Source: Planctomycetota bacterium (lineage in GTDB: Bacteria; Planctomycetota; Phycisphaerae; Phycisphaerales; Phycisphaeraceae). From it: a stretch of 64,000 nt of DNA. This document shows, piece by piece, positions 1 through 64,000 of this stretch. The DNA lies in contig JAIOPN010000014.1 in assembly GCA_021413865.1 (NCBI GenBank), forward strand, positions 186,001 to 250,000. The letters are read 5' to 3'. The notes below the pieces were generated by a model. The model searched no databases. It worked only from the letters and a program-made list of their open reading frames with translations, and was not told the origin of the DNA. Position 1 is the first letter of the stretch. Each line of letters opens with the position of its first letter. The position numbers were made by a program, and so were the translations under genes.

Positions 1-724
1 TGTTCGCCAGCTCGCGCTCGCGCAGCTTCTGACGCAGGTCGAACTGCTCGGACAACTTCGTCTTCAACTGCGCCGTCAGGTCGTCGGCCTTCTTCGTGTC
101 GCCGGCGCGGCGGGCGTCGCGCACCTGCCCGGCCAGCTCATCGACGCCGCGCTCGAGCTTGAAGTCATCGACTCGCAGCTTGAAGAGCTCCGGGTCGGTC
201 CGCTTGAGGTGCGCCATCTCGAGCAGCCGGCCCATCATCGGCCGCATCATGTCCTGCGCCTTGTCGGGGTTCTTGGCCTTGTATTCCTCGATCCGCTTGG
301 CCATCTCGGGCCTGAACTCGCGGAGCAGGTCCATCGCCTCCTTGACCTGTGCGTCGGTCAGGGGCGGGCCGCCTCCGGGCCCGCCGGGGCCGCGCTGTCC
401 CTCACCACCACCGCCGCGCCGCTCGCGCATCCCGCCTTCAAAAGAGCGAGGCCGCTCCCCGCGCGGGCCGCCGCGGTCCTCTTTGCGCTCCATCCCGCCG
501 GGGCCGTCCGGGCCCTGATCGTCACGGGGGGGAGGCGGCATCGGGCGGTCGTCGTCCATCATCGGGTCGTCGAGCTTGAGCTGGTCACGGTGCTGGGGGG
601 GTGGAGGCGGAGGCGGGCCATCGCCGTCTTCCTTCGCGGGCTGCGCCGATACGATCGACGCGCTCAGGAGCACGGTTAAACCCGCCAATGCCAGCACATT
701 CCGTCGTACGTCATTCTTCATCAT
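1..724 (-). CDS. Exported Met/Pro-rich hypothetical protein (C-terminus beyond window)
   Basis: The gene runs off the left edge of the window, so only the first 241 residues are seen. It starts at tandem ATG codons (MMKNDVRR) and has a signal peptide of about 28 residues ending near VSAQPA. A long low-complexity stretch rich in Pro, Gly, Asp and Met follows (about residues 35-125), then a charged helical region (about 130-240) with MMRPMMGRL and many Arg/Lys/Glu. The layout resembles the small exported proteins that often follow ECF sigma factors in planctomycetes, and the helical part loosely recalls Spy/CpxP-type periplasmic sensors, but no family is assigned. It lies 37 bp downstream of the membrane protein gene and is probably the last visible gene of the sigma-factor operon. 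Confidence 0.75.
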   Translation of the reverse strand, partial: MMKNDVRRNVLALAGLTVLLSASIVSAQPAKEDGDGPPPPPPPQHRDQLKLDDPMMDDDRPMPPPPRDDQGPDGPGGMERKEDRGGPRGERPRSFEGGMRERRGGGGEGQRGPGGPGGGPPLTDAQVKEAMDLLREFRPEMAKRIEEYKAKNPDKAQDMMRPMMGRLLEMAHLKRTDPELFKLRVDDFKLERGVDELAGQVRDARRAGDTKKADDLTAQLKTKLSEQFDLRQKLRERELAN

Positions 725-761
725 GGTTGCAAATCCCTGAAAAAATCGTGGCAAAACCGGG

Positions 762-1268
762 TCAAAACAGCGCGCCGCCGGACGGGTCCACCGAGTCCGC
801 CTCGGCATCGTCGTCGCCTGTCCAGTAGGTGTCGGTCGTTTCCGGCAGGTCGTGGCGGTCGAACTTCATCGCCAGCAGCGTCAGGTCGTGGTCGATGGCA
901 TCCGACGGGCCGTTGTACTCGGCGAGCGCGTTGATCTCGCGCTTGAGAGTCGCTTCGTCGTTGTGGGCGAGAGTGGTCGGGGTTCCACCGCCGGGCGTGG
1001 CCGTGTTGAGCGGGACGTTGACCCAGATGCCCAGGCTCAGCGCCATCGCCACGCAGGCCGCGACCGCGGACCAGCCGCGCGGGCCGATGCGCGCCAGCAC
1101 GCCGGGCTTATCCAGCCGGTGCGCCGTCGCCGCGAGCACGCGGTCTCCCAGGCCCGCCGGCACCCCGCCGGGGAGCGAGCTCGCGTCCAGCGCCTCGTCC
1201 AGCAGCGGCTCCAGCGAGTCGTCCGGCGTCCAGCCGTCGCGTCGATCTTGTTCCTGTCGCCCGTTCAT
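762..1268 (-). CDS. Putative anti-sigma-like single-pass membrane protein
   Basis: 168 residues. An acidic, probably cytoplasmic N-terminus (about 1-60) is followed by one hydrophobic segment (about 66-86, containing AVAACVAMALSLGIW) and a C-terminal domain of about 80 residues that ends in an Asp/Glu-rich tail. It begins 5 bp after the ECF sigma gene, the usual place for an anti-sigma factor, and the topology fits. I see no zinc-finger HxxxCxxC motif, so a ZAS-type anti-sigma domain is not supported. The role is inferred from position and topology only. Confidence 0.7.
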   Translation of the reverse strand: MNGRQEQDRRDGWTPDDSLEPLLDEALDASSLPGGVPAGLGDRVLAATAHRLDKPGVLARIGPRGWSAVAACVAMALSLGIWVNVPLNTATPGGGTPTTLAHNDEATLKREINALAEYNGPSDAIDHDLTLLAMKFDRHDLPETTDTYWTGDDDAEADSVDPSGGALF

Positions 1269-1273
1269 CTCAT

Positions 1274-1918
1274 CTACGCCTTTTTCGGTTCCGTTTTCGT
1301 GTTCGCTTCCATCTCGTCTTGCAGCAGCTTTCGCAGTTTTCCCAGCGCCCGGTGTCCGCGTGCCAGCACGGTGCCCAGCGGCTGACCGAGCGACTCGGCG
1401 ATCTCCGCGAAACTCAGCCCGGCGGTGTGGCGGAGCATGATGATCTCACGGTCCGCCTCGTTGAGCTTCGCCACCGCCGCGCGGACCTTTTCGACCTGCT
1501 CCTTGTGCGCCAGCCCGTCGATCGGGGTCGGCTGTGCACGGCTGCCGGTGAGGTCCACCACCCGCGTCTGCACGCCCGCCCACTCGCTGTCCTCCTGACT
1601 GTTGTCGGCGGACATGTCCATTGTCCGCGCCTGCCTCTTACGCCGCCGCATCTCGTCGCGGAGGCGGTTCATCGCGATACGGAAGAGCCAAGGATCGAAC
1701 CGTCCGCTCTCGTCGTAGCCCTTGAGATTCTCGACCAAGCTGACGAACGTCGCCTGCGTGATTTCCTCGGCCAACTCCGGATCGCCCGTCTGACGGACGA
1801 TCAGGGCGTACACGCGTGGTGAGTACGCCTCGACGAGGCTCTGCCAGGACTGGGCGTCTCCACGGGACGCCCCCGCGAGCCACACCTGAGGTGTTTGTTC
1901 GGCCGGTTGTTCAGCCAT
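1274..1918 (-). CDS. ECF-type RNA polymerase sigma-70 family sigma factor
   Basis: 214 residues from the ATG that opens MAEQPAEQ; a TTG start 21 bp further upstream would add seven residues but looks less likely. Region 2 spans about residues 25-90, with ELAEEITQATFVSLVENL and an FDPWLFRIAMNRLRDE core of the kind that binds core polymerase and the -10 element. Region 4 spans about 138-195, with DREIIMLRHTAGLSFAEIAE followed by the recognition helix around GTVLARGHRALGKLR. Length and two-domain layout match ECF sigma factors. It is the first gene of a three-gene operon with a membrane protein and an exported protein, which suggests control of an envelope response. Confidence 0.9.
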   Translation of the reverse strand: MAEQPAEQTPQVWLAGASRGDAQSWQSLVEAYSPRVYALIVRQTGDPELAEEITQATFVSLVENLKGYDESGRFDPWLFRIAMNRLRDEMRRRKRQARTMDMSADNSQEDSEWAGVQTRVVDLTGSRAQPTPIDGLAHKEQVEKVRAAVAKLNEADREIIMLRHTAGLSFAEIAESLGQPLGTVLARGHRALGKLRKLLQDEMEANTKTEPKKA

Positions 1919-2006
1919 GCACGACTCGCTGAGGGTCAAACGCGGTGCGCGGGGCGGTTATTGCAGGTCGGGAATCGCTGTAAACCGCAAGAATATCGGA
2001 GCAACC

Positions 2007-2090
2007 GGGTGGCTGGGGCAGAGTCTTCGATGCCCCGGTCTGTTTCGAGTATCCAACCGGGGCTTCGCAAAGCCTCAACCCCAGCCACCC
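2007..2090. repeat. Long-hairpin intergenic repeat, copy 1
   Basis: 84 bp. Perfect 12-bp outer arms GGGTGGCTGGGG / CCCCAGCCACCC enclose two unequal inner arms and a second 8-bp stem, GCCCCGGT / ACCGGGGC, around a variable loop. It lies in the gap between the divergent ECF sigma and metallophosphoesterase genes. Further copies are at 7941, 21980 and 62748. This copy has the same orientation as the one at 62748. Confidence 0.9.
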
Positions 2091-2150
2091 ATTCCAAATC
2101 GATCCACTCGGCGATGGCTTGCGCCCCCGCCACTCACCATAATACCCCGC

Positions 2151-3050
2151 ATGGCCTCCGAGTCGCCGACATCGCCGCCGGGTTCTGACATGAACCTGCA
2201 GGACCCCGCCGTGGCGGCCGACCTCTTCCGCCGCGCCGCCGACGCCAACCTCAGCGACCCGCAGCGGAGCGGCGCCTGCGTCGACCTGCCGCGCGCCGGC
2301 CACCTGCTCATGTCAGGCGACCTGCACGACCACTTCTTCAACTTCATGAAGCTCCTCAAGCTCGCCGCCCTCCACCGCGCGCCGGACCGACACCTGATCC
2401 TCCACGAGCTCATCCACGGCCCCTCCACCGTCAACGGCGCGGACCTCTCCGTCCGCCTCCTCGCCCGCGCCGCGGCCCTCAAGCTGCAGTACCCCGGCCG
2501 CGTCCACTTCCTCATGGCCAACCACGACCTGGCGCAGCTCGGCGGCGAGGGCATCGCCAAGAACGGCAAGTCCGTCACGCAGGCCTTCGACGACGGCATC
2601 GACTACATCTACGGCGACAGCGCGCCGACCGTCCGCGACGCGGTGCACGCCTTCATCCGCAGCGAGCCACTGGCGGTGCGCTGTGCGAACGGCATCCTCT
2701 GCTCGCACAGCCTGCCGGCGCCGCGCCTGCTGCCGGCGTTTGACGCGGGCGTGCTCGGCCGCGTGCCGACGGACACGGACATCAAGATGGGCGGCGCGGC
2801 CTTCGAGATGGTCTGGGGCCGGCGTCACACGCAGGAGGTGGCGGACAAACTCGGCGCGGCGTGGGGGACGCGGCTGTTCGTCGTGGGGCATCAGCCCGCC
2901 GACATGGGGTTCGAGGAGGAGGGCGAGACAATGCTCATCCTCGCCTCCAACCACGAGCACGGCGTGGCGCTGCCGATCGACCTCTCACGCGACTACGACC
3001 GCGCCGCCCTGGTCAAGGCGATCGTGCCGCTCGCGGGCGTGACGGTGTGA
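2151..3050 (+). CDS. Calcineurin-like metallophosphoesterase
   Basis: 299 residues from the ATG at 2151; an in-frame ATG at 2190 (MNLQDP) is an alternative. The metal-binding signatures of the calcineurin-like fold appear in order: SGDLHDHFFNF (about residue 55), an HELIH block, MANHDLAQLGG (about 124, the GNHD/E-type motif), CSHSLPAP and the late GHQPAD motif. The family hydrolyses phosphoesters at a two-metal centre. No signal peptide is seen, so it is probably cytoplasmic. The substrate cannot be read from the sequence. It stands alone, transcribed away from the sigma operon, with repeat-bearing gaps on both sides. Confidence 0.8.
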   Translation: MASESPTSPPGSDMNLQDPAVAADLFRRAADANLSDPQRSGACVDLPRAGHLLMSGDLHDHFFNFMKLLKLAALHRAPDRHLILHELIHGPSTVNGADLSVRLLARAAALKLQYPGRVHFLMANHDLAQLGGEGIAKNGKSVTQAFDDGIDYIYGDSAPTVRDAVHAFIRSEPLAVRCANGILCSHSLPAPRLLPAFDAGVLGRVPTDTDIKMGGAAFEMVWGRRHTQEVADKLGAAWGTRLFVVGHQPADMGFEEEGETMLILASNHEHGVALPIDLSRDYDRAALVKAIVPLAGVTV

Positions 3051-3054
3051 AGTG

Positions 3055-3220
3055 CGTAGGGTGTGTGGAGCGTAGCCCGCGTCTTCGTGGGCGCAGCGCA
3101 ACGCACCATTGGCGACCACGTTCGCACGGAGAGATATGGATAACAATCGACCGATTGACGAGGACGCCCCGCGTGCCGGAGACGGGAATGGTGCGTTGCG
3201 CTCCGCTCCACGCACCCTAC
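3055..3220. repeat. Inverted repeat element (GCGCAACGC family), copy A
   Basis: A perfect 15-bp inverted pair lies at 3096-3110 and 3187-3201 (GCGCAACGCACCATT and complement). An outer 17-bp pair with one mismatch starts at 3056 and ends at 3220. A related element with the same GGAGCGNAGCCCGC and GGGCGCAGCGCAAC core is at 11037-11250. It fills the gap before the superoxide dismutase gene. Confidence 0.8.
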
Positions 3221-3315
3221 CCCTTCAACGAGCAAAGAAAGTTTTCTTCCCGCGTGGGGAGCGCGTGCGTATAGTGGGCGCGGGCAATCACCAACACGAT
3301 CCAGGAGGACCACAC

Positions 3316-4065
3316 ATGAACCGACGAGAGATATTGGCGATGGGCGCGACGACGGCGGGTCTGATGCTGGCGGGCGCGGTGCCCGGGGCGATGGCGGCGG
3401 ACAGCGCGGCGGCGCACACGGGGCTGCCGGGCTACGACGCCGGCAAGGGCGAGTACGTCCTGCCCCCACTGCCCTACGACTATGACGCGCTGGAGCCGAG
3501 CATCGACAAAGAGACGATGAAGCTGCACCACGACAAGCACCACGCGGGCTACGTGACCGGGCTGAACAAGGCGCTCAAGCAGCTCGCCGACGCGCGGGCG
3601 TCAACGGACCCGGCGGCGTTCGCGCTGGTCAAGCACCTGAGCCGCGAGGTCGCTTTCAACGGCTCGGGCCACCTGCTGCACACGGTCTTCTGGAGCAACA
3701 TGGCCCCGGCGGGCAAGGGGGGCGGCGGCGAGCCCGGCGGCGAGTTTGCCGAGACGATCAAGAAGAGCTTCGGCTCGGTCGCGGCGATGCGCGCCCAGTT
3801 CAGCGCGGCGGCGGCGGCCGTCGAGGGCGGCGGCTGGGCGATCCTCGCCTGCGAGCCGGTGTCGCGCGGCCTCTTGATCCTCCAGGCCGAGAAGCACCAG
3901 GACCTCGTCGTCTGGGGTGTCACGCCGCTGCTATGCCTGGACGTGTGGGAGCACGCGTACTACCTGAAATACCAGAACCGCCGGGCCGATTACGTCAAGG
4001 CGTGGTGGGACGTGGTGAACTGGTCCGACGTGGCCGGGCGCTGCAAGCTGCAGGCGAAGGCGTAA
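3316..4065 (+). CDS. Exported Fe/Mn superoxide dismutase
   Basis: 249 residues, with AGGAGG (3303-3308) 7 bp before the ATG. It converts superoxide to oxygen and peroxide. The N-terminus [10 protein letters not shown] followed by a hydrophobic stretch and an Ala-X-Ala end (about residue 28) looks like a twin-arginine signal, so the enzyme is probably exported. The Fe/Mn SOD fold is clear: [13 protein letters not shown] with the first His ligand, the central Gly/His region near [13 protein letters not shown], and [15 protein letters not shown] carrying the C-terminal Asp and His ligands. Metal preference (Fe or Mn) is not assigned. The gene is convergent with the TlpA-like gene that ends at 4073. 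Confidence 0.93.
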
Positions 4066-4072
4066 CAGCGGC

Positions 4073-4975
4073 TCACGGCGCGGGCTTTTCGTCCGTCTCG
4101 TGCGACGGCTGCGTCGCGGCGGGGCGCGTGGTCGCGGGCCGGGTGGCGGCGATGGCGGCGGCCTTGGCTGCGTTTTCGGCGCGGCGCTTGGCGGCGGCCA
4201 CCGCACGGGTCAGCGTGTCAATCGCCTTGGCGCCCTCGCGGTTGGCCTTGAGCGCCTCGCGCACGGCCTTGGCCTTCTCCGGGTCGCTCGGGATGCGGAA
4301 GGCCGCGACCAGCGGCTCGGCGACGGCGAGCACGGCGCTCTCCCGCAGCGTCGCCGCCGGGATTTCCTCGATCATCTTCAAAGCGCCCGCGTGATCCATC
4401 TTCTCCCCGCCGGCCGCCTCACCCGCCTCATGCACGCGCTTGACCGCCTCCTCGATCTTCTGCTCCGGGGTGATGCTGACCGGGTATTTTTTCACCGCTT
4501 CGGCGAGCTGCTCCTCGAGCTGCGCGGGGTGGCCCTGCCACGCGACCTTTCCCTCGGGCGTGAGGATGACCGTTTGCGGGATCCCCCGAACCCCGAACTG
4601 CTGGACGGCCGCCCCCTTCCACCCCTGCAGGTCGCAGGCCTGCGGCCAGGAGAACCCCTTTTGCTTCACCACCTGCTCGAGCGCGGCCAGGTTGTTGTCG
4701 AGGCTGATGCCGATGATGGCGACGCCCTTCTCGCGGTATTCCTTGTTGAGCTTGACCATGTGGGGGGCCATCTGCATGCACGGCCCGCACCATGTCGCCC
4801 AGAAGTCGAGCACGACGATCCGCCCCTTGAGCGCCTGCGACGTCACCACCTTGCCGTCGGTCGTGCGGAGGTTGATGGCGGGCCTGTCGCCCACGTTCAC
4901 CTGCGCCAGCGCGGGGCGGTACGAGACAAAACTGAAAAACAGGGCGAGCCACGCCGCGGCGATCCATCGTGTCAC
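4073..4975 (-). CDS. TlpA-like exported thioredoxin-fold protein with WCGPC
   Basis: 300 residues from a GTG start that has AAGGAG just upstream. A signal peptide ends near ALAQ (about residue 25). A TlpA/ResA-type thioredoxin domain covers about 28-160, with the redox motif WCGPC (Cys63, Cys66), GISLDNN and the cis-Pro region GIPQTVIL. The C-terminal 130 residues are a helical extension rich in Ala and Glu, ending in an Ala/Thr/Pro/Arg tail. The likely role is thiol-disulfide exchange in the periplasm, partner unknown. It starts 28 bp after a paralogue that lacks the cysteines. Confidence 0.85.
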
Positions 4976-5003
4976 TGGAAATCTCCTTGGGCCAGACCGG
5001 TGA

Positions 5004-6203
5004 TCACTTGTTCATCTCTTCCTTGGCCTTCTTCGCCCACTCGGTGCCGGGGAAGCGGTCGATGATCTTCTGGAAGGTGTTGAGGGCCTCCTCATCCTTG
5101 CCGGACGAGCGGTAGTTGCCGGCCAGGCGCATCAGCTCGCCCGCCTCCTCGTCCTGCTGCGCCTTCTTGTATTGCTCCATGAAGGCGGCGTTGGCTTCGT
5201 ATTCCTTAACGCTGTCGGCGGCGAGCGCCGCCGCGGGGGTGCCGGCGAAGCGGTCGGCGACCTGCTTGAAACCCTTGTACGCCGGCACGTCGCGGCCGGC
5301 CTTCTTGTGCTCCAGGGCCGCGTCGAGCTTCTGCTGGGCGAGCACCTCGCGCTTCTTCGCCTGATCGGCGGCGGTTTCCGCGGCGGGGCGCGTCGCCGGC
5401 TTGGCCGTCAGCGCCGCCTTCAGCGTCGCCAGCGCCGCCTTGGCCTGCGGGTAGGAGTCCATGTAGCCCTCCAGCGACAGCCGCTCCTGGTCACGCTTGG
5501 GCTCGAAGAGCGGCATCATCTTCTTGGCCGCCGCGAGCACCGACGGCTCCTTGAGCATCTCGGGGTTGATCTCGCTGAGCACCTGCAGCGCGGAGCGGTA
5601 ATCCACCGCGCCCTTGCGCATGTCCTCCTCAATTTCCTTCGTGGAGTCCTGGATGATCCGCACCGTTAGCGCGACCCACTGGTCGTGCGTCAGCTCGGGC
5701 GGGTGCTCCTTGAGCACGCGGTCCACGGAGCCCGCCATCGCCTGCGGGTGGCCGCGCCACCGCACCACGCCGTCGGGCGACATCAGCACCGCGAACGGCA
5801 ATTTTTCGACGCCCCAGTCCGCGACGATCGGGACCTTCCACCCCTTGCCGTCGGCGACGACCCACCAGCCCAGTCGCTGATCGCGCGTCACACGCCGGGC
5901 CGTGTCCGAGCTCTTGTCCAGGTTGTAGCCGATCACCTGCACGCCGCGCCGGGTGAACGAATCCGTCTCCGCCTTGAGCTTGGCGCCCTCGCGCGAGGTC
6001 CACTGGTCCTCGTCCTCCCAGAAAACCACCAGGCGCACCCGGCCCTTGAGCGTCTCCTCGTTGACCTCCTTGCGGTCGATGGTCTTCCAGTTGATCTCGG
6101 GCTTCTGCCCCTCGTTGGCGACGACCGCCGCCAGAGCTGGCGCTGCCGCGACCGCCGCCATCAGCCCGGCCAAGAACCCCACGATGACGCGCGATTGCAG
6201 CAT
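5004..6203 (-). CDS. Exported thioredoxin-fold protein lacking CXXC, with TPR-like tail
   Basis: 399 residues from the ATG at 6203; the longer open frame to 6275 has no better start. A signal peptide ends near PALAA. The fold matches its downstream neighbour (NWKTIDRKEVNEETLKGR, then VVFW, then a GYNLDKS block and KLPFAVLMSPDG), but FWEDEDQWTSREG (residues 61-73) stands where the neighbour has FWATWCGPC, so no redox cysteines remain. After a Lys/Ala-rich linker the C-terminus (about 300-399) has tetratricopeptide-like helices with NTFQKIIDRFPGTEWAKKA. It may bind thiol-redox partners rather than catalyse exchange. It lies between mtnA and the active-type TlpA gene. Confidence 0.8.
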   Translation of the reverse strand: MLQSRVIVGFLAGLMAAVAAAPALAAVVANEGQKPEINWKTIDRKEVNEETLKGRVRLVVFWEDEDQWTSREGAKLKAETDSFTRRGVQVIGYNLDKSSDTARRVTRDQRLGWWVVADGKGWKVPIVADWGVEKLPFAVLMSPDGVVRWRGHPQAMAGSVDRVLKEHPPELTHDQWVALTVRIIQDSTKEIEEDMRKGAVDYRSALQVLSEINPEMLKEPSVLAAAKKMMPLFEPKRDQERLSLEGYMDSYPQAKAALATLKAALTAKPATRPAAETAADQAKKREVLAQQKLDAALEHKKAGRDVPAYKGFKQVADRFAGTPAAALAADSVKEYEANAAFMEQYKKAQQDEEAGELMRLAGNYRSSGKDEEALNTFQKIIDRFPGTEWAKKAKEEMNK

Positions 6204-6275
6204 GTTCCACCGCCTGAGAGGAGTAAAAGGGTGACCCACGATTCTATACGCACGGGCGGCTGTATGGATCGCCAA

Positions 6276-7301
<1,026 letters not shown>

Positions 7302-7379
7302 GCGGGGATGATAGAGAATCCGATCGGAAACTGTTCCGCCCCATTGCCCCCGGCTATGGGAATGAGAACCGCCCAGCCA

Positions 7380-7898
7380 TCACAGCATCTCCGTCAACGG
7401 CCGCGCCGCGGCGTGGAACGCCTTGGCCGGCACGCTCACCGTGCCCCACTTCGGGCTGCGTGGCCGGGCGACCGGTGCGTAACCGCTCAGCCGCACCGCC
7501 AGCACGGCGTACCACCGGCCGTTGAACTCGAACATGTCCTGGAACAGCGCATCGGGCGGCTCCGTGTCGCACCAGAACATGAAGACGAACGCAGGCTCAA
7601 ACCCGCCGCCGAACAGCCGCCCCCACTCGGGCAGCCCCGCGAGGTCCTCCTTGCTCACCCAGTTCTGCAACGCCTTGCCCGTCTTGCCCGAGTGCTTGCG
7701 GCCCTTGATCTCGACCAACAGGTTCGCGCCGCGCTTGCTGTAAACGACGAAATCAAAACTCTTGATCGGCAGCGCCGCCGCGCGCCCGCCCGAGGCCGTC
7801 AGCGCCCGCCGCGCCTCATCGACGGCGACGTAGGCAATGGACCGGGCGCGGAGGTAGTGCTCGAAAGCCTGCTCGTAATGGAACCGCCGCTGGGCCAT
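7380..7898 (-). CDS. HYExAFE family protein, nuclease-like fold suspected
   Basis: 172 residues. The N-terminal motif FHYEQAFEHYL (HYEQAFE at residues 7-13) is the signature of the planctomycete HYExAFE family, whose function is not established. Inside the domain, Asp49 in SFDFVVY and Glu63/Lys65 in LLVEIKGRK have the spacing of a PD-(D/E)XK nuclease core, so a DNA-handling role is possible, but this is my inference. It sits between mtnA and hisS on the same strand and carries no signal peptide. Confidence 0.85.
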   Translation of the reverse strand: MAQRRFHYEQAFEHYLRARSIAYVAVDEARRALTASGGRAAALPIKSFDFVVYSKRGANLLVEIKGRKHSGKTGKALQNWVSKEDLAGLPEWGRLFGGGFEPAFVFMFWCDTEPPDALFQDMFEFNGRWYAVLAVRLSGYAPVARPRSPKWGTVSVPAKAFHAAARPLTEML

Positions 7899-7940
7899 GG
7901 GACGCTCCCGGAGAAAATTCCGAATCTCCTGGTTTGAAAT

Positions 7941-8023
7941 GGGTGGCTGGGGCTAATGTCTTCCGCAGCCCCGGCGAGAGCTCAAGCAGAGCCGGGGCAT
8001 CGAAGACTCTGCCCCAGCCACCC
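7941..8023. repeat. Long-hairpin intergenic repeat, copy 2 (reverse orientation)
   Basis: 83 bp between hisS and the HYExAFE gene. Outer arms GGGTGGCTGGGGC / GCCCCAGCCACCC, second stem GCCCCGGC / GCCGGGGC. Relative to the copies at 2007 and 62748 the two inner arms are swapped, so it is inserted in the other orientation. Here the palindrome is extended outside the element by CTGGTTTGAAAT (7929-7940) and its complement (8029-8040), giving a hairpin of about 112 bp that could also end transcription of hisS. Confidence 0.9.
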
Positions 8024-8060
8024 GAAATATTTCAAACCAGGACACTACCAAAAAACACAT

Positions 8061-9353
8061 TCACTTCGCCGCAACGAGCTTGAGCAGCTCCTCCACCGAG
8101 ACGACGTGCTGCTCGCCGGAGTCGAGGTTCTTCAGGCTCACCCGGCCGTGCGCGGAGTGGTCGTCGAGGATGACGGCGAAGCGCGCCCGGCTGGCGGATG
8201 CTTCCTTAATAAGCTTGCCCACGCTGCGCGACGCCTTGTAGGAGAAGCGCGTGTGCAGCCCCGCGCGGCGGAGGTCGGCGACGGTGGCGGACAGGCCCGC
8301 CGCCCCGCCCTCGGTGGCGGCGAAGACGTAAACATCCGGCCGGGGCGAGACGTCCTCGGGCATCAGCCCCTTGTCCATCAGCACGTTCGAGAGCACCACG
8401 TCCCCCATGCCGAACCCGACCGCCGGCGTCGAAGGCCCGCCGAAAATCTCGATCAACTGGTCGTACCGCCCGCCGCCCGCCAGGGCGCGGAGCGCGCCGG
8501 AGGTCTCGTGCACCTCGAAGACCGTGCCGGTGTAGTACGCCAGGCCGCGCACGATGCCCAGGTCGTACTCGCACCAGGGCGCGATGCCGAAGGCGCGCAG
8601 CTCGGCGTCCAGCGCCGCCAGGTCGGCCATCTCTTCATCGACCCCGATCTGGTCGCGCATCTGGTCGAGCTTGCCCACGCCGTATTTCAGCCGGCAGATC
8701 TGGTCGAACCGCGCCACGCGGTCCGCGTCCAGCCCCAGCTTCGTCGCGCCGGTGGTGAACTCCTCGGTCGTCAGCTTGTCGCGCCGATCGAGCAGGTCGA
8801 ACGCGCCGGTCATGCCCTCCTCGGGCACGCCCATCTTGGCGAGGATGTGGCGGACCGTGCGGCGGTGGCTGATCTTCACGCGCACGTGCTCGGGCCGCAG
8901 GCCAAGCTCCGAGAGCAGATCGACGGCCGTGAAGATGCACTCGGCGTCGGCGACGGGCGTCTCCAGGCCGAGGATGTCCACGTTCCACTGCCAGAACTCG
9001 CGCAGCCGGCCGCGCTGCGGGCGCTCGGCGCGGCAGAGGTTGGGCGTGCAGAACCACTTGATCGGCTTGGGCAGCGCCCCGGCGCGCTCGGCGACCATGC
9101 GCGCCAGCGTGGGCGTGAACTCCGGCCGGATCGCCAGCTCGCGCTCGCCCCGGTCCTCGAAGTGGAACAGCTCGTTGACGATGCCCTCGCCGCTCTTGAC
9201 CTTGTAGAGGTCGAGCGACTCGAAGATCGGGCCGTCCACCTGCTCGAAGCCGTTGCGGATCGACACCCGCCGCCAGGCGTCGATCAGGTGGTTGCGCCAG
9301 GCCATCTCGCGGGGGAAAAAGTCACGCGTGCCCTTGGGAGCTTGGAATTTCAT
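8061..9353 (-). CDS. hisS: Histidine-tRNA ligase
   Basis: 430 residues, normal length. It charges tRNA-His with histidine. Class II motifs are visible: KGTRDFFPRE at the N-terminus, motif 2 around CRAERPQRGRLREFWQWN, and the HisRS-specific blocks RGLAYYTGTVFEVH and AGGGRYDQLIEIFGG with GFGMGDVVL (motif 3). The anticodon-binding domain follows (about 330-425). An essential housekeeping gene. It is followed by a repeat that may act as terminator. Confidence 0.97.
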   Translation of the reverse strand: MKFQAPKGTRDFFPREMAWRNHLIDAWRRVSIRNGFEQVDGPIFESLDLYKVKSGEGIVNELFHFEDRGERELAIRPEFTPTLARMVAERAGALPKPIKWFCTPNLCRAERPQRGRLREFWQWNVDILGLETPVADAECIFTAVDLLSELGLRPEHVRVKISHRRTVRHILAKMGVPEEGMTGAFDLLDRRDKLTTEEFTTGATKLGLDADRVARFDQICRLKYGVGKLDQMRDQIGVDEEMADLAALDAELRAFGIAPWCEYDLGIVRGLAYYTGTVFEVHETSGALRALAGGGRYDQLIEIFGGPSTPAVGFGMGDVVLSNVLMDKGLMPEDVSPRPDVYVFAATEGGAAGLSATVADLRRAGLHTRFSYKASRSVGKLIKEASASRARFAVILDDHSAHGRVSLKNLDSGEQHVVSVEELLKLVAAK

Positions 9354-9436
9354 TTTGGATTTCGGGTCCGGGATAATGGCCGTCGGATGGATGTAGGATA
9401 AGGTTTGTGGGCGTTAGGCGTCGGCATCATAATCCA

Positions 9437-9562
9437 CCCCCTCTCCCTCCGGGAGAGGGCAGGGGTGAGGGCGTCCGCCGGCCGGTGATCGCGCGTGATT
9501 GCGGACAACCGCCGAAGAAAAACGCCCTCACCCCAACCCTCCCCCGGAGGGGGAGGGGGCCA
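9437..9562. repeat. CCCTCTCCC/GGGAGAGGG repeat pair
   Basis: A hairpin of the type CCCTCTCCCTCCGGGAGAGGG followed by GGGGTGAGGGCG is mirrored at 9521-9562 by CGCCCTCACCCC and a C-rich/G-rich hairpin. Related hairpins are at 14867-14926 and 39022-39058. It fills the divergent gap between hisS and rsmD. Confidence 0.75.
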
Positions 9563-9591
9563 GACCCGGAATCCCGAATCCGAAATTCCCC

Positions 9592-10170
9592 ATGAGAATC
9601 ATCGCAGGCACCCACCGCAGCCGTCTGATCAAGCCCCCGCGCGACCAGGAGACCACCCGGCCGATCACCGACCGGGTGAAGCAGGCGCTCTTCGACCGGC
9701 TGACCATGATGGCGGTCTTCGACGGCGCGGCCGTGGACCTCTTTGCAGGCACGGGCAGCCTCGGGCTCGAGGCGCTCTCGCGCGGCAGCGAGCACTGCAC
9801 CTTCATCGAGCGCGACCGCGACACCCGCAAGGTGCTGGACGACAACATCAAGACGCTCGGCTTCGCCGACCGCGCGGTGGTGATGAGCTCTGACGTGCTC
9901 CTGGGCGTCTGGGTCGCGCAGCTCCCGCACAAGCCGGCGAACCTGATCTTCCTCGACCCCCCCTACGCGATGATGGCCGACGAGGCGGAGGTGAAAAAGA
10001 TCGAGGCCCTGATCGCCCGCCTCGCCGAACACACGCACCCCGAGGGCGTGCTCGTCCTCCGCACCAAGGACGGCGTCACCCCGCCGACGGTCGAGGGCTG
10101 GGAAGGCCCGGCGACGTACAACTACGGGTCGATGTCGGTGCACCTTTATCAACGGCCGGCGGCGAGGTGA
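9592..10170 (+). CDS. rsmD: 16S rRNA (guanine(966)-N(2))-methyltransferase RsmD
   Basis: 192 residues from the ATG of MRIIAGTHRS, the standard RsmD start (MRIIAG, then PTTDRVKEALF-like RPITDRVKQALFDRL). The SAM-binding motif is DLFAGTGSLGLEALSRG (about 49-65) and the catalytic motif IV is LIFLDPPYAMM (DPPY at 122-125). It methylates G966 of 16S rRNA during 30S assembly. The start lies directly after a repeat cluster, and the open frame upstream of it is repeat sequence rather than protein. Confidence 0.93.
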   Translation: MRIIAGTHRSRLIKPPRDQETTRPITDRVKQALFDRLTMMAVFDGAAVDLFAGTGSLGLEALSRGSEHCTFIERDRDTRKVLDDNIKTLGFADRAVVMSSDVLLGVWVAQLPHKPANLIFLDPPYAMMADEAEVKKIEALIARLAEHTHPEGVLVLRTKDGVTPPTVEGWEGPATYNYGSMSVHLYQRPAAR

Positions 10171-10218
10171 ATCTTCCCCTCACATAAACGGTGTTAGACC
10201 ACTGCGCAGGTTTGCACT

Positions 10219-10476
10219 ATGAGAACACTCGCCAAAGCATTGATTGAGACAGCTGTGTTTCTTGAGTTTTCCGGCAGCGACTCCGTCGATCCCGACGATG
10301 CTGTGAGAGCACTGGAAAGCATTGCCCATACGTTACACGCTGCATCTCCCGAGGAGGTTACAGCCATTCGGGAGGCTCTCAAAGAGTTTGTGGACGCCAG
10401 CCAGACCGACTCTGCTCGCGCGGTTGCGCAAAATTTCAGCGACGCATTCTTGGAGAGCATGGGAGAGAAGAAATAG
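10219..10476 (+). CDS. Small hypothetical protein
   Basis: 85 residues, mostly helical, acidic, no signal peptide or membrane segment: MRTLAKALIETAVFLEFSG, a VDPDDAVRALESIAHTL block and a SPEEVTAIREALKEF block. Composition is protein-like and its base content is slightly less GC-rich than its neighbours. No family recognised. The last codons and the stop lie inside a short repeat (10468-10484) that also occurs at 41191-41207, so the C-terminus may have been set by the repeat. Confidence 0.6.
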   Translation: MRTLAKALIETAVFLEFSGSDSVDPDDAVRALESIAHTLHAASPEEVTAIREALKEFVDASQTDSARAVAQNFSDAFLESMGEKK

Positions 10477-10496
10477 GGACGGGAGTTACTATTATT
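10468..10496. repeat. Short repeat AAGAAATAGGGACGGGA, copy 1
   Basis: 17 bp identical to 41191-41207. Here it continues as GTTACTATTATTT, so AAATAG and CTATT(AT)TT form an imperfect palindrome. The layout is REP-like. It overlaps the stop codon of the small gene upstream. Confidence 0.6.
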
Positions 10497-10521
10497 TACC
10501 GTTAGGCGCCAAAACCGCTTT

Positions 10522-11043
10522 ATGAAGAAACGACCCCCATCTGCTTCCAAGTCCACACCGAAAGCAGGCGCGAAGGCCAGGCCGGTGAAACTCCTTGCGG
10601 GCGGCAACCCGCAGATCGCCAAGGCCGATGGCGACGCGCCGGTGCGGGCCTACATCGCGGCGATGCCCGGCTGGAAGAGCGACATCGGAAAACGCCTCGA
10701 CGCGATCATCGTGCGCAGCGTGCCCAATGTGCGCAAGGCCGTGAAGTGGAACTCGCCGTTTTACGGCATCGAGGGCCGGGGCTGGTTCCTGGGGTTCCAC
10801 ACCTTCACGCACTACGTCAAGGTGACCTTCTTCCGCGGCACATCGCTGCGGCCGGCCCCGCCCGGCGGCACGGGCAAGGAAGCGCGCTGGATCGACATCC
10901 ACGAAGACGACCTCGACGAGGCGCAGATGGCGAAGTGGGTGAAGCAGGCGGCCGCGCTGCCCGGGTGGGCGTCGCCCCAATTCCAAAAGGCTTCCTCAAA
11001 AACCAACGGCCTCTCTCCGCCCCGGAGGGGCGCAGGGTTGTAG
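10522..11043 (+). CDS. DUF1801 family protein
   Basis: 173 residues. A Lys/Pro/Ala-rich start (about 1-40) precedes a DUF1801 domain (about 45-150), with APVRAYIAAMPGWKSDI, VRKAVKWNSPFYGIEGRGW and HYVKVTFFRG as recognisable blocks. These small cytoplasmic proteins have no firm biochemical role. The last dozen codons (after ASSKT) and the stop lie in the repeat element that begins at 11037, so the natural C-terminus is probably near residue 150-160. Confidence 0.8.
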   Translation: MKKRPPSASKSTPKAGAKARPVKLLAGGNPQIAKADGDAPVRAYIAAMPGWKSDIGKRLDAIIVRSVPNVRKAVKWNSPFYGIEGRGWFLGFHTFTHYVKVTFFRGTSLRPAPPGGTGKEARWIDIHEDDLDEAQMAKWVKQAAALPGWASPQFQKASSKTNGLSPPRRGAGL

Positions 11044-11250
11044 CCACGGGTGGAGCGCAGCCCGCATCCCCGCGGGCGCAGCGCAACCCGTGGGAAGTGA
11101 TCTCGAAAATATCTTCTCGCCCCGGCAGGGGCGAAGGACGTGCGCCTGTTGACGCTCGTTCCTCCGCCACCTCCGGGGCGGAAGAAAAAACTAACCGCTC
11201 GCTCTCCACGGGTTGCGCGGCGAAGACGCCGCTCCACCCGTGGCTACAAC
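11037..11250. repeat. Inverted repeat element (GCGCAACGC family), copy B
   Basis: Perfect 21-bp terminal arms at 11037-11057 and 11230-11250 (21 of 21 complementary) enclose a 172-bp interior with CCCCGGCAGGGGCG and CTCCGGGGCGG hairpins. It shares the GGAGCGCAGCCCGC ... GGGCGCAGCGCAAC core with the element at 3055-3220. The left arm contains the stop codon of the DUF1801 gene. Confidence 0.8.
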
Positions 11251-11512
11251 CCGCCGCCCCGCCGGGGCGAAAAAAATGCAACACGAGCGTGCAACCCGGC
11301 ACATGACTGACACTTCAGACCGGGACATGGCTGACACTTTTTCTTCTCGCCCGCCCGTGTGGTGCGCGGGTATCGCCCTTTCAGGGCTTGAAAACACAAC
11401 CACGACCGGCTCCCGGAGCGTTGCCCCGGGCTGGTGTGTTTCAGCCCGTTGGGCTGGAGGAGAACTAATGCAAGCTGGGCCGAGTCCTCGACGCTCCGAC
11501 TTAGCCCTGTAA
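11251..11512. repeat. Gene-free repeat-rich gap
   Basis: No gene is seen. It holds two near-identical 19-bp direct repeats with a 24-bp period (11297-11315 and 11321-11339, core ACATGRCTGACACTT, two mismatches) and two small hairpins (GCCCTTTCAGGGC and CAGCCCGTTGGGCTG). It looks like degraded mobile or repetitive DNA and separates the DUF1801 gene from the convergent LptA-like gene. Confidence 0.6.
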
Positions 11513-14500
11513 TCACCTATTCAGCGGGATCACCGCCGGCGAGGGCTGCTCGAACGACGCCTGGTTCTTCAAGAGGTCCCAGCGGATCTCGCGGACGTAC
11601 CGGGCCGTCGGGTCGCGGTCGTCGATGATCTCGACCATCTTGCCCGGGTCGGCCTGGAGGATGATCGTCTGGTCGTCGCCGGTGTACTTCATGTGGTCGG
11701 TGTTGATGGTGCGGTGGTCGGCGAGCAGGCGGACGGAGCGGTCCGCGAGGATGGACTTGATCTTGGGCTGGGGTGAGCTGGCGGAGAACCAGACGCCCAG
11801 GCCGCCGGTGGCCTCCAGGTCGGCCAGCAGGTTCTGGCAGTCGAGCTGCACGACCTCCTGCTTGTTGGGCTCGCGGTGGATCATCTGCACGCGGTCCTGC
11901 ATGAGCATGTCGTTGTGGTAGGCGTCGAGGACGAGCCGGCCCTTCCACTTGAAGAGCGTCGCGCCGCGGCCGGAGAAGTGGACCGGTGAAGCCCCGCCGG
12001 CGGCGGCGGCGGCGGCGGCGCCCGCGGCGGCGGGCTTGCCGTCGGGGCGGTAGTCCTCGAAGAGCATCTGCCCGGGGCTGAGCACCTGCACCTCTTCGCG
12101 CGGCTCCTCGAAGTGCATGTGATCGCCGGTGAGGGTCAGGCGCGTGACGAGCTGGGTCTGGGCTTTGTCCTCCCAGCGCTCGGCCTCGAAGAAGACGTTG
12201 CCCCGCGCGGTGACGGACTGGATGGCGCGGTCGGAGTTGTCCATGCGGTCCCTGAGGCCGTCACCGGCGGCGGGCTTGCCGGCCGGAGCGCCGGCGAGCT
12301 TATCGACGTGCGTGAACTTGAGCCGAAGGTCGTCGCACAGCAGGCGCGAGGCCTGCGTATCGGTGCGCGCCTGGGTGCGGACCCTGCCGGTGAACTGCGC
12401 CAGGCCCACGTCGTCGGCGAAGTGCATGGCCTCGTCCCAGTTGACGATGGCCAGCACGCGCTTGGGGTCGGCGGCGTCCGCGGCGTTGGCGCCGGGCACC
12501 TTGGAGGAGAGGCTCATGAAGGCGAACCGCCCCGGGCCGATGACGTGCACCGAGCGGCTGGCCTGGCCCATGACGATGTGCTCGCCCGAGAGCACGGACT
12601 CGCCGCGCTCGACGCGCGCCGGCTTGTCGGGCAGGCCGAACAGCTCGATCTGGTCCGCCTCGGCGTCCGCATCGAGGCGCATGGCGACAAGGTTCATCGG
12701 CGGGTCCTGCGTCACGATGGTCACGCCCTGGTCGGCGTGCATGTTGCGCACCACGATGCGCCGCTCGCCGGTCGCGCCGGCGTCCAGGGGCATGAGGCCC
12801 TGCTCTTTCTCCGGCGCAGGCCGCGTGGCCGTGACGCCCGCCGCCGGCTTGGCCGCCGCCATCCCCAGGCCGACGTCGAGCGAACCGGTGGTCATCTTCC
12901 GGCCGGGCTGGTCCGCCACGACCGAACCCCGCGCCAGCAGCCGGTGCGGCTCCATCTGGCCGTCCTTGCCGCGCTCCAGCTCGATGACCAACTGGTCGGA
13001 TTTGATCGAGAGCGCCCCCTCGCGCTCGCCCCGGCCGTTGACCACCACGCCGCCGCTGGCGTTGATCGCCTGCACCGACTGCGAGCCCTTGTCGGGGTCG
13101 TCGAGCGAGAGGTTGAGCCGATCGGAATGCACGTCAAAGTCGGGGTGCTGCACGACGACCGCGCCGCGGAACATCACGTCCTTGAGGCCGCGCAGGCGGT
13201 TGACGTCGGAGTTTTTCGCGTCGGCGTGCCGGGGGCGGAGGTAGAAGGAGAGGTCGAGGCGGTCGTTCCACTTGACGCTCATGCCGCGGGGCATCTGCGC
13301 CCCCTGGGCCTTGAGGGTTCCGCGGGGATCGACGGCGTCGGCCAGACCCGGCTCGCCGCGCGCCTTGAGCGTGCCGGCGCCGGGCACCTGACCCATGCCG
13401 GTGCTCTGATCGATCACCAGTTGCGGGCCGCGCAGCACGCCCAGGCTCGGCGAGTCGAGCACGAGCGGGTTGGCCTCGTCGCCGATCAGGCGGATGCGGC
13501 CTGTGCTGCCCAGGTAATCGAAGGTGGCGGCGGTGATGACGTCTTTATTAGCGGTGGTGATGCGGACGGGCTGGCCGACGAGTTCGAGGGCGTAATCGTC
13601 CGGGCCGGTGACGCGGTCGGGCATGGCGTCGAGCGGATCGACGACGAGCGGGCCGGCCCAGGTGATGTTCACGTCGTCCACGCCCGGGGGGGCCATGGAT
13701 TCATCGATAGGGAGCGGCGCGTCGGTGCCGAAGTCCGCGCCGTTGGCGTGATTGGCGATGGTGGGCGCAAGCGGTGCGGGCTTGGGCGCGGGGGCGGGCG
13801 TGGCCGGTTTGGCGGGCGCGGGGGCCGACGGCCTGGTCGCCGCGGGTGCGGGGGCCACGGGTGACGGCGGCGATTGCGGCGAGCCGCCGAGTTTGCCCGC
13901 CTCACGCCGGCTGAGGCAGAACCAGACATTGAGCCGGTCGGCCTCGGCCTCGATGTCGCGGCTGGAGATCGCCACACGCTTATCGAGGCGGCCCGTGTAA
14001 TACTGCGCCTGCCCCGTGCCGGTCCGCTTGGTCGCCGGCTCGCTCTTTGCGTGGGCGGTGGTTGTTTTGCCCGTGCTGTTCTGGGGGCCGTTCTGCGCGG
14101 CGCCCGCGGCGCTCTGTGTCGCCGCCGGCTGTGCGTCGCCGGGCTTGAGCCGCAACTGCCGGCCCTCGATCACCTCGAGGTGCTCGATCCGGCCGCGGGC
14201 CTCGCTGTAGATCATCGTCAGGTCGCGGCCGCGGAAGTCGATCCGGGGGCCGGTCAGGTGCACCGGGCCGCGCGACTCGATCTGGCCCAGCTCCATGTCG
14301 AACTTGGCGTCGAGCAGGAAGACGCGCATGGCCACGTCGGGCGAGTTGGGGGTGAGGTCCACGGCGCGGTCGGCGGGGCCCTCGAAGAGCGTGAGCACGA
14401 CGCGGCCCTTGAAGTCGCCGTTGCGCGGCTGGTTGTCGGGGGCGACGAAGGTGCCGCGCTCGGCGCGGATCTCGATCACGCGCGAGGGTGTCAGGTGGAT

Positions 14501-14818
14501 GCGGGCGCCGGGCAGCTCGACCTCGGAAACGCCCTGGGGCTTGGGCGTGAGCGTCTTGCCGAAAACCTGGATGAGCTGTCCCTGCTTGTTGACGCGGCTG
14601 TAGCGGTACTGGTTGACGTTGGCGAAGGGCCGCTGGAGCGGCGAGCCGTTCTCGCCGTGGCCGATGTGCGGGACGGGCGGCGGGGTGTCCTGGGGCGTGA
14701 GTTTGCCGCCGCCCGCGCCGGCGCCGCCGGGCTGCGTGGGCTCGGCAAGCATGGTGAGAAACAACACCAGCGCCGCCAACGCCGTCGCCGACCCGATCAC
14801 CACGAAACGCTTGAGCAT
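11513..14818 (-). CDS. Giant LptA/OstA-like envelope protein with LptC-like N-terminus
   Basis: 1101 residues from the ATG of MLKRFVVIGS. One N-terminal membrane anchor (about 6-25) is followed by a Gly/Pro linker and a long body of beta-rich repeats. These resemble the OstA/LptA beta-jellyroll strands that carry lipopolysaccharide across the periplasm (for example GARIHLTPSRVIEIRAERG, RGRDLTMIYSE, VFFEAERWEDK, LVTRLTLTGDHMHFEE). Two low-complexity Ala/Pro/Thr linkers interrupt it (about 275-320 and 360-400). The single anchor plus beta body is the LptC layout. Ordinary LptA and LptC are under 250 residues, so this is several units long. Classification rests on strand pattern, not on a decisive motif. 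It is divergent from the phosphomannomutase gene. Confidence 0.65.
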   Translation of the reverse strand: MLKRFVVIGSATALAALVLFLTMLAEPTQPGGAGAGGGKLTPQDTPPPVPHIGHGENGSPLQRPFANVNQYRYSRVNKQGQLIQVFGKTLTPKPQGVSEVELPGARIHLTPSRVIEIRAERGTFVAPDNQPRNGDFKGRVVLTLFEGPADRAVDLTPNSPDVAMRVFLLDAKFDMELGQIESRGPVHLTGPRIDFRGRDLTMIYSEARGRIEHLEVIEGRQLRLKPGDAQPAATQSAAGAAQNGPQNSTGKTTTAHAKSEPATKRTGTGQAQYYTGRLDKRVAISSRDIEAEADRLNVWFCLSRREAGKLGGSPQSPPSPVAPAPAATRPSAPAPAKPATPAPAPKPAPLAPTIANHANGADFGTDAPLPIDESMAPPGVDDVNITWAGPLVVDPLDAMPDRVTGPDDYALELVGQPVRITTANKDVITAATFDYLGSTGRIRLIGDEANPLVLDSPSLGVLRGPQLVIDQSTGMGQVPGAGTLKARGEPGLADAVDPRGTLKAQGAQMPRGMSVKWNDRLDLSFYLRPRHADAKNSDVNRLRGLKDVMFRGAVVVQHPDFDVHSDRLNLSLDDPDKGSQSVQAINASGGVVVNGRGEREGALSIKSDQLVIELERGKDGQMEPHRLLARGSVVADQPGRKMTTGSLDVGLGMAAAKPAAGVTATRPAPEKEQGLMPLDAGATGERRIVVRNMHADQGVTIVTQDPPMNLVAMRLDADAEADQIELFGLPDKPARVERGESVLSGEHIVMGQASRSVHVIGPGRFAFMSLSSKVPGANAADAADPKRVLAIVNWDEAMHFADDVGLAQFTGRVRTQARTDTQASRLLCDDLRLKFTHVDKLAGAPAGKPAAGDGLRDRMDNSDRAIQSVTARGNVFFEAERWEDKAQTQLVTRLTLTGDHMHFEEPREEVQVLSPGQMLFEDYRPDGKPAAAGAAAAAAAGGASPVHFSGRGATLFKWKGRLVLDAYHNDMLMQDRVQMIHREPNKQEVVQLDCQNLLADLEATGGLGVWFSASSPQPKIKSILADRSVRLLADHRTINTDHMKYTGDDQTIILQADPGKMVEIIDDRDPTARYVREIRWDLLKNQASFEQPSPAVIPLNR

Positions 14819-14866
14819 CCCGTCAGTGTAGCCTGATCCGCCGTGATTCGTTTTGCGGCGCGAAGC

Positions 14867-14926
14867 GACTGTTTCACAACCCTCTCTCCCTCCCGAGGGG
14901 AGAGGGGACGGGGTTGTGAAGCAGTC
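14867..14926. repeat. CCCTCTCCC-type hairpin repeat
   Basis: Outer arms at 14867-14882 and 14911-14926 match at 15 of 16 positions (GACTGTTTCACAACCC). Inside is a CTCTCCCTCCCGAGGGGAGAGG hairpin of the family also seen at 9437 and 39022. It lies in the divergent gap between the LptA-like and phosphomannomutase genes. Confidence 0.7.
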
Positions 14927-14994
14927 TCTAAACAAGACATCCCCCCCGCGCCGACACATAATGCACACCCGAACCCGGATTCAGGATCACCGAC

Positions 14995-16398
14995 ATGATG
15001 CCGCCCATCTTCAAAGCGTACGACGTCCGCGCCACCTACCCCGACAAGCTCAACGAGGCCGCCGCGTGGAAGGTGGGTCTGGCCACCGGCACGTTCCTCG
15101 CGACGCAGCCGAACCGCCCCGCGGGCAAGAATGCCGGCAGCGTCGTCGTCACCCGCGACATGCGTCCGCACTCCCCGCCGCTGGCCGAGGCGCTCATCGA
15201 GGGCCTCCGCGCCTCGGGCCTGGGCGTGATCGACCTGGGCATGTGCGACACGTCGTTCCAGTACTTCGCCATCAACTTCCTGGGCACGAGCGGCGGCGTG
15301 CAGGTCACCGCCAGCCACAACCCGATCAACTACAACGGATTCAAGATCTCCGGCCCGCAGGCGCGCCCGATCGGTGCGGACACCGGCCTCAAGGAGATCG
15401 AAAAGATCGCCAACACGCTGGGCGAGCGCGGCTCCAAACCCGCCACCGGCACGCTCCAGACGATGGACCTGTGGCGCGAGTACCGCGCCCACATCCACAA
15501 GTTCCTGAACCCACCCCCCGCCGCCGCGCGCCCGCTCAAAGTCTTCATCGACGCCTCCAACGGCATGGCGGGCAAGCTCGTGCCCAAGGTGTTCGAGGGC
15601 ATCCCGAACCTCGAGATCATCCCGATCAATTTCGACTTCAACGCCAAGTGGGCGCACGAGCCCAACCCGCTGGTCGCCGAGAACATGAAGCCGACGCAGG
15701 AGGGCGTACTCAAGCACAAGGCGGACCTGGGTGTCTGCTTCGACGGCGACGCGGACCGCTGCATCCTCACGGATGAAAAGGGAGAGATCATCGGCTGCGA
15801 CCACCTGACGGCGCTGCTGGCGGGCTATTTCCTGGGCGCGTCGCGCGGGTCGGTGGTGATCTACGACCTGCGCTCCAGCAAGGCGGTGGAGGAGGCGGTG
15901 CGCGGCGCGGGCGGCGTGCCGGTCAAGAGTCGGGTCGGCCACGTCTTCATGAAGGCGCTGCTCCGCGAGACCAGCGGCATCTTCGGCGGGGAGCTCTCGG
16001 GGCACTTCTATTTCCGGGACAACTTCTGCACCGACTCGGGCGCGATCGCCTTCGCGGCGGCGCTCTCGGTGCTGACCCGCATGGGCAAGCCGATGAGCGA
16101 GCTGGTCGCGCCGTTCAAGCGCTACCCGCAGAGCGGCGAGATTAATTTCCGGGCCGAGGACAAGGCGGGCATCATGGCGGGGCTCAAGACGCAGTACGGC
16201 GCGTCGGGCAAGGTCGAGGAGCTGGACGGCGTGAGCGTGGACGCGTGGGAGAAGCTCGGCTGGTGGTTCAACGTGCGGGCCAGCAACACCGAGCCGCTGC
16301 TCCGCCTCAACGCCGAGGCGAAGGACAAAGCGACGCTGGCGAAACTGCTCGCGGAGTTGACGCCGAAGCTGGGGACGCCGGACACGGGGCATCACTGA
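14995..16398 (+). CDS. Phosphomannomutase/phosphoglucomutase
   Basis: 467 residues, typical for the alpha-D-phosphohexomutase family. The four parts are visible: the phosphoserine loop VTASHNPINYNGFK with catalytic Ser107, the metal loop FDGDADRC (about 248-255), the sugar loop FGGELSGHFYFRD, and the phosphate-binding loop VRASNTEPLLRLNAE near the C-terminus. It interconverts mannose (or glucose) 6- and 1-phosphate and so feeds nucleotide-sugar synthesis for the envelope glycans encoded elsewhere in the window. Choice between PMM and PGM is open. Confidence 0.92.
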   Translation: MMPPIFKAYDVRATYPDKLNEAAAWKVGLATGTFLATQPNRPAGKNAGSVVVTRDMRPHSPPLAEALIEGLRASGLGVIDLGMCDTSFQYFAINFLGTSGGVQVTASHNPINYNGFKISGPQARPIGADTGLKEIEKIANTLGERGSKPATGTLQTMDLWREYRAHIHKFLNPPPAAARPLKVFIDASNGMAGKLVPKVFEGIPNLEIIPINFDFNAKWAHEPNPLVAENMKPTQEGVLKHKADLGVCFDGDADRCILTDEKGEIIGCDHLTALLAGYFLGASRGSVVIYDLRSSKAVEEAVRGAGGVPVKSRVGHVFMKALLRETSGIFGGELSGHFYFRDNFCTDSGAIAFAAALSVLTRMGKPMSELVAPFKRYPQSGEINFRAEDKAGIMAGLKTQYGASGKVEELDGVSVDAWEKLGWWFNVRASNTEPLLRLNAEAKDKATLAKLLAELTPKLGTPDTGHH

Positions 16399-16406
16399 GA
16401 TTTTCC

Positions 16407-16488
16407 GGACGAGCCGCGACCGTGAGGGAGCGGTTCTTCCAACAGGTCAACGTATTACAGACCACTCCCTCACGGTCGTGGCTCGTCC
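16407..16488. repeat. Inverted repeat GACGAGCC...GGCTCGTC
   Basis: 28-bp arms at 16407-16434 and 16461-16488, complementary at 26 of 28 positions, around a 26-bp loop. It carries ACCGTGAGGGAGCGG and its complement. Located 8 bp after the phosphomannomutase stop, so it could end that transcript, but there is no T-run. Confidence 0.75.
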
Positions 16489-16595
16489 AGGCAGGGCCGC
16501 GTTGTCCCCCCGCCGCAGCGTGGTTTTATCGAGACGTTGCCGCCACGCCACATGTCCTTAACCGGCATCGCGGTTGTGTCGATAACCAACGAGGA

Positions 16596-17369
16596 ATGTC
16601 GTCACGCGGCAACAACACCCCCCCGCAGCCCGAGGACCACGACCGCGGCCCCGACCCGGCACGGCTGGCGCATGAGCTGGCCAACCTGCTCGACGGGGGC
16701 CTGCGCAACCTCGGCATGGCGATGTCCTCTCTACGCCACGCCCCGCCCGACGAGCCGCGCCCCGCGAACGGCAAACCCGACGACCTGATCCAGCGCCTCG
16801 ACGCCGCCAACCGCGCCATGCAGCAGATGGCGACGCTCGTGCAGCGCTTCATGAAACGCCCCGTCTCGGTCGCCGAGCTGCACCGGAGCGACGCGACGCT
16901 GCAGGCCGTGATCGACGAGGCGGTCGCGATGATCGCGCCGCTGGCTGCCTGCCACGCGACGGACGTGCGCGTGTATGTGACCGAGCAGGCCGCGCCGCTG
17001 CCCGCCGGCCCCGTGGCACCCGTGCTGCTCAACGCATTACGCAACGCCGTCGAGGCGATCGCGGCGCTCCCGGCGGATGGGTCCGATGAACGCCACCGCA
17101 TCGAAGTGTCGGCCGTGCTCACCGGCGAGCGCGTCGAGCTGCGCGTCCGCGACGACGGCTCGGGCATCGAGCCGATCATCTTCGACGAGTTCGGCCACAT
17201 CCGCCCCGGCGTGACGACCAAGCCCGACGGGCACGGCCTGGGGCTGAGCCTTGCACAGGACATCGCCCGCGCCCTCCACGGAACCCTCACGCTCCTGCCC
17301 CGGCGCCCGCGCGGCGCCGAGCTGGTGCTGATGTACCCCCTGCGCAGCGTGCAGGCGGTGAAGGGCTAA
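16596..17369 (+). CDS. NtrB-like sensor histidine kinase
   Basis: 257 residues from the ATG at 16596; GAGGA touches this ATG, so the true start may differ slightly. A probable phosphoacceptor His26 sits in RLAHELANLLDGGLRNLG. The ATPase domain has an N-box (VLLNALRNAVEAI), G1 (RDDGSGIEP) and G2 (GHGLGLSLAQDIARALHG). No membrane segment or PAS domain is present, so it is a soluble kinase whose input is unclear. Four bases separate it from the NtrC-like regulator, its probable partner. Confidence 0.88.
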   Translation: MSSRGNNTPPQPEDHDRGPDPARLAHELANLLDGGLRNLGMAMSSLRHAPPDEPRPANGKPDDLIQRLDAANRAMQQMATLVQRFMKRPVSVAELHRSDATLQAVIDEAVAMIAPLAACHATDVRVYVTEQAAPLPAGPVAPVLLNALRNAVEAIAALPADGSDERHRIEVSAVLTGERVELRVRDDGSGIEPIIFDEFGHIRPGVTTKPDGHGLGLSLAQDIARALHGTLTLLPRRPRGAELVLMYPLRSVQAVKG

Positions 17370-17373
17370 ACGC

Positions 17374-18834
<1,461 letters not shown>

Positions 18835-18882
18835 GTCCCCTCCTCTCCGCACCGCGCTAAACCATCAATTCCGCGCGGTACC

Positions 18883-19656
18883 ATGTCGCATCCCCTGCGC
18901 GACGCCCCCGCCATGCTCACGCCCGAACAAATTTCCCACTTCAAGCTGCACGGCTACGTCGTCCTGCGCGGCGCGATCGAGCCGGTGTACATCGACGCCT
19001 GGCGCCGCGCCTTCTGGCGATCCATCGGCGGCGTCGAGGGCGACCCCGCCTCCTGGCGCGACAAGCCCTATGTGATGGACAACTTCTCCCTCCCGTACGA
19101 GCTGATGTTGGAAAGCCACCCGAAGGTCCGGGCCGTCATCCACCAGCTCGGCGGCGGGAACTTCACCGGCGGCGGCACGGGCCGCCCGCTCGTCCACTGG
19201 CCCAATGCCTCAACCAACTGGGCCATCACGCCGCACGGCCACCTCGACGGCTACTACCCCGGCGACTGGTCCCCCTTCATGGTCGCATGCACCGCCTGCG
19301 CCTACGACGTCGAGCCCATGGGCGGCGGCTTCATCTACTGGCCCGGCAGCCACCTCACCACGCACCGCTACTTCCTCGAAAACCCCGAGCAGGTGGACGG
19401 CCGGTTCCGCGACGTCCCCAACTTCAACTGGGGCGAGGACAACATCTTCACCCGCCTCGCCCCGCGCCCGCAGGAGGAGTTCACCGGCACCGCCGGCGAC
19501 GTCATCTTCTGGCACGCCTACATGGTCCACACAGGCAGCACGAACATCCGCAACGTCCCGCGCGTCGGCTTCTTCGGGCGGTACCACCACAAGGACCAGC
19601 AGACGAAGTTCCGTTACGAGATACCGACGAATCTCTGGAAGTACTGGGCGGTGTAG
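18883..19656 (+). CDS. Phytanoyl-CoA dioxygenase (PhyH) family protein 1
   Basis: 257 residues; an in-frame ATG at 18913 (MLTPEQISHF) is an equally plausible start. Non-heme Fe(II)/2-oxoglutarate dioxygenase. The Fe ligands fit HGHLDGY (His-X-Asp) and the distal His in HTGSTNIRN, with the 2-oxoglutarate Arg in RVGFFGRY. GFIYWPGSH is the conserved strand between them. Substrate unknown. The next gene, a sialidase-like protein, starts 38 bp downstream, so the two may act on the same sugar or glycan. Confidence 0.85.
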   Translation: MSHPLRDAPAMLTPEQISHFKLHGYVVLRGAIEPVYIDAWRRAFWRSIGGVEGDPASWRDKPYVMDNFSLPYELMLESHPKVRAVIHQLGGGNFTGGGTGRPLVHWPNASTNWAITPHGHLDGYYPGDWSPFMVACTACAYDVEPMGGGFIYWPGSHLTTHRYFLENPEQVDGRFRDVPNFNWGEDNIFTRLAPRPQEEFTGTAGDVIFWHAYMVHTGSTNIRNVPRVGFFGRYHHKDQQTKFRYEIPTNLWKYWAV

Positions 19657-19694
19657 ACCGAGGAGCGTCGGCCGAGCCCGACGGCTAACAAATC

Positions 19695-20771
19695 ATGACC
19701 CACCCACTCATCGTCACCATCGCCCACGCCTCCGACGCCCACCCGCGCCACAGCGAGGCGACCTTCGTCGAACGCGGCGACGGCTCGATCCTCGTCTGCT
19801 GGCAGGAGTACCTGCCCGGCCCCGCCGGCGGGGAGGACGACGGCAACAACCGCCTCGCCTCCATGGTCTCCCACGACGGCGGGCTCACATGGGGCGAGCA
19901 CCGCGTGCTCGTCGAGACCGCGCCGGGCGACGTGAACGTCTATTCGCCCTCCTTCCTCCGCCACCCGGACGGCTCGATCCTCTTCACCTACTTCCGCTAC
20001 CACCAGCTCGGCCACGGCAAGCCGACACTCACCTCGGGCTACTTCTGCCGTTCCACCGACGACGGCAAGACCTTCAGCGCCCCGACGACGATCTGGTCGC
20101 GCCTCTCGCAGGGCTTCGCCAGCCACGTGCTCAAGCGCCTCGCCAACGGCAGGCTGATCCTGCCGCTTGATCTCTCCACGGGCGCCGCCTGGGGCGCGGG
20201 CGATCACTCCATGCTCGCCAGCCTCTACAGCGACGACGAGGGCAAGACCTGGCGCGAGAGCGACAACCGCATCGACGTCCCCATGCGCGGCGCGATGGAG
20301 GGCCACGTCGCCCAGCGCCGCGACGGCTCGGTCCTCATGGTCCTCCGCACCCAACTCGGCTCGGTCTTCCACTCCATCTCAACCGACGGCGGCGCGACGT
20401 GGTCCAAGCCGCAGACCACCGGCCTGCACGCCCCCGAGTCCTGCCCCGAACTCCAGACGGTCCCGCGCACCGGCGACCTCTGCCTCGCCTGGAACAACGC
20501 CCCCTACGACCCCGCCTTCGGCAGCCACTTCGGCAAACGCTCACCCCTGACCCTCACCCTCTCACGCGACGACGGCCGGACGTGGCTCAACCCCAAGGAC
20601 ATCGAATCCAACCCCAAGAAAGGCTACTACAACCCCGTCCTCTTCTTCACCTCGCGCGGCTCGGCGATCCTTTCCTACACCGAGCTGGACTACAACGACC
20701 GCTGGTGCATGACCATCGTCAACAACCACCTCAAGGCGGCGGTCTTCAGCGTGGAGTGGTTGTACACATGA
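19695..20771 (+). CDS. Sialidase-like BNR/Asp-box protein
   Basis: 358 residues, a six-bladed propeller by pattern. Five Asp boxes are visible: SHDGGLTW, STDDGKTF, SDDEGKTW, STDGGATW and SRDDGRTW. There is no signal peptide, so it is predicted cytoplasmic, unlike most secreted sialidases. A conserved RHSEATF near the start and an SHVLKRLANGRLILP block fit the exo-alpha-sialidase-like family seen widely in planctomycetes. Activity on sialic acid is not shown; other glycans are possible. Confidence 0.85.
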   Translation: MTHPLIVTIAHASDAHPRHSEATFVERGDGSILVCWQEYLPGPAGGEDDGNNRLASMVSHDGGLTWGEHRVLVETAPGDVNVYSPSFLRHPDGSILFTYFRYHQLGHGKPTLTSGYFCRSTDDGKTFSAPTTIWSRLSQGFASHVLKRLANGRLILPLDLSTGAAWGAGDHSMLASLYSDDEGKTWRESDNRIDVPMRGAMEGHVAQRRDGSVLMVLRTQLGSVFHSISTDGGATWSKPQTTGLHAPESCPELQTVPRTGDLCLAWNNAPYDPAFGSHFGKRSPLTLTLSRDDGRTWLNPKDIESNPKKGYYNPVLFFTSRGSAILSYTELDYNDRWCMTIVNNHLKAAVFSVEWLYT

Positions 20772-20913
20772 CGCCGATCGGCTGGGTAAAGCGCGTTTGG
20801 TCGCCGTGGATCGCGTTTTGAAAAACGATCAACAAACTTTTGATCGAATGACGTGCGGCGCGAGCGGCGGAAATAATCGCATGACGCTCAGCGCAATCGA
20901 CCGATAATTCAGC

Positions 20914-20919
20914 TATAGT
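20914..20919 (+). promoter_or_regulatory. Candidate -10 element upstream of the desaturase gene
   Basis: TATAGT sits about 70 bp before the desaturase start in a short AT-richer stretch. No convincing -35 is seen at 16-18 bp spacing, so this is tentative. Confidence 0.3.
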
Positions 20920-20985
20920 CAAAAACCCCCATGGGGAGGCATTCCCCTGTCTGCGCCCGTTTCACCCCGCCCCACGGAGCCACCT

Positions 20986-21963
20986 TTGAGCACCAGCCCC
21001 CAGACGATCGACCCGACGGTCGATCCACGCCTGCGTCGCCTCGACTGGCCCGTCATCATCGCCTTCACCATCATCCACCTGCTCGCGCTGGCGGCCCCCT
21101 TCACGTTCACGTGGTCGGGGCTTGCGCTGGCGCTCTTCTTCATGTGGTTCACCGCCTGCCTGGGCATCACCCTCTGCTACCACCGCCTGCTCACGCACCG
21201 CTCCTTCACGGTGCCCAAGTGGCTCGAGTACACCCTGACCATCATCGGCACGCTCAACTGGCAGGGCGGCCCGATCCACTGGGTCGGCACGCACCGCCTG
21301 CACCACGCCGAGTCCGACCAGCCCGCCGACCCGCACTCCCCCCGCCACGGCACGCTCTGGGCCCACATCAAGTGGACCTGCTTCAAGGACGGCAAAGACT
21401 TCAAGCCCTACGACGCCGCCAAGGACCTCACCCGCGACCCGGTTCTAGCCGCCATCGACCGCTGGTTCTTCATCCCACAGTTCGCCCTGGCGATCATCCT
21501 GTACGCCATCGCCTGGTCCATCGGCGGCCACGCCCTGGCGATCTCCTGGTTCATCTGGGTCTCCTGCCTCCGCACCGTCGTGGTGTGGCACGGCACCTGG
21601 GCCGTCAACTCCGCCTCCCACCTCTGGGGCTACCGCAACTTCAAGACCACCGACGACTCCCGCAACAACTGGTGGGTCGCCATGCTCTCCTTCGGCGAGG
21701 GCTGGCACAACAACCACCACGCCTACCAGCGCTCCGCGGCGCACGGCCTGCGCTGGTGGGAGTTCGACATGACCTGGCTGACCATCCGCTTCCTGGCGCT
21801 CATCGGCCTGGCGAAAAACGTCGTCGTCCCCGAGTCCGAGATCCCCGCCGCCGCCGCCCGCTCCTGGTCCAACACCACCGCCCACCGCGGCCGCGCCGAG
21901 GTCTTCGAGACACGCACCGGCTTCTGGGTCCGCCTCTTCCAGCTCCTGGCGATGCGGTCCTGA
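20986..21963 (+). CDS. Acyl-CoA/fatty acid desaturase
   Basis: 325 residues from a TTG start; GGAG (20976-20979) lies 6 bp upstream and the first in-frame ATG is far inside the protein. It introduces a double bond into fatty acyl chains at a di-iron centre in the membrane. The three histidine boxes are HRLLTH, HRLHHAE and HNNHHAYQ, each at the usual place relative to hydrophobic segments at about 23-45, 47-65, 155-175 and 180-200. It would adjust membrane lipid fluidity. Monocistronic between the sialidase-like gene and a repeat. Confidence 0.93.
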   Translation: MSTSPQTIDPTVDPRLRRLDWPVIIAFTIIHLLALAAPFTFTWSGLALALFFMWFTACLGITLCYHRLLTHRSFTVPKWLEYTLTIIGTLNWQGGPIHWVGTHRLHHAESDQPADPHSPRHGTLWAHIKWTCFKDGKDFKPYDAAKDLTRDPVLAAIDRWFFIPQFALAIILYAIAWSIGGHALAISWFIWVSCLRTVVVWHGTWAVNSASHLWGYRNFKTTDDSRNNWWVAMLSFGEGWHNNHHAYQRSAAHGLRWWEFDMTWLTIRFLALIGLAKNVVVPESEIPAAAARSWSNTTAHRGRAEVFETRTGFWVRLFQLLAMRS

Positions 21964-21979
21964 CGACCGGCAGGTGAAT

Positions 21980-22070
21980 GGGTGGCTGGGGCTGAGGCTT
22001 TGCGAAGCCCCGGCCCGGCACCCGAGACGCCCAGAAGACCGGGGCATCGAAGACCCTGCCCCAGCCACCC
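21980..22070. repeat. Long-hairpin intergenic repeat, copy 3 (reverse orientation)
   Basis: 91 bp, immediately after the desaturase gene. Outer arms GGGTGGCTGGGGC / GCCCCAGCCACCC. The 5' inner arm here is GAGGCTTTGCGAAGCCCC, the reverse complement of the 3' arm of copies 1 and 4. The loop is longer than in the others. Confidence 0.9.
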
Positions 22071-22091
22071 GATGGCGAGCGATCGGGCGAC

Positions 22092-22119
22092 TTGATTCAG
22101 CGACGTATCTTTCTAAACT
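22092..22119 (+). promoter_or_regulatory. Putative promoter of tRNA-Leu
   Basis: TTGATT (22092-22097) and TAAACT (22114-22119) are separated by 16 bp and lie about 20 bp before the mature tRNA start. This matches a sigma-70-like promoter. Confidence 0.55.
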
Positions 22120-22139
22120 AGTCCCTCTTGGCCCGACTT

Positions 22140-22227
22140 GCGGTCGTGGCGGAATTGGCAGACGCGCCAGGTTCAGGTCCTGGTGGGGTACCCACTCCCC
22201 GTGGAGGTTCGATTCCTCTCGACCGCA
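22140..22227 (+). tRNA. tRNA-Leu (anticodon CAG)
   Basis: 88 nt cloverleaf with acceptor arm GCGGTCG / CGACCGC and discriminator A. The anticodon stem CCAGG / CCTGG holds loop TTCAGGT, so the anticodon is CAG (reads CUG). The long variable arm and GGTTCGATTCC T-arm are typical of leucine tRNA. CCA is not encoded. Confidence 0.95.
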
Positions 22228-22279
22228 TTCTCCCTTCTGATCTTCAAAACACGCAGGCAACGAAATGAATCCGCCAAGC

Positions 22280-22305
22280 CGCACGCAAACCGCGTGCGCG
22301 TTTTT
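22280..22305 (+). terminator. Rho-independent terminator after tRNA-Leu
   Basis: CGCACGC and GCGTGCG form a 7-bp GC stem with loop AAACC, followed by CGTTTTT. About 50 bp after the tRNA. Confidence 0.7.
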
Positions 22306-22351
22306 GCGCCCATAGCGCGATGGGATGCCGCCTGTAAATGCAGATCAAGAC

Positions 22352-22373
22352 GCGCATGCAGATTTGCATGCGC
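22352..22373. terminator. Hairpin after the PhyH gene
   Basis: Perfect 9-bp arms GCGCATGCA / TGCATGCGC with loop GATT, 12 bp past the stop of the convergent PhyH gene. No T-run, so its role as a terminator is uncertain. Confidence 0.4.
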
Positions 22374-22385
22374 CTTCCCACCTCA

Positions 22386-23129
22386 TCACTCGCGCGGCAC
22401 GGGCTTGCCCCCGCGCAACACCGGAAACAGATCCCCCCACGGCTTGCCCGTGTCGGTGCGGATCACCTGCGGCACGTGGTACTGCGGCACGTACCCCTTG
22501 CGAACCTCTTTGGAAATATTTGGCCCGCTCTTGTGCATCGTCAGCGAACTGAAAACCGCCACCTGCCCGGGCTTCATCTCCACCGGGATCGCGGTGGACT
22601 CGTCGTATTTCACCGGCACCATGGATTGGATTTTTTCGTCGCGGCGGTGCTCGATCAACCCAAGCTTGTGCGATTTGGGCAGCACCCAGATGCAGCCATT
22701 GTCCACGAACGTCCGGCTGATCGCGGTCCAGCAGGTGAGGTACTCAAGCGGCCTGGTCTGGGCGTAGCCCGAGTCCTGGTGCCAGGCGAAGCTCATGCCC
22801 TCCTCGGGCGGCTTGATGACGACCTGGTTGTAATAAAGGTCCGCGTCCGGGCCGATGAACTTCGCGCATGCCTCGACGTAGATGTCGGACTTCACGAAGC
22901 GCTTGAGCGCGTCGCTCTTGGTGTGCGCCTGGCCGATGAACGGCCGGAGCTTCGCCAGCCGGATCGCGTTGGCGTCCCCGCCCTTCTCGGCCGCCACGAT
23001 CGCCTCGGCGTGCAGCCGGTCGAACTCGCGCGACACCTCGCCAAGCTCCGCGTCGCCCCACATCGGCTCGGTGACGAAATAACCCAGTTCGTGGAACTGC
23101 GCCGCCTCTTTGTCGCTGATCAAACCCAT
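22386..23129 (-). CDS. Phytanoyl-CoA dioxygenase (PhyH) family protein 2
   Basis: 247 residues. Fe(II)/2-oxoglutarate dioxygenase fold with the His-X-Asp pair in FAWHQDSGY, a mid-domain TCWTAISRTFVDNGCIWVLP strand and a distal His in SLTMHKSGPN. It starts MGLISDKEAAQFHELGYFV, the usual family opening. Substrate unknown. It is divergent from the agmatine deiminase gene, with a strong inverted repeat between them. Confidence 0.87.
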   Translation of the reverse strand: MGLISDKEAAQFHELGYFVTEPMWGDAELGEVSREFDRLHAEAIVAAEKGGDANAIRLAKLRPFIGQAHTKSDALKRFVKSDIYVEACAKFIGPDADLYYNQVVIKPPEEGMSFAWHQDSGYAQTRPLEYLTCWTAISRTFVDNGCIWVLPKSHKLGLIEHRRDEKIQSMVPVKYDESTAIPVEMKPGQVAVFSSLTMHKSGPNISKEVRKGYVPQYHVPQVIRTDTGKPWGDLFPVLRGGKPVPRE

Positions 23130-23190
23130 CGCCTGTTTCTCCGTTAGTCCCCCATCATCCCCTCCCCGCCCGCAAGGGGCAATCTTGCCC

Positions 23191-23286
23191 GGTGGGGCAG
23201 GCGTCCCGCCTGCCGCCGGCCTTCCGAGGCCGGTCTAACTTTTCACAAAGAAGAAGAAAAGAGGCAGGCGGGACGCCTGCCCCACC
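23191..23286. repeat. Perfect 24-bp inverted repeat
   Basis: Arms at 23191-23214 and 23263-23286 are fully complementary (GGTGGGGCAGGCG... and complement) and enclose a GCCGGCCT / AGGCCGGT hairpin. It fills the divergent gap between the PhyH and agmatine deiminase genes. Confidence 0.85.
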
Positions 23287-23308
23287 GGATCATTTATGAT
23301 GCCCGCCC

Positions 23309-24409
23309 ATGCCCCACCCACGCACACCCTTCGCCCGTTCCATCCCCCGCCCGCGCGGGACCGCAACCGCCCTGGGCTACCGCATGCCCGCCGAGTGGGA
23401 GCCGATGGCCCGCGTCTGGCTCACGCCCCCCTACAACCCCGAGACCTGGCCCGGCTGCCTCGGCAAAGCGCAGGCGCAGTTCCGCCGATTCATGGCCGAG
23501 CTGCGTAAGAGCGTCACCATCGTCACGACCCAATCCATCAAGGCCCCGACCAACGACTCCTGGATCCGCGACTACGGGCCGATCTTCGTTGTTCAAAACA
23601 GACAAGGCGAAAACAAAAAGTCCAGAGTCCAGAGTCCAGAGTCCAGAGTCGGGAAGAAGACGAAGGCATTGCCCGCCAAGGCCGCGCACGATTTCCGATT
23701 CAACGGCTGGGGCGGCAAGTACGAGGTGCGCGACAAGGACGACGTCGTCCCCCAGCACATCGCCCGCCGCGTCGGTGTGCCGCTCTGGATTCACGACCTC
23801 GTCCTCGAGGGCGGCTCCATCGACGTCAACGGCGTGGGCAGCGTCATGACCACCGCGCAGTGCCTGCTCAACAAGAACCGGAACCCCCGCCTCTCCCGCT
23901 CGCAGATCATCAACGAGCTCCACCGCGCCCTGGGCACCCGCCACGCCATCTGGCTCCCCGGCGGCATCATCGGCGACGACACCGACGGCCACATCGACGA
24001 CATCGCCCGCTTCGTCAACCCCACCACCGTCGTCGGCATCCGCGCGCCAAAAGGCCACCAGGATTACGAGATGCTCAACCGCAACTGGAAGGCGCTGCAG
24101 ACCGCGCGCGACCAGGACGGCAAAAAACTCACCGTCATCCCCCTGCCCGTCCCCGACCCGATCCTCTACGACTTCCCGCCCGACCGCTTCGGCCCCGGCG
24201 GCGTGAACCCCGTCCCCGCCAGCTACGCCAATTTCCTCATCGCCAACGGCTCGGTCCTCGTCCCCATCTTCGGCCAGAAGACCGACGACACCGCGCTGCG
24301 CACGCTCGCAGAGGCGATGCCCAAACACCGCGTCGTCGGCATCCGTGCGGAACATTTGGTTGTCGGATTGGGTTCGTTCCACTGCCTGTCGCAGCAAGAG
24401 CCGGTGTGA
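23309..24409 (+). CDS. Agmatine deiminase
   Basis: 366 residues. It converts agmatine to N-carbamoylputrescine in polyamine synthesis. Family blocks: GYRMPAEWEPMARVWLTPP at the N-terminus, WIRDYGPIFV, LEGGSIDVNGVGS, DDTDGHIDDIARFV (acid and His of the active site), and the catalytic Cys359 in GSFHCLSQQ. An unusual insertion lies at about residues 100-115, encoded by a 7-bp tandem repeat (23619-23650) that keeps the frame. The start is the first ATG, 22 bp after an inverted repeat. Confidence 0.9.
   Translation: MPHPRTPFARSIPRPRGTATALGYRMPAEWEPMARVWLTPPYNPETWPGCLGKAQAQFRRFMAELRKSVTIVTTQSIKAPTNDSWIRDYGPIFVVQNRQGENKKSRVQSPESRVGKKTKALPAKAAHDFRFNGWGGKYEVRDKDDVVPQHIARRVGVPLWIHDLVLEGGSIDVNGVGSVMTTAQCLLNKNRNPRLSRSQIINELHRALGTRHAIWLPGGIIGDDTDGHIDDIARFVNPTTVVGIRAPKGHQDYEMLNRNWKALQTARDQDGKKLTVIPLPVPDPILYDFPPDRFGPGGVNPVPASYANFLIANGSVLVPIFGQKTDDTALRTLAEAMPKHRVVGIRAEHLVVGLGSFHCLSQQEPV
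23619..23650. repeat. Tandem 7-bp repeat inside agmatine deiminase
   Basis: AGTCCAG repeated 4.6 times (32 bp). It encodes the SRVQSPESRV-type insertion. Seven is not a multiple of three, so gain or loss of one unit would shift the reading frame. Confidence 0.9.
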
Positions 24410-24461
24410 GGCGCCCCGCTTTGGTGACGCGGGTTGTTTAGCGCCGCCCTGAATGGCGAAA

Positions 24462-27400
24462 TTATTTCGCCTCCCCGTGGAGCACGATCGTCGCCGTCTC
24501 CGTGGTGAGGACGAATCGGCCGTCGAGCATGACGGACGTGTCGATGTCCAGCGCGTCGCGGACGGGGCCCAGCGTGCGGCTCTGCGTCAGCAGGCCCGTG
24601 TCGCGGTCGAAGAGGTACACGCGGTAGTACCACCCCTCGCGGGTGGGCGGCTGGAGCACGGCCATCTGGTTCAACATCGCGGCCGCCTGGTCGCGTTCCA
24701 TGTGCCGCTGCGACATCGCCCGGCGGAGTTGCTGCCTCGAGTCCATCTGCTGGATGTACATCCTCATGACCTGGAGCTGGTTGTTTCGTTCGGCGGCCTC
24801 GCCGGCAGGCGGCGGCACGAGCGCCAGGACGGCCAGCGTCCGCTCGCCCGCCTGCTGGAGGAGGAATAGTTTGTCCTGCGCCCCCAGCGCGTCACGCCAC
24901 TTGAGCGAGCCGTCCAGCCCCACGGCCGTGACGCTCGTGGGCGACAGCACGTGCACCAGGCGGTCCACCAGCCGCATCCGCACCCGGCCGGTCATCTCCA
25001 GCGGCGGCACGCTGACCCGGCTGAGCACCTGCCCCGTCGAGGCCTCGACGGCGACGATGGAGGTCTGTGATTCCTGCACCAGTAGCAATGAGTCGAGCAT
25101 CTCCACGCAGACCACGCCGCCGCCCTCGGGCGCGACCAGCGGCACGCGCCACGCCAGGCCGCCGTCGGAGATGCGGTGCGCGGTGGCCTGGCCCATCGCG
25201 ACGCGCACCACCAGGCCGCCGTCGGGGGTCACGCCGACCCAGAAAGGCGGCTGCGTCTCCTCGGCGATCTGCCGCCGGACATCCCCCGTCGCCGGGTCGA
25301 GCACGAGCGTGACCGGGCTGGGCGCTTCGCCCTGCAGCCCCGCCATGCCCGTCACCGCGATCCACTCCTCGCCCATCTCCATCACCGCGAGTTGATCGAC
25401 CGGCGCCTTCGTGCGCCAGAGCAGCTTGCCGGTCAGCCGGTCCACGCCCGCCATCAGGCCGCCGGCCTCGGCGACGCAGACGACCTGGTCATTCGTACGC
25501 ACCACGCGCGACCCGGAATCCGTGAAGTCGAGCTGCGCCTGGGGCACGCGCAGGCCGCCCATCCCCGGCTGCGCGATGACCCTGCCGTTGATGACGATCA
25601 ACCGCCCCCCGTTCACCACCAGCGCCTGCTGCCGCACCGCTCGCGCGGGGACGTTGATCCGCACCTCGGCGGGCGGCCCGGCGGGGTCCTGGCCCTCGGC
25701 GGCGCCCGCGGGCTCGGCCTCGCGCCCGCGCTCGGGGGCGGCGACCGCCTTCATCTCCTCGTGCGTCAGCGTGCGCTGCCACATCTCCTTGCCCGTCGCC
25801 GCTTCATAGGCCACGACGCGGCTGGCATTCACCAGCCACACAAGCACCTGCTCCTCGCTCAGCCTCAGCAGGCTCACGGGCCCGTTGTCCTGAAGCGCGG
25901 CGCTCCACTTGAGCGACAGGTCCGACCCGGAGCGCATCTCGATCTGCCCGGGCTGCCAGAGCACGATGCGGTCCCGGGGCCAGCCGTCCTCATCCTGCGC
26001 CTCGGGCGTCAGCAGGCGGCCCTGAATGACATCGACGCGCGTAATAGGACCTACGAACCCGGGGCGGTCGATCTTCCCGCCGGGCATCACCGCCAGCTCG
26101 GCGATCCATGCGTCGGGCGTGACCGGTTTGCCGCCCCGCATCGGCTGGACGTCCGGGTGCTCGCGCCGCACCGCCTCGAGCCAGCGCCGCGCCGCGCGGT
26201 TGCGGCCGAGCGCCTGCTGGAGCTCGACGATGCGGCCGACGATGCGCGCGATCTGCGCCGGGTCGCGCGACATTCCGTACGCCGACGACAGCCGCGCCAG
26301 CGCCCCCGCCCGGTCGCCCCCGGCCGCCAGCGCCTCGCCCGAGGCGGCGACCGCCGTCGGGGCGCTGGTCGCCATCGGGTATTGCCGCGCCAGCTCCATC
26401 AGCGCCGCCGCGTTAATCGGAGCTACTGAGTCCAGCCCCCGCGGCGCCAGCTCCGACAACCGCTGCGCCGCCAGGGCCTCGTACCGGAGGTACACCTTCG
26501 CCCCGGACTGCTTGATCACGGCCGCCAACTGCGTGCGGGCCTCGATCTCCGCCCGCCGCTCCGCCCCCCCGCGCCGGTACAACTGCTGCGCCAGCGTCGG
26601 GTCCGCGAGCACCGCCTGGAAATGGTCCACCGCCCCCGCCGCGTTGCCCATCGACGCCAGGAACACCCCCCGCGAGAGCTGGAACAGCACCTCCTCCGAC
26701 GGCCACGACGTCACGCGCGCCAGCCGGTCATACAGGCTGTACCTCAGCGCCGAGTCGTTCCCCTCGGACTCGGCGAAGCCCAGCACCTGGCGGAACACCT
26801 GCGACCTCACCGAGCCATCGTTGCCCTGCGGCAGCGCCGCCACCGCCGCCAGCGCCGCGTCCACCCCCTCCAGCGCCGCCTCGGGCTGCCGCGAGACCAT
26901 CGCCAGGTGCGCCAGCGCCAGCCCCGGGTTCGCGTCGCCCGGCGCCGCCGTCACGTCCGCCTTGAGCCGTGCATAGGCGCGCTCCCAGGTCATGTGCCCG
27001 CGCACCGAGGTGCCGTCGGAGAAGACGATCTGATCCGGCATCGCCAGCACGCTGCCGGCGCGCTCCACGGGCTGTTGCCACAACGCCTTGCCGTCCGCCA
27101 GCGCCAGCGACACCACCTTGTCGCCCAGCGGGAGGACGACCTGGTCATCAAGCACCGCCGCCCGGCCCCGCGGCGAGCCGAGTTGGAGCGACCATTTCTC
27201 CGCCAGCGTCGCGCCGTCCAGCAGCCGCACCTGCGCGCCGATGCTCAGCACGTCCGGCCCGGCGGGCAGGAAATAATCGGCGTTGCCCCACCCCGGGCCC
27301 TCCAGCGCACGGATGAACCGGCCCGTCTCCAGGTCGATCAGCCTGGGCGGGAGCGAGCTGTCGAGCTGCCCCGCGATCACCCCGGCGGCCGTCGCCACCG

Positions 27401-28907
27401 GCGGCGACTGCAGCATGTCACGCCCGGGCCGCGCCATCACGCCGTTCCGCGCGTCGATCTCGTCCACCGCCGGGAGCAGGTGCAGCCAGAGCACCGCCCC
27501 GTCCCGCGCGTCCAGGCAGGTCACCGCCGCCAACTGGTCGGCGACCAGCAGCCGCCAGCCCTGGAGCGTCATCTGCGCCATCGGCCGCACCGTCCGCCGC
27601 TGCGAGATCGGCGCGCTCGACAGGTACCGCCGCCAGAGCGGCTTGCCCGTCGCCGCGTCCAACGCCTGCACGAACACGATCTGGAACCCGGCCATCTGCG
27701 TGCGCCGCAGCACGACGTACACACGCCCGTCCACGGCGATGGGCGTCCCGCTGAACGACGCGCTCCCCAGCGAATCGTCCAGATCGCGCGGGGTGACCCT
27801 CCATATCTCCTTGCCGTCCCGCGCCGAGAGGCAGACCAGCCACACCCCCGGCGACGGGCCCGGGTTGTACTGCTGCACGTTGCCCGGCGGCGCGTCCATC
27901 ACGCTCACCACCCGGCCCCCCTCCACCGTCACCCCGCGGCGCTCGGCGCTGGCCATGCGCAGCCACGGGTTGTAATCCGGCTGCTCCTGCGGCGGGCTGG
28001 CGTACTTCCACAACGGCCGGCCCGACGTGCGGTCCAGGGCAAGGACCTCACGGCCGCGGTTGAGGAACAGCCGCTCCCCCTCGCCCACCGGCGAAGGCTC
28101 AAATGAGGCGATCTCCCGCCCGAGGATGCGCTGGCCCGGGGTGACCGGCGCGGGATCGGCGACGGCCACCTCCCACATCGGGCGGCCCAGCTTCGCCGGC
28201 AGCGTCACCGCCGGCGACTGCCGCGCCGGGTCCCAGACCATCGACTGCGCCGGCCGCACCGCCGCCAACGCCTGCGCCTGCGCCGCGGCGGGCCCGTCGC
28301 CCAGGCGGCGAAGCTCGGCGACCGCGGCCTCCGCGCCCGCCTTGTCGCCCGTGAAGACCGCCGCCGCCGCACGCAACTGGTTCCACCGCGCCGCCCGCGC
28401 GGCCAGCGCCGGGTGCGAACCCAGCCGCCCCAGCAGCGCCGAGGCGTCGTTCGGCCGGCCCTCTTCCAGCGATATGCCCGACAGCCGCAGCCCCGCCTCC
28501 AGGCCCGAGGGCGTCGCGAAATAAAGCGTGAAGACCGACTCCAGCGCCGCCCGGTCGCCCGCCTGCGCCAACCGGCCCGCCGCCGTGGGCTCGAAGCGGC
28601 GCTGGTACTCCGCCAGCAGCTCCGCGTCCTCCATCAGCCGCGCCGAGAGCACCGCGGTGATGTCGCCATAAACACCCGGGGTGCGCTCGACCAGTTTGTG
28701 GGGGTAGGTCTCGATGATGCGCTGGTAGCGCTCGGCCGCGTCGCCCAATCGCCCGGCGCGGCGCATGTCCTGCGCCTGGGCGATCTGGTCCTGCGCCTCC
28801 TGCGAGTCCTCGACATAAGCGGGCATCGTCTGACGGAGCTGCGCCGACGCCCCGGCGAGCGTGCACACCGTCACAGCGACCCAGGCAAAAGCGATCGGCC
28901 ATCGCAT
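24462..28907 (-). CDS. Giant exported PQQ-like beta-propeller and TPR protein
   Basis: 1481 residues with a signal peptide ending near GASAQ. N-terminal tetratricopeptide-like helices (about 30-230; AGRLGDAAERYQRIIETYP), a first PQQ/outer-membrane-YfgL-like propeller (about 265-640; repeats such as GRPLWKYASPP, GKEIWRVTPRD, GKPLWRRYLSS, GAVLWLHLLP), a second helical block (about 640-920) and a second propeller (about 930-1475; GKEMWQRTLTHE, GKLLWRTKAPV, GGLAWRVPLV, GSLKWRDAL). Repeats of the type G-K-x-L-W are the family mark. Function unknown; probably a periplasmic scaffold or binding protein. No PQQ-binding dehydrogenase catalytic set is seen. Confidence 0.88.
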   Translation of the reverse strand: MRWPIAFAWVAVTVCTLAGASAQLRQTMPAYVEDSQEAQDQIAQAQDMRRAGRLGDAAERYQRIIETYPHKLVERTPGVYGDITAVLSARLMEDAELLAEYQRRFEPTAAGRLAQAGDRAALESVFTLYFATPSGLEAGLRLSGISLEEGRPNDASALLGRLGSHPALAARAARWNQLRAAAAVFTGDKAGAEAAVAELRRLGDGPAAAQAQALAAVRPAQSMVWDPARQSPAVTLPAKLGRPMWEVAVADPAPVTPGQRILGREIASFEPSPVGEGERLFLNRGREVLALDRTSGRPLWKYASPPQEQPDYNPWLRMASAERRGVTVEGGRVVSVMDAPPGNVQQYNPGPSPGVWLVCLSARDGKEIWRVTPRDLDDSLGSASFSGTPIAVDGRVYVVLRRTQMAGFQIVFVQALDAATGKPLWRRYLSSAPISQRRTVRPMAQMTLQGWRLLVADQLAAVTCLDARDGAVLWLHLLPAVDEIDARNGVMARPGRDMLQSPPVATAAGVIAGQLDSSLPPRLIDLETGRFIRALEGPGWGNADYFLPAGPDVLSIGAQVRLLDGATLAEKWSLQLGSPRGRAAVLDDQVVLPLGDKVVSLALADGKALWQQPVERAGSVLAMPDQIVFSDGTSVRGHMTWERAYARLKADVTAAPGDANPGLALAHLAMVSRQPEAALEGVDAALAAVAALPQGNDGSVRSQVFRQVLGFAESEGNDSALRYSLYDRLARVTSWPSEEVLFQLSRGVFLASMGNAAGAVDHFQAVLADPTLAQQLYRRGGAERRAEIEARTQLAAVIKQSGAKVYLRYEALAAQRLSELAPRGLDSVAPINAAALMELARQYPMATSAPTAVAASGEALAAGGDRAGALARLSSAYGMSRDPAQIARIVGRIVELQQALGRNRAARRWLEAVRREHPDVQPMRGGKPVTPDAWIAELAVMPGGKIDRPGFVGPITRVDVIQGRLLTPEAQDEDGWPRDRIVLWQPGQIEMRSGSDLSLKWSAALQDNGPVSLLRLSEEQVLVWLVNASRVVAYEAATGKEMWQRTLTHEEMKAVAAPERGREAEPAGAAEGQDPAGPPAEVRINVPARAVRQQALVVNGGRLIVINGRVIAQPGMGGLRVPQAQLDFTDSGSRVVRTNDQVVCVAEAGGLMAGVDRLTGKLLWRTKAPVDQLAVMEMGEEWIAVTGMAGLQGEAPSPVTLVLDPATGDVRRQIAEETQPPFWVGVTPDGGLVVRVAMGQATAHRISDGGLAWRVPLVAPEGGGVVCVEMLDSLLLVQESQTSIVAVEASTGQVLSRVSVPPLEMTGRVRMRLVDRLVHVLSPTSVTAVGLDGSLKWRDALGAQDKLFLLQQAGERTLAVLALVPPPAGEAAERNNQLQVMRMYIQQMDSRQQLRRAMSQRHMERDQAAAMLNQMAVLQPPTREGWYYRVYLFDRDTGLLTQSRTLGPVRDALDIDTSVMLDGRFVLTTETATIVLHGEAK

Positions 28908-29026
28908 ACCCCGGATTCTAGAACGCCCACGGGGCTTGCGACAGCGGGGGCGCGGAATCGGGCGGATGCCGGTTTGAATTGTCTGCTTCTTCCCATAGCC
29001 CTCGGCTATGGGGCGAAAAAAATCCC

Positions 29027-30841
29027 TTACTGGATATACCCCAGCGAGCGAAGCTGCCGGAGCGTTTCATCATCCATCGGGGCGACGCGGCTGGCGCGGG
29101 CGGCGTGGCGCGGGTCGGCGTGGCGCTTGATGTAAAGCCCCGGCCGCGACTCGTCGAAGGGCGCGAGGATCAGCGGGTCGGAGGGTGCGAGCGTGGTGTC
29201 GAGCTTCACCGGCAGAGCGCCGGGGTGCGCAGCGGCGTCGCCCATGTGTACCTCGCCAAGCCCGCGCTCGCCGTCGTGCTTGTAGTCCACCTCGATCGCC
29301 GCGTCGGGGTTTGCGGTCTGCACGAGCAGCATTTTCCGCTTCGCCCCCGGCGTGCCCGGAGCGCCGGGGTATACATGCCATGTGATCGTTCGGCCGTCGG
29401 GCGACACCTCCAGGTTGTCGCGCTCCTCGTCGAGCCCCGCGGGGATGAACATCGCCAGCGGCGAGTCCGGGCTGTGCAGCACCATCTCGTGATCGCCCTT
29501 GCCCACCGCGCGAAACGTCCAGAACCGCTCGCCACGCACCCATTGGCGGAGCGGGGCGAACAGGGCCTCGGCGGCGTGGTCGCTCGCGCTCGCGTCGCGG
29601 TCTTCGTCGGGCAATTTCCGCAGCTCGAACCGGCCATCGAAGAGCGAATAGACCGCCTTCACACCGCCCGCTGTGACGCCCAGCAGGTAGCGTCCCTCGA
29701 GCACGGCCTTGGTCTCGGACGGGATCAGGCGCGGCGCGATCTTCCCGCCTCGCCACGCCGGCGAAAGGTCCACCCCCTGGAACTGCGGGTGCGACCGGAC
29801 GCCCGCCAGCGCGAGGACCGTCGGCGCGGCGTCCATGAGCATGACGGGCGTTTCGATACGCGCCGGCTTCACGTTCGACGACGCCGGCGGGCGGACGATC
29901 AGCGCGGTGCGGATGTCGGGCTCGTCGAGCGTGGCGCCGTGGAGCGTCCAGCCGTGCTCCTCGAAACACTCGCCGTGGTCGGAAAAGATCACGATCAGGG
30001 TGTCGGGCGGGAGCGTCTCGAACAGCCGGCCGAGCTCGTGGTCCATCCATGCGATCCCCGCGTCGTAGGCGGATTTGAGGTTCTCCAGCGCGGCGGGGTC
30101 GGTGATGTTGTGCTCGGGGGTGCGGTTGGCGAAGGCGAGATCACGGGCGCCGCGCTCGTCGAGCGTGGTGTGGAATTTCTCCCTCCACGCGGGCGGGGAC
30201 TTATAAGGATCGTGGGCGTCGTAGTAGTGGAGGAAGAGGAAATAAGGTTCACCGTTTTTCGACGGGGCTTTCAGCCACTCCATCGCCCGATCCGTGAGTT
30301 GGTCGCAGGCCCCGGGCGGCGTGTCGGCCTCGAACTCACGCCAGGAGTTGAAGCCGCGGTCGAAGCCCCAGTGGGCACGCATCTGGCCGTTGTTCACGAT
30401 GGCCGCCGTCTCGTACCCCTCATCGCGCAGCACCTGCGCGAGCGTGGTCAGCTCCGGCGCGAGAACTTTATTAAGGTTGTCCACCCCATTGTCGGTCGGG
30501 AGCATCGACGTGAAGAGCGACATGTGCGACGGCAGCGTCCAGGGCGCCTGCGACCGGCACTGTTGGAAGAGCACGCCGGCGGCGGCGACGCGGTCGATGT
30601 TCGGGCTGGTCGGCTTGGCGTAGCCGTAGCAGGAGAGGTGGTCCGGGCGCACGGCGTCGATCGAGATGAGGACGATGTTGGGTTTCTTCGCGGGCTGCGT
30701 GGCGAGCCCGGTCATGCTCGGCGCGGGCGTGAGGCTCGCGATCGGCAGGGGCTCGGGGTGCGTGCGCATCCACCAGACGAGGATGGCCAGCCCCAGCACA
30801 CCCAGCGCGACGATGCCCACGACGACCGATCGCCCGTTCAC
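29027..30841 (-). CDS. Sulfatase-like hydrolase, membrane-anchored
   Basis: 604 residues from a GTG start that overlaps the stop of the upstream gene by 4 bp. An N-terminal membrane anchor (about 5-24) is followed by an alkaline-phosphatase-superfamily domain: NIVLISIDAVRPDHLSCYG with metal Asp62, the nucleophile region APWTLPSHMSLFTS and FSDHGECFEEHGW. Classical sulfatases use Cys or Ser in C/S-X-P-S-R, made into formylglycine. Here Thr102 replaces it and His follows Ser, so a Thr nucleophile is likely and the substrate could be a phosphoester or phosphonate. The C-terminus ends in LRQLRSLGYIQ. Last gene of the hydrolase operon. Confidence 0.85.
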   Translation of the reverse strand: MNGRSVVVGIVALGVLGLAILVWWMRTHPEPLPIASLTPAPSMTGLATQPAKKPNIVLISIDAVRPDHLSCYGYAKPTSPNIDRVAAAGVLFQQCRSQAPWTLPSHMSLFTSMLPTDNGVDNLNKVLAPELTTLAQVLRDEGYETAAIVNNGQMRAHWGFDRGFNSWREFEADTPPGACDQLTDRAMEWLKAPSKNGEPYFLFLHYYDAHDPYKSPPAWREKFHTTLDERGARDLAFANRTPEHNITDPAALENLKSAYDAGIAWMDHELGRLFETLPPDTLIVIFSDHGECFEEHGWTLHGATLDEPDIRTALIVRPPASSNVKPARIETPVMLMDAAPTVLALAGVRSHPQFQGVDLSPAWRGGKIAPRLIPSETKAVLEGRYLLGVTAGGVKAVYSLFDGRFELRKLPDEDRDASASDHAAEALFAPLRQWVRGERFWTFRAVGKGDHEMVLHSPDSPLAMFIPAGLDEERDNLEVSPDGRTITWHVYPGAPGTPGAKRKMLLVQTANPDAAIEVDYKHDGERGLGEVHMGDAAAHPGALPVKLDTTLAPSDPLILAPFDESRPGLYIKRHADPRHAARASRVAPMDDETLRQLRSLGYIQ

Positions 30842-32868
30842 GGCCTGTCTCCCGTCATCCGCTTCGCCAGGTAGTGATCGATCGCCGCGCCGACGTTGGC
30901 GAGCGACGCGGCGTCGAGCGACTTATCGCTGGAGAAGAAGACACCCGGCACCTCGGTGGCCTCGATGCAGTGGTCGCCGCTCCACTTCTTCGTGTTCGAC
31001 TCGGAGGTTTTTTCGGGCACGGCCCCCAGTGCGGTCTCCCACGAGGCGCGGTAGCCGCGTACATATCCGACGATCAGGTCCGGTGCCAGCGCGCCGCCCG
31101 CCTGCCGGTGCACACGCACGATAGGACGCGCGTTGGTCTCCGGATCGGTCCACTGCTCGAGCGCGTCGGCGAGGGCATCGGCCTGCGACGCGGCGTCGGA
31201 AGCCTTGACGATGCCGTGCTGCTCGCGGCCGGCGAGGTTGAGGTACACCGCGTTAAGCCCCACGGCGTAAGCGCGCGTCTTCGACCAATCGACGTCGGCC
31301 ATCAACTCGCCCGACGTGCTCTTGCCCTCCTTGAGCGCGAGCCAGCCGGTGTCGCGCAGGATGGCGTTGAGGTGCGCGGAGCGGCGGAAGGGGGCGAAGC
31401 CGTGGTCGGAGATGACGACGACCGCGCCGCGGTTGTTCATGGCGGCGACGGCGCGGCCGAGGATGGCGTCGCAGCGCTCGTAGTAGCGCGGGATGGCGTC
31501 GGCGTGGCGGCGCGTCTCGGCGTCGCCGTAGAGCGGGCTCTCCGGGTCGATCCCGCGCCAGAACATGTGCTGCACCACGTCGCTCCCCAGGAAATAGGAG
31601 AAGAGCACGCCCGAGCTGAAACCGGGCAGGTCGTGCATCAGCATGCGTTCGCTCTCGTCGGTGATGGCCTCGACCTGGGTGAGGAAGGCGTCGTCGGAAA
31701 GGACGCCGTCGTTCACCGCCTGCGTGTCGAAGGGCATGCCGCGCGTGGCGTAGAGGCCGATGGCGTCAACCAGGTCCGCCGACCAGGAGCGCGGGTGGCT
31801 CAGCGGGTACATCGAGGCGCGGGGGTCGAACTGCAGCGGCGAAACATAGAGCGAGATGTTTTTGTCGTCGACGGTGAGGAGCACGCGTGTGATCCCCTTG
31901 GCCTTCTGCAACGCCAATGCACCCATGCGGAACTCGACGCTCACCCAGTCGCTCCACCGGCCGGGCGTGAGCGGGTAGGAAACATCCTGCAAACGCAGCG
32001 TAGCGGCGGCGCGGTCGGGGGAAAGCTCAAGCTCGAAGGGCTCGCGAAGCGTGTCCGCCTCGCCGGCCCGGTAAGGCCCGGGCAGGCCGCCGCGCAGCAT
32101 TCTGCCATCAGCCGTGAGCGGCATGACCATGCCCCGCGCACCGGGGATTTTCTCGCTGGCCGTGGTGAAGTAGATGTACGTCCCCTCGGTGCCGCGCATG
32201 TCCCAGACGCCCATGCCCGCGAGGACGCGGCCGTTCACCTTCGGCGGCGGGAAGACCATCGGCAACCGGTGGGCGACGAAGCCGAGCCGCGCGACGGCGG
32301 GGCGCTCCCAGATCGGCGTGCCGGTCCAGGGGAGGGTCATGTTGCGGCGGTCGGCGATGCTCAGGTCGGGCAGGTAGGTCTTGGGGTCGCGTTTGACGAA
32401 GTCGAACACGCCGTGCGACGCGGGCGGCTCGCCGGTGATGAAGGTGGACCATGCGACGGGGCTCTGCGGGGGCTCGCTGGTGGCGAGCGGGTGGTAGAGG
32501 CCGTGTGATTTCAGGCGGGCGAAATTGGGGAGCCGGCCGTCGGCGAGGTAACGCTCGACGAGCTGCGGATCGAGGCCGTCGAACGCGAGGACGAGGACGC
32601 GCGGCGAGGTCGCGCCGGTGTTCGTGCTCGTGGGGCGCCGGAACCAGAGGAAACCCATGATCGACCCCGCGACGAGTGTGACCAGCAGCACAACGACGAA
32701 CCGCACGGCGTGGGTCCGCAGCGCGGCAAAGAGCCGAGCGCCCCACAGCCTGATCGCAGTTCCCAGCGCGGCCAGCCCGCCGAGCAGGGCGGCGAGCATC
32801 ATCCCCCACACCGGGGGCGGAAGTCCACCGGTGGGGTCGACGTACATGAGCGTGGTCACCACCGTCAC
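30838..32868 (-). CDS. Alkaline phosphatase superfamily (nucleotide pyrophosphatase-like) membrane protein
   Basis: 676 residues from a GTG start overlapping the upstream stop by 4 bp. Two N-terminal membrane segments (about 18-38 and 55-76), then a large outer domain with RVLVLAFDGLDPQLVERYL (metal Asp), the nucleophile region QSPVAWSTFITGEPPASHG, and VVVISDHGFAPFRRSAHLN. This matches the type I phosphodiesterase/nucleotide pyrophosphatase branch, which hydrolyses phosphodiesters. Substrate unknown. It is tightly coupled to the sulfatase-like gene downstream (another 4-bp overlap). Confidence 0.87.
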   Translation of the reverse strand: MTVVTTLMYVDPTGGLPPPVWGMMLAALLGGLAALGTAIRLWGARLFAALRTHAVRFVVVLLVTLVAGSIMGFLWFRRPTSTNTGATSPRVLVLAFDGLDPQLVERYLADGRLPNFARLKSHGLYHPLATSEPPQSPVAWSTFITGEPPASHGVFDFVKRDPKTYLPDLSIADRRNMTLPWTGTPIWERPAVARLGFVAHRLPMVFPPPKVNGRVLAGMGVWDMRGTEGTYIYFTTASEKIPGARGMVMPLTADGRMLRGGLPGPYRAGEADTLREPFELELSPDRAAATLRLQDVSYPLTPGRWSDWVSVEFRMGALALQKAKGITRVLLTVDDKNISLYVSPLQFDPRASMYPLSHPRSWSADLVDAIGLYATRGMPFDTQAVNDGVLSDDAFLTQVEAITDESERMLMHDLPGFSSGVLFSYFLGSDVVQHMFWRGIDPESPLYGDAETRRHADAIPRYYERCDAILGRAVAAMNNRGAVVVISDHGFAPFRRSAHLNAILRDTGWLALKEGKSTSGELMADVDWSKTRAYAVGLNAVYLNLAGREQHGIVKASDAASQADALADALEQWTDPETNARPIVRVHRQAGGALAPDLIVGYVRGYRASWETALGAVPEKTSESNTKKWSGDHCIEATEVPGVFFSSDKSLDAASLANVGAAIDHYLAKRMTGDRP

Positions 32869-33062
32869 TCCATGTATCCCAGCGACTTCATCTGTTTGAG
32901 CACCTGGTCGCGCAGGGCCTTTTCCTTGGCGGCCGTCACCTCGCGCTCGACCAGCGAGGCGACGTAGGCGTCCGCGGAGGGGAGCCCCAGTTCCTTGGCG
33001 CGTTGTGCGGCCTGTTCGTACAGGTCGGGGGGGAGTTTAATGGTGCGGCGTGGGAAGAGCAT
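32865..33062 (-). CDS. Small ribbon-helix-helix-like protein
   Basis: 65 residues. The stretch RTIKLPPDLYEQAAQRAK then SADAYVASLVEREV has the beta strand-helix-helix pattern of CopG/MetJ-type DNA-binding proteins. It ends LKQMKSLGYME, almost the same tail as the sulfatase-like protein two genes on (LRQLRSLGYIQ). The stop overlaps the next start by 4 bp. It could regulate the operon or act as an adaptor for the hydrolases; neither is shown. Confidence 0.72.
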   Translation of the reverse strand: MLFPRRTIKLPPDLYEQAAQRAKELGLPSADAYVASLVEREVTAAKEKALRDQVLKQMKSLGYME

Positions 33063-33101
33063 GGGATTGAGGAGAAGATGCTAAGCCGCGAGCGGCGGCG
33101 G

Positions 33102-33926
33102 TTAGAGGATACGGCCTTCGAGGAACGGAACCTCGAAGACCTTTTCGTGCATGACCGGCCCGTGGCCGAAGTGGTTGTTCTCGCCGAACAGCTCGCCGTG
33201 ATCGGCGGTGACGATGATGTGCGTGCCGCGCGGGCAGCGGGCGAGCAGGTCGGCGAAGAGGGCATCGACACGCTCGACGCAGCGCGACTGCTGGGAGTGC
33301 AGCTTGGCCATCGTCTGCACATCAAACGGCAGGCCGGCGGGCGCGGCGCGGGCGGCGTCGCCCATGTGCTTGAGCGTGCCGTGGACACCCGACAGCCGCG
33401 GCAGGTCGTCGCCCAGGAGATAAGGATAGTGCGTCTCGCCGAGGTTGAAGAAATGGAACGAGGGTTGGCCGGCCGTGAAGGTCATGTCGCGGATCATGCC
33501 GGCGAAGTCGGCGTGGTGCTCCATGAGGCGGTAGTCGTCGAAGTGCGTCGAGAGGAGCGTCGCCTGGTTGAGCACGGGCAATGACACACGCCCCACGGTG
33601 CGGTAACCCAGCCCCTTCAGCACGCGCGGCAGCGAGAGGTGCGGGAGGAAGCTGGTGAAGTCGATGTTCTCCACACCCAACCGCGCCGACCAGCGCGAAA
33701 ACTCGGCGCGATAGACCTCGGAGGCGACGACGCCAGCCGGGCTGGCGTGCGGCGTCAGGCCCATGAGGAAGGCGTAGTGCGACGGCGCGGTGAAGGAGGC
33801 GTAGCTCCAGCGCCGCTCGACCGGGGCGCGGTTGGCGGCGGCGAAGGCGTCGAGATTGGGCTTGGCGGCGCGGACGAAGCTGTCGTAACGGCAACTGTCG
33901 AGCACCAGCCAGACCAGCGGATTCAT
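33102..33926 (-). CDS. Sulfatase-like alkaline phosphatase superfamily protein (soluble)
   Basis: 274 residues from the ATG of MNPLVWLVLDSCRYDSF, with AGGGAG about 10 bp upstream. Metal-binding Asp10, the nucleophile region FTAPSHYAFLMG with Thr46 where a Cys or Ser is expected, and TADHGELFGENNHF near the C-terminus. It has no signal peptide, unlike the two membrane-anchored relatives downstream, and is much shorter than a full sulfatase (about 450-550 residues). First gene of the operon; 39 bp to the ribbon-helix-helix gene. Confidence 0.82.
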   Translation of the reverse strand: MNPLVWLVLDSCRYDSFVRAAKPNLDAFAAANRAPVERRWSYASFTAPSHYAFLMGLTPHASPAGVVASEVYRAEFSRWSARLGVENIDFTSFLPHLSLPRVLKGLGYRTVGRVSLPVLNQATLLSTHFDDYRLMEHHADFAGMIRDMTFTAGQPSFHFFNLGETHYPYLLGDDLPRLSGVHGTLKHMGDAARAAPAGLPFDVQTMAKLHSQQSRCVERVDALFADLLARCPRGTHIIVTADHGELFGENNHFGHGPVMHEKVFEVPFLEGRIL

Positions 33927-34045
33927 CGCGGCGTGCTCCCTGCGGGCTGCAACCGGTGAAGGATAGCGTGCGTGGCGGCGGGGCGTTTTTTCACCCGTCG
34001 CCGACTGATCTCCGGTATGCTGGTGGTCCCCGTGGGAGTTATCGC

Positions 34046-35026
34046 ATGCTACGACGACTAATGCTGGCATCGGTGGCGGCCTGGGCGATCGGCTGCACGG
34101 CGGAAAAGCCCCGGCCCCCGCTGCCCTCCCAACACACTCCGGCCGCGACGCAGGCGGGGTCATTGGACTCCGACACCCCCGCGCGCATCGACGGCCGCGT
34201 CGCCCCCACCATCCGCGCCCGCTCCAAGCGTGACTCCTACGAGGGCCGCCTCAAGCAGATCGAAGAGGCCCTCCGCCTGCGCGCCGAGGCGATCGCCAAG
34301 TTCCCCCCGCCCACGCTCGTCTGCCCGCGCGTCGCCGACGGGAGCGTCAAGCTCGACGGCGACCTGGGCGAGGCGGCGTGGCGCGACGCCCCCGTGGCCG
34401 TGATCGCGCGCGACAGCCGCACCGGGTCGCCCAGCAAAACCGAGGCACGGGTGAAGGCGGTGTGGGACTCGAACTACCTCTATTTCGCCTTCGATCTGGA
34501 TGACAAGCAGGTCGCCGCCACTCTGACCAAGCACGATGACGACCTGTGGAAAGAAGACGTGGCCGAGGTCTTCCTCGACGCCAACAACGACGAGGCCAGC
34601 TACATCGAGCTGGAGGTCAACGCGCTGGGCACGACGTACGACGGCTCGATCGCCGACTACAGGCCCGAATCGCAGTGGCGGATCGACCGCTTGAACTTCG
34701 ACATCGACGCGACGATCCACACCTTCCGCGCGCACGGCCTGAAGACCGGCATCAAGGTTGACGGCAAGATCAACGACCCCGAGGGCGACGACCGCGGCTG
34801 GACCTGCGAGATCGCCATCCCCTGGAGCGACATCGCCCGCGGCACCAACACCCAGCACGCCCCGCCGCGCGACGGCGACGTGTGGCGCGTCGGTCTCTTC
34901 CGCAACGACGTCAACCCCAAGCGCGGCAACGAGCCCGCCTCCGAAGAGTACACCGCATGGAACCCCTCCCTCACCTGGTTCCACAGGCCATGGAGCTTCG
35001 GCCGGCTGGTCTTCATCGAACGCTGA
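34046..35026 (+). CDS. Lipoprotein with CBM9-like carbohydrate-binding domain
   Basis: 326 residues from the ATG at 34046, GGGAG upstream. Signal with lipobox AWAIGC (Cys17). After a linker, a beta-sandwich domain (about 95-320) has the CBM9-like marks LDGDLGEAAWRDAP, TEARVKAVWDSNYLYFAFDLDD, EDVAEVFLDANND, GWTCEIAIPW and a closing WRVGLFRND. These domains bind xylan or other sugars at the cell surface. Followed 101 bp later by a giant secreted glycosidase-like gene, a likely partner. Confidence 0.85.
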   Translation: MLRRLMLASVAAWAIGCTAEKPRPPLPSQHTPAATQAGSLDSDTPARIDGRVAPTIRARSKRDSYEGRLKQIEEALRLRAEAIAKFPPPTLVCPRVADGSVKLDGDLGEAAWRDAPVAVIARDSRTGSPSKTEARVKAVWDSNYLYFAFDLDDKQVAATLTKHDDDLWKEDVAEVFLDANNDEASYIELEVNALGTTYDGSIADYRPESQWRIDRLNFDIDATIHTFRAHGLKTGIKVDGKINDPEGDDRGWTCEIAIPWSDIARGTNTQHAPPRDGDVWRVGLFRNDVNPKRGNEPASEEYTAWNPSLTWFHRPWSFGRLVFIER

Positions 35027-35127
35027 CCGGCTAACCCCGTACGAACCGCGGCGGCCCTGCCGCTGTATATAGGTACGCCCCCCCCCGGGCGAACAGCCCG
35101 CAATCTTCATTGAACAGAGGAATACGA

Positions 35128-38100
35128 ATGACCGGCTCAACGATGCGCACCGCGGCGATGCTCTGTCTGGGTCTCACGCTCAACGCCTTCGGCGCGGAGG
35201 CCGCGCCCAAGCCGCCCGTCGGGCGTGAGGCCGGCTGGACCGGAAACGTCGTCAAGAATCCCGGCTTCGAGGAGGACTTCGTCAACGGCCGGGGTGAGGG
35301 CCACGTCCTCTCCTTCAAAGGGGACTGGTACTACAACCAGAAAGACCTCGTGCCCGACTACTGGGCTTACAAGGGGGGCTGGTCGGTGGTGGAGAAGTCA
35401 CCGCACTCGGGCCGCCGCTGCCTGATGCTCGCCGAGGGAGCCACGGTGCTGCAGAACTACCCCGGCGCGGTGTACCAGGATGGCGGCTCCGCCTGGGCGG
35501 GCGCCACGAACGTCGCCATCAAGGCGGACAACACCAAAATCAAGCGCGCCTGGCGCGCCTCGATCTGGGTGCGCGGCGGCGCGGGCTCTATCTCGATCGG
35601 CGGCGTCAAGGCCACAGCCGTCGCCTCGCCCGAGTGGCAACTCCTCACCGTCGAACTCCCCGCTGAGAAGGCGCCGCACGGCCTGAACATGGGCGTGACC
35701 CTCACCGGCCCCGGCGAGTTCGACGACGTCGTCGTCCAGGAGCAGAAGGCCGACGACGCCAACCTCATGCCCAACTCCGGCTTTGAGGAATCCGACAAGG
35801 ATGGCCGCCCCACCGGCTGGTCCACCCAACGCAAGTACCGCGCCATCGGCCCGACCTACTACGTCTGGACCGATTGGAACCACTGGTTCCGCGAGACCCG
35901 CGGCGAGGTGCGCGTCGATCCGCTCATCTCCTTTGCAGGCAAACAATCCCTCCGCTTCGACGTTTACCCCGGCGACGAAAAATACGTCGAGAGCGACCTC
36001 ATCAATGTGAACCAGGCCGCGCCCGGCATGATCGAGGTCGGCGTCTGGGTCCGTGCCGACCGCATCATGATCTTCGACATCCGCCTCGTCGATAACGAGG
36101 GCGCGCCGATGCTGGGCGTCTATCCCATCTCCCCCGAAAACGGCGGCGGCGGTTCCTCCATGTATGGCAACGGCACGTTCGGCTGGCGCTACATCCGCAA
36201 GTTTTTCGCCACCCCGCTCAACGCCAACGCCGTCAAGGCGTTCCGCGTCCGCCTCGCCGCCCGCGGCTTCAACGCCCACACCCTCGACGACGCCGGCACG
36301 CGCAGCTACTGCTGCCAGACCGGCACGGTCTGGTGGGACAACCTGACCGTTACCGAGCGCGGCGCGAACGCGGCGGCCATGCAGGCGCGCGGCGCCAAGG
36401 TCCAGCCCGACCCCGCCTTCGATCAGGAGGGCGCGGCCGCCGACGCCGACCTCGACCTGGGCGAGCGGCTCTACGGGACCAACACGCTCGGGCTGGGTTT
36501 CACCGCGGCGAAAGAAGGCTCCTACCGCATCCGCGTCACCACGACGCTGCCCGGCGCATCCCCCGTCGTCACCGAATCCGAAAAGGTCAAGGCCAAGAAG
36601 GGTGAGCAGATCGACCTCAAGGCGGACTACAACATCACCCAGCTCGTGGGTGACCTCAAAGACCAGGGCAAGCTCCGCGTGGAGCTGCTCCGCGACAGCA
36701 AGAAGGAAGCGATCGCCGACGCCACCTATTCGTTCAACACCTGGCCGGTCGTGATCGACTTCGACGTGTCGCGCAGCTACAGCCTGCCGACGGAGAACCC
36801 GGTCACCACTTCACTGAATCTTGGCGTCGCCTCGGGCACACTCGCAAAAGTCGCCAAACTCGATCTCTTCCTCGCCGACGCGCGCGACACCTCGAAGGTC
36901 GTGCAGCCCGTCACCACCTACACCGACCTGAAACAGGCCTACGCCGAGACGCTCAAGGGCATCGCGGACAAGACGTACCCCGACAAAGAGTTCAACATGC
37001 CCACGCCCGCCACGAGCGTGGACCGCACCAACCTCATCATGCTCAAGCTCGACCTGAGCAAGCTCAAGGTGTGGCCGCACGACTACCCCGTGCGCGACAC
37101 CGTGCTCGTCGCCCGCGGCGTGGATTCCTCCGGCCAGGTGCTCTTCGAGGACAAGAGCGACCCCTTCGGCCGGATGGAGCAGACCCCCAAGCAGGACCCG
37201 ATCAAGAGCGTCGAGGTGCGCGAGGACGGCGCGATCCTCATCAACGGCGAGCCGCGTTACCTCTTCGGCGCCTCCCACCAGAACAACCGCACCAGCCACT
37301 CGCCGGCGCTCATGGAGCAACTGGGCTTCATGGGCCTGCGCCTCGAGAGCGGCATGACGCTCGAACAGATGGCCAGCATGTATTCGCAGTACGGCCGCTA
37401 CCTCATCCAGGCCAAGCCCGCCGACAAGCAGGGAAGCACCCAGCCCGTCGTCACCCTCACCGACGAGCAAAAGGCCGCGCTGACCGCCTTCGTCGCCAAG
37501 CCCGGTTCGCAGGACGGCATCGTCTCCTACAACACCGGCGGCTGGGAGGGCACGATCAACTTCAACGACCCCGCCACCGTCGCCAAGCACATTGAGACCA
37601 ATGACTTCATCCGCCAGACCACCAAGCGCCCCGTCGCCATCAGCACCGGCGGCGCCTACACCGCCTGGTGGCTCCCCGAGGCCAAGTACTACGACATCGA
37701 CCACGCCGAGACCGAGATGTGGGGCCCGATGGACTTCAACGTCATCTTCACCCCCTACATGAAGCGCGAGAAGAAAACCCCCACCGCCTGGGTCTATCTC
37801 CCACAGCTCTACGACAACACCCCCCACGAGCGCTACCGCTTCGAGACCTACGAAAACATCATCCGCGGCTCGGCGGGCGTCGAGATGATCCAGGGCATCG
37901 GCGATCCCTCCTTCAACCGCGGCCTGGACGGCGAGCTGCGCTACCTGGAAAAACCCCTCAACAGCCTCGAGAAAGCGCCGGAGGTCACGTTCGACCCCTA
38001 CATCTCCCACAAGGTCACCGAGTACAAGGACAAGACCTACATCCTCGCCACCAACTCCGGCCCGATCATCATGGGCAACTGGAAGTGGGACACGACCACC

Positions 38101-39021
38101 AAACAGAGCGGCGCCGCCAGCCACGAGGGCGACACCGTCAACACCTCCTGGTTCCGCCCCAGCGGCATCCGCATCCACGGCTTCCGCGGCCTCTCCATGC
38201 CCGAGCTGATCCAGAAGGGCGACAAGATCGTGCAGTACGTCTGGCTCGATCCGAAAGAAACGCCGGACTGGGTCATGGTCGCGGTGCGCGGCGACGGCCG
38301 CTTCGCCCACAATGCCGTGCTGGGCAAGTTCGAGTACGAAAAGTTCCGCGAGCAGTACGGCAACGTCATCATGTACTCCGAGCTGGACCACTCGGCGTGG
38401 CACCTGATCAACTGGGTCTGCGACGATGAGACGTACAACCTGGCGCTCAAGTACGTGGGCAAGGCGTGGGCGGACCGGACCAAGAAGATTGCCGACGCCG
38501 GCCGCGCCGCCGTGGACGCCGCCACCTACAAGCCCGAGCACTTCCACAACGCAGGCGACAGGCCGGCGGCGGGCCAGTGGGTCCGCATCGAGATGGACGC
38601 CGAGCAATACGGCCTGGTCGGCAAGCTCGTGGACGGCTTCGCCTACCTCACCCAGAACGGCCGGGCGCTCTGGGACTACTCCGCCCTCGAACGCGACGGC
38701 AAGCCCGTCCGCGTCTTCTGCGAGGACACCACCGGCATCGACCGCGCCCTGCTCAAGAGCGTGAAGATCGGCGTGCCGGGCCTCAAGAAGGGCGACAAGG
38801 TCAAGGCCCTCTTCGAGAACCGCGAGATCACCGCCGACGACGGCGCCTTCACCGACAACTTTGAGGGCGTGGAGACCTACGGCTACGAAGGCTGGGCCAT
38901 CGAGGGCGACGTCTTCGGCTTCGTGAAAGACCCCAACCGCGAATTAGGCCGGATGCTCCCCTCGGGCTACGGCTACAAGTATGGGCCGACGTCGGTGCAT
39001 ATTTACGAGATCAAGCGGTAG
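35128..39021 (+). CDS. Giant secreted glycoside-hydrolase-like protein with two CBM-like modules
   Basis: 1297 residues from the ATG at 35128 (AGAGGA upstream; a TTG at 35110 is unlikely). Signal peptide to about residue 25. Two carbohydrate-binding jelly-roll-like modules start at NPGFEEDF (about 44) and NSGFEESDKDGRPTGW (about 214). Ig/sandwich-like region about 440-700, then a TIM-barrel-like core (about 700-1080) with EPRYLFGASHQNN, LMEQLGFMGLRLESG, MWGPMDFN and YENIIRGSAGVEMI. A C-terminal sandwich follows. The layout suggests a GH2/GH39-type enzyme on a polymer, but the catalytic acids cannot be named with confidence. Confidence 0.8.
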   Translation: MTGSTMRTAAMLCLGLTLNAFGAEAAPKPPVGREAGWTGNVVKNPGFEEDFVNGRGEGHVLSFKGDWYYNQKDLVPDYWAYKGGWSVVEKSPHSGRRCLMLAEGATVLQNYPGAVYQDGGSAWAGATNVAIKADNTKIKRAWRASIWVRGGAGSISIGGVKATAVASPEWQLLTVELPAEKAPHGLNMGVTLTGPGEFDDVVVQEQKADDANLMPNSGFEESDKDGRPTGWSTQRKYRAIGPTYYVWTDWNHWFRETRGEVRVDPLISFAGKQSLRFDVYPGDEKYVESDLINVNQAAPGMIEVGVWVRADRIMIFDIRLVDNEGAPMLGVYPISPENGGGGSSMYGNGTFGWRYIRKFFATPLNANAVKAFRVRLAARGFNAHTLDDAGTRSYCCQTGTVWWDNLTVTERGANAAAMQARGAKVQPDPAFDQEGAAADADLDLGERLYGTNTLGLGFTAAKEGSYRIRVTTTLPGASPVVTESEKVKAKKGEQIDLKADYNITQLVGDLKDQGKLRVELLRDSKKEAIADATYSFNTWPVVIDFDVSRSYSLPTENPVTTSLNLGVASGTLAKVAKLDLFLADARDTSKVVQPVTTYTDLKQAYAETLKGIADKTYPDKEFNMPTPATSVDRTNLIMLKLDLSKLKVWPHDYPVRDTVLVARGVDSSGQVLFEDKSDPFGRMEQTPKQDPIKSVEVREDGAILINGEPRYLFGASHQNNRTSHSPALMEQLGFMGLRLESGMTLEQMASMYSQYGRYLIQAKPADKQGSTQPVVTLTDEQKAALTAFVAKPGSQDGIVSYNTGGWEGTINFNDPATVAKHIETNDFIRQTTKRPVAISTGGAYTAWWLPEAKYYDIDHAETEMWGPMDFNVIFTPYMKREKKTPTAWVYLPQLYDNTPHERYRFETYENIIRGSAGVEMIQGIGDPSFNRGLDGELRYLEKPLNSLEKAPEVTFDPYISHKVTEYKDKTYILATNSGPIIMGNWKWDTTTKQSGAASHEGDTVNTSWFRPSGIRIHGFRGLSMPELIQKGDKIVQYVWLDPKETPDWVMVAVRGDGRFAHNAVLGKFEYEKFREQYGNVIMYSELDHSAWHLINWVCDDETYNLALKYVGKAWADRTKKIADAGRAAVDAATYKPEHFHNAGDRPAAGQWVRIEMDAEQYGLVGKLVDGFAYLTQNGRALWDYSALERDGKPVRVFCEDTTGIDRALLKSVKIGVPGLKKGDKVKALFENREITADDGAFTDNFEGVETYGYEGWAIEGDVFGFVKDPNRELGRMLPSGYGYKYGPTSVHIYEIKR

Positions 39022-39058
39022 CCCCCTCTCCCCCCGGGAGAGGGCCGGGGTGAGGGGA
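39022..39058. repeat. CCCTCTCCC/GGGAGAGGG hairpin
   Basis: CCCCCTCTCCCCCCGGGAGAGGG followed by GGGGTGAGGGG, directly after the stop of the giant hydrolase. Probably acts as its terminator. Same family as at 9437 and 14867. Confidence 0.7.
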
Positions 39059-39094
39059 TCACCGGCCACATGGGCGATGGAACCGCGCGACATT

Positions 39095-39300
39095 TCATCG
39101 GCCGCGGCCAAAAATATGTACTAATCCCCTTTTCTTTCCCGCCGGTGCCGGGCTTGGCGGTGTCGGGATAAACTCGTAGCTGATCGTATGCTTGCCCGCC
39201 GCCAGCGCGGTGTCGCCGCCGATATTGGTGCGCTCCAGCACGAAGAAGTTGTACTCGTGGTGCGGCTTGCCGTCCTTCATGTACACCACCCAGCCGCCTC
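39095..39300 (-). pseudogene. Arylsulfatase C-terminal remnant
   Basis: The minus strand encodes VVYMKDGKPHHEYN, FFVLERTNIGG and LAAGKHTISYEF, which match the C-terminal region of arylsulfatases (GGWALYVKDGKP...YEYNFFG.ER and L.AGKHTI...F). There is no N-terminal part, metal site or nucleophile nearby. The flank 39300-39466 has no intact gene; short frames such as MTFNDIFIAQLRDPETGKRI are seen but not identified. This is the relic of a lost sulfatase between two polysaccharide genes. Confidence 0.65.
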
Positions 39301-39466
39301 GCCAAGCTCATGGAACGCTTGTCGAAGCGGATGATCGGCGTCTCAGACGGCTTTGATCGCAACAGCACGTGTGCGGCGGTGGTTCCTGATGGCCACCATG
39401 ACGTTCAACGATATCTTTATCGCGCAGCTGCGGGACCCCGAGACCGGCAAGCGAATCTGAGATTGG

Positions 39467-41095
39467 CTACTTGACGAGGTTAGCACCGGACGACCGTGCG
39501 ATGCGCTTCCAGAGAGCCAACTGGTCGTTTTTGTAAAGAACCATCCAATCGGGCTGCCTCGCCATAGCCATGGCGGTGTTGTTTGGGAGGATCAGGTAAT
39601 CAATCTCCGGTATATCTTCCGATGGATAACCGGCGAGGATGGACTTAAGCCAGACACTTGCGCGTTCACCACGGCTCAAAAAGTCCGGCGTATTAACTAT
39701 TATAGCTATATAAGGACGCATTGCGGTGTAGGTTGCGGAAAGAAAGATCTCGCCCCCGTTCATCGTAAGCAGGACGCCGGCAAGATGCCGGTCGTTGATC
39801 CAGCGGAACATATCCCGGCTGGCGGGGCTCAGATATACACCCAATGGTTCACCCCGCCACTGCCAGGCGATGAAAGCCGCGTTGTCGAGGACAGCGAACG
39901 GCATAACGGCGGCGACGACGATCGCCACGCCGACACGGGAGATGCGCCGACGCAGCGCGACGAGTATCGCCTGGAGAGTTGGGAGCGCGAGAAGGCACAA
40001 CGACATCCAAAAGTATCCGCGAGTGAAATGGATGGGCTGATGGGGTCGAACGAACCACTCGTGCTTGGCGAGCAGGAGCGAGACCACGCAGCAGATGACC
40101 AGGAACACGATGGTGCGGTTGGGCGGCGTGTGGGCGTGGCGCCTCGGCCAGACTGCGCACAACCCAATCGGTAGTTGCGCGAGCAGCAGGAAGGAGACGG
40201 GTATCAGATAATCAGCGGTCGTCCAGATGGGGAGCATGGCACGGTGCTGCGCGAACGATTCGAGGAAGAGGACGTTGTAACCCAGAAAGCACGCCAGTAG
40301 CGCAACGGTGGTAAGCCAATGCGTCAGGGATGACCGGTTCCGGTCGGCCAGCGTGCGGTACCCGAACCACACGAAGAGGATGAGCAGTACCTGCAAGCCC
40401 GAGAATGGATGTGTCGCGGCGAGCAGTGCGCCACCCAACAGCGCCAAGCCCGGTCGATTCCTGAGAACCGCAAGCCAGACCGACGCCATGATCGCGTGAT
40501 AGAGAGCCTCGGTCGTGAAAATAACATTCCGACCCCAAGACAAGAACCACAACCCGTCCCCGGGATCAAAAGCCAGAATATTTTCGGTCATCGGGCGATG
40601 TTCAAACACGTTGGCTACGACCGCGGCAACGCACAGCACCCCCCCGCCCCACATCGCAACGAAGAACAGCAACGACCGATACCTCGGGTCCGGAAGGACT
40701 GTTTCCACCAAGCGCAGGGTGGCCCACCCACACCACAGGGCCGCGATGACGCCGAGCGTGACATACTGCAGCCCGGGATCGAATCCAAGCTTGACCACCC
40801 CGAATCCCAACAGCCAGAGGAACCAGTGGAAATAGATCGCGGGTGCTTCTGGCGATGGATCGTAGGGGTTCGGATATGACAGGCCGTTCCCTCGCTCGAA
40901 GATCGCGCGACCATGGGCGGTATATTTGGGCTGGTCTTCCTGGATGAAACCCGTCGCCCCCTCCTGCGCGACGTAATGGGCCGCATACAGGCTCAGGAAC
41001 GGCAACACCGCGGCGACGATGCAGAGCCACCGGGTCAGATGCCGCCGCCTCGACGCACGGACCTGTGGCGTGGTGGGGCTTGTCCCATCGGTCAT
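39467..41095 (-). CDS. GT-C-like multi-spanning membrane protein
   Basis: 542 residues from the ATG of MTDGTSPTTP, AAGGAA upstream. About 10 to 12 hydrophobic segments. The first (about 20-40) is followed by an acidic loop GATGFIQEDQPKYTAHGRAIFERG, which has the loop-1 position of lipid-linked GT-C glycosyltransferases (ArnT/PMT type). The C-terminus is a soluble domain of about 100 residues. It could transfer a sugar from a polyprenyl carrier to protein or glycan, but no donor motif is decisive; an unknown membrane protein is the alternative. Confidence 0.7.
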   Translation of the reverse strand: MTDGTSPTTPQVRASRRRHLTRWLCIVAAVLPFLSLYAAHYVAQEGATGFIQEDQPKYTAHGRAIFERGNGLSYPNPYDPSPEAPAIYFHWFLWLLGFGVVKLGFDPGLQYVTLGVIAALWCGWATLRLVETVLPDPRYRSLLFFVAMWGGGVLCVAAVVANVFEHRPMTENILAFDPGDGLWFLSWGRNVIFTTEALYHAIMASVWLAVLRNRPGLALLGGALLAATHPFSGLQVLLILFVWFGYRTLADRNRSSLTHWLTTVALLACFLGYNVLFLESFAQHRAMLPIWTTADYLIPVSFLLLAQLPIGLCAVWPRRHAHTPPNRTIVFLVICCVVSLLLAKHEWFVRPHQPIHFTRGYFWMSLCLLALPTLQAILVALRRRISRVGVAIVVAAVMPFAVLDNAAFIAWQWRGEPLGVYLSPASRDMFRWINDRHLAGVLLTMNGGEIFLSATYTAMRPYIAIIVNTPDFLSRGERASVWLKSILAGYPSEDIPEIDYLILPNNTAMAMARQPDWMVLYKNDQLALWKRIARSSGANLVK

Positions 41096-41190
41096 GCGAC
41101 ACGTTCCTTCGGATGCGATGACGGCCGGATGCCGCGGGAATCGCCTAGGCTGCACAGCATATCGCGATGTTCGGGCTTCAGCGTAGGGAC

Positions 41191-41219
41191 AAGAAATAGG
41201 GACGGGAATGCTCTGTCCC
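41191..41219. repeat. Short repeat AAGAAATAGGGACGGGA, copy 2
   Basis: 17 bp identical to 10468-10484, here in the gap between the GT-C-like gene and the next gene. It contains GGGAC and, after ATGCTCT, GTCCC, so it can fold. A GC-rich run CCCCCCCCCGCCG follows. Confidence 0.6.
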
Positions 41220-41368
41220 CCCCCCGCCGACCGCTGGCGGTTTCCCCCCGATTGCATCACAATGCGATTTCCGACCCCGGCGGTACGAAACGCCGGCCGG
41301 CGTCGCTAGGTGATTGCCCTTCGATCAGTTCCAAGGGCTTTGAGTCAAACCGATCCAGGAGATACCGC

Positions 41369-44300
41369 ATGCAGAATCGGACCATTGTCGCGTGGACGTC
41401 GGCCCTGGCTTTGGCCGGGCTGTTCGCCTGCGCCCAGACCTCCCCGAAGGCCGAGCAGGCGACCGCCGCCGAGGTCACGACGCCCGCGAAGGCCACGGTC
41501 GCCGTGGCGCAGGCCTCCGTTGCCGTCACCGAGGAATCCAAGCCCGCGTCGGCGTGGAACCCGCAGCCCGTGCGCGTTTACGCCGGGCCCGACGTGGTCC
41601 AGCCCGTCGCGACGACCGACAAGGAGCCCGCGTTGATCGTCGCCGAGGGCGAGTTCTTCCGCGTGCAGGACAAGAAGGGCTGGCAGGTCGTCCACCAGGA
41701 CGACAGCTACGCCAGCCACACCTACGGCGGCATGTGGGAGATGAACGGCGGCCTGCTGGGCGCGCCGGCGGCGAGCGAGGGCTCCGTCGCCGTCCGCAAG
41801 ATCAACGTCGCCACGGCCGGCGACTACCGCGTCTGGAGCAAGTATCAGTCCCCCCCCTACTTCAACTACAACCACCGCGTCGAGGTGCTGCAGAACGGCA
41901 GCGTCGTTTACACCTACGACTACGGCTCGGTGGACCACGAGCGGTTCTACAGCTTTGCCGGCGCTTACGGCGCCCCGCAGATCAAGCAGCAGTGGTGGTT
42001 CTGGGGCGTTGACCACGATGCCGCCGAGGCCCCCAAGGGCAAGTTCGCCCACCTGGCGGCCGGCCCGGCGGAGATCCGCCTGACCACGCTCAAGAACCCC
42101 GCCCCCGCCGGCGACCGCTTCGTTGACACCGTCATCCTCACCACCGAGCCGACCGACACCTACAAGGGCTACAAGCCCTACGGCTCGGGCAGCCCGTTCA
42201 TCATGGAGGCGATCCGCAACTCGCAGGTCTGGGCCCGCTTCAAGAACAACTCCGGCGCCCCCGCGCAGCTCGCCGCCTCGACCGCCGGCCACCTGCAGCC
42301 GCAGTACGGCGGTCAGAACGCCACCTTCCCCGCCGTCCCCGTCGCACCCGGCCAGTGGAGCGAGTGGTTCAACATCGCCTCCATCTGCCGCCTGGCCCAC
42401 GAAGAGGGCGTCTTCCTTACGATCCCCGCCGGCGCTTCCTTCGACCTCGAAGTTGCACGTAGCCAGAACGGTTCCGACAAGATCGGCGCCGTCACGGTCA
42501 CCAGCGGCGACACGCTGATCCTCCCCATCGACGTCGCCTGGAACCTCGACGCCAAGATCAAGACCTCCAGGCAGAACGCCGAGGAACTGACCGCGCTGGC
42601 CAAGACCAAGTGGCGCCGCGCCAACGGCGGCAAGAAGCCCGAGCAGATCGCCTACTACGGCGCGTTCAACACCGGCGGCAAGCCCTGGGTCAACGACTTC
42701 AAGGACGCCCTGGGTTACAACACCCAGCTCCCGGGCAACTACGTCCACCTCAAGCGCGACGGCTACCACCAGCACACCCACACCCCGGGCGAGATGGATG
42801 CCTTAGTCGCGCAGCTCACCCCCGAGCAGAAGGCCAACTTCCGCATCCTCTCCTTCGGTGACGAGATCAGCGTCGGTGAGATCGACTTCAACTCCCCGCA
42901 GTACGTCGAGCCCTTCCGTGCATGGCTCAAGGCCCACAACCTGACCAAGGCCGACCTGGGCGTCGAGCCCTCCGAGGCCAAGCTCACCAAGGACACGGCC
43001 CAGCCCCGCCTCCGCTGGTACTCCAACATCTTCAACGAGGAGACCAAGTTCGGTGAGTTCGCCGCCATGACCAAGAAGGCCGAGACCGAGCTCAACAAGG
43101 ACGTCCTCACCGGCGCCAACTACTCGCCGCACGGTGCGGCGATGTACTACGGCCCGATCTTCCAGTGGATCGACATCTTCAAGTTCCGCGGCATGTCCGC
43201 CTACTGGACCGAGGACTACATCTTCTCCGTCGCCGAGCCCCCGCAGATGATCGGCTGGATGCTCGCCACGGCCCGCTGCGCGGTGAAGTACCACACCCTG
43301 CCCATCCACTTCTACGTCATGCCGCACGCCCCGGGCCAGACCGCGGACAACCTCCGCCGCAACATGGTCTACGCCATCGGCGGCGGCGCCACGCAGATCG
43401 ACAGCTTCTGGGTCGCCCCGGCCGAGAACTACACCGAGAACTCCGTGGCCTGGGCCTACCCCGACAGCTTCAAGGCCATCGCCGAGTCCATCTACGACTC
43501 GGGCGAGGTCGAGAACATCGCCGTGGGCGGGAAGTTCCGCAAGGCCCGCGTCGCCGTCGTCCTCTCCAAGGCGACCGACTTCAACGAACGCTCCCTCAAG
43601 GTTGACCCCAAGGACGACCCCTTCACCAGCCAGTGCCAGATGGATTTCGGCTGGCTCCAGCAGACACTGTGCCGCAAGGACGCCCAGGGCGTCTGGCTTT
43701 CGCTGCGTAACTCTCAGCACGGCGTGGACCTGATCACCGAGGACGACATCAAGGACGGCGTGAACGGCAAGGACATCCTCGCCAACTACGACGTCATCTA
43801 CTTTTCCGGCGAGTGGGTCGAAGACCACGCCGCCAAACGCCTCGACGCGTGGGTGAAGGACGGCGGCGTGCTCTACGCCTGTGCCGGCGTGGGTCACCTC
43901 AACCAGTACGGCGAGCCCGAGACCGCCCTGCTCAAGCTCCTGGGCCTCAAGTCCGTCACGACCCAGAAGAACGCGCTGAACCCCCGCCCGCTGCTGGAGA
44001 CGGCGTTGATCAAGCCGATCGACACCATCACCCTTGACGGCGTCAAGATCCCCGCAGTTGCGATGAAGCAGGTCCTCACCCCCGCCGACACCAAGGTGAT
44101 CGGCACCTGGAGCGACGGGTCGGCCGCCGTCACCGTGCGTGACTACGGCAAGGGCAAGGCCATCGCCGTCGGCACCCTCCCCGGCACGGGTTACATCCAC
44201 AGCGCCGCCAAGGTCACCCCCTGGGCACGCGGCGGCCGCCACATGGTCTACTCGCTGATGACCAGCGACCCGGACAAGAACAAGCTCATCAACCTGGGCG

Positions 44301-44575
44301 TCGACGCCAAGCCCGGCCTCGAACGCGAGGTCGTCTCTTCCGCCACCGGCGTCGAAGGTCTCCTGATCGACAACGAAAAGGGCACCCTCGTCACCCTCAT
44401 CAACTGGAACAAGGAGCCGGTCAAGGGTGCGACGATCAGCGTCCGCGTCCCCTTCAAGCCCAAGTCCGCACGCTCCGTCCAGGGCCAGAAGTCGGTGGAT
44501 GTCACCTACGCCGACGGCGTGGCGACCTTCACCATCGACCTGACCGAGGCGGATTACGTTGTCCTCGCGAAGTAA
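41369..44575 (+). CDS. Giant exported GH42-like glycosidase
   Basis: 1068 residues from the ATG at 41369, AGGAGA upstream. Signal with a lipobox-like LFAC (Cys21). Residues about 90-260 form a beta-rich module typical of CBM-like domains. The middle (about 420-720) looks like a TIM barrel, with ILSFGDEISVGEIDF as a candidate acid/base Glu. The C-terminal part (about 770-930) has the GATase-like trimerisation fold of GH42 enzymes (NYDVIYFSGEWVEDHAAKRL, VKDGGVLYACAGVG). Codon use is strongly biased to C-ending codons, and a clean terminator follows, suggesting high expression. Substrate unknown. Confidence 0.8.
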   Translation: MQNRTIVAWTSALALAGLFACAQTSPKAEQATAAEVTTPAKATVAVAQASVAVTEESKPASAWNPQPVRVYAGPDVVQPVATTDKEPALIVAEGEFFRVQDKKGWQVVHQDDSYASHTYGGMWEMNGGLLGAPAASEGSVAVRKINVATAGDYRVWSKYQSPPYFNYNHRVEVLQNGSVVYTYDYGSVDHERFYSFAGAYGAPQIKQQWWFWGVDHDAAEAPKGKFAHLAAGPAEIRLTTLKNPAPAGDRFVDTVILTTEPTDTYKGYKPYGSGSPFIMEAIRNSQVWARFKNNSGAPAQLAASTAGHLQPQYGGQNATFPAVPVAPGQWSEWFNIASICRLAHEEGVFLTIPAGASFDLEVARSQNGSDKIGAVTVTSGDTLILPIDVAWNLDAKIKTSRQNAEELTALAKTKWRRANGGKKPEQIAYYGAFNTGGKPWVNDFKDALGYNTQLPGNYVHLKRDGYHQHTHTPGEMDALVAQLTPEQKANFRILSFGDEISVGEIDFNSPQYVEPFRAWLKAHNLTKADLGVEPSEAKLTKDTAQPRLRWYSNIFNEETKFGEFAAMTKKAETELNKDVLTGANYSPHGAAMYYGPIFQWIDIFKFRGMSAYWTEDYIFSVAEPPQMIGWMLATARCAVKYHTLPIHFYVMPHAPGQTADNLRRNMVYAIGGGATQIDSFWVAPAENYTENSVAWAYPDSFKAIAESIYDSGEVENIAVGGKFRKARVAVVLSKATDFNERSLKVDPKDDPFTSQCQMDFGWLQQTLCRKDAQGVWLSLRNSQHGVDLITEDDIKDGVNGKDILANYDVIYFSGEWVEDHAAKRLDAWVKDGGVLYACAGVGHLNQYGEPETALLKLLGLKSVTTQKNALNPRPLLETALIKPIDTITLDGVKIPAVAMKQVLTPADTKVIGTWSDGSAAVTVRDYGKGKAIAVGTLPGTGYIHSAAKVTPWARGGRHMVYSLMTSDPDKNKLINLGVDAKPGLEREVVSSATGVEGLLIDNEKGTLVTLINWNKEPVKGATISVRVPFKPKSARSVQGQKSVDVTYADGVATFTIDLTEADYVVLAK

Positions 44576-44648
44576 CCCGCCCCGACCGGGCATGGTCGCT
44601 TGAGCAACCATGCCCCACGAGCCGGGACATCAGGTTTGCCAACCAAAG

Positions 44649-44682
44649 AGAACCGCCTTCACCCGAAGGCGGTTCTTTTTTT
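44649..44682 (+). terminator. Strong rho-independent terminator
   Basis: AGAACCGCCTTC and GAAGGCGGTTCT form a perfect 12-bp stem with loop ACCC, running into seven T. It ends the GH42-like transcript. Confidence 0.95.
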
Positions 44683-45099
44683 AGTCCCGATGGGATGTGA
44701 AAACAGGCAATCTGTAACGCCTTGCTTCTATGGTATTTGCGTTAGATATCGGACTTCTTTGGGACCGAGAACCATGGTGGGCGACGCCGGCCGGGCCGGG
44801 ATTGAGCGGATGACCGACAGCCGATCACTAACACTCCGCACCGACAAACAATTGTAAGATATTATAAAATATGAACTAATAATCCATTATTGAGTCGCGT
44901 CTGCCTTTGCCTGACACGCTTTGATGCCGCTGAACAGTCTGGCAGATGAGCAAAGTTCACTCCCGTCCCATTCTCATCTTTTTGCTTGCCCGTGTTGCTT
45001 TGTTGAAGTAAATTTGGACAGTTCGCCCGCTGGGAGGAGAAAGAGCTCCCCAGTGAGGCTTGTGCGGGGATCGCTTCACTTCACGAAGGGAGATCTTGT
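44683..45099. promoter_or_regulatory. Gene-free region upstream of the PEP-CTERM genes
   Basis: No gene is seen. It has an AT-rich island (44847-44890, ATTGTAAGATATTATAAAAT) unlike the rest of the window, which should contain a promoter. A hairpin CTGGGAG / CTCCCCAG (45030-45053) lies 47 bp before the first PEP-CTERM gene, in its likely leader. No specific promoter is assigned. Confidence 0.45.
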
Positions 45100-46248
45100 A
45101 TGGTCCGCTCCACTGGCAAACTTCTGACCGCTCTGATGGCGACGGGCATTGTCGCCTCCATGGTTGCCCCCGCTTCCGCGGTGGTCAACATCATCGATAA
45201 CGCCGGAGCTGTCAGCTCCACCGGCACGCCGGGCACCAACGAAAACCGCTGGGTCGTGAACTCGCCGGGCCTGCTGAGCCTGGACAACGGCACGCCCGCC
45301 AGCCTCGCCGGCCGCGTGCTCAAGAACAGCGACGAGACCGCCGGCGGCAACGCCGGCTCCCCCGGCGGCAACGTCGAGCTGGGCATCCTGGACTCAGGTG
45401 CGCAGTCCACCGCCTGGCACGCCGGTGACGCCAGCCTCATCGACACCCTCTCGGGCAAGCTCGGCTCCGCCGACGTGAGCCTCCGCACCGTCACTGCGGT
45501 CGATTGGTTCGGCGCCGACGGCGTCACCGCCTACGGTGACGGCGACGCCGCCAACGCTTGGTTCGGCAGCCTGCTGACCTACTACAATCTCGACGGCACG
45601 ACCACCGCCGCCGAAAAGGCGCTGGTCTTCAACGCCTTCGTCGCCCAGGACGGCTTCTTCCGCCTCTCCGACCCCAACGTCTCTTACGTTCTGCGTGATT
45701 CCAACATCGACACCGACCCCAGCGTCGTCCACGTCGGCCTGGCCGGCGGCGGCAGCGGCCCCGACTCGCCCAACATGAGCACTATCGCCACCGGTGCGGT
45801 CAACGCATACTTTGATGGCTTGGTCGCTCAGGTCAACGCCGCCCTGGCCGCGCAGATCGCCGCGATCAACGCGAACGGCGCGCTCACCCCGCAGCAAAAG
45901 GCGGCCCTCATCGCCCAGGCTCAGGCCGCCGCTGCCGCCCAGATCGCCGCCATCGAGGCTCAGCGCACCGCCACTCTGGCCAAAATCCCCAGCGACCTGG
46001 CCGCCTCCGAAGTCGCCATGTTCTCCTACACCGGTATCTCGCCCCAGCTCATCTACGGCTTCGCCCACACCGCCTCGGGCCTGGCCACCGATGACAACAC
46101 CCGCTCCTACACCCAGAACTTCGACATCCCCATCCAGGTTCCCGGCCAGCCCGGCGAGACGCCGGTCCCCGAGCCCCTCTCAGCCGGCCTGCTGACCCTC
46201 GCCCTCGCGGGTCTGGGTGCCAAGGCCTTCGGCCGCCGCAGCCGCTAA
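45100..46248 (+). CDS. PEP-CTERM-anchored exported protein 1
   Basis: 382 residues, GGGAG upstream of the ATG. Signal peptide to about residue 27. C-terminal sorting tag VPEP, a hydrophobic helix (LLTLALAGLGAKAF) and RRSR, as processed by exosortase. The body is paralogous to the next PEP-CTERM gene: NPGG.N.EL, DWFG, ...FFRLSDPNVSYV..., VHVGLAGG, and a late GFAHTASGLATDDNTRS. It carries an extra Ala/Gln-rich helix (about 240-300, LAAQIAAINANG and QAQAAAAAQIAAIEAQ) that the paralogue lacks. Surface role unknown. Confidence 0.88.
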   Translation: MVRSTGKLLTALMATGIVASMVAPASAVVNIIDNAGAVSSTGTPGTNENRWVVNSPGLLSLDNGTPASLAGRVLKNSDETAGGNAGSPGGNVELGILDSGAQSTAWHAGDASLIDTLSGKLGSADVSLRTVTAVDWFGADGVTAYGDGDAANAWFGSLLTYYNLDGTTTAAEKALVFNAFVAQDGFFRLSDPNVSYVLRDSNIDTDPSVVHVGLAGGGSGPDSPNMSTIATGAVNAYFDGLVAQVNAALAAQIAAINANGALTPQQKAALIAQAQAAAAAQIAAIEAQRTATLAKIPSDLAASEVAMFSYTGISPQLIYGFAHTASGLATDDNTRSYTQNFDIPIQVPGQPGETPVPEPLSAGLLTLALAGLGAKAFGRRSR

Positions 46249-46278
46249 TCACCGACCTCTGAACAACCCGTGCATACC

Positions 46279-46317
46279 CCGAGGCCGTCGGCAACCCCGA
46301 CGGCCTCGGTTGTTTTA
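46279..46317 (+). terminator. Rho-independent terminator after PEP-CTERM gene 1
   Basis: CCGAGGCCGTCGG and CCGACGGCCTCGG form a perfect 13-bp stem (loop CAACC), followed by TTGTTTT. Confidence 0.9.
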
Positions 46318-46399
46318 ATCCGCACCAGGGCCAGAAAAACCGCCTGAACCGATTGCAACGGCCCCAACCGGGGGTACCTATAACATTGGAGAAAAAGCG

Positions 46400-47386
46400 A
46401 TGCGCACCCAATCTATCGTTACAGCCCTGTCCGCCGCCCTCACGATCACCACCGCCGCCCTGGCCGCGGACATCCCCATGACCGGGAGCACGATCGTCAG
46501 CAACCCCTCGGGCTCCACCACCGCCGGGACCAATTACGACCTCTGGAAAGAGACCGCCGGAGTCCTGGCCGTCAACAACGCCGAACCCCTGGCCAACATC
46601 CTCGCCGGCAACGCCGCCGCACCCGGCGGCAACGCCGAACTCTTCGCCAACAGCGAGAACGGCACGTTCAACTCCGTCAGCCCCGTGGGCGCCTTCCGGA
46701 CGACCGCCCGGATCGGCATCTCGGGCACCGTCAACACCAACCCCATCACGGTCAACAGCGTGAACGGCAACGACTGGTTCACCACCTACGGCGGCTCGCC
46801 GGTCTATGACCCTACCTATTCCGCCACGCCCAACACCTTGGCGCGGCAGTGGTTCAAGGATTTCTTCGACTACTACCAGTTCGATGCCGTCCTGGCCGGC
46901 GTGGGCGTCTCCGCGGGGACGATCGCCACCGAGAAGACCAACCTCTACAACAACTTCGCTGCCGCGGGCCAGTTCGCCCGCATCTCCGACCCCAACATCT
47001 CCTACGTCAACATGGACAGCCTCACGACGTACGTCCACGTCGGCCTGGCGGGCAGCCAGTCGTACATCAAGACCTTCATCGTCGCCTACATCGCAGGCTC
47101 CGCGAATCTCACCCCCACCCAGAAGCTCGCGCTGATCGGCAACCCCGTGAACCCCAGCGATGGCATCGTGGACCTGATCGACATCCAGGCCAGCGAGGTC
47201 TTCCAAGCCACCTACAAAGGCGCGACCTACAACCGCTACGGCTTCAAGGGCACCGCCACCGGGCTGACCACGGCGGACGCCACCGAGTCCTTCGGCCTGA
47301 ACTTCGACCTGGTCATCCCCGAGCCGGCATCGCTCTCGCTGATCGCCATGGGCGGCCTGCTCATGCTCTCGCGCCGGCGCCGCTGA
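46400..47386 (+). CDS. PEP-CTERM-anchored exported protein 2
   Basis: 328 residues. Signal peptide to about residue 23. C-terminal sorting tag IPEPASLSLIAMGGLLMLSRRRR. It shares with protein 1 the blocks APGGNAEL, NDWFTTYGG, ARISDPNISYVNMD, VHVGLAGS, LTPTQKLALIGN and YGFKGTATGLTTADATES, so the two are tandem paralogues. It has its own leader after the terminator of gene 1. The stop is 1 bp from the convergent CPBP protease gene. Confidence 0.88.
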   Translation: MRTQSIVTALSAALTITTAALAADIPMTGSTIVSNPSGSTTAGTNYDLWKETAGVLAVNNAEPLANILAGNAAAPGGNAELFANSENGTFNSVSPVGAFRTTARIGISGTVNTNPITVNSVNGNDWFTTYGGSPVYDPTYSATPNTLARQWFKDFFDYYQFDAVLAGVGVSAGTIATEKTNLYNNFAAAGQFARISDPNISYVNMDSLTTYVHVGLAGSQSYIKTFIVAYIAGSANLTPTQKLALIGNPVNPSDGIVDLIDIQASEVFQATYKGATYNRYGFKGTATGLTTADATESFGLNFDLVIPEPASLSLIAMGGLLMLSRRRR

Positions 47387-47387
47387 A

Positions 47388-48254
47388 TCACATAAATCGC
47401 CAGTCGTTGGTGTAGAGCGTCCAACCCCACAGGAGCGCGTTGGTGATCCCGTGGGACCAGGCGATCGGGCCGAGCCCCCTGCGCCGCGTCCACGCCAGCA
47501 GCAGGCACCACGTCACGCCCGTCACCACGCAGGCCGGCCAGTCGCGCGGCGCGTGGCTCAGCGTGAAGACCGCCGTCGAGGCCGCCACGCCGAACAGGCT
47601 CAGCACGCCTAATCCCGTCGCCTCGAACTGGGACGTGAACTGCCCCGGCAGCACCGCCGCCCGCCGCGCGGGCCCGGTCTCCATGATCCAGTCGCCCACC
47701 ACCGGCACGTCCTGCAACACCTGTAACAGGCCAACCCACGTCGCCCGCGCCGAGTGCAAGCAGCGCAGCATCAGCGACCGCGTGAACATCTCCTCGAACA
47801 ACGGCACCAGCAGCGACATGCCCAGCAGCCGCATCCCGATCGACACGCGGTAAACCCACGGCGTCGCGCCCCGCATCTTCTCGAAGAAGTGCGGCTCCGT
47901 CTGGCCCAGCGACGGGAACAGCCGCTCCATCCCCATCCCGATCGCGATCCACGCAACCAGCACGAACACGCCCGAGGGCACGGCCGACCAGTGAAAACTT
48001 ACAGTCAACTCCGGCGTCAGTTTGCGGTAGCGCCAGAGCAGCCACGCCACCACCGCGCACTGCAGCGCGTACACCGTCGGGTAAACGTACGCCGACAGGT
48101 CCTTCGTAAGGCTCAGCACCGAGAGCAGCACGAGGTACACCGCGAAGGGGGTGAGCCTGGGGTTGAACGGGTGCGACGCCATGAACGCGTCGAGGGACGC
48201 GAGCGGGGAGCGCTTCGGGGGCGTGGTCAGCGGCGGTGATTTAGCCTGGCTCAA
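47388..48254 (-). CDS. CPBP family (CAAX-like) intramembrane protease
   Basis: 288 residues, about 6 to 8 hydrophobic segments. Motif 1 is VPLFEEMFTRSLMLR (Glu-Glu then Arg), motif 2 FTLSHAPRDW, motif 3 WSHGITNALL, the catalytic set of CPBP proteases. A CPBP subgroup described as CAAX prenyl protease-related occurs near exosortase systems. The convergent PEP-CTERM neighbour fits that, but membership is inferred. No exosortase gene is in the window. Confidence 0.87.
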   Translation of the reverse strand: MSQAKSPPLTTPPKRSPLASLDAFMASHPFNPRLTPFAVYLVLLSVLSLTKDLSAYVYPTVYALQCAVVAWLLWRYRKLTPELTVSFHWSAVPSGVFVLVAWIAIGMGMERLFPSLGQTEPHFFEKMRGATPWVYRVSIGMRLLGMSLLVPLFEEMFTRSLMLRCLHSARATWVGLLQVLQDVPVVGDWIMETGPARRAAVLPGQFTSQFEATGLGVLSLFGVAASTAVFTLSHAPRDWPACVVTGVTWCLLLAWTRRRGLGPIAWSHGITNALLWGWTLYTNDWRFM

Positions 48255-48358
48255 GTGGGCGGCGTCTCGGGTGCGACAGGGAAGAGATCGGCAGAGTCGT
48301 GGCTGTATCTTATCGCTTCATCACCGCAAACCGACCCCGTGCGACATACGATTGGGCC

Positions 48359-48859
48359 ATGCACCCCGCCTCGCTGCCCACGGATGCGTTGATGAAACAG
48401 TGTGCCGTCGAGCGCACCAAGCGCTCCGGCCCGGGCGGGCAGAACCGCAACAAGGTCGAGACGGCCGTCGTTCTGCATCACACGCGCACAGGCGTCACGG
48501 GGCAGGCCTCCGAACGGCGCAGCCAGGCGGAAAATCTGCGCGAGGCCCTGTTCCGCCTGCGCATCAACCTCGCGCTGGAAGTGCGTGAACCGCGCCGGCC
48601 GACCGATCCGCCCAGCGCCCTGTGGCGGTCCCGCGCCGTCGGCGGCCGTATCGCCTGCAACCCCCGCCACGATGATTTCCCGTCACTGCTCGCCGAGGCG
48701 CTGGACACGCTCGCAATTCACGCGGACGACCCCGCCGCCGCCTCGCAATCACTGGGCGTGTCACCGACGCAGTTCGTCAAGTTCATCGGCCGCGAGCCAC
48801 GTGCACTGGCCTCGCTCAATGCCCGCCGCGCGGCCGCGGGGCTCCACGCGCTGCGCTGA
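48359..48859 (+). CDS. Release-factor-like GGQ domain protein
   Basis: 166 residues. SGPGGQNRNKVETAV holds the GGQ tripeptide (26-28) that triggers peptidyl-tRNA hydrolysis on the ribosome. There is no codon-recognition domain, so it is not a normal RF1 or RF2 and is closer to ArfB/YaeJ-type rescue or RF-H factors. Instead of a basic tail, the C-terminus has an Ala-rich helical block (about 110-166). The start is the ATG at 48359. Function in ribosome rescue is likely but not shown. Confidence 0.85.
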   Translation: MHPASLPTDALMKQCAVERTKRSGPGGQNRNKVETAVVLHHTRTGVTGQASERRSQAENLREALFRLRINLALEVREPRRPTDPPSALWRSRAVGGRIACNPRHDDFPSLLAEALDTLAIHADDPAAASQSLGVSPTQFVKFIGREPRALASLNARRAAAGLHALR

Positions 48860-48862
48860 CGC

Positions 48863-49681
48863 TCACGACATCGACGACTTTACGCCCGGCGCGCTGACGC
48901 GCTGCCCCTCGAGCATGTCGCGCCACTCGGGGCGGATGTTGTTCTTCAGGTCGTCGGAAAAATACGGCCCGTAGTTCGACTCGCGGATGCCCGCCCAGAG
49001 GTACTCCGCGTTGACGTCGGCGAACGATGCGAAATAGACGTAGCGCGGCTGGAGCGTGACGTTATTCGAACCCGAGTGCAGGGCCATGGGGTTGAAGACG
49101 ATCAGGTCGCCGTCGCGGGCCAGCACCTCGATGCCGTTCTTGAGCTCGTCGGCGGCGATGGCGGTAACGTTGCCGTGGAACCTGCGTAGCTCTTCCTTGG
49201 TCGTGAGGTTGGCGGTGCGCTCGTAGTTTTTCTTGTGCGAGCCGGGCACGATGGTGAACGCCGCCCCGCCGGCGGGAACCGTGTTGAGGGCGTGGACGAA
49301 GTGGTAATAGGTCAGCCGGGGACGCGTGAAGTACTGGCTGGGGTGGAACACCTGGTCCACGTGCCAGCCGCCCGCGCCGCGCGGGGCGCTGCAGGGGTCG
49401 GATCGGATCAGAACCTGTTCGAGCAGGCGGAGGCGCGTGCTGCCCAGGATCTCCTGCGCCAGGGCCACGAGGCGGGGCGTGAGCGCTTCGGCCATGATCG
49501 CGCCGGGGATCGGGTGGCGCAGCGTGCGGGTCACGGGATGGGGGTGCATCTGCGGGGGATCGATCGGCGGGAGCAGACTGTCCATGTGTGCCCGCAGCCG
49601 CGCGGTGAAGGCCAGCGGCAGAAAATCACGGAAGACCGTGTAGCCTTCCGCGTCGAGCTGATCGATCTGGGCCGTGTACAT
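48863..49681 (-). CDS. Phytanoyl-CoA dioxygenase (PhyH) family protein 3
   Basis: 272 residues from the ATG at 49681 with GGAG upstream (the longer frame to 49783 is not needed). His-X-Asp pair in GGWHVDQVF, FTIVPGSHKKNY, and a distal His in MALHSGSNNVT with Arg in PRYVYFA. Substrate unknown. Last gene of the left arm of a divergent cluster, 56 bp after a Gfo/Idh/MocA gene. Confidence 0.87.
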   Translation of the reverse strand: MYTAQIDQLDAEGYTVFRDFLPLAFTARLRAHMDSLLPPIDPPQMHPHPVTRTLRHPIPGAIMAEALTPRLVALAQEILGSTRLRLLEQVLIRSDPCSAPRGAGGWHVDQVFHPSQYFTRPRLTYYHFVHALNTVPAGGAAFTIVPGSHKKNYERTANLTTKEELRRFHGNVTAIAADELKNGIEVLARDGDLIVFNPMALHSGSNNVTLQPRYVYFASFADVNAEYLWAGIRESNYGPYFSDDLKNNIRPEWRDMLEGQRVSAPGVKSSMS

Positions 49682-49737
49682 GGCGGGTGCTCCGTGAGGC
49701 GTGGGACTGATTATTGTCGCGATCTGGGCGGATATCT

Positions 49738-50838
49738 CTACCACAACCGCGAATCGGGCACGGACAGCCATATCCCGCCGCACGCGATGGATCGCTGGCT
49801 CACCAGGCCCGGGAGCGTCATGTCCATCGCCGCGTCGATACCGATCGGACTGGGCTTATTCTGACGGATGGCGTCAACGAAGTCGGCAAGCTGGATGAAG
49901 TCCGACCCGCCGTGGCCCGCGCCGGCGGCGGTCGGGCCGTGGCGGCGCCAGAGGTCGGGGAGGAACTCGTCCGCCATCTCATCGAGCGTCCGCCACTCCA
50001 TCTTCCCACCCGATCGGCCGCGCAGCCAGACCTTGCTCGTCGCGCCGTCGATGCCGCTCGTCTCGAACGCGCCGTCCGTCCCCTGCAGCACGAACTTGTG
50101 GCAGCTCGGCCGGTCGGACAAGAAATCCTGCCTGATCTTGATGAGCGAGCCGCGCGTTGTTTTGGCGAGCATGACGCACGTGCTCTCGATCTCATACGCC
50201 CTGCCCTCGTGGTCGGCGTGGCGGTGGCCCGACCCGGCGCAGCTCACGCTCTCCACGCGGTCGCCGGGCATCCACGCCAGCGCGGGGCCCAGGCTGTGCG
50301 TACCGTAGGTGATGCCGTTGACCCCCACCGCCCACTTGCGCCGCCACGGCGTCTTGACGATCAGCGACTTCAGTTCGTGCAGGTACTCCCCCTGGGCGTA
50401 ATACGTCTGGCCGAACATCCCCCGCTTCACCATCTCCGTCACGATCTGCACGTGGCGGAAATAGTTCATGTTCTCCATCATCATGTAGAGCCCGCGCGCC
50501 GAACGGCAGGCCAGGACAAGATCACGGCACTCCTCGATGCTCACCCCGCCGGGCACCTCGCTCATCACGTGCAGCCCGCGGTTGAGCGCCGCGATCGACT
50601 GCGGCGCGTGCAGCGGCATGGGCGTGGCGATGAGCACCGCGTCCAGCTTGGAGCGCTCGATCATCTCGTTAAAATCGGTCCAGCGCTCGACGCCCGGGTG
50701 TTGCGCGACCGCCTTGTCGAGCCGCGCCGGATCGGCGTCGCACAACGCGTGCAGCCGCAAACCATCGAGCCGCAGCCCCGCGAACGCACCGCGTCGCAGG
50801 CCGACGATCCCAAGGTTGATGGATTCGAGTACGGCCAT
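49738..50838 (-). CDS. Gfo/Idh/MocA oxidoreductase A
   Basis: 366 residues. N-terminal Rossmann fold (about 5-125: LGIVGLRRGAFAG, ALCDADPARL, AVLIATPMPLHA), the EVPGG motif near residue 92 as the usual EKP/EVP-type active-site block, and a C-terminal alpha/beta domain. NAD(P)-linked oxidation of a sugar or inositol is the family role. It is a close paralogue of the gene upstream, with a shared C-terminus (TLPGLVSQRSIACGG, then VPDSRLW). Confidence 0.9.
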   Translation of the reverse strand: MAVLESINLGIVGLRRGAFAGLRLDGLRLHALCDADPARLDKAVAQHPGVERWTDFNEMIERSKLDAVLIATPMPLHAPQSIAALNRGLHVMSEVPGGVSIEECRDLVLACRSARGLYMMMENMNYFRHVQIVTEMVKRGMFGQTYYAQGEYLHELKSLIVKTPWRRKWAVGVNGITYGTHSLGPALAWMPGDRVESVSCAGSGHRHADHEGRAYEIESTCVMLAKTTRGSLIKIRQDFLSDRPSCHKFVLQGTDGAFETSGIDGATSKVWLRGRSGGKMEWRTLDEMADEFLPDLWRRHGPTAAGAGHGGSDFIQLADFVDAIRQNKPSPIGIDAAMDMTLPGLVSQRSIACGGIWLSVPDSRLW

Positions 50839-50862
50839 GTTTTATTTCGCCCGACTCATCCA

Positions 50863-51978
50863 TCACCAGAAACGCGAGTCCGGCACCGGCAGCCACTGCC
50901 CGCCGCACATGATGGACTGCTGGCTCACCAGGCCCGGCAGCGTCATGTCCATCGCCTCGTGCACGCCGATCGGGCAGGGGCGCACGCCCTCGATGGCGTC
51001 CACGAAGTCCATCAGCTCCAGCAGGTCGCCGCCGCCGTGGCCCGCCTTCTGTGCCAGCTCGCGGAACTTCACCCAGTTCTCCGGCGTGTAGTCGCCGGCG
51101 ATGTCCGCCAGGTTCTTCCACTCGTGCACCGCCCCCTTGGAGCGCAGCCAGATCTTGTTGATGTCGCCCGGACCGCCGCGCGCCGATTCGTAGCAGCCGT
51201 CCACGCCCTGCAACTGGTAGTTGGTCATCGAGTGCGGCCGGTCGCTGAGCATGTCCACGCGGACCTTAATCAGCCCGCCCCACGTCGTCTTGCCGAGCAT
51301 GACGCAGGACTCCTCGTTCTCGTAGTAATTCCCGCGCGGGTCCTTGTAATGATGGCCCGAGCCGGCGCCGCATACGCTGACCACGCGCTCACCGGGGAAC
51401 CACTGCAAAATCGGCCCGAGGCTGTGCGTGCCGTAGGTAACGCCGTTCACGCCCGTCTGCCACTTGCGCCGCCACTTGGTCACCTCGTTGAGCCCCTTGA
51501 GCTCGTGGATGTATTCGCCCTCGGCGTAGTAGGTCTTGCCGAACTCGCCGCGGCGGACCATCTCCTTGATGACCTGGTTGGACTCCATGTAGGTGTAGTT
51601 CTCGGCCATCATGTAGAGGGCCTTGCTCTTCTTGCACGCCATCACCAGGTCGCGGCACTCCTCGAGGTTCACACCCGCGGGCACCTCGCTGATGGCGTGG
51701 ATGTTCCGCTTGAGCGCCTCAATCGACTGCGGGATGTGCAGCGGCATGGGCGTGCCGATGATGACGGCATCGACGCCCCCCTTGTCGAGCATCTCGGTGT
51801 AGTCGGTGTACTTGCCGGTGACGCCCAGTTCGGCGGCCGCCTTGTCGAGGCCGTCCTTATTGAGGTCGCACACCGCGTGCAGACGCAAACGAGGGATGAC
51901 CTCGACCGAGCGGCGGAAGCTGCCGCCACGGCCGACCGCGCCGACGATGCCGATGTTGATCTTCTCCAACGCGCCCAT
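50863..51978 (-). CDS. Gfo/Idh/MocA oxidoreductase B
   Basis: 371 residues, GGAGAT upstream of the ATG. Rossmann domain (INIGIVGAVGRGGSF, AVCDLNKDGL, AVIIGTPMPLH), EVPAGVNLEECRDLV, and the YAEGEYIHELKG block shared with the paralogue downstream (YAQGEYLHELKS). Ends VPDSRFW. Likely sugar dehydrogenase acting on a partner substrate of the neighbouring PhyH enzyme. First gene of the left arm, 24 bp from oxidoreductase A. Confidence 0.92.
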   Translation of the reverse strand: MGALEKINIGIVGAVGRGGSFRRSVEVIPRLRLHAVCDLNKDGLDKAAAELGVTGKYTDYTEMLDKGGVDAVIIGTPMPLHIPQSIEALKRNIHAISEVPAGVNLEECRDLVMACKKSKALYMMAENYTYMESNQVIKEMVRRGEFGKTYYAEGEYIHELKGLNEVTKWRRKWQTGVNGVTYGTHSLGPILQWFPGERVVSVCGAGSGHHYKDPRGNYYENEESCVMLGKTTWGGLIKVRVDMLSDRPHSMTNYQLQGVDGCYESARGGPGDINKIWLRSKGAVHEWKNLADIAGDYTPENWVKFRELAQKAGHGGGDLLELMDFVDAIEGVRPCPIGVHEAMDMTLPGLVSQQSIMCGGQWLPVPDSRFW

Positions 51979-52083
51979 GGGCGTATCTCCGGGTGATTAG
52001 GGGAGCGACATTGGAAACGCGATCACGCGGGGCGTCAATGTGACGCATCCCCGGTGTACGATGCGTCACCACGGAGATTCCCC
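51979..52083. promoter_or_regulatory. Divergent intergenic region with TGACGC half-sites
   Basis: 105 bp between two divergent Gfo/Idh/MocA genes. It has a perfect palindrome GCGTCA-ATG-TGACGC (52032-52046) and a third site ATGCGTCA (52061-52068) that pairs with TGACGCAT (52041-52048). Three half-sites in this small region suggest a regulator binding site. No regulator gene is adjacent. Both starts have GGAGAT-type ribosome sites. Confidence 0.6.
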
Positions 52084-53343
52084 ATGCCCCAACCCCCACC
52101 CCTCCGCATCGGCGTGCTGGGCACGCGGCGCGGCATCGCGTTCGCCGAGGCGGCCGACCAGTTGCCCGGCCTCGCCCGCGTCACCGGCTTTGTCGGGCGG
52201 GACGCCAAACGCGCCGGCGTGATCCGCCGTCTGTTCCCCAAGGCCCGCATCTACGACAGCTACGAGCAGATGCTCGATGACGACGCGATCGACGCCGTGG
52301 TCGTCGCCAACTACGCCGACGAGCACGCCCCGCCCGCGCTGGCCGCGCTCCGCGCCGGTAAGCACGTGCTCAGCGAGGTCGTCGCCTTCGACACCATCGC
52401 GCAGGGCGTCGAGCTGGCGCGCACGGTCGAGAAAACCGGCAAAATCTATTTCTTCGGCGAGAACTTCTGCTACATGGCGTTCGTGCAGGAGATGCGGCGG
52501 CTGTACGAGAGCGGCGCGCTGGGCGAGGTGCGCTACGCCGAGGGGGAGTACGTCCACTGGGCGCAGGGCGTGATGCACATGCTGGTGGACCTGGACATCC
52601 CCAACCACTGGCGGCTCTGGGTCCCGCCGACGTTTTACTGCACGCACTCGGTCGGGCCGCTCCTGCGCATCACGGGCGAGCGGCCGGTCGCGGTGTCGGC
52701 CTCGGTGGGCGTGATCGCGCTGCCGGGGACGAAGCACCCGCCCGTGCAGACGCCCGCCGTCGAGATCGTGCGACTCGCCAACGGCGCGATCGTCAAGAGC
52801 CTGCACGGCGGGCCCGGGCCGCGTGAGCCGTGGCAGCCCTGGTTCAGCATCGCCGGCTCAAAGGGGTGCATCGAGAGCAACCGCTGGCCCAGCCCCAACC
52901 TCGTCACGCGCTATCTCGACCGTGAGAAACACCCTCGTTCCTACACCGCGAAGTTCACCCGCCTCGCCAAACAGGCCGCGAAGACGCAGCACTGGGGCGC
53001 GGACCTCTTCACGCTCGAACGCTTCGCCCACGCGGCGCGGACCGGCGAAAAACCGGACATCGACGTTTACATGGGGCTGGATATGACGCTCGTGGGCGCG
53101 ATGGGCTGGCGCTCCGTGCTCGCCGGCAGCGCGTGGATGGACATCCCCGATCTCCGCAAGGAATCCGTCCGCAAGAAATGGGAGAGCGACCGCTACTCCT
53201 GCAAGCCCGGCACACCGAAGAAATACCTCCTGCCGAACCACGCGACCACCGGCCGGACGACGCTGCCCGACATGGCCTTCATCAAGACCATCCGCCGCGA
53301 ACAGAAACGCGAGCCGTATTACAAGGCGATGTACCGTGACTGA
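52084..53343 (+). CDS. Gfo/Idh/MocA oxidoreductase C
   Basis: 419 residues from the ATG with GGAG upstream. Rossmann domain (LRIGVLGTRRGIAFAEAA, AVVVANYADEH), then SEVVAFDT at the active-site block, the YAEGEYVHWAQG block, and a longer C-terminus with RKKWESDRYSCKPGTPKKYL. Related to but clearly diverged from the two oxidoreductases on the other strand. First gene of the right arm. Confidence 0.9.
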   Translation: MPQPPPLRIGVLGTRRGIAFAEAADQLPGLARVTGFVGRDAKRAGVIRRLFPKARIYDSYEQMLDDDAIDAVVVANYADEHAPPALAALRAGKHVLSEVVAFDTIAQGVELARTVEKTGKIYFFGENFCYMAFVQEMRRLYESGALGEVRYAEGEYVHWAQGVMHMLVDLDIPNHWRLWVPPTFYCTHSVGPLLRITGERPVAVSASVGVIALPGTKHPPVQTPAVEIVRLANGAIVKSLHGGPGPREPWQPWFSIAGSKGCIESNRWPSPNLVTRYLDREKHPRSYTAKFTRLAKQAAKTQHWGADLFTLERFAHAARTGEKPDIDVYMGLDMTLVGAMGWRSVLAGSAWMDIPDLRKESVRKKWESDRYSCKPGTPKKYLLPNHATTGRTTLPDMAFIKTIRREQKREPYYKAMYRD

Positions 53344-53356
53344 GGACAGGAAACCC

Positions 53357-54229
53357 ATGCCCGCCCCGATCGCCGTGGAACCCGACATCCACTGGACGGA
53401 GCACTTTGCGCGTTATGGTTTCGCCGTCGTGCCGGGGCTGCTCGACCGGGAGTTTTGTGGTGAATGCATCCGCCACATCGCCGCGCTGATCGGGCACAAC
53501 CTGCCCGCGAGCCAGTGGACCAACGACAACACGCCCGTGCTGCACCACCCGTTCTTCGAGGGTGGCAATGCCCCTGAGCCGGTGCTGGAGCGCGTGTTCG
53601 AGCAGCCGCGGCTGCGCGCGGCGATCGAGATCTTGTACGGCGGGCCGGGCCACTGGGACGGGATGAAGAACTACTACCTCTTCCTCAAGCCGCACAACCC
53701 CAAAGGTCGCGCGACGCTGACGAAGCAGGGGCACATCGACTTCGGCAACCAGCGCGTGCCGCCGCTCTACCGCGGGTTCACGTTCCAGGCGCTGCTGCAT
53801 GACAACGAACCGCTCAGCGGCAACCTGACGCTGCACCCGGGCTCGCACCGGACGGTGCAGAAGGTCGTGATGGCGGAGCCGGAGCACCAGTTCAAGAGCG
53901 GGCTGTACGAGGGGGTGCAGCCGCCGCCGTTCGAATTCGTCGGCCGGGCGGGCGACGTCTGCTTCATGCACCACATCGTGCTGCACTCGGGCAACGATTC
54001 GTATTCGCAGAACCGCCTGCCGCGCGTCGCCCTCCACGGCGAGGCGTTCCGCACGAATTGGCTGCGCGAGATCGACCCGGCCAAACCCAACCTCAGCCCG
54101 TGGGAACGCAGCCTCGCCCACAACGGGCCGTACCGTGAGCCGCCCGCCGTCGAGGAGGAGCAGATGATCAAACGACAGAAATATGTTGAAGACCTGAAAA
54201 CCACCGTCTGGCCGCCCAAGCCCAAGTGA
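53357..54229 (+). CDS. Phytanoyl-CoA dioxygenase (PhyH) family protein 4
   Basis: 290 residues from the ATG at 53357 (AGGA upstream); a GTG at 53336 overlaps the previous stop. Fe ligands fit GHIDFGN (His-X-Asp) and the distal His in IVLHSGNDS, with LTLHPGSHRTVQ between. The C-terminus is Pro/Lys-rich. It follows oxidoreductase C by 13 bp, so the two should be co-translated. Confidence 0.87.
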   Translation: MPAPIAVEPDIHWTEHFARYGFAVVPGLLDREFCGECIRHIAALIGHNLPASQWTNDNTPVLHHPFFEGGNAPEPVLERVFEQPRLRAAIEILYGGPGHWDGMKNYYLFLKPHNPKGRATLTKQGHIDFGNQRVPPLYRGFTFQALLHDNEPLSGNLTLHPGSHRTVQKVVMAEPEHQFKSGLYEGVQPPPFEFVGRAGDVCFMHHIVLHSGNDSYSQNRLPRVALHGEAFRTNWLREIDPAKPNLSPWERSLAHNGPYREPPAVEEEQMIKRQKYVEDLKTTVWPPKPK

Positions 54230-54266
54230 TTGTCACCGGCCGCCGGGTATCATTCACGGACATCTC

Positions 54267-55160
54267 ATGCCCGACGAAACACCACAACCCGAACACGTGA
54301 TCCAGGTCCGTGACCTGGTCAAGACCTTCGACGGCCGGACCGTGCTGGACGGCATCAACCTCGACGTCCTCTCGGGTGAAACACTCGTCGTCATGGGCGG
54401 CTCGGGCTGCGGCAAGAGCACGCTGCTGCGCCACATGGTCGGCTCCATCAAGCCCGACCGCGGGTCGATCAAGCTGCTGGGCGAGGAGATCACGACCCTC
54501 GAAGAAGAGGGGATGAACGAGATCCGCAAGCAGTTCGGCATCCTGTTCCAGTCCGGGGCGCTCTTCAACTCCATGACGCTGCGGCAGAATGTCGCCCTGC
54601 CGCTGCAGGAGCACACGACGCTCGACGGCGACACGATCGACATCATCGTGAAGATCAAGCTCGAGCTGGTGGGCCTGCGCGAGCACGCCGACAAGTTCCC
54701 TGCGCAGATTTCGGGCGGCATGAAGAAGCGCGCCGGCTTGGCGCGGGCGCTGGCGCTGGACCCGAAAATCCTTTTCTACGACGAGCCCTCCGCCGGCCTC
54801 GACCCCGTCACCAGCGCCGAGATCGACATCCTCATCATGAACCTGTCGCGGCAACTGGGCGTCACCAGCGTCGTGGTCACGCACGAGATGGACTCCGCCT
54901 TTCGCATCGCCGACCGCATGGCGATGCTCGACAAGGGGCGCATGCTCCTCATCGATACCCGCGCCGGCTTTGAGACGCTGCGCGACGCGAAAGGTGAATT
55001 GGACGACACCTCGGGCTTGATCCGCCAGTTCCTGCGCGGCGACCCGGAAGGGCCGATCACGCGCCGCAAGCTCTCGACGGGCTACGCCGACGACCTGCTG
55101 GGCGAGGTGCCCCGCCACCTGCGGCCCCATCCGTCGGTGCAGCCGACGCGTGGGGCGTGA
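54267..55160 (+). CDS. MlaF-type ABC transporter ATP-binding protein
   Basis: 297 residues. Walker A GGSGCGKST (about 45-53), Q-loop FQSGALFNSMT, signature ISGGMKKRAGLARAL, Walker B ILFYDEPSAGLDP and H-loop VVVTHEM. The SGGMKKR signature and FQSGALF loop are those of MlaF, the ATPase of phospholipid/retrograde lipid transport. MlaE, MlaD and MlaB are not adjacent, so it is an orphan in this window. A C-terminal extension of about 45 residues is unusual. Confidence 0.9.
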   Translation: MPDETPQPEHVIQVRDLVKTFDGRTVLDGINLDVLSGETLVVMGGSGCGKSTLLRHMVGSIKPDRGSIKLLGEEITTLEEEGMNEIRKQFGILFQSGALFNSMTLRQNVALPLQEHTTLDGDTIDIIVKIKLELVGLREHADKFPAQISGGMKKRAGLARALALDPKILFYDEPSAGLDPVTSAEIDILIMNLSRQLGVTSVVVTHEMDSAFRIADRMAMLDKGRMLLIDTRAGFETLRDAKGELDDTSGLIRQFLRGDPEGPITRRKLSTGYADDLLGEVPRHLRPHPSVQPTRGA

Positions 55161-55167
55161 ATACATA

Positions 55168-56247
55168 TCAATCGAACGCCAACTGTTTGCGGAGACGCGC
55201 GGCGGCGGCGTCGATCTCCAGGTAGCGGCGTCGCGTCTCCGCCAGGTTGCGCCGCATCCGCACGCGCTCCTCGCGCGGCATCGCAAGCGCCCGGCGGACG
55301 GCGTCTTCCCAGCCCCCCTTGTCTGCCGATATACAGGTCTCCATGTCCGCCAGCCCGATGTTGTAGCGCTTCTCGTCCTGCGTGATCGGGATGGCCCCGC
55401 GCATGACGGCCTCGACCACGCGGTGCGTCCACAGCCCACCGTAGCCCAGCGGGGAGATGCAGAACTCCATGCGGTCCAGCACCGGGACGTACGCCTCTTT
55501 CCCCACGCCGCGCTTCACGTCGTTGTCGCCGTACTCGGACCAGAACACCGGCCTCTTGCCCGGCGCAACGGGGGCGTCTGGCTCGTCGATTATCTGCAAA
55601 TCCGGGTGACGCCCGATCTCCGCCTGCGCCTGCCGCATCACCACCTCGCGCTCGGGGGGCAAGCGGGAGCCGACAAAACCCAGCGCGTAGGCGCGGTCGT
55701 CCTCGGGATCGGGCATGGGCGAGTACATCCGCTCACGGCCCTCGGGGACGAGCATGAACTGCGGGTGGGGCATTGGACTGAAGTAGATTTTTCGGCGCAC
55801 GGTGACGTACGGGCTCCAGGTGCCTTGGGCGGTCTGGAAGATCATGCGGCAGGCCTTGAGGTAGTAAGGGTAGCCTCGCACCAAATCGCGCGCTACGCAG
55901 CGGAGCGAAACGTAGCGGTGCCAGTCCGTCATGCAGCAGATTTTCCCCGCCGTGCCGCACCAGCGGTCCAAGTCTGGCGTGCGCGTGGGCCTGATGTTCT
56001 GCTGGTCAATGATGAGCCAGTCCAGCGGCATGGCGCGGTAATCGAGAGGGATGAGGTCCGCGTAGCCCAATTTCTTGATGCGGGCGAAGCTCATCGGGTG
56101 CTCCGACCCACGGGGTGATTTGGAGAGGTCGGTCTGCGTAATGACGAAACAGCGCCAGCCGGGCGTGCGTGACATGAGGTAGGTCAACGCCTCGTGGAAG
56201 TGGACGAGAGATTGGGTGTACACGCCGATGGTCAGGGGGAGGGGCAT
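55168..56247 (-). CDS. Exostosin-like glycosyltransferase
   Basis: 359 residues from the ATG at 56247. The C-terminal half has the exostosin/GT47-like pattern: DRMEFCISPLGYGGLWTHR then VEAVMRGAIPITQDE. The N-terminal half is variable. No membrane segment. Probably adds sugars to a surface polysaccharide, donor unknown. Opposite strand to the rest of the cluster and convergent with the ABC ATPase gene, 7 bp away. Confidence 0.72.
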   Translation of the reverse strand: MPLPLTIGVYTQSLVHFHEALTYLMSRTPGWRCFVITQTDLSKSPRGSEHPMSFARIKKLGYADLIPLDYRAMPLDWLIIDQQNIRPTRTPDLDRWCGTAGKICCMTDWHRYVSLRCVARDLVRGYPYYLKACRMIFQTAQGTWSPYVTVRRKIYFSPMPHPQFMLVPEGRERMYSPMPDPEDDRAYALGFVGSRLPPEREVVMRQAQAEIGRHPDLQIIDEPDAPVAPGKRPVFWSEYGDNDVKRGVGKEAYVPVLDRMEFCISPLGYGGLWTHRVVEAVMRGAIPITQDEKRYNIGLADMETCISADKGGWEDAVRRALAMPREERVRMRRNLAETRRRYLEIDAAAARLRKQLAFD

Positions 56248-56460
56248 CACGGGCCTCGCGGTGGCGACTGGAAATACGCACGGGGTCGCGGTGGCGTGCG
56301 GATGGCTGGAATCATACGCCAAAGCAGGGACGCCGCCAGAAGATCGCGTGGGAATTACCCGATGAATGAACAGCCCGGCGGGCGTCGCCGTGTATAACGG
56401 TTGTGTCGGTCGTGAGACCGGGAAGATGTCGGCATACAATCCCGTACGCACCATACCTCT

Positions 56461-57684
56461 ATGAAGCCCAAGACGCTCCTGATCATCAGCCAGGTGTATG
56501 TGCCCGACCCCGCGTCGGTGGGGCAACACCTCGCCGACAGCGCCGCCGAGATGGTGTCGCGCGGCTGGCGCGTCGTCGTCATCACGTCGCGACGGGGGTA
56601 CGACGACCCCTCGGTGCGCTACGCCCCGCGCGATGTGATCAACGGTGTCGAGATCGTCCGCCTGCCGCTCTCATCGTTCGGCAAAAAATCGATCCCCGTA
56701 CGGCTGATCGGCGGGGTGATGTTCCTGCTGCAGGCGTTCCTGCGCGGGCTGTTCACGCCGGGCCTGAGCGAGATATTCGTGAGCACCTCTCCACCGATGT
56801 GCCCGCCGGTCGCGGTGTTGATCGGCAAGCTCCGTCGCGTGCCCGTGGTGTACTGGGCGATGGACCTCAACCCCGACCAGATGATCATGCTGGGCGCGAT
56901 CACGAAGGATTCCCTGCCGGCGCGGGTGTTTAACCTGTTCAACCGCATCATCCTGCGGAACGCCAAGGCCGTCATCACCCTGGACCGCTTCATGGCCCAG
57001 CGGCTCAACGACAAGGTCCCCGTGGGCAACAGGATGGCGGTCTTCCCGCCCTGGGCGCACGAGGATCACCTGGCGGTGGTGCGGCACGCGGACAACCCCT
57101 TCCGCAAGGCGCATAAGCTCGAAGACAAGTTTGTGTTCATGTACAGCGGAAACATGAGCATCGCCTCGCCGCTCACCACGGTGCTGGCGGCGGCGGAAAA
57201 ATTGCGCGACGACCCGCGCATCGTCTTCATGTTCATCGGCGGCGGGTTAGGAAAAAAAGTGGTCGAGGCGGCGATCCGCGACAAGGGGCTGACCAATGCG
57301 CGCCTGCTGCCTTATCAACCGATCGATCAGCTCAAGAACTCGCTCTCGGCGGCGGACGTGCACCTGGTCGCGCTTGGCGATGCGATGGTTGGCGTGATCC
57401 ATCCCTGCAAGATCTACGGCGCGATGGCGGTGGCGCGGCCTGTGCTGATGTTTGGCCCGGCGCCCAGCCACCTGTCGGAACTGATCGACTCGGGGCGGAT
57501 CGGCTGGCGCGTGAGCCACGGGGATACCGAGACGGCGACAAGGGTCATCCGTGAGATCGCGACGCTGCCTGCGGCCGAGCTGGAAACGATGGGCGGTCGC
57601 GCCAAGGCCATGCTGACCGAGCGGTACAGCCGGTCGAAACTGCTGGGGCAGTTGGGGGACGCGCTGGAGGGTGCGGCGGGCTGA
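56461..57684 (+). CDS. Glycosyltransferase family 4 (WbuB-like)
   Basis: 407 residues. N-terminal Rossmann-like domain (LLIISQVYVPDPASVGQH), a hydrophobic stretch (about 78-100), and a C-terminal GT-B domain with FVFMYSGNMSIASPLTTVL, MFIGGGLGK and the IYGAMAVARPVLMFGPAPS block that holds the sugar nucleotide. Retaining glycosyltransferase for polysaccharide assembly, donor not known. Transcribed towards the Wzy-like gene. Confidence 0.88.
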   Translation: MKPKTLLIISQVYVPDPASVGQHLADSAAEMVSRGWRVVVITSRRGYDDPSVRYAPRDVINGVEIVRLPLSSFGKKSIPVRLIGGVMFLLQAFLRGLFTPGLSEIFVSTSPPMCPPVAVLIGKLRRVPVVYWAMDLNPDQMIMLGAITKDSLPARVFNLFNRIILRNAKAVITLDRFMAQRLNDKVPVGNRMAVFPPWAHEDHLAVVRHADNPFRKAHKLEDKFVFMYSGNMSIASPLTTVLAAAEKLRDDPRIVFMFIGGGLGKKVVEAAIRDKGLTNARLLPYQPIDQLKNSLSAADVHLVALGDAMVGVIHPCKIYGAMAVARPVLMFGPAPSHLSELIDSGRIGWRVSHGDTETATRVIREIATLPAAELETMGGRAKAMLTERYSRSKLLGQLGDALEGAAG

Positions 57685-57738
57685 AAATGAGCGTTTCCGG
57701 TCATGGTCTGGATAACCGTACTCTGACAGGCCATCCAT

Positions 57739-57766
57739 TTGGCCGGTCAAAAATCGGTGCTATAGT
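57739..57766 (+). promoter_or_regulatory. Putative promoter of the Wzy-like gene
   Basis: TTGGCC (57739-57744) and TATAGT (57761-57766) are 16 bp apart, giving a leader of about 150 nt before the ATG at 57927. Confidence 0.5.
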
Positions 57767-57926
57767 AAATCTCATCCGCGGGCAGATGGGCGTGATTTAA
57801 CGCGATCCGGGCGGGGTTATCCGGTCCTGTTCAAGACGCGCCGTGTGCTGGTCGATGCAGAGATGCGTAAGGGTTGAGATACCGGCCAGGGAAGGCCTTG
57901 TCCCGGGTTATTCCACGGTCTGACGT

Positions 57927-59483
57927 ATGACGGTCGCTTACAGCGGATATGGATCGGCGGCCCTGTCCCAGTCACTCTGGGCGGAGGCGGCTTACAGCAA
58001 GCGTCCCACGTGGATGCCGTTGCTGTACCTCGTCCCCCTCATGCTGACGGGGGTGTCGTGGGTGGCCGGCGGCGTTCCGAATCTCACCGACTTGGGATTT
58101 GTTGTCCTGGTGATCCTGGGGTTCGTATTCCTAGCCATAGAGTTCATCAGCTTCCCGCGCCGGTTCGGTATCGGCGGGCTGCTGATCTTCGGGGGCTATC
58201 TCACCTGGTGGTGCCACGACTACTTCAACAACTGGTACGGTTGGGGCTTCACCGATTACGACGCCCCCTTCCCAAAGGCCGTCATCGCCAAGGCCGCGTA
58301 CTTCCATGTGATGTTCCTGATCAGCGCGCTGTGTGGTTTGCTGCTGCCCATGGGCAAGCCCTACCGCGTGCTTCACCTGGTGCCTGAGCCACGCACCCCC
58401 AGCCTCTACTTCGGCATCATCATTATCGCCTTCATGATCGGCGTCAGCCCCTATTTCCTCTTTACCGCCGAGCCTTGGTACATTGCGATATATAACAGTA
58501 TGATCGCCGCACGGGGCGCCGGCGGCGCGCGTTGGACGATAGGGAGCAGCGGTGGCCGGCTCAACTATAACTTCGGTGCTTATATCGCACAGCTCATGCA
58601 GATGGGCCAAGTCGGCGGGCAGTTCGCCGTGTTCTACGCTCTGCTGATCAGCCGCAGCACAGCCCAGAAAGTATTCTGTTGGCTGGTGTGGATTTTCTGG
58701 GTGTTGATCTGCTTCGGCACGGGGACTCGCGGCATCGTCGCGTTCATGGTGCTCCCCGTCCTGGCGCTGGTGTTCCTCAAGTTCCAGTCCGACGCCGCCT
58801 CGAACCAGCTCAAGAAGGCGAAGATCGCCCAAGCCTATTTAGCGGGCGGCATCGTGCTCTTCGTGCTGGTCGTGCTGGTGCAGATCCAGGGCCAGTACCG
58901 CACGATCGGTTACCGCGACGTGGACTTCTCCGAGATCAACGTCCTCAAACTTCAAGGCAACAGCATGTTCACAGAAGGCCTGCCCGGCTGGCGGGCGGTT
59001 CCTGATCAAACGCCGTTCTTCTCGAACAATTGGCCAGGCGAGGGCCTGATCCGTCCGATCCCGGAGACCGCCTTCTGGTTCGTGGTGAAGTTCATCCCCC
59101 GTGCCCTGTGGAACAGTAAGCCGTTGGACCCCATGGAGGAGTGGTACTACGACGCCGCCAGCGGCGGCAACTTCCAAGCCACCATCTCGACGGGCCTGGT
59201 GGGCGAGTGGTATTTCCGATACGGATGGATGGGCGTAGTGCAGGGCGGTCTGCTCTTTGGCTGGCTGGCGCGCATGGCCGAAAAAGGCCTCCAGACCGCC
59301 GAGGGACGCCCGATGGTCATCCTGCTCAGCCTGGGTTTGACAACCTGGCTCTTCCGCACCTACCGGAACTTCATGTTCCACGACCTCTACCCCCTGATCG
59401 TCGGCGCCATCTGCATCTACGGGCTCGTACGCCTCACCGAATACACTTCGGGCCAGCCGGCCCCCCGTTCCAACAACACCTGA
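57927..59483 (+). CDS. Wzy/O-antigen-polymerase-like membrane protein
   Basis: 518 residues with about 10 hydrophobic segments (roughly 28-50, 54-75, 80-97, 117-140, 160-178, 222-240, 248-265, 268-290, 310-328, 425-445, 465-500) and a large loop between about 330 and 420. This is the pattern of O-antigen/EPS polymerases, which are poorly conserved in sequence. Located among glycosyltransferases, so a polysaccharide polymerase is the best call. No catalytic residue is claimed. Confidence 0.75.
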   Translation: MTVAYSGYGSAALSQSLWAEAAYSKRPTWMPLLYLVPLMLTGVSWVAGGVPNLTDLGFVVLVILGFVFLAIEFISFPRRFGIGGLLIFGGYLTWWCHDYFNNWYGWGFTDYDAPFPKAVIAKAAYFHVMFLISALCGLLLPMGKPYRVLHLVPEPRTPSLYFGIIIIAFMIGVSPYFLFTAEPWYIAIYNSMIAARGAGGARWTIGSSGGRLNYNFGAYIAQLMQMGQVGGQFAVFYALLISRSTAQKVFCWLVWIFWVLICFGTGTRGIVAFMVLPVLALVFLKFQSDAASNQLKKAKIAQAYLAGGIVLFVLVVLVQIQGQYRTIGYRDVDFSEINVLKLQGNSMFTEGLPGWRAVPDQTPFFSNNWPGEGLIRPIPETAFWFVVKFIPRALWNSKPLDPMEEWYYDAASGGNFQATISTGLVGEWYFRYGWMGVVQGGLLFGWLARMAEKGLQTAEGRPMVILLSLGLTTWLFRTYRNFMFHDLYPLIVGAICIYGLVRLTEYTSGQPAPRSNNT

Positions 59484-59502
59484 TCTCTCACCACGGCCAC
59501 GG

Positions 59503-60744
59503 ATGACGACACCCACTCCCGCACCACGCTGGATAGTCGCCCAGATCGGCTCCCGCGAGCACTACGCCGTGCCCCGCGCGTTCCACCGCAGAGGACACCT
59601 CCATACGCTCTACACCGACGCATGGATCGGCGCGGGCGCGGGTCTCCTCCGCCGCGGCCCGAAGCGGCTGCGCGGCCTGGCGGGCAGGCACCACCCCGAA
59701 ATCCCCTCACGCCTTGTCTGCGCCCTGACTTTCCGCGCCATGCTCACCGGCGCGACCTTCGCCCTGCGTAAACCAACCTCCACCCCCGAGCAGTTCCGGG
59801 CCTACCTCCGCACCGGCGAACGGTTCGCCGCCGACGTGCGGCGACGCCTCGAACACTCCACGCTCGACCCGGCCCTCGACGCCTACTTCGGTTACGACAC
59901 CGGCTGCCTCGAAACCCTCCAACTCCTCCGCGAACGCTCCGTCGTCAGCGTCGTGGACCAGATCGACCCCGCGCGAACCGAGGAACAACTTGTCTTCGAG
60001 GAGTCGCAGCGCTGGCCCGGCTGGCAGGCGGTCCCCGGCCGCATCCCCGACGATTACTACCAGCGGCTCTCCGCCGAGTGGGACCTGGCAAGCCTCGTGC
60101 TGGTCAATTCCGACTGGTCCCGCGATGCCCTGGTGAAACAGGGCGTGCCGATGGGGAAGATCATCGTCGTGCCGCTGGCGTACGAGCCCTCGGCCGCCGA
60201 GCCGCCCGTGCGAAAAAACAGCGACCGACCGATCACCGTGCTCTGGCTGGGCAGCGTGATCCTCCGCAAGGGCATCCAGTACCTGATCGAGGCGGCGCGA
60301 CGCCTGACGGACACAAAGGTGCGCTTCGTCGTCGCCGGCCCGGTGCAGATCGCACAGAAAGTGGTGGGCGACGCCCCGAACAACATGGAGTTCATCGGCC
60401 GGGTGACGCGCGACCGCATCGAGGCGGTGTACCGCGCCGCCGACGTCTTCGTGCTGCCGACGCTGTCGGACGGCTTTGCGATCACTCAGCTCGAGGCGAT
60501 GGCGCAGGGGCTGCCGGTGATCGCCACGCCCAATTGCGGCCGCGTGGTGGAGGACGGGGTGGATGGCCTGATCGTGCCGGCGGGCGACGCGGAGTCCCTG
60601 GCCCGCGCGGTGGCGGGGCTCGACCAAGACCGCGCCTTGCTCTCGGAAATGTCCCGCCGGGCGATCGAAAAATCCCGGCAATTCACGCTCGAACGCTATG
60701 CCGACACCCTGGAATCCGCCGTCCGCCCGCTCATGCGCAAGTGA
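59503..60744 (+). CDS. Glycosyltransferase family 4
   Basis: 413 residues. GT-B fold with a variable N-terminal half (IVAQIGSREHYAVPRAFH) and a clear C-terminal half: VLWLGSVILRKGIQYLIEAAR, EFIGRVTRDRIEAVYRAADV, and FVLPTLSDGFAITQLEAMA with GLPVIATPNCG, the family's donor-binding E-x7-E region. It starts 19 bp after the Wzy-like gene, so co-expression is likely. Confidence 0.9.
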   Translation: MTTPTPAPRWIVAQIGSREHYAVPRAFHRRGHLHTLYTDAWIGAGAGLLRRGPKRLRGLAGRHHPEIPSRLVCALTFRAMLTGATFALRKPTSTPEQFRAYLRTGERFAADVRRRLEHSTLDPALDAYFGYDTGCLETLQLLRERSVVSVVDQIDPARTEEQLVFEESQRWPGWQAVPGRIPDDYYQRLSAEWDLASLVLVNSDWSRDALVKQGVPMGKIIVVPLAYEPSAAEPPVRKNSDRPITVLWLGSVILRKGIQYLIEAARRLTDTKVRFVVAGPVQIAQKVVGDAPNNMEFIGRVTRDRIEAVYRAADVFVLPTLSDGFAITQLEAMAQGLPVIATPNCGRVVEDGVDGLIVPAGDAESLARAVAGLDQDRALLSEMSRRAIEKSRQFTLERYADTLESAVRPLMRK

Positions 60745-60784
60745 TGCCAAGCCCCCGGGCCGCGCGGAGCCGATAAACAGACCT

Positions 60785-61723
60785 ATGCCCAACACGCCCA
60801 TCAACCCGCCGCCGATACCGCCGGCCACAGTGTTGATCACCTCCAAAAACCGCAAGGATGAGCTGTACAACGCGATCCGTTCCGCGCTCAGCCAGACACT
60901 GCCGGTTGAGGTCCTCGTCATCGATGATGGCTCATCCGACGGCACCAGTGAGATGGTCCGCCGTGAATTCCCAGATGTCCGCCTCCATCACGAGGAGGCT
61001 TCCAAAGGGTATATCCACCAGCGCAATTACGGTGCAAGGTTGGCTCGCGCGGCCTATGTGTTCTCGATGGATGACGACGCGGTCTTCTCAACGCCGAACG
61101 TGGTGGCGCAAACGCTGGCGGAGTTCAACCACCCGCGGGTTGGCGCGGTGGCGATCCCCTTCATCAACGTCAAGCAGGACAATAAAGTCCGACAACAGAC
61201 ACCTGACCCCTCCCGAGTCTATGCCGCCGAGAGCTATATCGGCACCGCGCACGCCCTGCGTCGCGACCTGTTTGAGATGCTCGGCGGCTATCGCGCCTTT
61301 CTGGTCCACCAAGGGGAGGAAGGCGATTATTGCATCCGCATGCTCAACGCGGGCTACATCACCCGCCTGGGATCGTCCGACCCGATTCATCACTTCGAAT
61401 CCCCGCGCCGCGACTTCCGCCGCATGGACTACTACGGCCGGCGCAACGACCTGCTCAACGCCTGGTGCAACGTGCCGCTCGGGGCGCTCGCGCCGCACAT
61501 GGTGGGCACGACGATCAACGGCCTGCGGCTTGGGTTCCGCATCCGCCGGCCCTGGCACATGGTCAAGGGCATCGCCGCGGGCTGGGGCTGCTGCATCTCA
61601 CGCTGGGGCGAGCGCGACCCGGTGGCGATGGATGTGTACCGTCTGAGCCGACGGCTCAAGAAGGCTGGCCCGCTTCGGCTGGAAGAGATCGAGCCGCTGC
61701 TGCCGCCGATGGCGGCGCTGTGA
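60785..61723 (+). CDS. Glycosyltransferase family 2
   Basis: 312 residues from the ATG at 60785. GT-A fold with VLITSKNRKDEL, LVIDDGSSDGTSE and the metal-binding SMDDDAV motif, then HQGEEGDYCIRML as the likely catalytic base region. Inverting sugar transfer to a lipid or glycan acceptor. Closes the polysaccharide cluster and is convergent with the LacI-like gene. Confidence 0.92.
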   Translation: MPNTPINPPPIPPATVLITSKNRKDELYNAIRSALSQTLPVEVLVIDDGSSDGTSEMVRREFPDVRLHHEEASKGYIHQRNYGARLARAAYVFSMDDDAVFSTPNVVAQTLAEFNHPRVGAVAIPFINVKQDNKVRQQTPDPSRVYAAESYIGTAHALRRDLFEMLGGYRAFLVHQGEEGDYCIRMLNAGYITRLGSSDPIHHFESPRRDFRRMDYYGRRNDLLNAWCNVPLGALAPHMVGTTINGLRLGFRIRRPWHMVKGIAAGWGCCISRWGERDPVAMDVYRLSRRLKKAGPLRLEEIEPLLPPMAAL

Positions 61724-61749
61724 TCTCCGCACCTTCGCCGCGAGAAGGA

Positions 61750-62385
61750 TCAGGTCGTCGCGCCCTCGACAAGCTCACCGCGGTAAACGCGCGACGGCTG
61801 CGGCGCGCCGCCCGCCTTGATCTTGTCGAGCATCATCTGCGCCGCCCACATGCCCATGAGCGTGGAATCACGGGCGGCCTGCTCGTCGTCGGCGTAAACG
61901 CAGTCGTGCCTGCCTCGGCGGTCCGTGTTGAGCCAGACGCACGGGATCTGAAAGTGATCGACCATCTGCGTCAACTCCACCGGCGTGCCCGTGCCCACGA
62001 CGATCAGCCCGTCGATGAAGCGTTCGGCCAAGAGCCTGGGCGTCTTGCCGTTGGCGTGTCGGCCGTCGAGCCCGACGAACACCATCAGTTGGTCGCGTTC
62101 GAGCAGGTAATGGTTGACGCCCCAGAGCGCCTCATGCACCGCCGGGCCCGGCGTCCGCCCCGCTCCGTCGGAGACGACCATCACGCCGATCGCGTCGTGG
62201 CGTGACGAGGCCTGGCCCTTGCGGCGCATGATCATGTCCGGCCGATAGCGCAGGTCCTTGGCGGCCTGCTGCACCGCCTGGACGGACTCGGGCCTGAACT
62301 TGTGGCCATGACCATTAAGGATCAGGCATACGCTTGGCACGGACAGGCCCGTCTTGTGGGCGATGTCCTTCAAAGTCGCTGCCAT
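61750..62385 (-). CDS. LacI-family regulator, internally shortened
   Basis: 211 residues from the ATG at 62385. The helix-turn-helix and hinge are intact (MAATLKDIAHKTGLSVPSV, RPESVQAVQQAAKDLRYRPD). The N-subdomain of the effector domain continues to DCVYADDEQAARDS, then the sequence jumps to what looks like the family's C-terminal end (MGMWAAQMMLDKIKAGG, then SRVYRGELVEGATT). Usual LacI proteins are about 330-350 residues, so about 120 are missing in frame. DNA binding may remain but effector response is doubtful. Confidence 0.85.
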   Translation of the reverse strand: MAATLKDIAHKTGLSVPSVCLILNGHGHKFRPESVQAVQQAAKDLRYRPDMIMRRKGQASSRHDAIGVMVVSDGAGRTPGPAVHEALWGVNHYLLERDQLMVFVGLDGRHANGKTPRLLAERFIDGLIVVGTGTPVELTQMVDHFQIPCVWLNTDRRGRHDCVYADDEQAARDSTLMGMWAAQMMLDKIKAGGAPQPSRVYRGELVEGATT

Positions 62386-62997
62386 GGCGACTCCTTTCTT
62401 CCGTTTGCGAACAGCGGGGAACATCCATCGTGACGCCAAGCCCCGCATCGTCTCCTGCCTCCCACCACAGACCTCCACAACCTGTACCTTGGCAAGGTCA
62501 GTGCCAATCCAGTTGAGAGAGGCATCGCAGCGATCTAAGCCTTTGCATAAACGTCATAACCACGGTTTGAGACCCCAATATGGGGCCCGGAGACCTCCGT
62601 CACGCTGAGACGACATGCACCCCGGCCACGCGTGCCCAAAATGTGGGCAGCGGGAAAAACGAACAGTTCGGCCCACGCCCGCCACAAAGCAGCGCGCCGG
62701 GCCCGCGAAGCACAGCCGGGTCGGCAGTGTCCTAATTTGAATCTCAGGGGTGGCTGGGGCAGAGTCTTCGATGCCCCAGCCTGCTCTAAACGCCAAACTG
62801 GGCCTTCGCAAAGCCTCAGCCCCAGCCACCCATTTCAAACTACGCACCGCCGCCGGTTGGCCTCGCGGAATAAATATGTCGATCCCCCACCGATCCACGG
62901 AAGTGCCGGCGCTGTATAACATGCACTACGCAACTAGAGCGCCTGATGCGCCCGGTCACCGCATCGGCCAGACCCTCCGGGTAGAGAGAACCGCGAC
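62386..62997. promoter_or_regulatory. Gene-free region between LacI-like and the last gene
   Basis: No gene is seen. It holds an inverted pair TTGGCA-N7-TGCCAA (62489-62507), a palindrome CCCCAATATGGGG (62573-62585) and the long-hairpin repeat copy 4. The first two are candidate operators for the adjacent LacI-like repressor, unproven. Confidence 0.4.
62748..62831. repeat. Long-hairpin intergenic repeat, copy 4
   Basis: 84 bp, same orientation as copy 1: arms GGGTGGCTGGGGC / GCCCCAGCCACCC, inner arm AGAGTCTTCGATGCCCC and 3' arm CTTCGCAAAGCCTCAG identical or nearly so to copy 1. Loop and second stem (CAG / CTG instead of GGT / ACC) differ in a compensated way. Confidence 0.9.
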
Positions 62998-64000
62998 ATG
63001 CTGTACTTAGGCCAATGCGGGTTTCCCAATCGATTACGCCACCTCCGCCTGCCTAACGTGTTTTTGACCCTCGCCCTCGTGGCCGCGAGCCTCGCGACCG
63101 CGGTGGCGCAGACCACGCCCGACGAGCAACCCGCGACTCAACCGGAAACCCAGCCCAAGGCGCGCCCCGCCGCAACCTTGCCCAAATCGGAAAACACCGA
63201 GCCCGAATTCGACCCCAGCAAGCCCAGCCTCGAGATCGACCTGCTCGATTACCTCTCCGACAAGACGACCGCGATCAGCCCGGTCGCCGCGGATGCCATC
63301 TGGGAGGTCAGGCCCACGCCCGGCTTCCGCCTCGTGCAGGTCCCCGTCAACGTCAAGCCGGGCAAGGCCGAAGGCGAACTCGAATCAAGCAACCTCAAGC
63401 TGCGCGGCGGGCGGTTCCTGACATGGAAGCTCAATGAGACCATCGGGCGTTCAGAAAAAAACAGCTCACTCGAGGCGGAACTGCAGGCCGCCATCCCCGA
63501 CGGCGCCCCGACCCTGGCGCGCAAGATCACCATCACCCCCGATGGCAAGGTCAAGTGGAAACTGGACCGCTTCATCCCCAACGGATACGTCAAGCCGACC
63601 AAACGGCTCTATTCCTACAAACTCGATCCCAAGCTCCTCCAGGCACTGAACCCCCCACCCCAGCCGCCGGTCCGCCGCGCCGCCAACGAAGACCCCAGGA
63701 CGTTCCAGGCGCGCCGGGCGACGCTGGCCGAGAACTACCGCAAGGCGACCCAGTATTACAGCGAGCTCTCCAAGCAGGTGCGTGACCTGCCCGACGAGTT
63801 CGAGGCGCCGCTCCCGACGCGCATCTGGGCGGTCTTCGAGCTCAGCGCCGCGCAGTCCGAGATGCGATTCGAGGGCGCGCCCCCGCTGCCCTGGCGCATC
63901 GTCGCCCACGAGTTCATCGAGCTGCAGCGCTTCTACACACCCGTCACCGTGATCACCGAATTGCAGCCCAAGGCCGGCCTGGGCGTGGACAAGGTCGCCA
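62998..64000 (+). CDS. Exported hypothetical protein (C-terminus beyond window)
   Basis: At least 334 residues, open to the right edge. A signal peptide or anchor (about 20-36, VFLTLALVAASLATAVAQ) follows MLYLGQCGFPNRLRH, then a Thr/Pro/Gln-rich linker (about 38-65). The rest is a soluble domain with KWKLDRFIPNGYVKP and LPWRIVAHEFIELQRFYTP blocks. No family is recognised. It is divergent from the LacI-like gene. Confidence 0.75.
   Translation, partial: MLYLGQCGFPNRLRHLRLPNVFLTLALVAASLATAVAQTTPDEQPATQPETQPKARPAATLPKSENTEPEFDPSKPSLEIDLLDYLSDKTTAISPVAADAIWEVRPTPGFRLVQVPVNVKPGKAEGELESSNLKLRGGRFLTWKLNETIGRSEKNSSLEAELQAAIPDGAPTLARKITITPDGKVKWKLDRFIPNGYVKPTKRLYSYKLDPKLLQALNPPPQPPVRRAANEDPRTFQARRATLAENYRKATQYYSELSKQVRDLPDEFEAPLPTRIWAVFELSAAQSEMRFEGAPPLPWRIVAHEFIELQRFYTPVTVITELQPKAGLGVDKVA

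What the first reader, a model, noticed from the sequence alone, without database searches (positions are those of the whole stretch)
48863..54229. Mirror-image divergent cluster of Gfo/Idh/MocA and PhyH genes
The left arm runs oxidoreductase B, oxidoreductase A, PhyH 3; the right arm runs oxidoreductase C, PhyH 4. Each arm pairs NAD-linked sugar-type oxidoreductases with an Fe/2-oxoglutarate dioxygenase. Tight spacing (13-56 bp) implies co-expression. A combined dioxygenase plus sugar dehydrogenase route on an unusual sugar or inositol is possible; I know of no named pathway that fits.
Basis: partly seen in the sequence, partly recalled or inferred. Interest (0 to 1): 0.6.

Follow-up and report, generated by a model that had tools for sequence, protein, structure and literature searches.

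The report
Sugar-enzyme and PhyH gene cluster
Five neighbouring genes, reading outward in both directions from a shared 105-base gap, encode three NAD-dependent sugar-processing enzymes and two iron/2-oxoglutarate oxygenases; the genes are real and probably help break down an unusual sugar, but the grouping as a whole was not found in related genomes and both families are very numerous in this genome.

Summary
Five intact genes run PhyH3 < GIM-B < GIM-A | 105-bp gap | GIM-C > PhyH4, with gaps of 56, 24 and 13 bp. The "mirror image" exists only at family level: A and B are an old, diverged tandem pair (55% identical), C is 27-28% identical to them, and PhyH3 and PhyH4 do not match by BLASTP. 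A and B (and by profile C) are not ordinary sugar dehydrogenases: they belong to the GH109-like branch (NAD-dependent, redox-neutral glycosidases), with GH109's catalytic histidine motif and EV[P/V] in place of EKP. Both PhyH proteins keep the Fe(II)/2-oxoglutarate residues. A-type genes elsewhere sit in sugar-catabolic operons, and one such operon carries a C-side relative. PhyH3 relatives sit beside AraC or LacI regulators and a GIM gene. The five-gene unit was not recovered elsewhere. The genome holds 108 PhyH and 48 GIM genes, so PhyH-GIM adjacency alone is only weakly above chance (8 against 2.9 expected), although a mixed run of five is not (simulated P = 0.0005). Most likely this is a carbohydrate-catabolic cluster with an unknown substrate. 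The PhyH expansion is the more striking feature.

The parts
48863..49681 (-). PhyH3, Fe(II)/2-oxoglutarate oxygenase of the PhyH family (272 aa; HxD H107/D109, distal H202, R213)
   Evidence: PF05721 58.2 bits, cut-off 22; start from codon-usage gene calling; residues invariant in the relatives of G312 and G322
49738..50838 (-). GIM-B, GH109-like Gfo/Idh/MocA protein (366 aa), fast-evolving sister of GIM-A
   Evidence: PF01408 58.7 and PF21252 (GH109 C-terminal) 51.5 bits; tree, sister to A 94/89
50863..51978 (-). GIM-A, GH109-like Gfo/Idh/MocA protein (371 aa; E98-V99-P100, Y182-x-T-H185-S-L-G-P)
   Evidence: PF01408 63.0 and PF21252 45.9 bits; PDB profile best hits GH109 6t2b/2ixa; AF2 model pLDDT 84.8, Foldseek best 6t2b
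51979..52083 (.). 105-bp divergent intergenic region between the two arms
   Evidence: sequence; no sigma-70-like site found by the consensus scan
52040..52069 (.). perfect 10-bp inverted repeat (GTGACGCATC-N10-GATGCGTCAC), candidate operator or 5'-UTR hairpin
   Evidence: only copy in the genome; at least one such repeat in 9 of 3000 shuffles of the gap; function untested
52084..53343 (+). GIM-C, divergent GH109-like Gfo/Idh/MocA protein (419 aa)
   Evidence: PF01408 53.6 bits; PF21252 not hit; alignment profile matches GH109 2ixa at 2.9e-46; nearest relative 60% identical in a MAG labelled Chloroflexi
53357..54229 (+). PhyH4, divergent PhyH-family oxygenase (290 aa; H126-x-D128, distal H210, R220/R223)
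   Evidence: PF05721 24.0 bits, cut-off 22; residues invariant among 7 relatives; own-genome paralogues on C7, C27, C4 and C33
54267..55160 (+). MlaF-like ABC ATPase 37 bp downstream of PhyH4, possibly co-transcribed, probably unrelated in function
   Evidence: PF00005 106.8 bits; MlaF model 208 bits, below its cut-off of 441

Best explanation
A carbohydrate-catabolic cluster expressed from a divergent promoter region. GIM-A, -B and -C are GH109-like enzymes that hold NAD, oxidise a sugar C3-OH, deprotonate C2, eliminate or add at C1 and re-reduce, so they cleave or rearrange glycosides without net redox change. PhyH3 and PhyH4 are Fe(II)/2-oxoglutarate oxygenases that hydroxylate a C-H bond of the same kind of substrate, for example removing an O-methyl group, so the sugar can enter oxidative catabolism (lactonase, sugar-acid dehydratase, SDR) encoded elsewhere in the genome. 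Shown: families, intact catalytic residues, gene layout, and sugar-operon context of A-type and C-side relatives. Inferred: the GH109-type reaction, action of the PhyH proteins on sugar, joint operation of the two arms, and the promoter. Unknown: the substrate.
For: Pfam GH109_C on A and B. Profiles of the A/B and C alignments hit GH109 structures over their full length (2.5e-49 and 2.9e-46), while ordinary dehydrogenases score about 1e-23 or worse; Foldseek ranks GH109 6t2b first, TM-score 0.85. The histidine of Y-x-T-H-x-x-G-P, whose mutation inactivates the Spirosoma GH109 (H225A, PMC6521355), is invariant in A, B, C and relatives. A orthologues lie in an aminotransferase / sugar-acid dehydratase / SDR / ceramidase-like / GIM-A / SMP-30 lactonase operon in G322, with part of it in G381, and beside a sugar isomerase and kinase in G209. 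The homologous operon in G116 carries a C-side GIM, with a PhyH gene 1.9 kb on. This genome holds that dehydratase (78% identical) and ceramidase-like gene on contig C41. PhyH3 relatives sit beside AraC in both genomes, with LacI and a GIM gene in one and a weaker GIM hit nearby in the other. PhyH enzymes can demethylate a ribose 2'-O-methyl group (PMC12709175).
Against: No orthologous five-gene unit was recovered. A, PhyH3 and PhyH4 relatives in other genomes mostly lie on separate contigs. The genome is so rich in PhyH that PhyH genes show no GIM enrichment in a 61-tile sample (4 against 2.9 expected). The G116 operon's GIM branches with the C28 pair, not with GIM-C itself. The SMP-30 neighbours would also fit a plain sugar 1-dehydrogenase. 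No transporter or dedicated regulator lies in the cluster.
Confidence: 0.45

Rival explanations
1. Coincidental neighbourhood: two hugely expanded families happen to lie together, and the two arms (or each PhyH and its GIM neighbour) serve unrelated pathways.
For: 108 PhyH and 48 GIM genes; adjacency only 8 against 2.9 expected, P = 0.067 without this window; no GIM enrichment near PhyH in the tile sample; the specific unit was not recovered elsewhere.
Against: A mixed run of five is unlikely by chance (P = 0.0005); 13-56 bp spacing; PhyH/GIM groupings recur in own contig C28, G007, G279 and G312.
Confidence: 0.3
2. GIM-A, -B and -C are net sugar 1-dehydrogenases that make lactones, the first step of an oxidative sugar-acid pathway, and the PhyH proteins trim a substituent.
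For: GIM-A is directly followed by an SMP-30 lactonase, and lies near a galactonate-dehydratase-like enzyme and an SDR, in G322; a lactonase follows it in G381.
Against: The lysine of the dehydrogenase EKP motif is absent in all A/B/C relatives, as in GH109; those operons already hold an SDR that could be the dehydrogenase.
Confidence: 0.2
3. The cluster makes rather than degrades a modified sugar, for example a decorated surface polysaccharide, since glycosyltransferase-like genes lie just to the right.
For: The right flank holds a weak exostosin-like hit and two ORFs that look like glycosyltransferases by eye (56461-57684, 59503-60744, not searched).
Against: A-type and C-side relatives sit in catabolic operons; NDP-sugar dehydrogenases such as WlbA score far below GH109.
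Confidence: 0.05

Closest known systems
GH109 NAD-dependent glycosidases (E. meningoseptica alpha-N-acetylgalactosaminidase 2IXA; Akkermansia GH109 6T2B)
   Same: Full-length profile match, top fold match, EV[PS] instead of EKP, Y-x-T-H-x-x-G-P histidine, GHGGxD motif
   Different: 22-28% structure-aligned identity; most relatives of A lie in sugar-acid or isomerase/kinase contexts; GIM-C fails the Pfam GH109_C model; no evidence for N-acetyl sugar substrates
PhyH-family Fe(II)/2OG oxygenases (EctD, phytanoyl-CoA hydroxylase, PHYHD1/FJS 2'-O-methyl-nucleoside demethylases)
   Same: PF05721 domain and HxD...H plus Arg residues
   Different: No close solved relative: weak profile hits to EctD only (5e-7 for PhyH3, 8e-4 for PhyH4); substrate unknown
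Oxidative deoxysugar/sugar-acid pathways (L-rhamnose/L-fucose diketo-hydrolase type)
   Same: Relatives' operons hold dehydratase, SDR, SMP-30 lactonase and, in G116, a 2,4-didehydro-3-deoxyrhamnonate-hydrolase-like FAH protein
   Different: The window has none of these; in this genome the dehydratase is on another contig
Poribacterial PhyH expansion (Kamke et al. 2014, PMC3909097)
   Same: Very high PhyH copy number, about 3% of genes here against >1.9% there
   Different: Different lineage; that paper reports phosphonate-use neighbours and does not describe GIM pairing in the passages read

Membership tests
GH109 (CAZy) | Gfo/Idh/MocA Rossmann domain plus GH109 C-terminal domain over Pfam cut-off | tested here: met
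   A and B meet PF01408 and PF21252; C meets PF01408 but not PF21252
GH109 (CAZy) | Catalytic histidine in Y-P/x-T-H-x-x-G-P | tested here: met
   Invariant in A, B, C and relatives; required for activity in Spirosoma GH109 (PMC6521355)
GH109 (CAZy) | NAD-dependent glycosidase activity on GalNAc or related glycosides | not testable with these tools
   needs purified enzyme
Gfo/Idh/MocA dehydrogenases (IolG type) | EKP lysine motif and IolG equivalog score | tested here: not met
   EVP/EVP/EVV in A/B/C; IolG model 53.6, 67.5 and 38.6 bits for B, A and C against a cut-off of 355
PhyH (PF05721) | Domain over gathering score | tested here: met
   PhyH3 58.2 and PhyH4 24.0 bits against 22
PhyH (PF05721) | 2-His-1-carboxylate iron site and 2OG-binding Arg | tested here: met
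   H107, D109, H202, R213 in PhyH3; H126, D128, H210, R220/R223 in PhyH4, invariant in relatives
[quoted passage not shown]
   no FJS sequence was compared; activity needs an assay
Conserved PhyH-GIM operon | Same orthologues adjacent in other genomes | tested here: not met

The most novel reading that the evidence does not exclude
An oxygen-dependent glycoside-processing module in a PhyH-expanded lineage: Fe/2OG PhyH oxygenases strip or hydroxylate substituents (such as O-methyl) on a decorated sugar so that GH109-like NAD-dependent enzymes can cleave it. This would explain why these genomes carry tens to over a hundred PhyH genes, some beside sugar-catabolic genes.
Probability: 0.22. Interest if true: 0.65.

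Novelty: new member of a known kind. Interest (0 to 1): 0.36.

Why it matters
PhyH genes reach about 3% of this genome and their substrates are almost all unknown. A cluster that ties two of them to GH109-like enzymes whose relatives lie in sugar-acid operons gives a concrete, testable guess (decorated sugars) for what such an expansion does. It also warns that Gfo/Idh/MocA genes without the EKP lysine should be annotated as GH109-like glycoside-processing enzymes rather than as inositol or sugar dehydrogenases.

Tried and rejected
Inositol/IolG reading: scores far below cut-off. Inverted duplication as the cause of the mirror: rejected, C is 27-28% identical to A/B and PhyH3/PhyH4 do not match by BLASTP. 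Foreign island by composition: GC 0.64-0.69 across the cluster, like its flanks. Sigma-70 promoters: none found, but the scan is uninformative at this GC. AlphaFold of PhyH3 failed (pLDDT 40, three-sequence alignment) and was not used. One region request failed for being one base too long and was repeated. PhyH-neighbour enrichment for sulfatase, SDR, sugar isomerase and MR_MLE: nothing significant, only PhyH-PhyH tandem clustering (14 against 5.2). In that run the AraC, LacI and FAH models found no members at all, so those three are not evidence of absence.

Full report
What is there. The five genes exist as described. Gene calling trained on the window gives PhyH3 48863-49681(-), GIM-B 49738-50838(-), GIM-A 50863-51978(-), GIM-C 52084-53343(+) and PhyH4 53357-54229(+), with gaps of 56, 24, 105 (divergent) and 13 bp. 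PhyH3 ends 3 bp from the end of a convergent RF-1/ArfB-like gene. An MlaF-like ABC ATPase follows PhyH4 after 37 bp and could be a third gene of the right arm. The window is 64 kb of a 4.37-Mb, 67-contig genome.

Is the mirror real? Only in family names. A and B are 55% identical and sister in a tree (94/89), with B on a long branch. C is 27-28% identical to them and its closest relative is in a MAG labelled Chloroflexi (60%). PhyH3 and PhyH4 do not match each other by BLASTP. This is an assembly of different subfamilies, not an inverted duplication.

Chance. The genome has 108 PhyH and 48 Gfo/Idh/MocA domains in about 3,644 genes (1.2 kb per gene). Random placement gives 2.9 direct PhyH-GIM adjacencies; I counted 8: two here and one each on C11, C14, C27, C28, C55 and near C4:153 kb. 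P is 0.007 with this window and 0.067 without it. A mixed run of five has P = 0.0005. In a 61-tile sample PhyH neighbours are not enriched for GIM. So the run is unusual, but pairing as such is only weakly above background.

What the oxidoreductases are. Pfam's GH109 C-terminal model hits A and B. Profiles of the A/B family and of the mixed C/A/B alignment find GH109 structures (6t2b, 2ixa) over their full length at 1e-45 to 1e-49, about 20 orders of magnitude ahead of true dehydrogenases. The GIM-A model (pLDDT 84.8) matches 6t2b best (TM-score 0.85). The EKP lysine seen in WlbA and DgpA is replaced by V (T or C in some C-side relatives), as V in GH109, and the GH109 histidine in Y-x-T-H-x-x-G-P is invariant. 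Mutating that histidine inactivates the Spirosoma GH109, and the mechanism described is C3 oxidation, C2 deprotonation, elimination, hydration and re-reduction on tightly bound NAD (PMC6521355). GH109-type chemistry is therefore the best guess for A and B, and likely for C. Activity is not shown.

What the PhyH proteins are. Both keep the HxD...H iron site and the arginine, invariant in relatives. They are remote from solved structures. PhyH enzymes in general hydroxylate C-H bonds, and some from bacteria (Poribacteria among them) and eukaryotes demethylate ribose 2'-O-methyl groups (PMC12709175). That makes sugar O-demethylation possible, but it is not evidence for it here.

Context of relatives. 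GIM-A orthologues (57-66%) occur patchily (13 other genomes of 392 have a match at E <= 1e-50). In G322 the gene sits in an operon of class-III aminotransferase, galactonate-dehydratase-like enolase-superfamily enzyme, SDR, ceramidase-like protein, GIM-A and SMP-30 lactonase, with IclR nearby; G381 keeps the GIM-A-lactonase pair. In G209 it follows an arabinose-isomerase-like gene and a kinase; in G208 and G225 a GH38 mannosidase and a pectate-lyase-like gene lie close. In G116 the homologous operon (dehydratase 71%, aminotransferase 50%, SDR 42%, ceramidase-like 37%, lactonase 33% identical to G322) carries instead a GIM of the C side (42% to GIM-C, though it branches with the C28 pair), then an AraC gene and a PhyH gene. 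This genome has the same dehydratase (78%) and ceramidase-like protein on contig C41. PhyH3 relatives exist only in G312 and G322 of those searched; both have a divergent AraC gene, G312 has LacI then a GIM gene downstream, and G322 has a weaker GIM hit nearby. On own contig C52 a PhyH lies between a sugar-acid dehydratase and an SDR.

Conservation of the unit. No locus with the whole arrangement was recovered. Analogous groupings occur: own contig C28 (two C-side GIMs divergent from a PhyH, then two more PhyH, an unannotated protein and a xylose-isomerase-like protein), G007 (a C-side GIM divergent from PhyH) and G279 (PhyH, GIM-A and another GIM on one strand). Absence is not proven, since many genomes are fragmented and each search scored only the best few candidates per genome.

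Regulation. The 105-bp gap holds a perfect 10-bp inverted repeat (52040-52049/52060-52069), the only copy of its sequence in the genome; 9 of 3000 shuffles of the gap contain any repeat of that kind. It could be an operator or a 5'-UTR hairpin of GIM-C. Co-expression remains untested.

Verdict. Real genes, sugar-related by context, function unproven. The named families are known, so this is a new member of a known kind. The strongest general point is the PhyH load: about 3% of genes, compared with more than 1.9% in Poribacteria, which were the extreme case in 2013 (PMC3909097).

Noticed in passing
whole genome G000 (window = C4:186001-250000): 108 PhyH-domain genes in 4.37 Mb (about 3% of genes), with significant tandem clustering (14 PhyH neighbours of PhyH against 5.2 expected); some same-family genomes are also rich (G017, G025, G031) and others have none.
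   Followed up: partly
52040-52069: Perfect 10-bp inverted repeat with 10-bp spacer in the divergent gap, unique in the genome; possible operator.
   Followed up: partly
L118 (G000:C52) 4603-8135: Sugar-acid dehydratase, PhyH and SDR on one strand, with a sulfatase-like ORF (named by eye) nearby: another hint that PhyH genes serve sugar catabolism.
   Followed up: no
L028 (G000:C28) 6022-13842: Second GIM-GIM divergent from PhyH cluster with two further PhyH genes and a xylose-isomerase-like protein; one GIM has a sister in G007 (L032), which also sits divergent from a PhyH.
   Followed up: partly
L027 5977-12092: Closest GIM-C relative (60%) in a MAG labelled Chloroflexi, in a cluster with URO-D/MtaA-type methyltransferase-like proteins, a GH4 NAD-dependent glycosidase and a LarA-type racemase; possibly a methylated-sugar context without PhyH.
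   Followed up: partly
54267-55160: Lone MlaF-like ATPase directly behind PhyH4; no MlaE or MlaD partner was noticed in the flanking genes (not searched).
   Followed up: no
45100-47386: Two secreted proteins with PEP-CTERM-like ends (by eye) in tandem upstream of the cluster.
   Followed up: no
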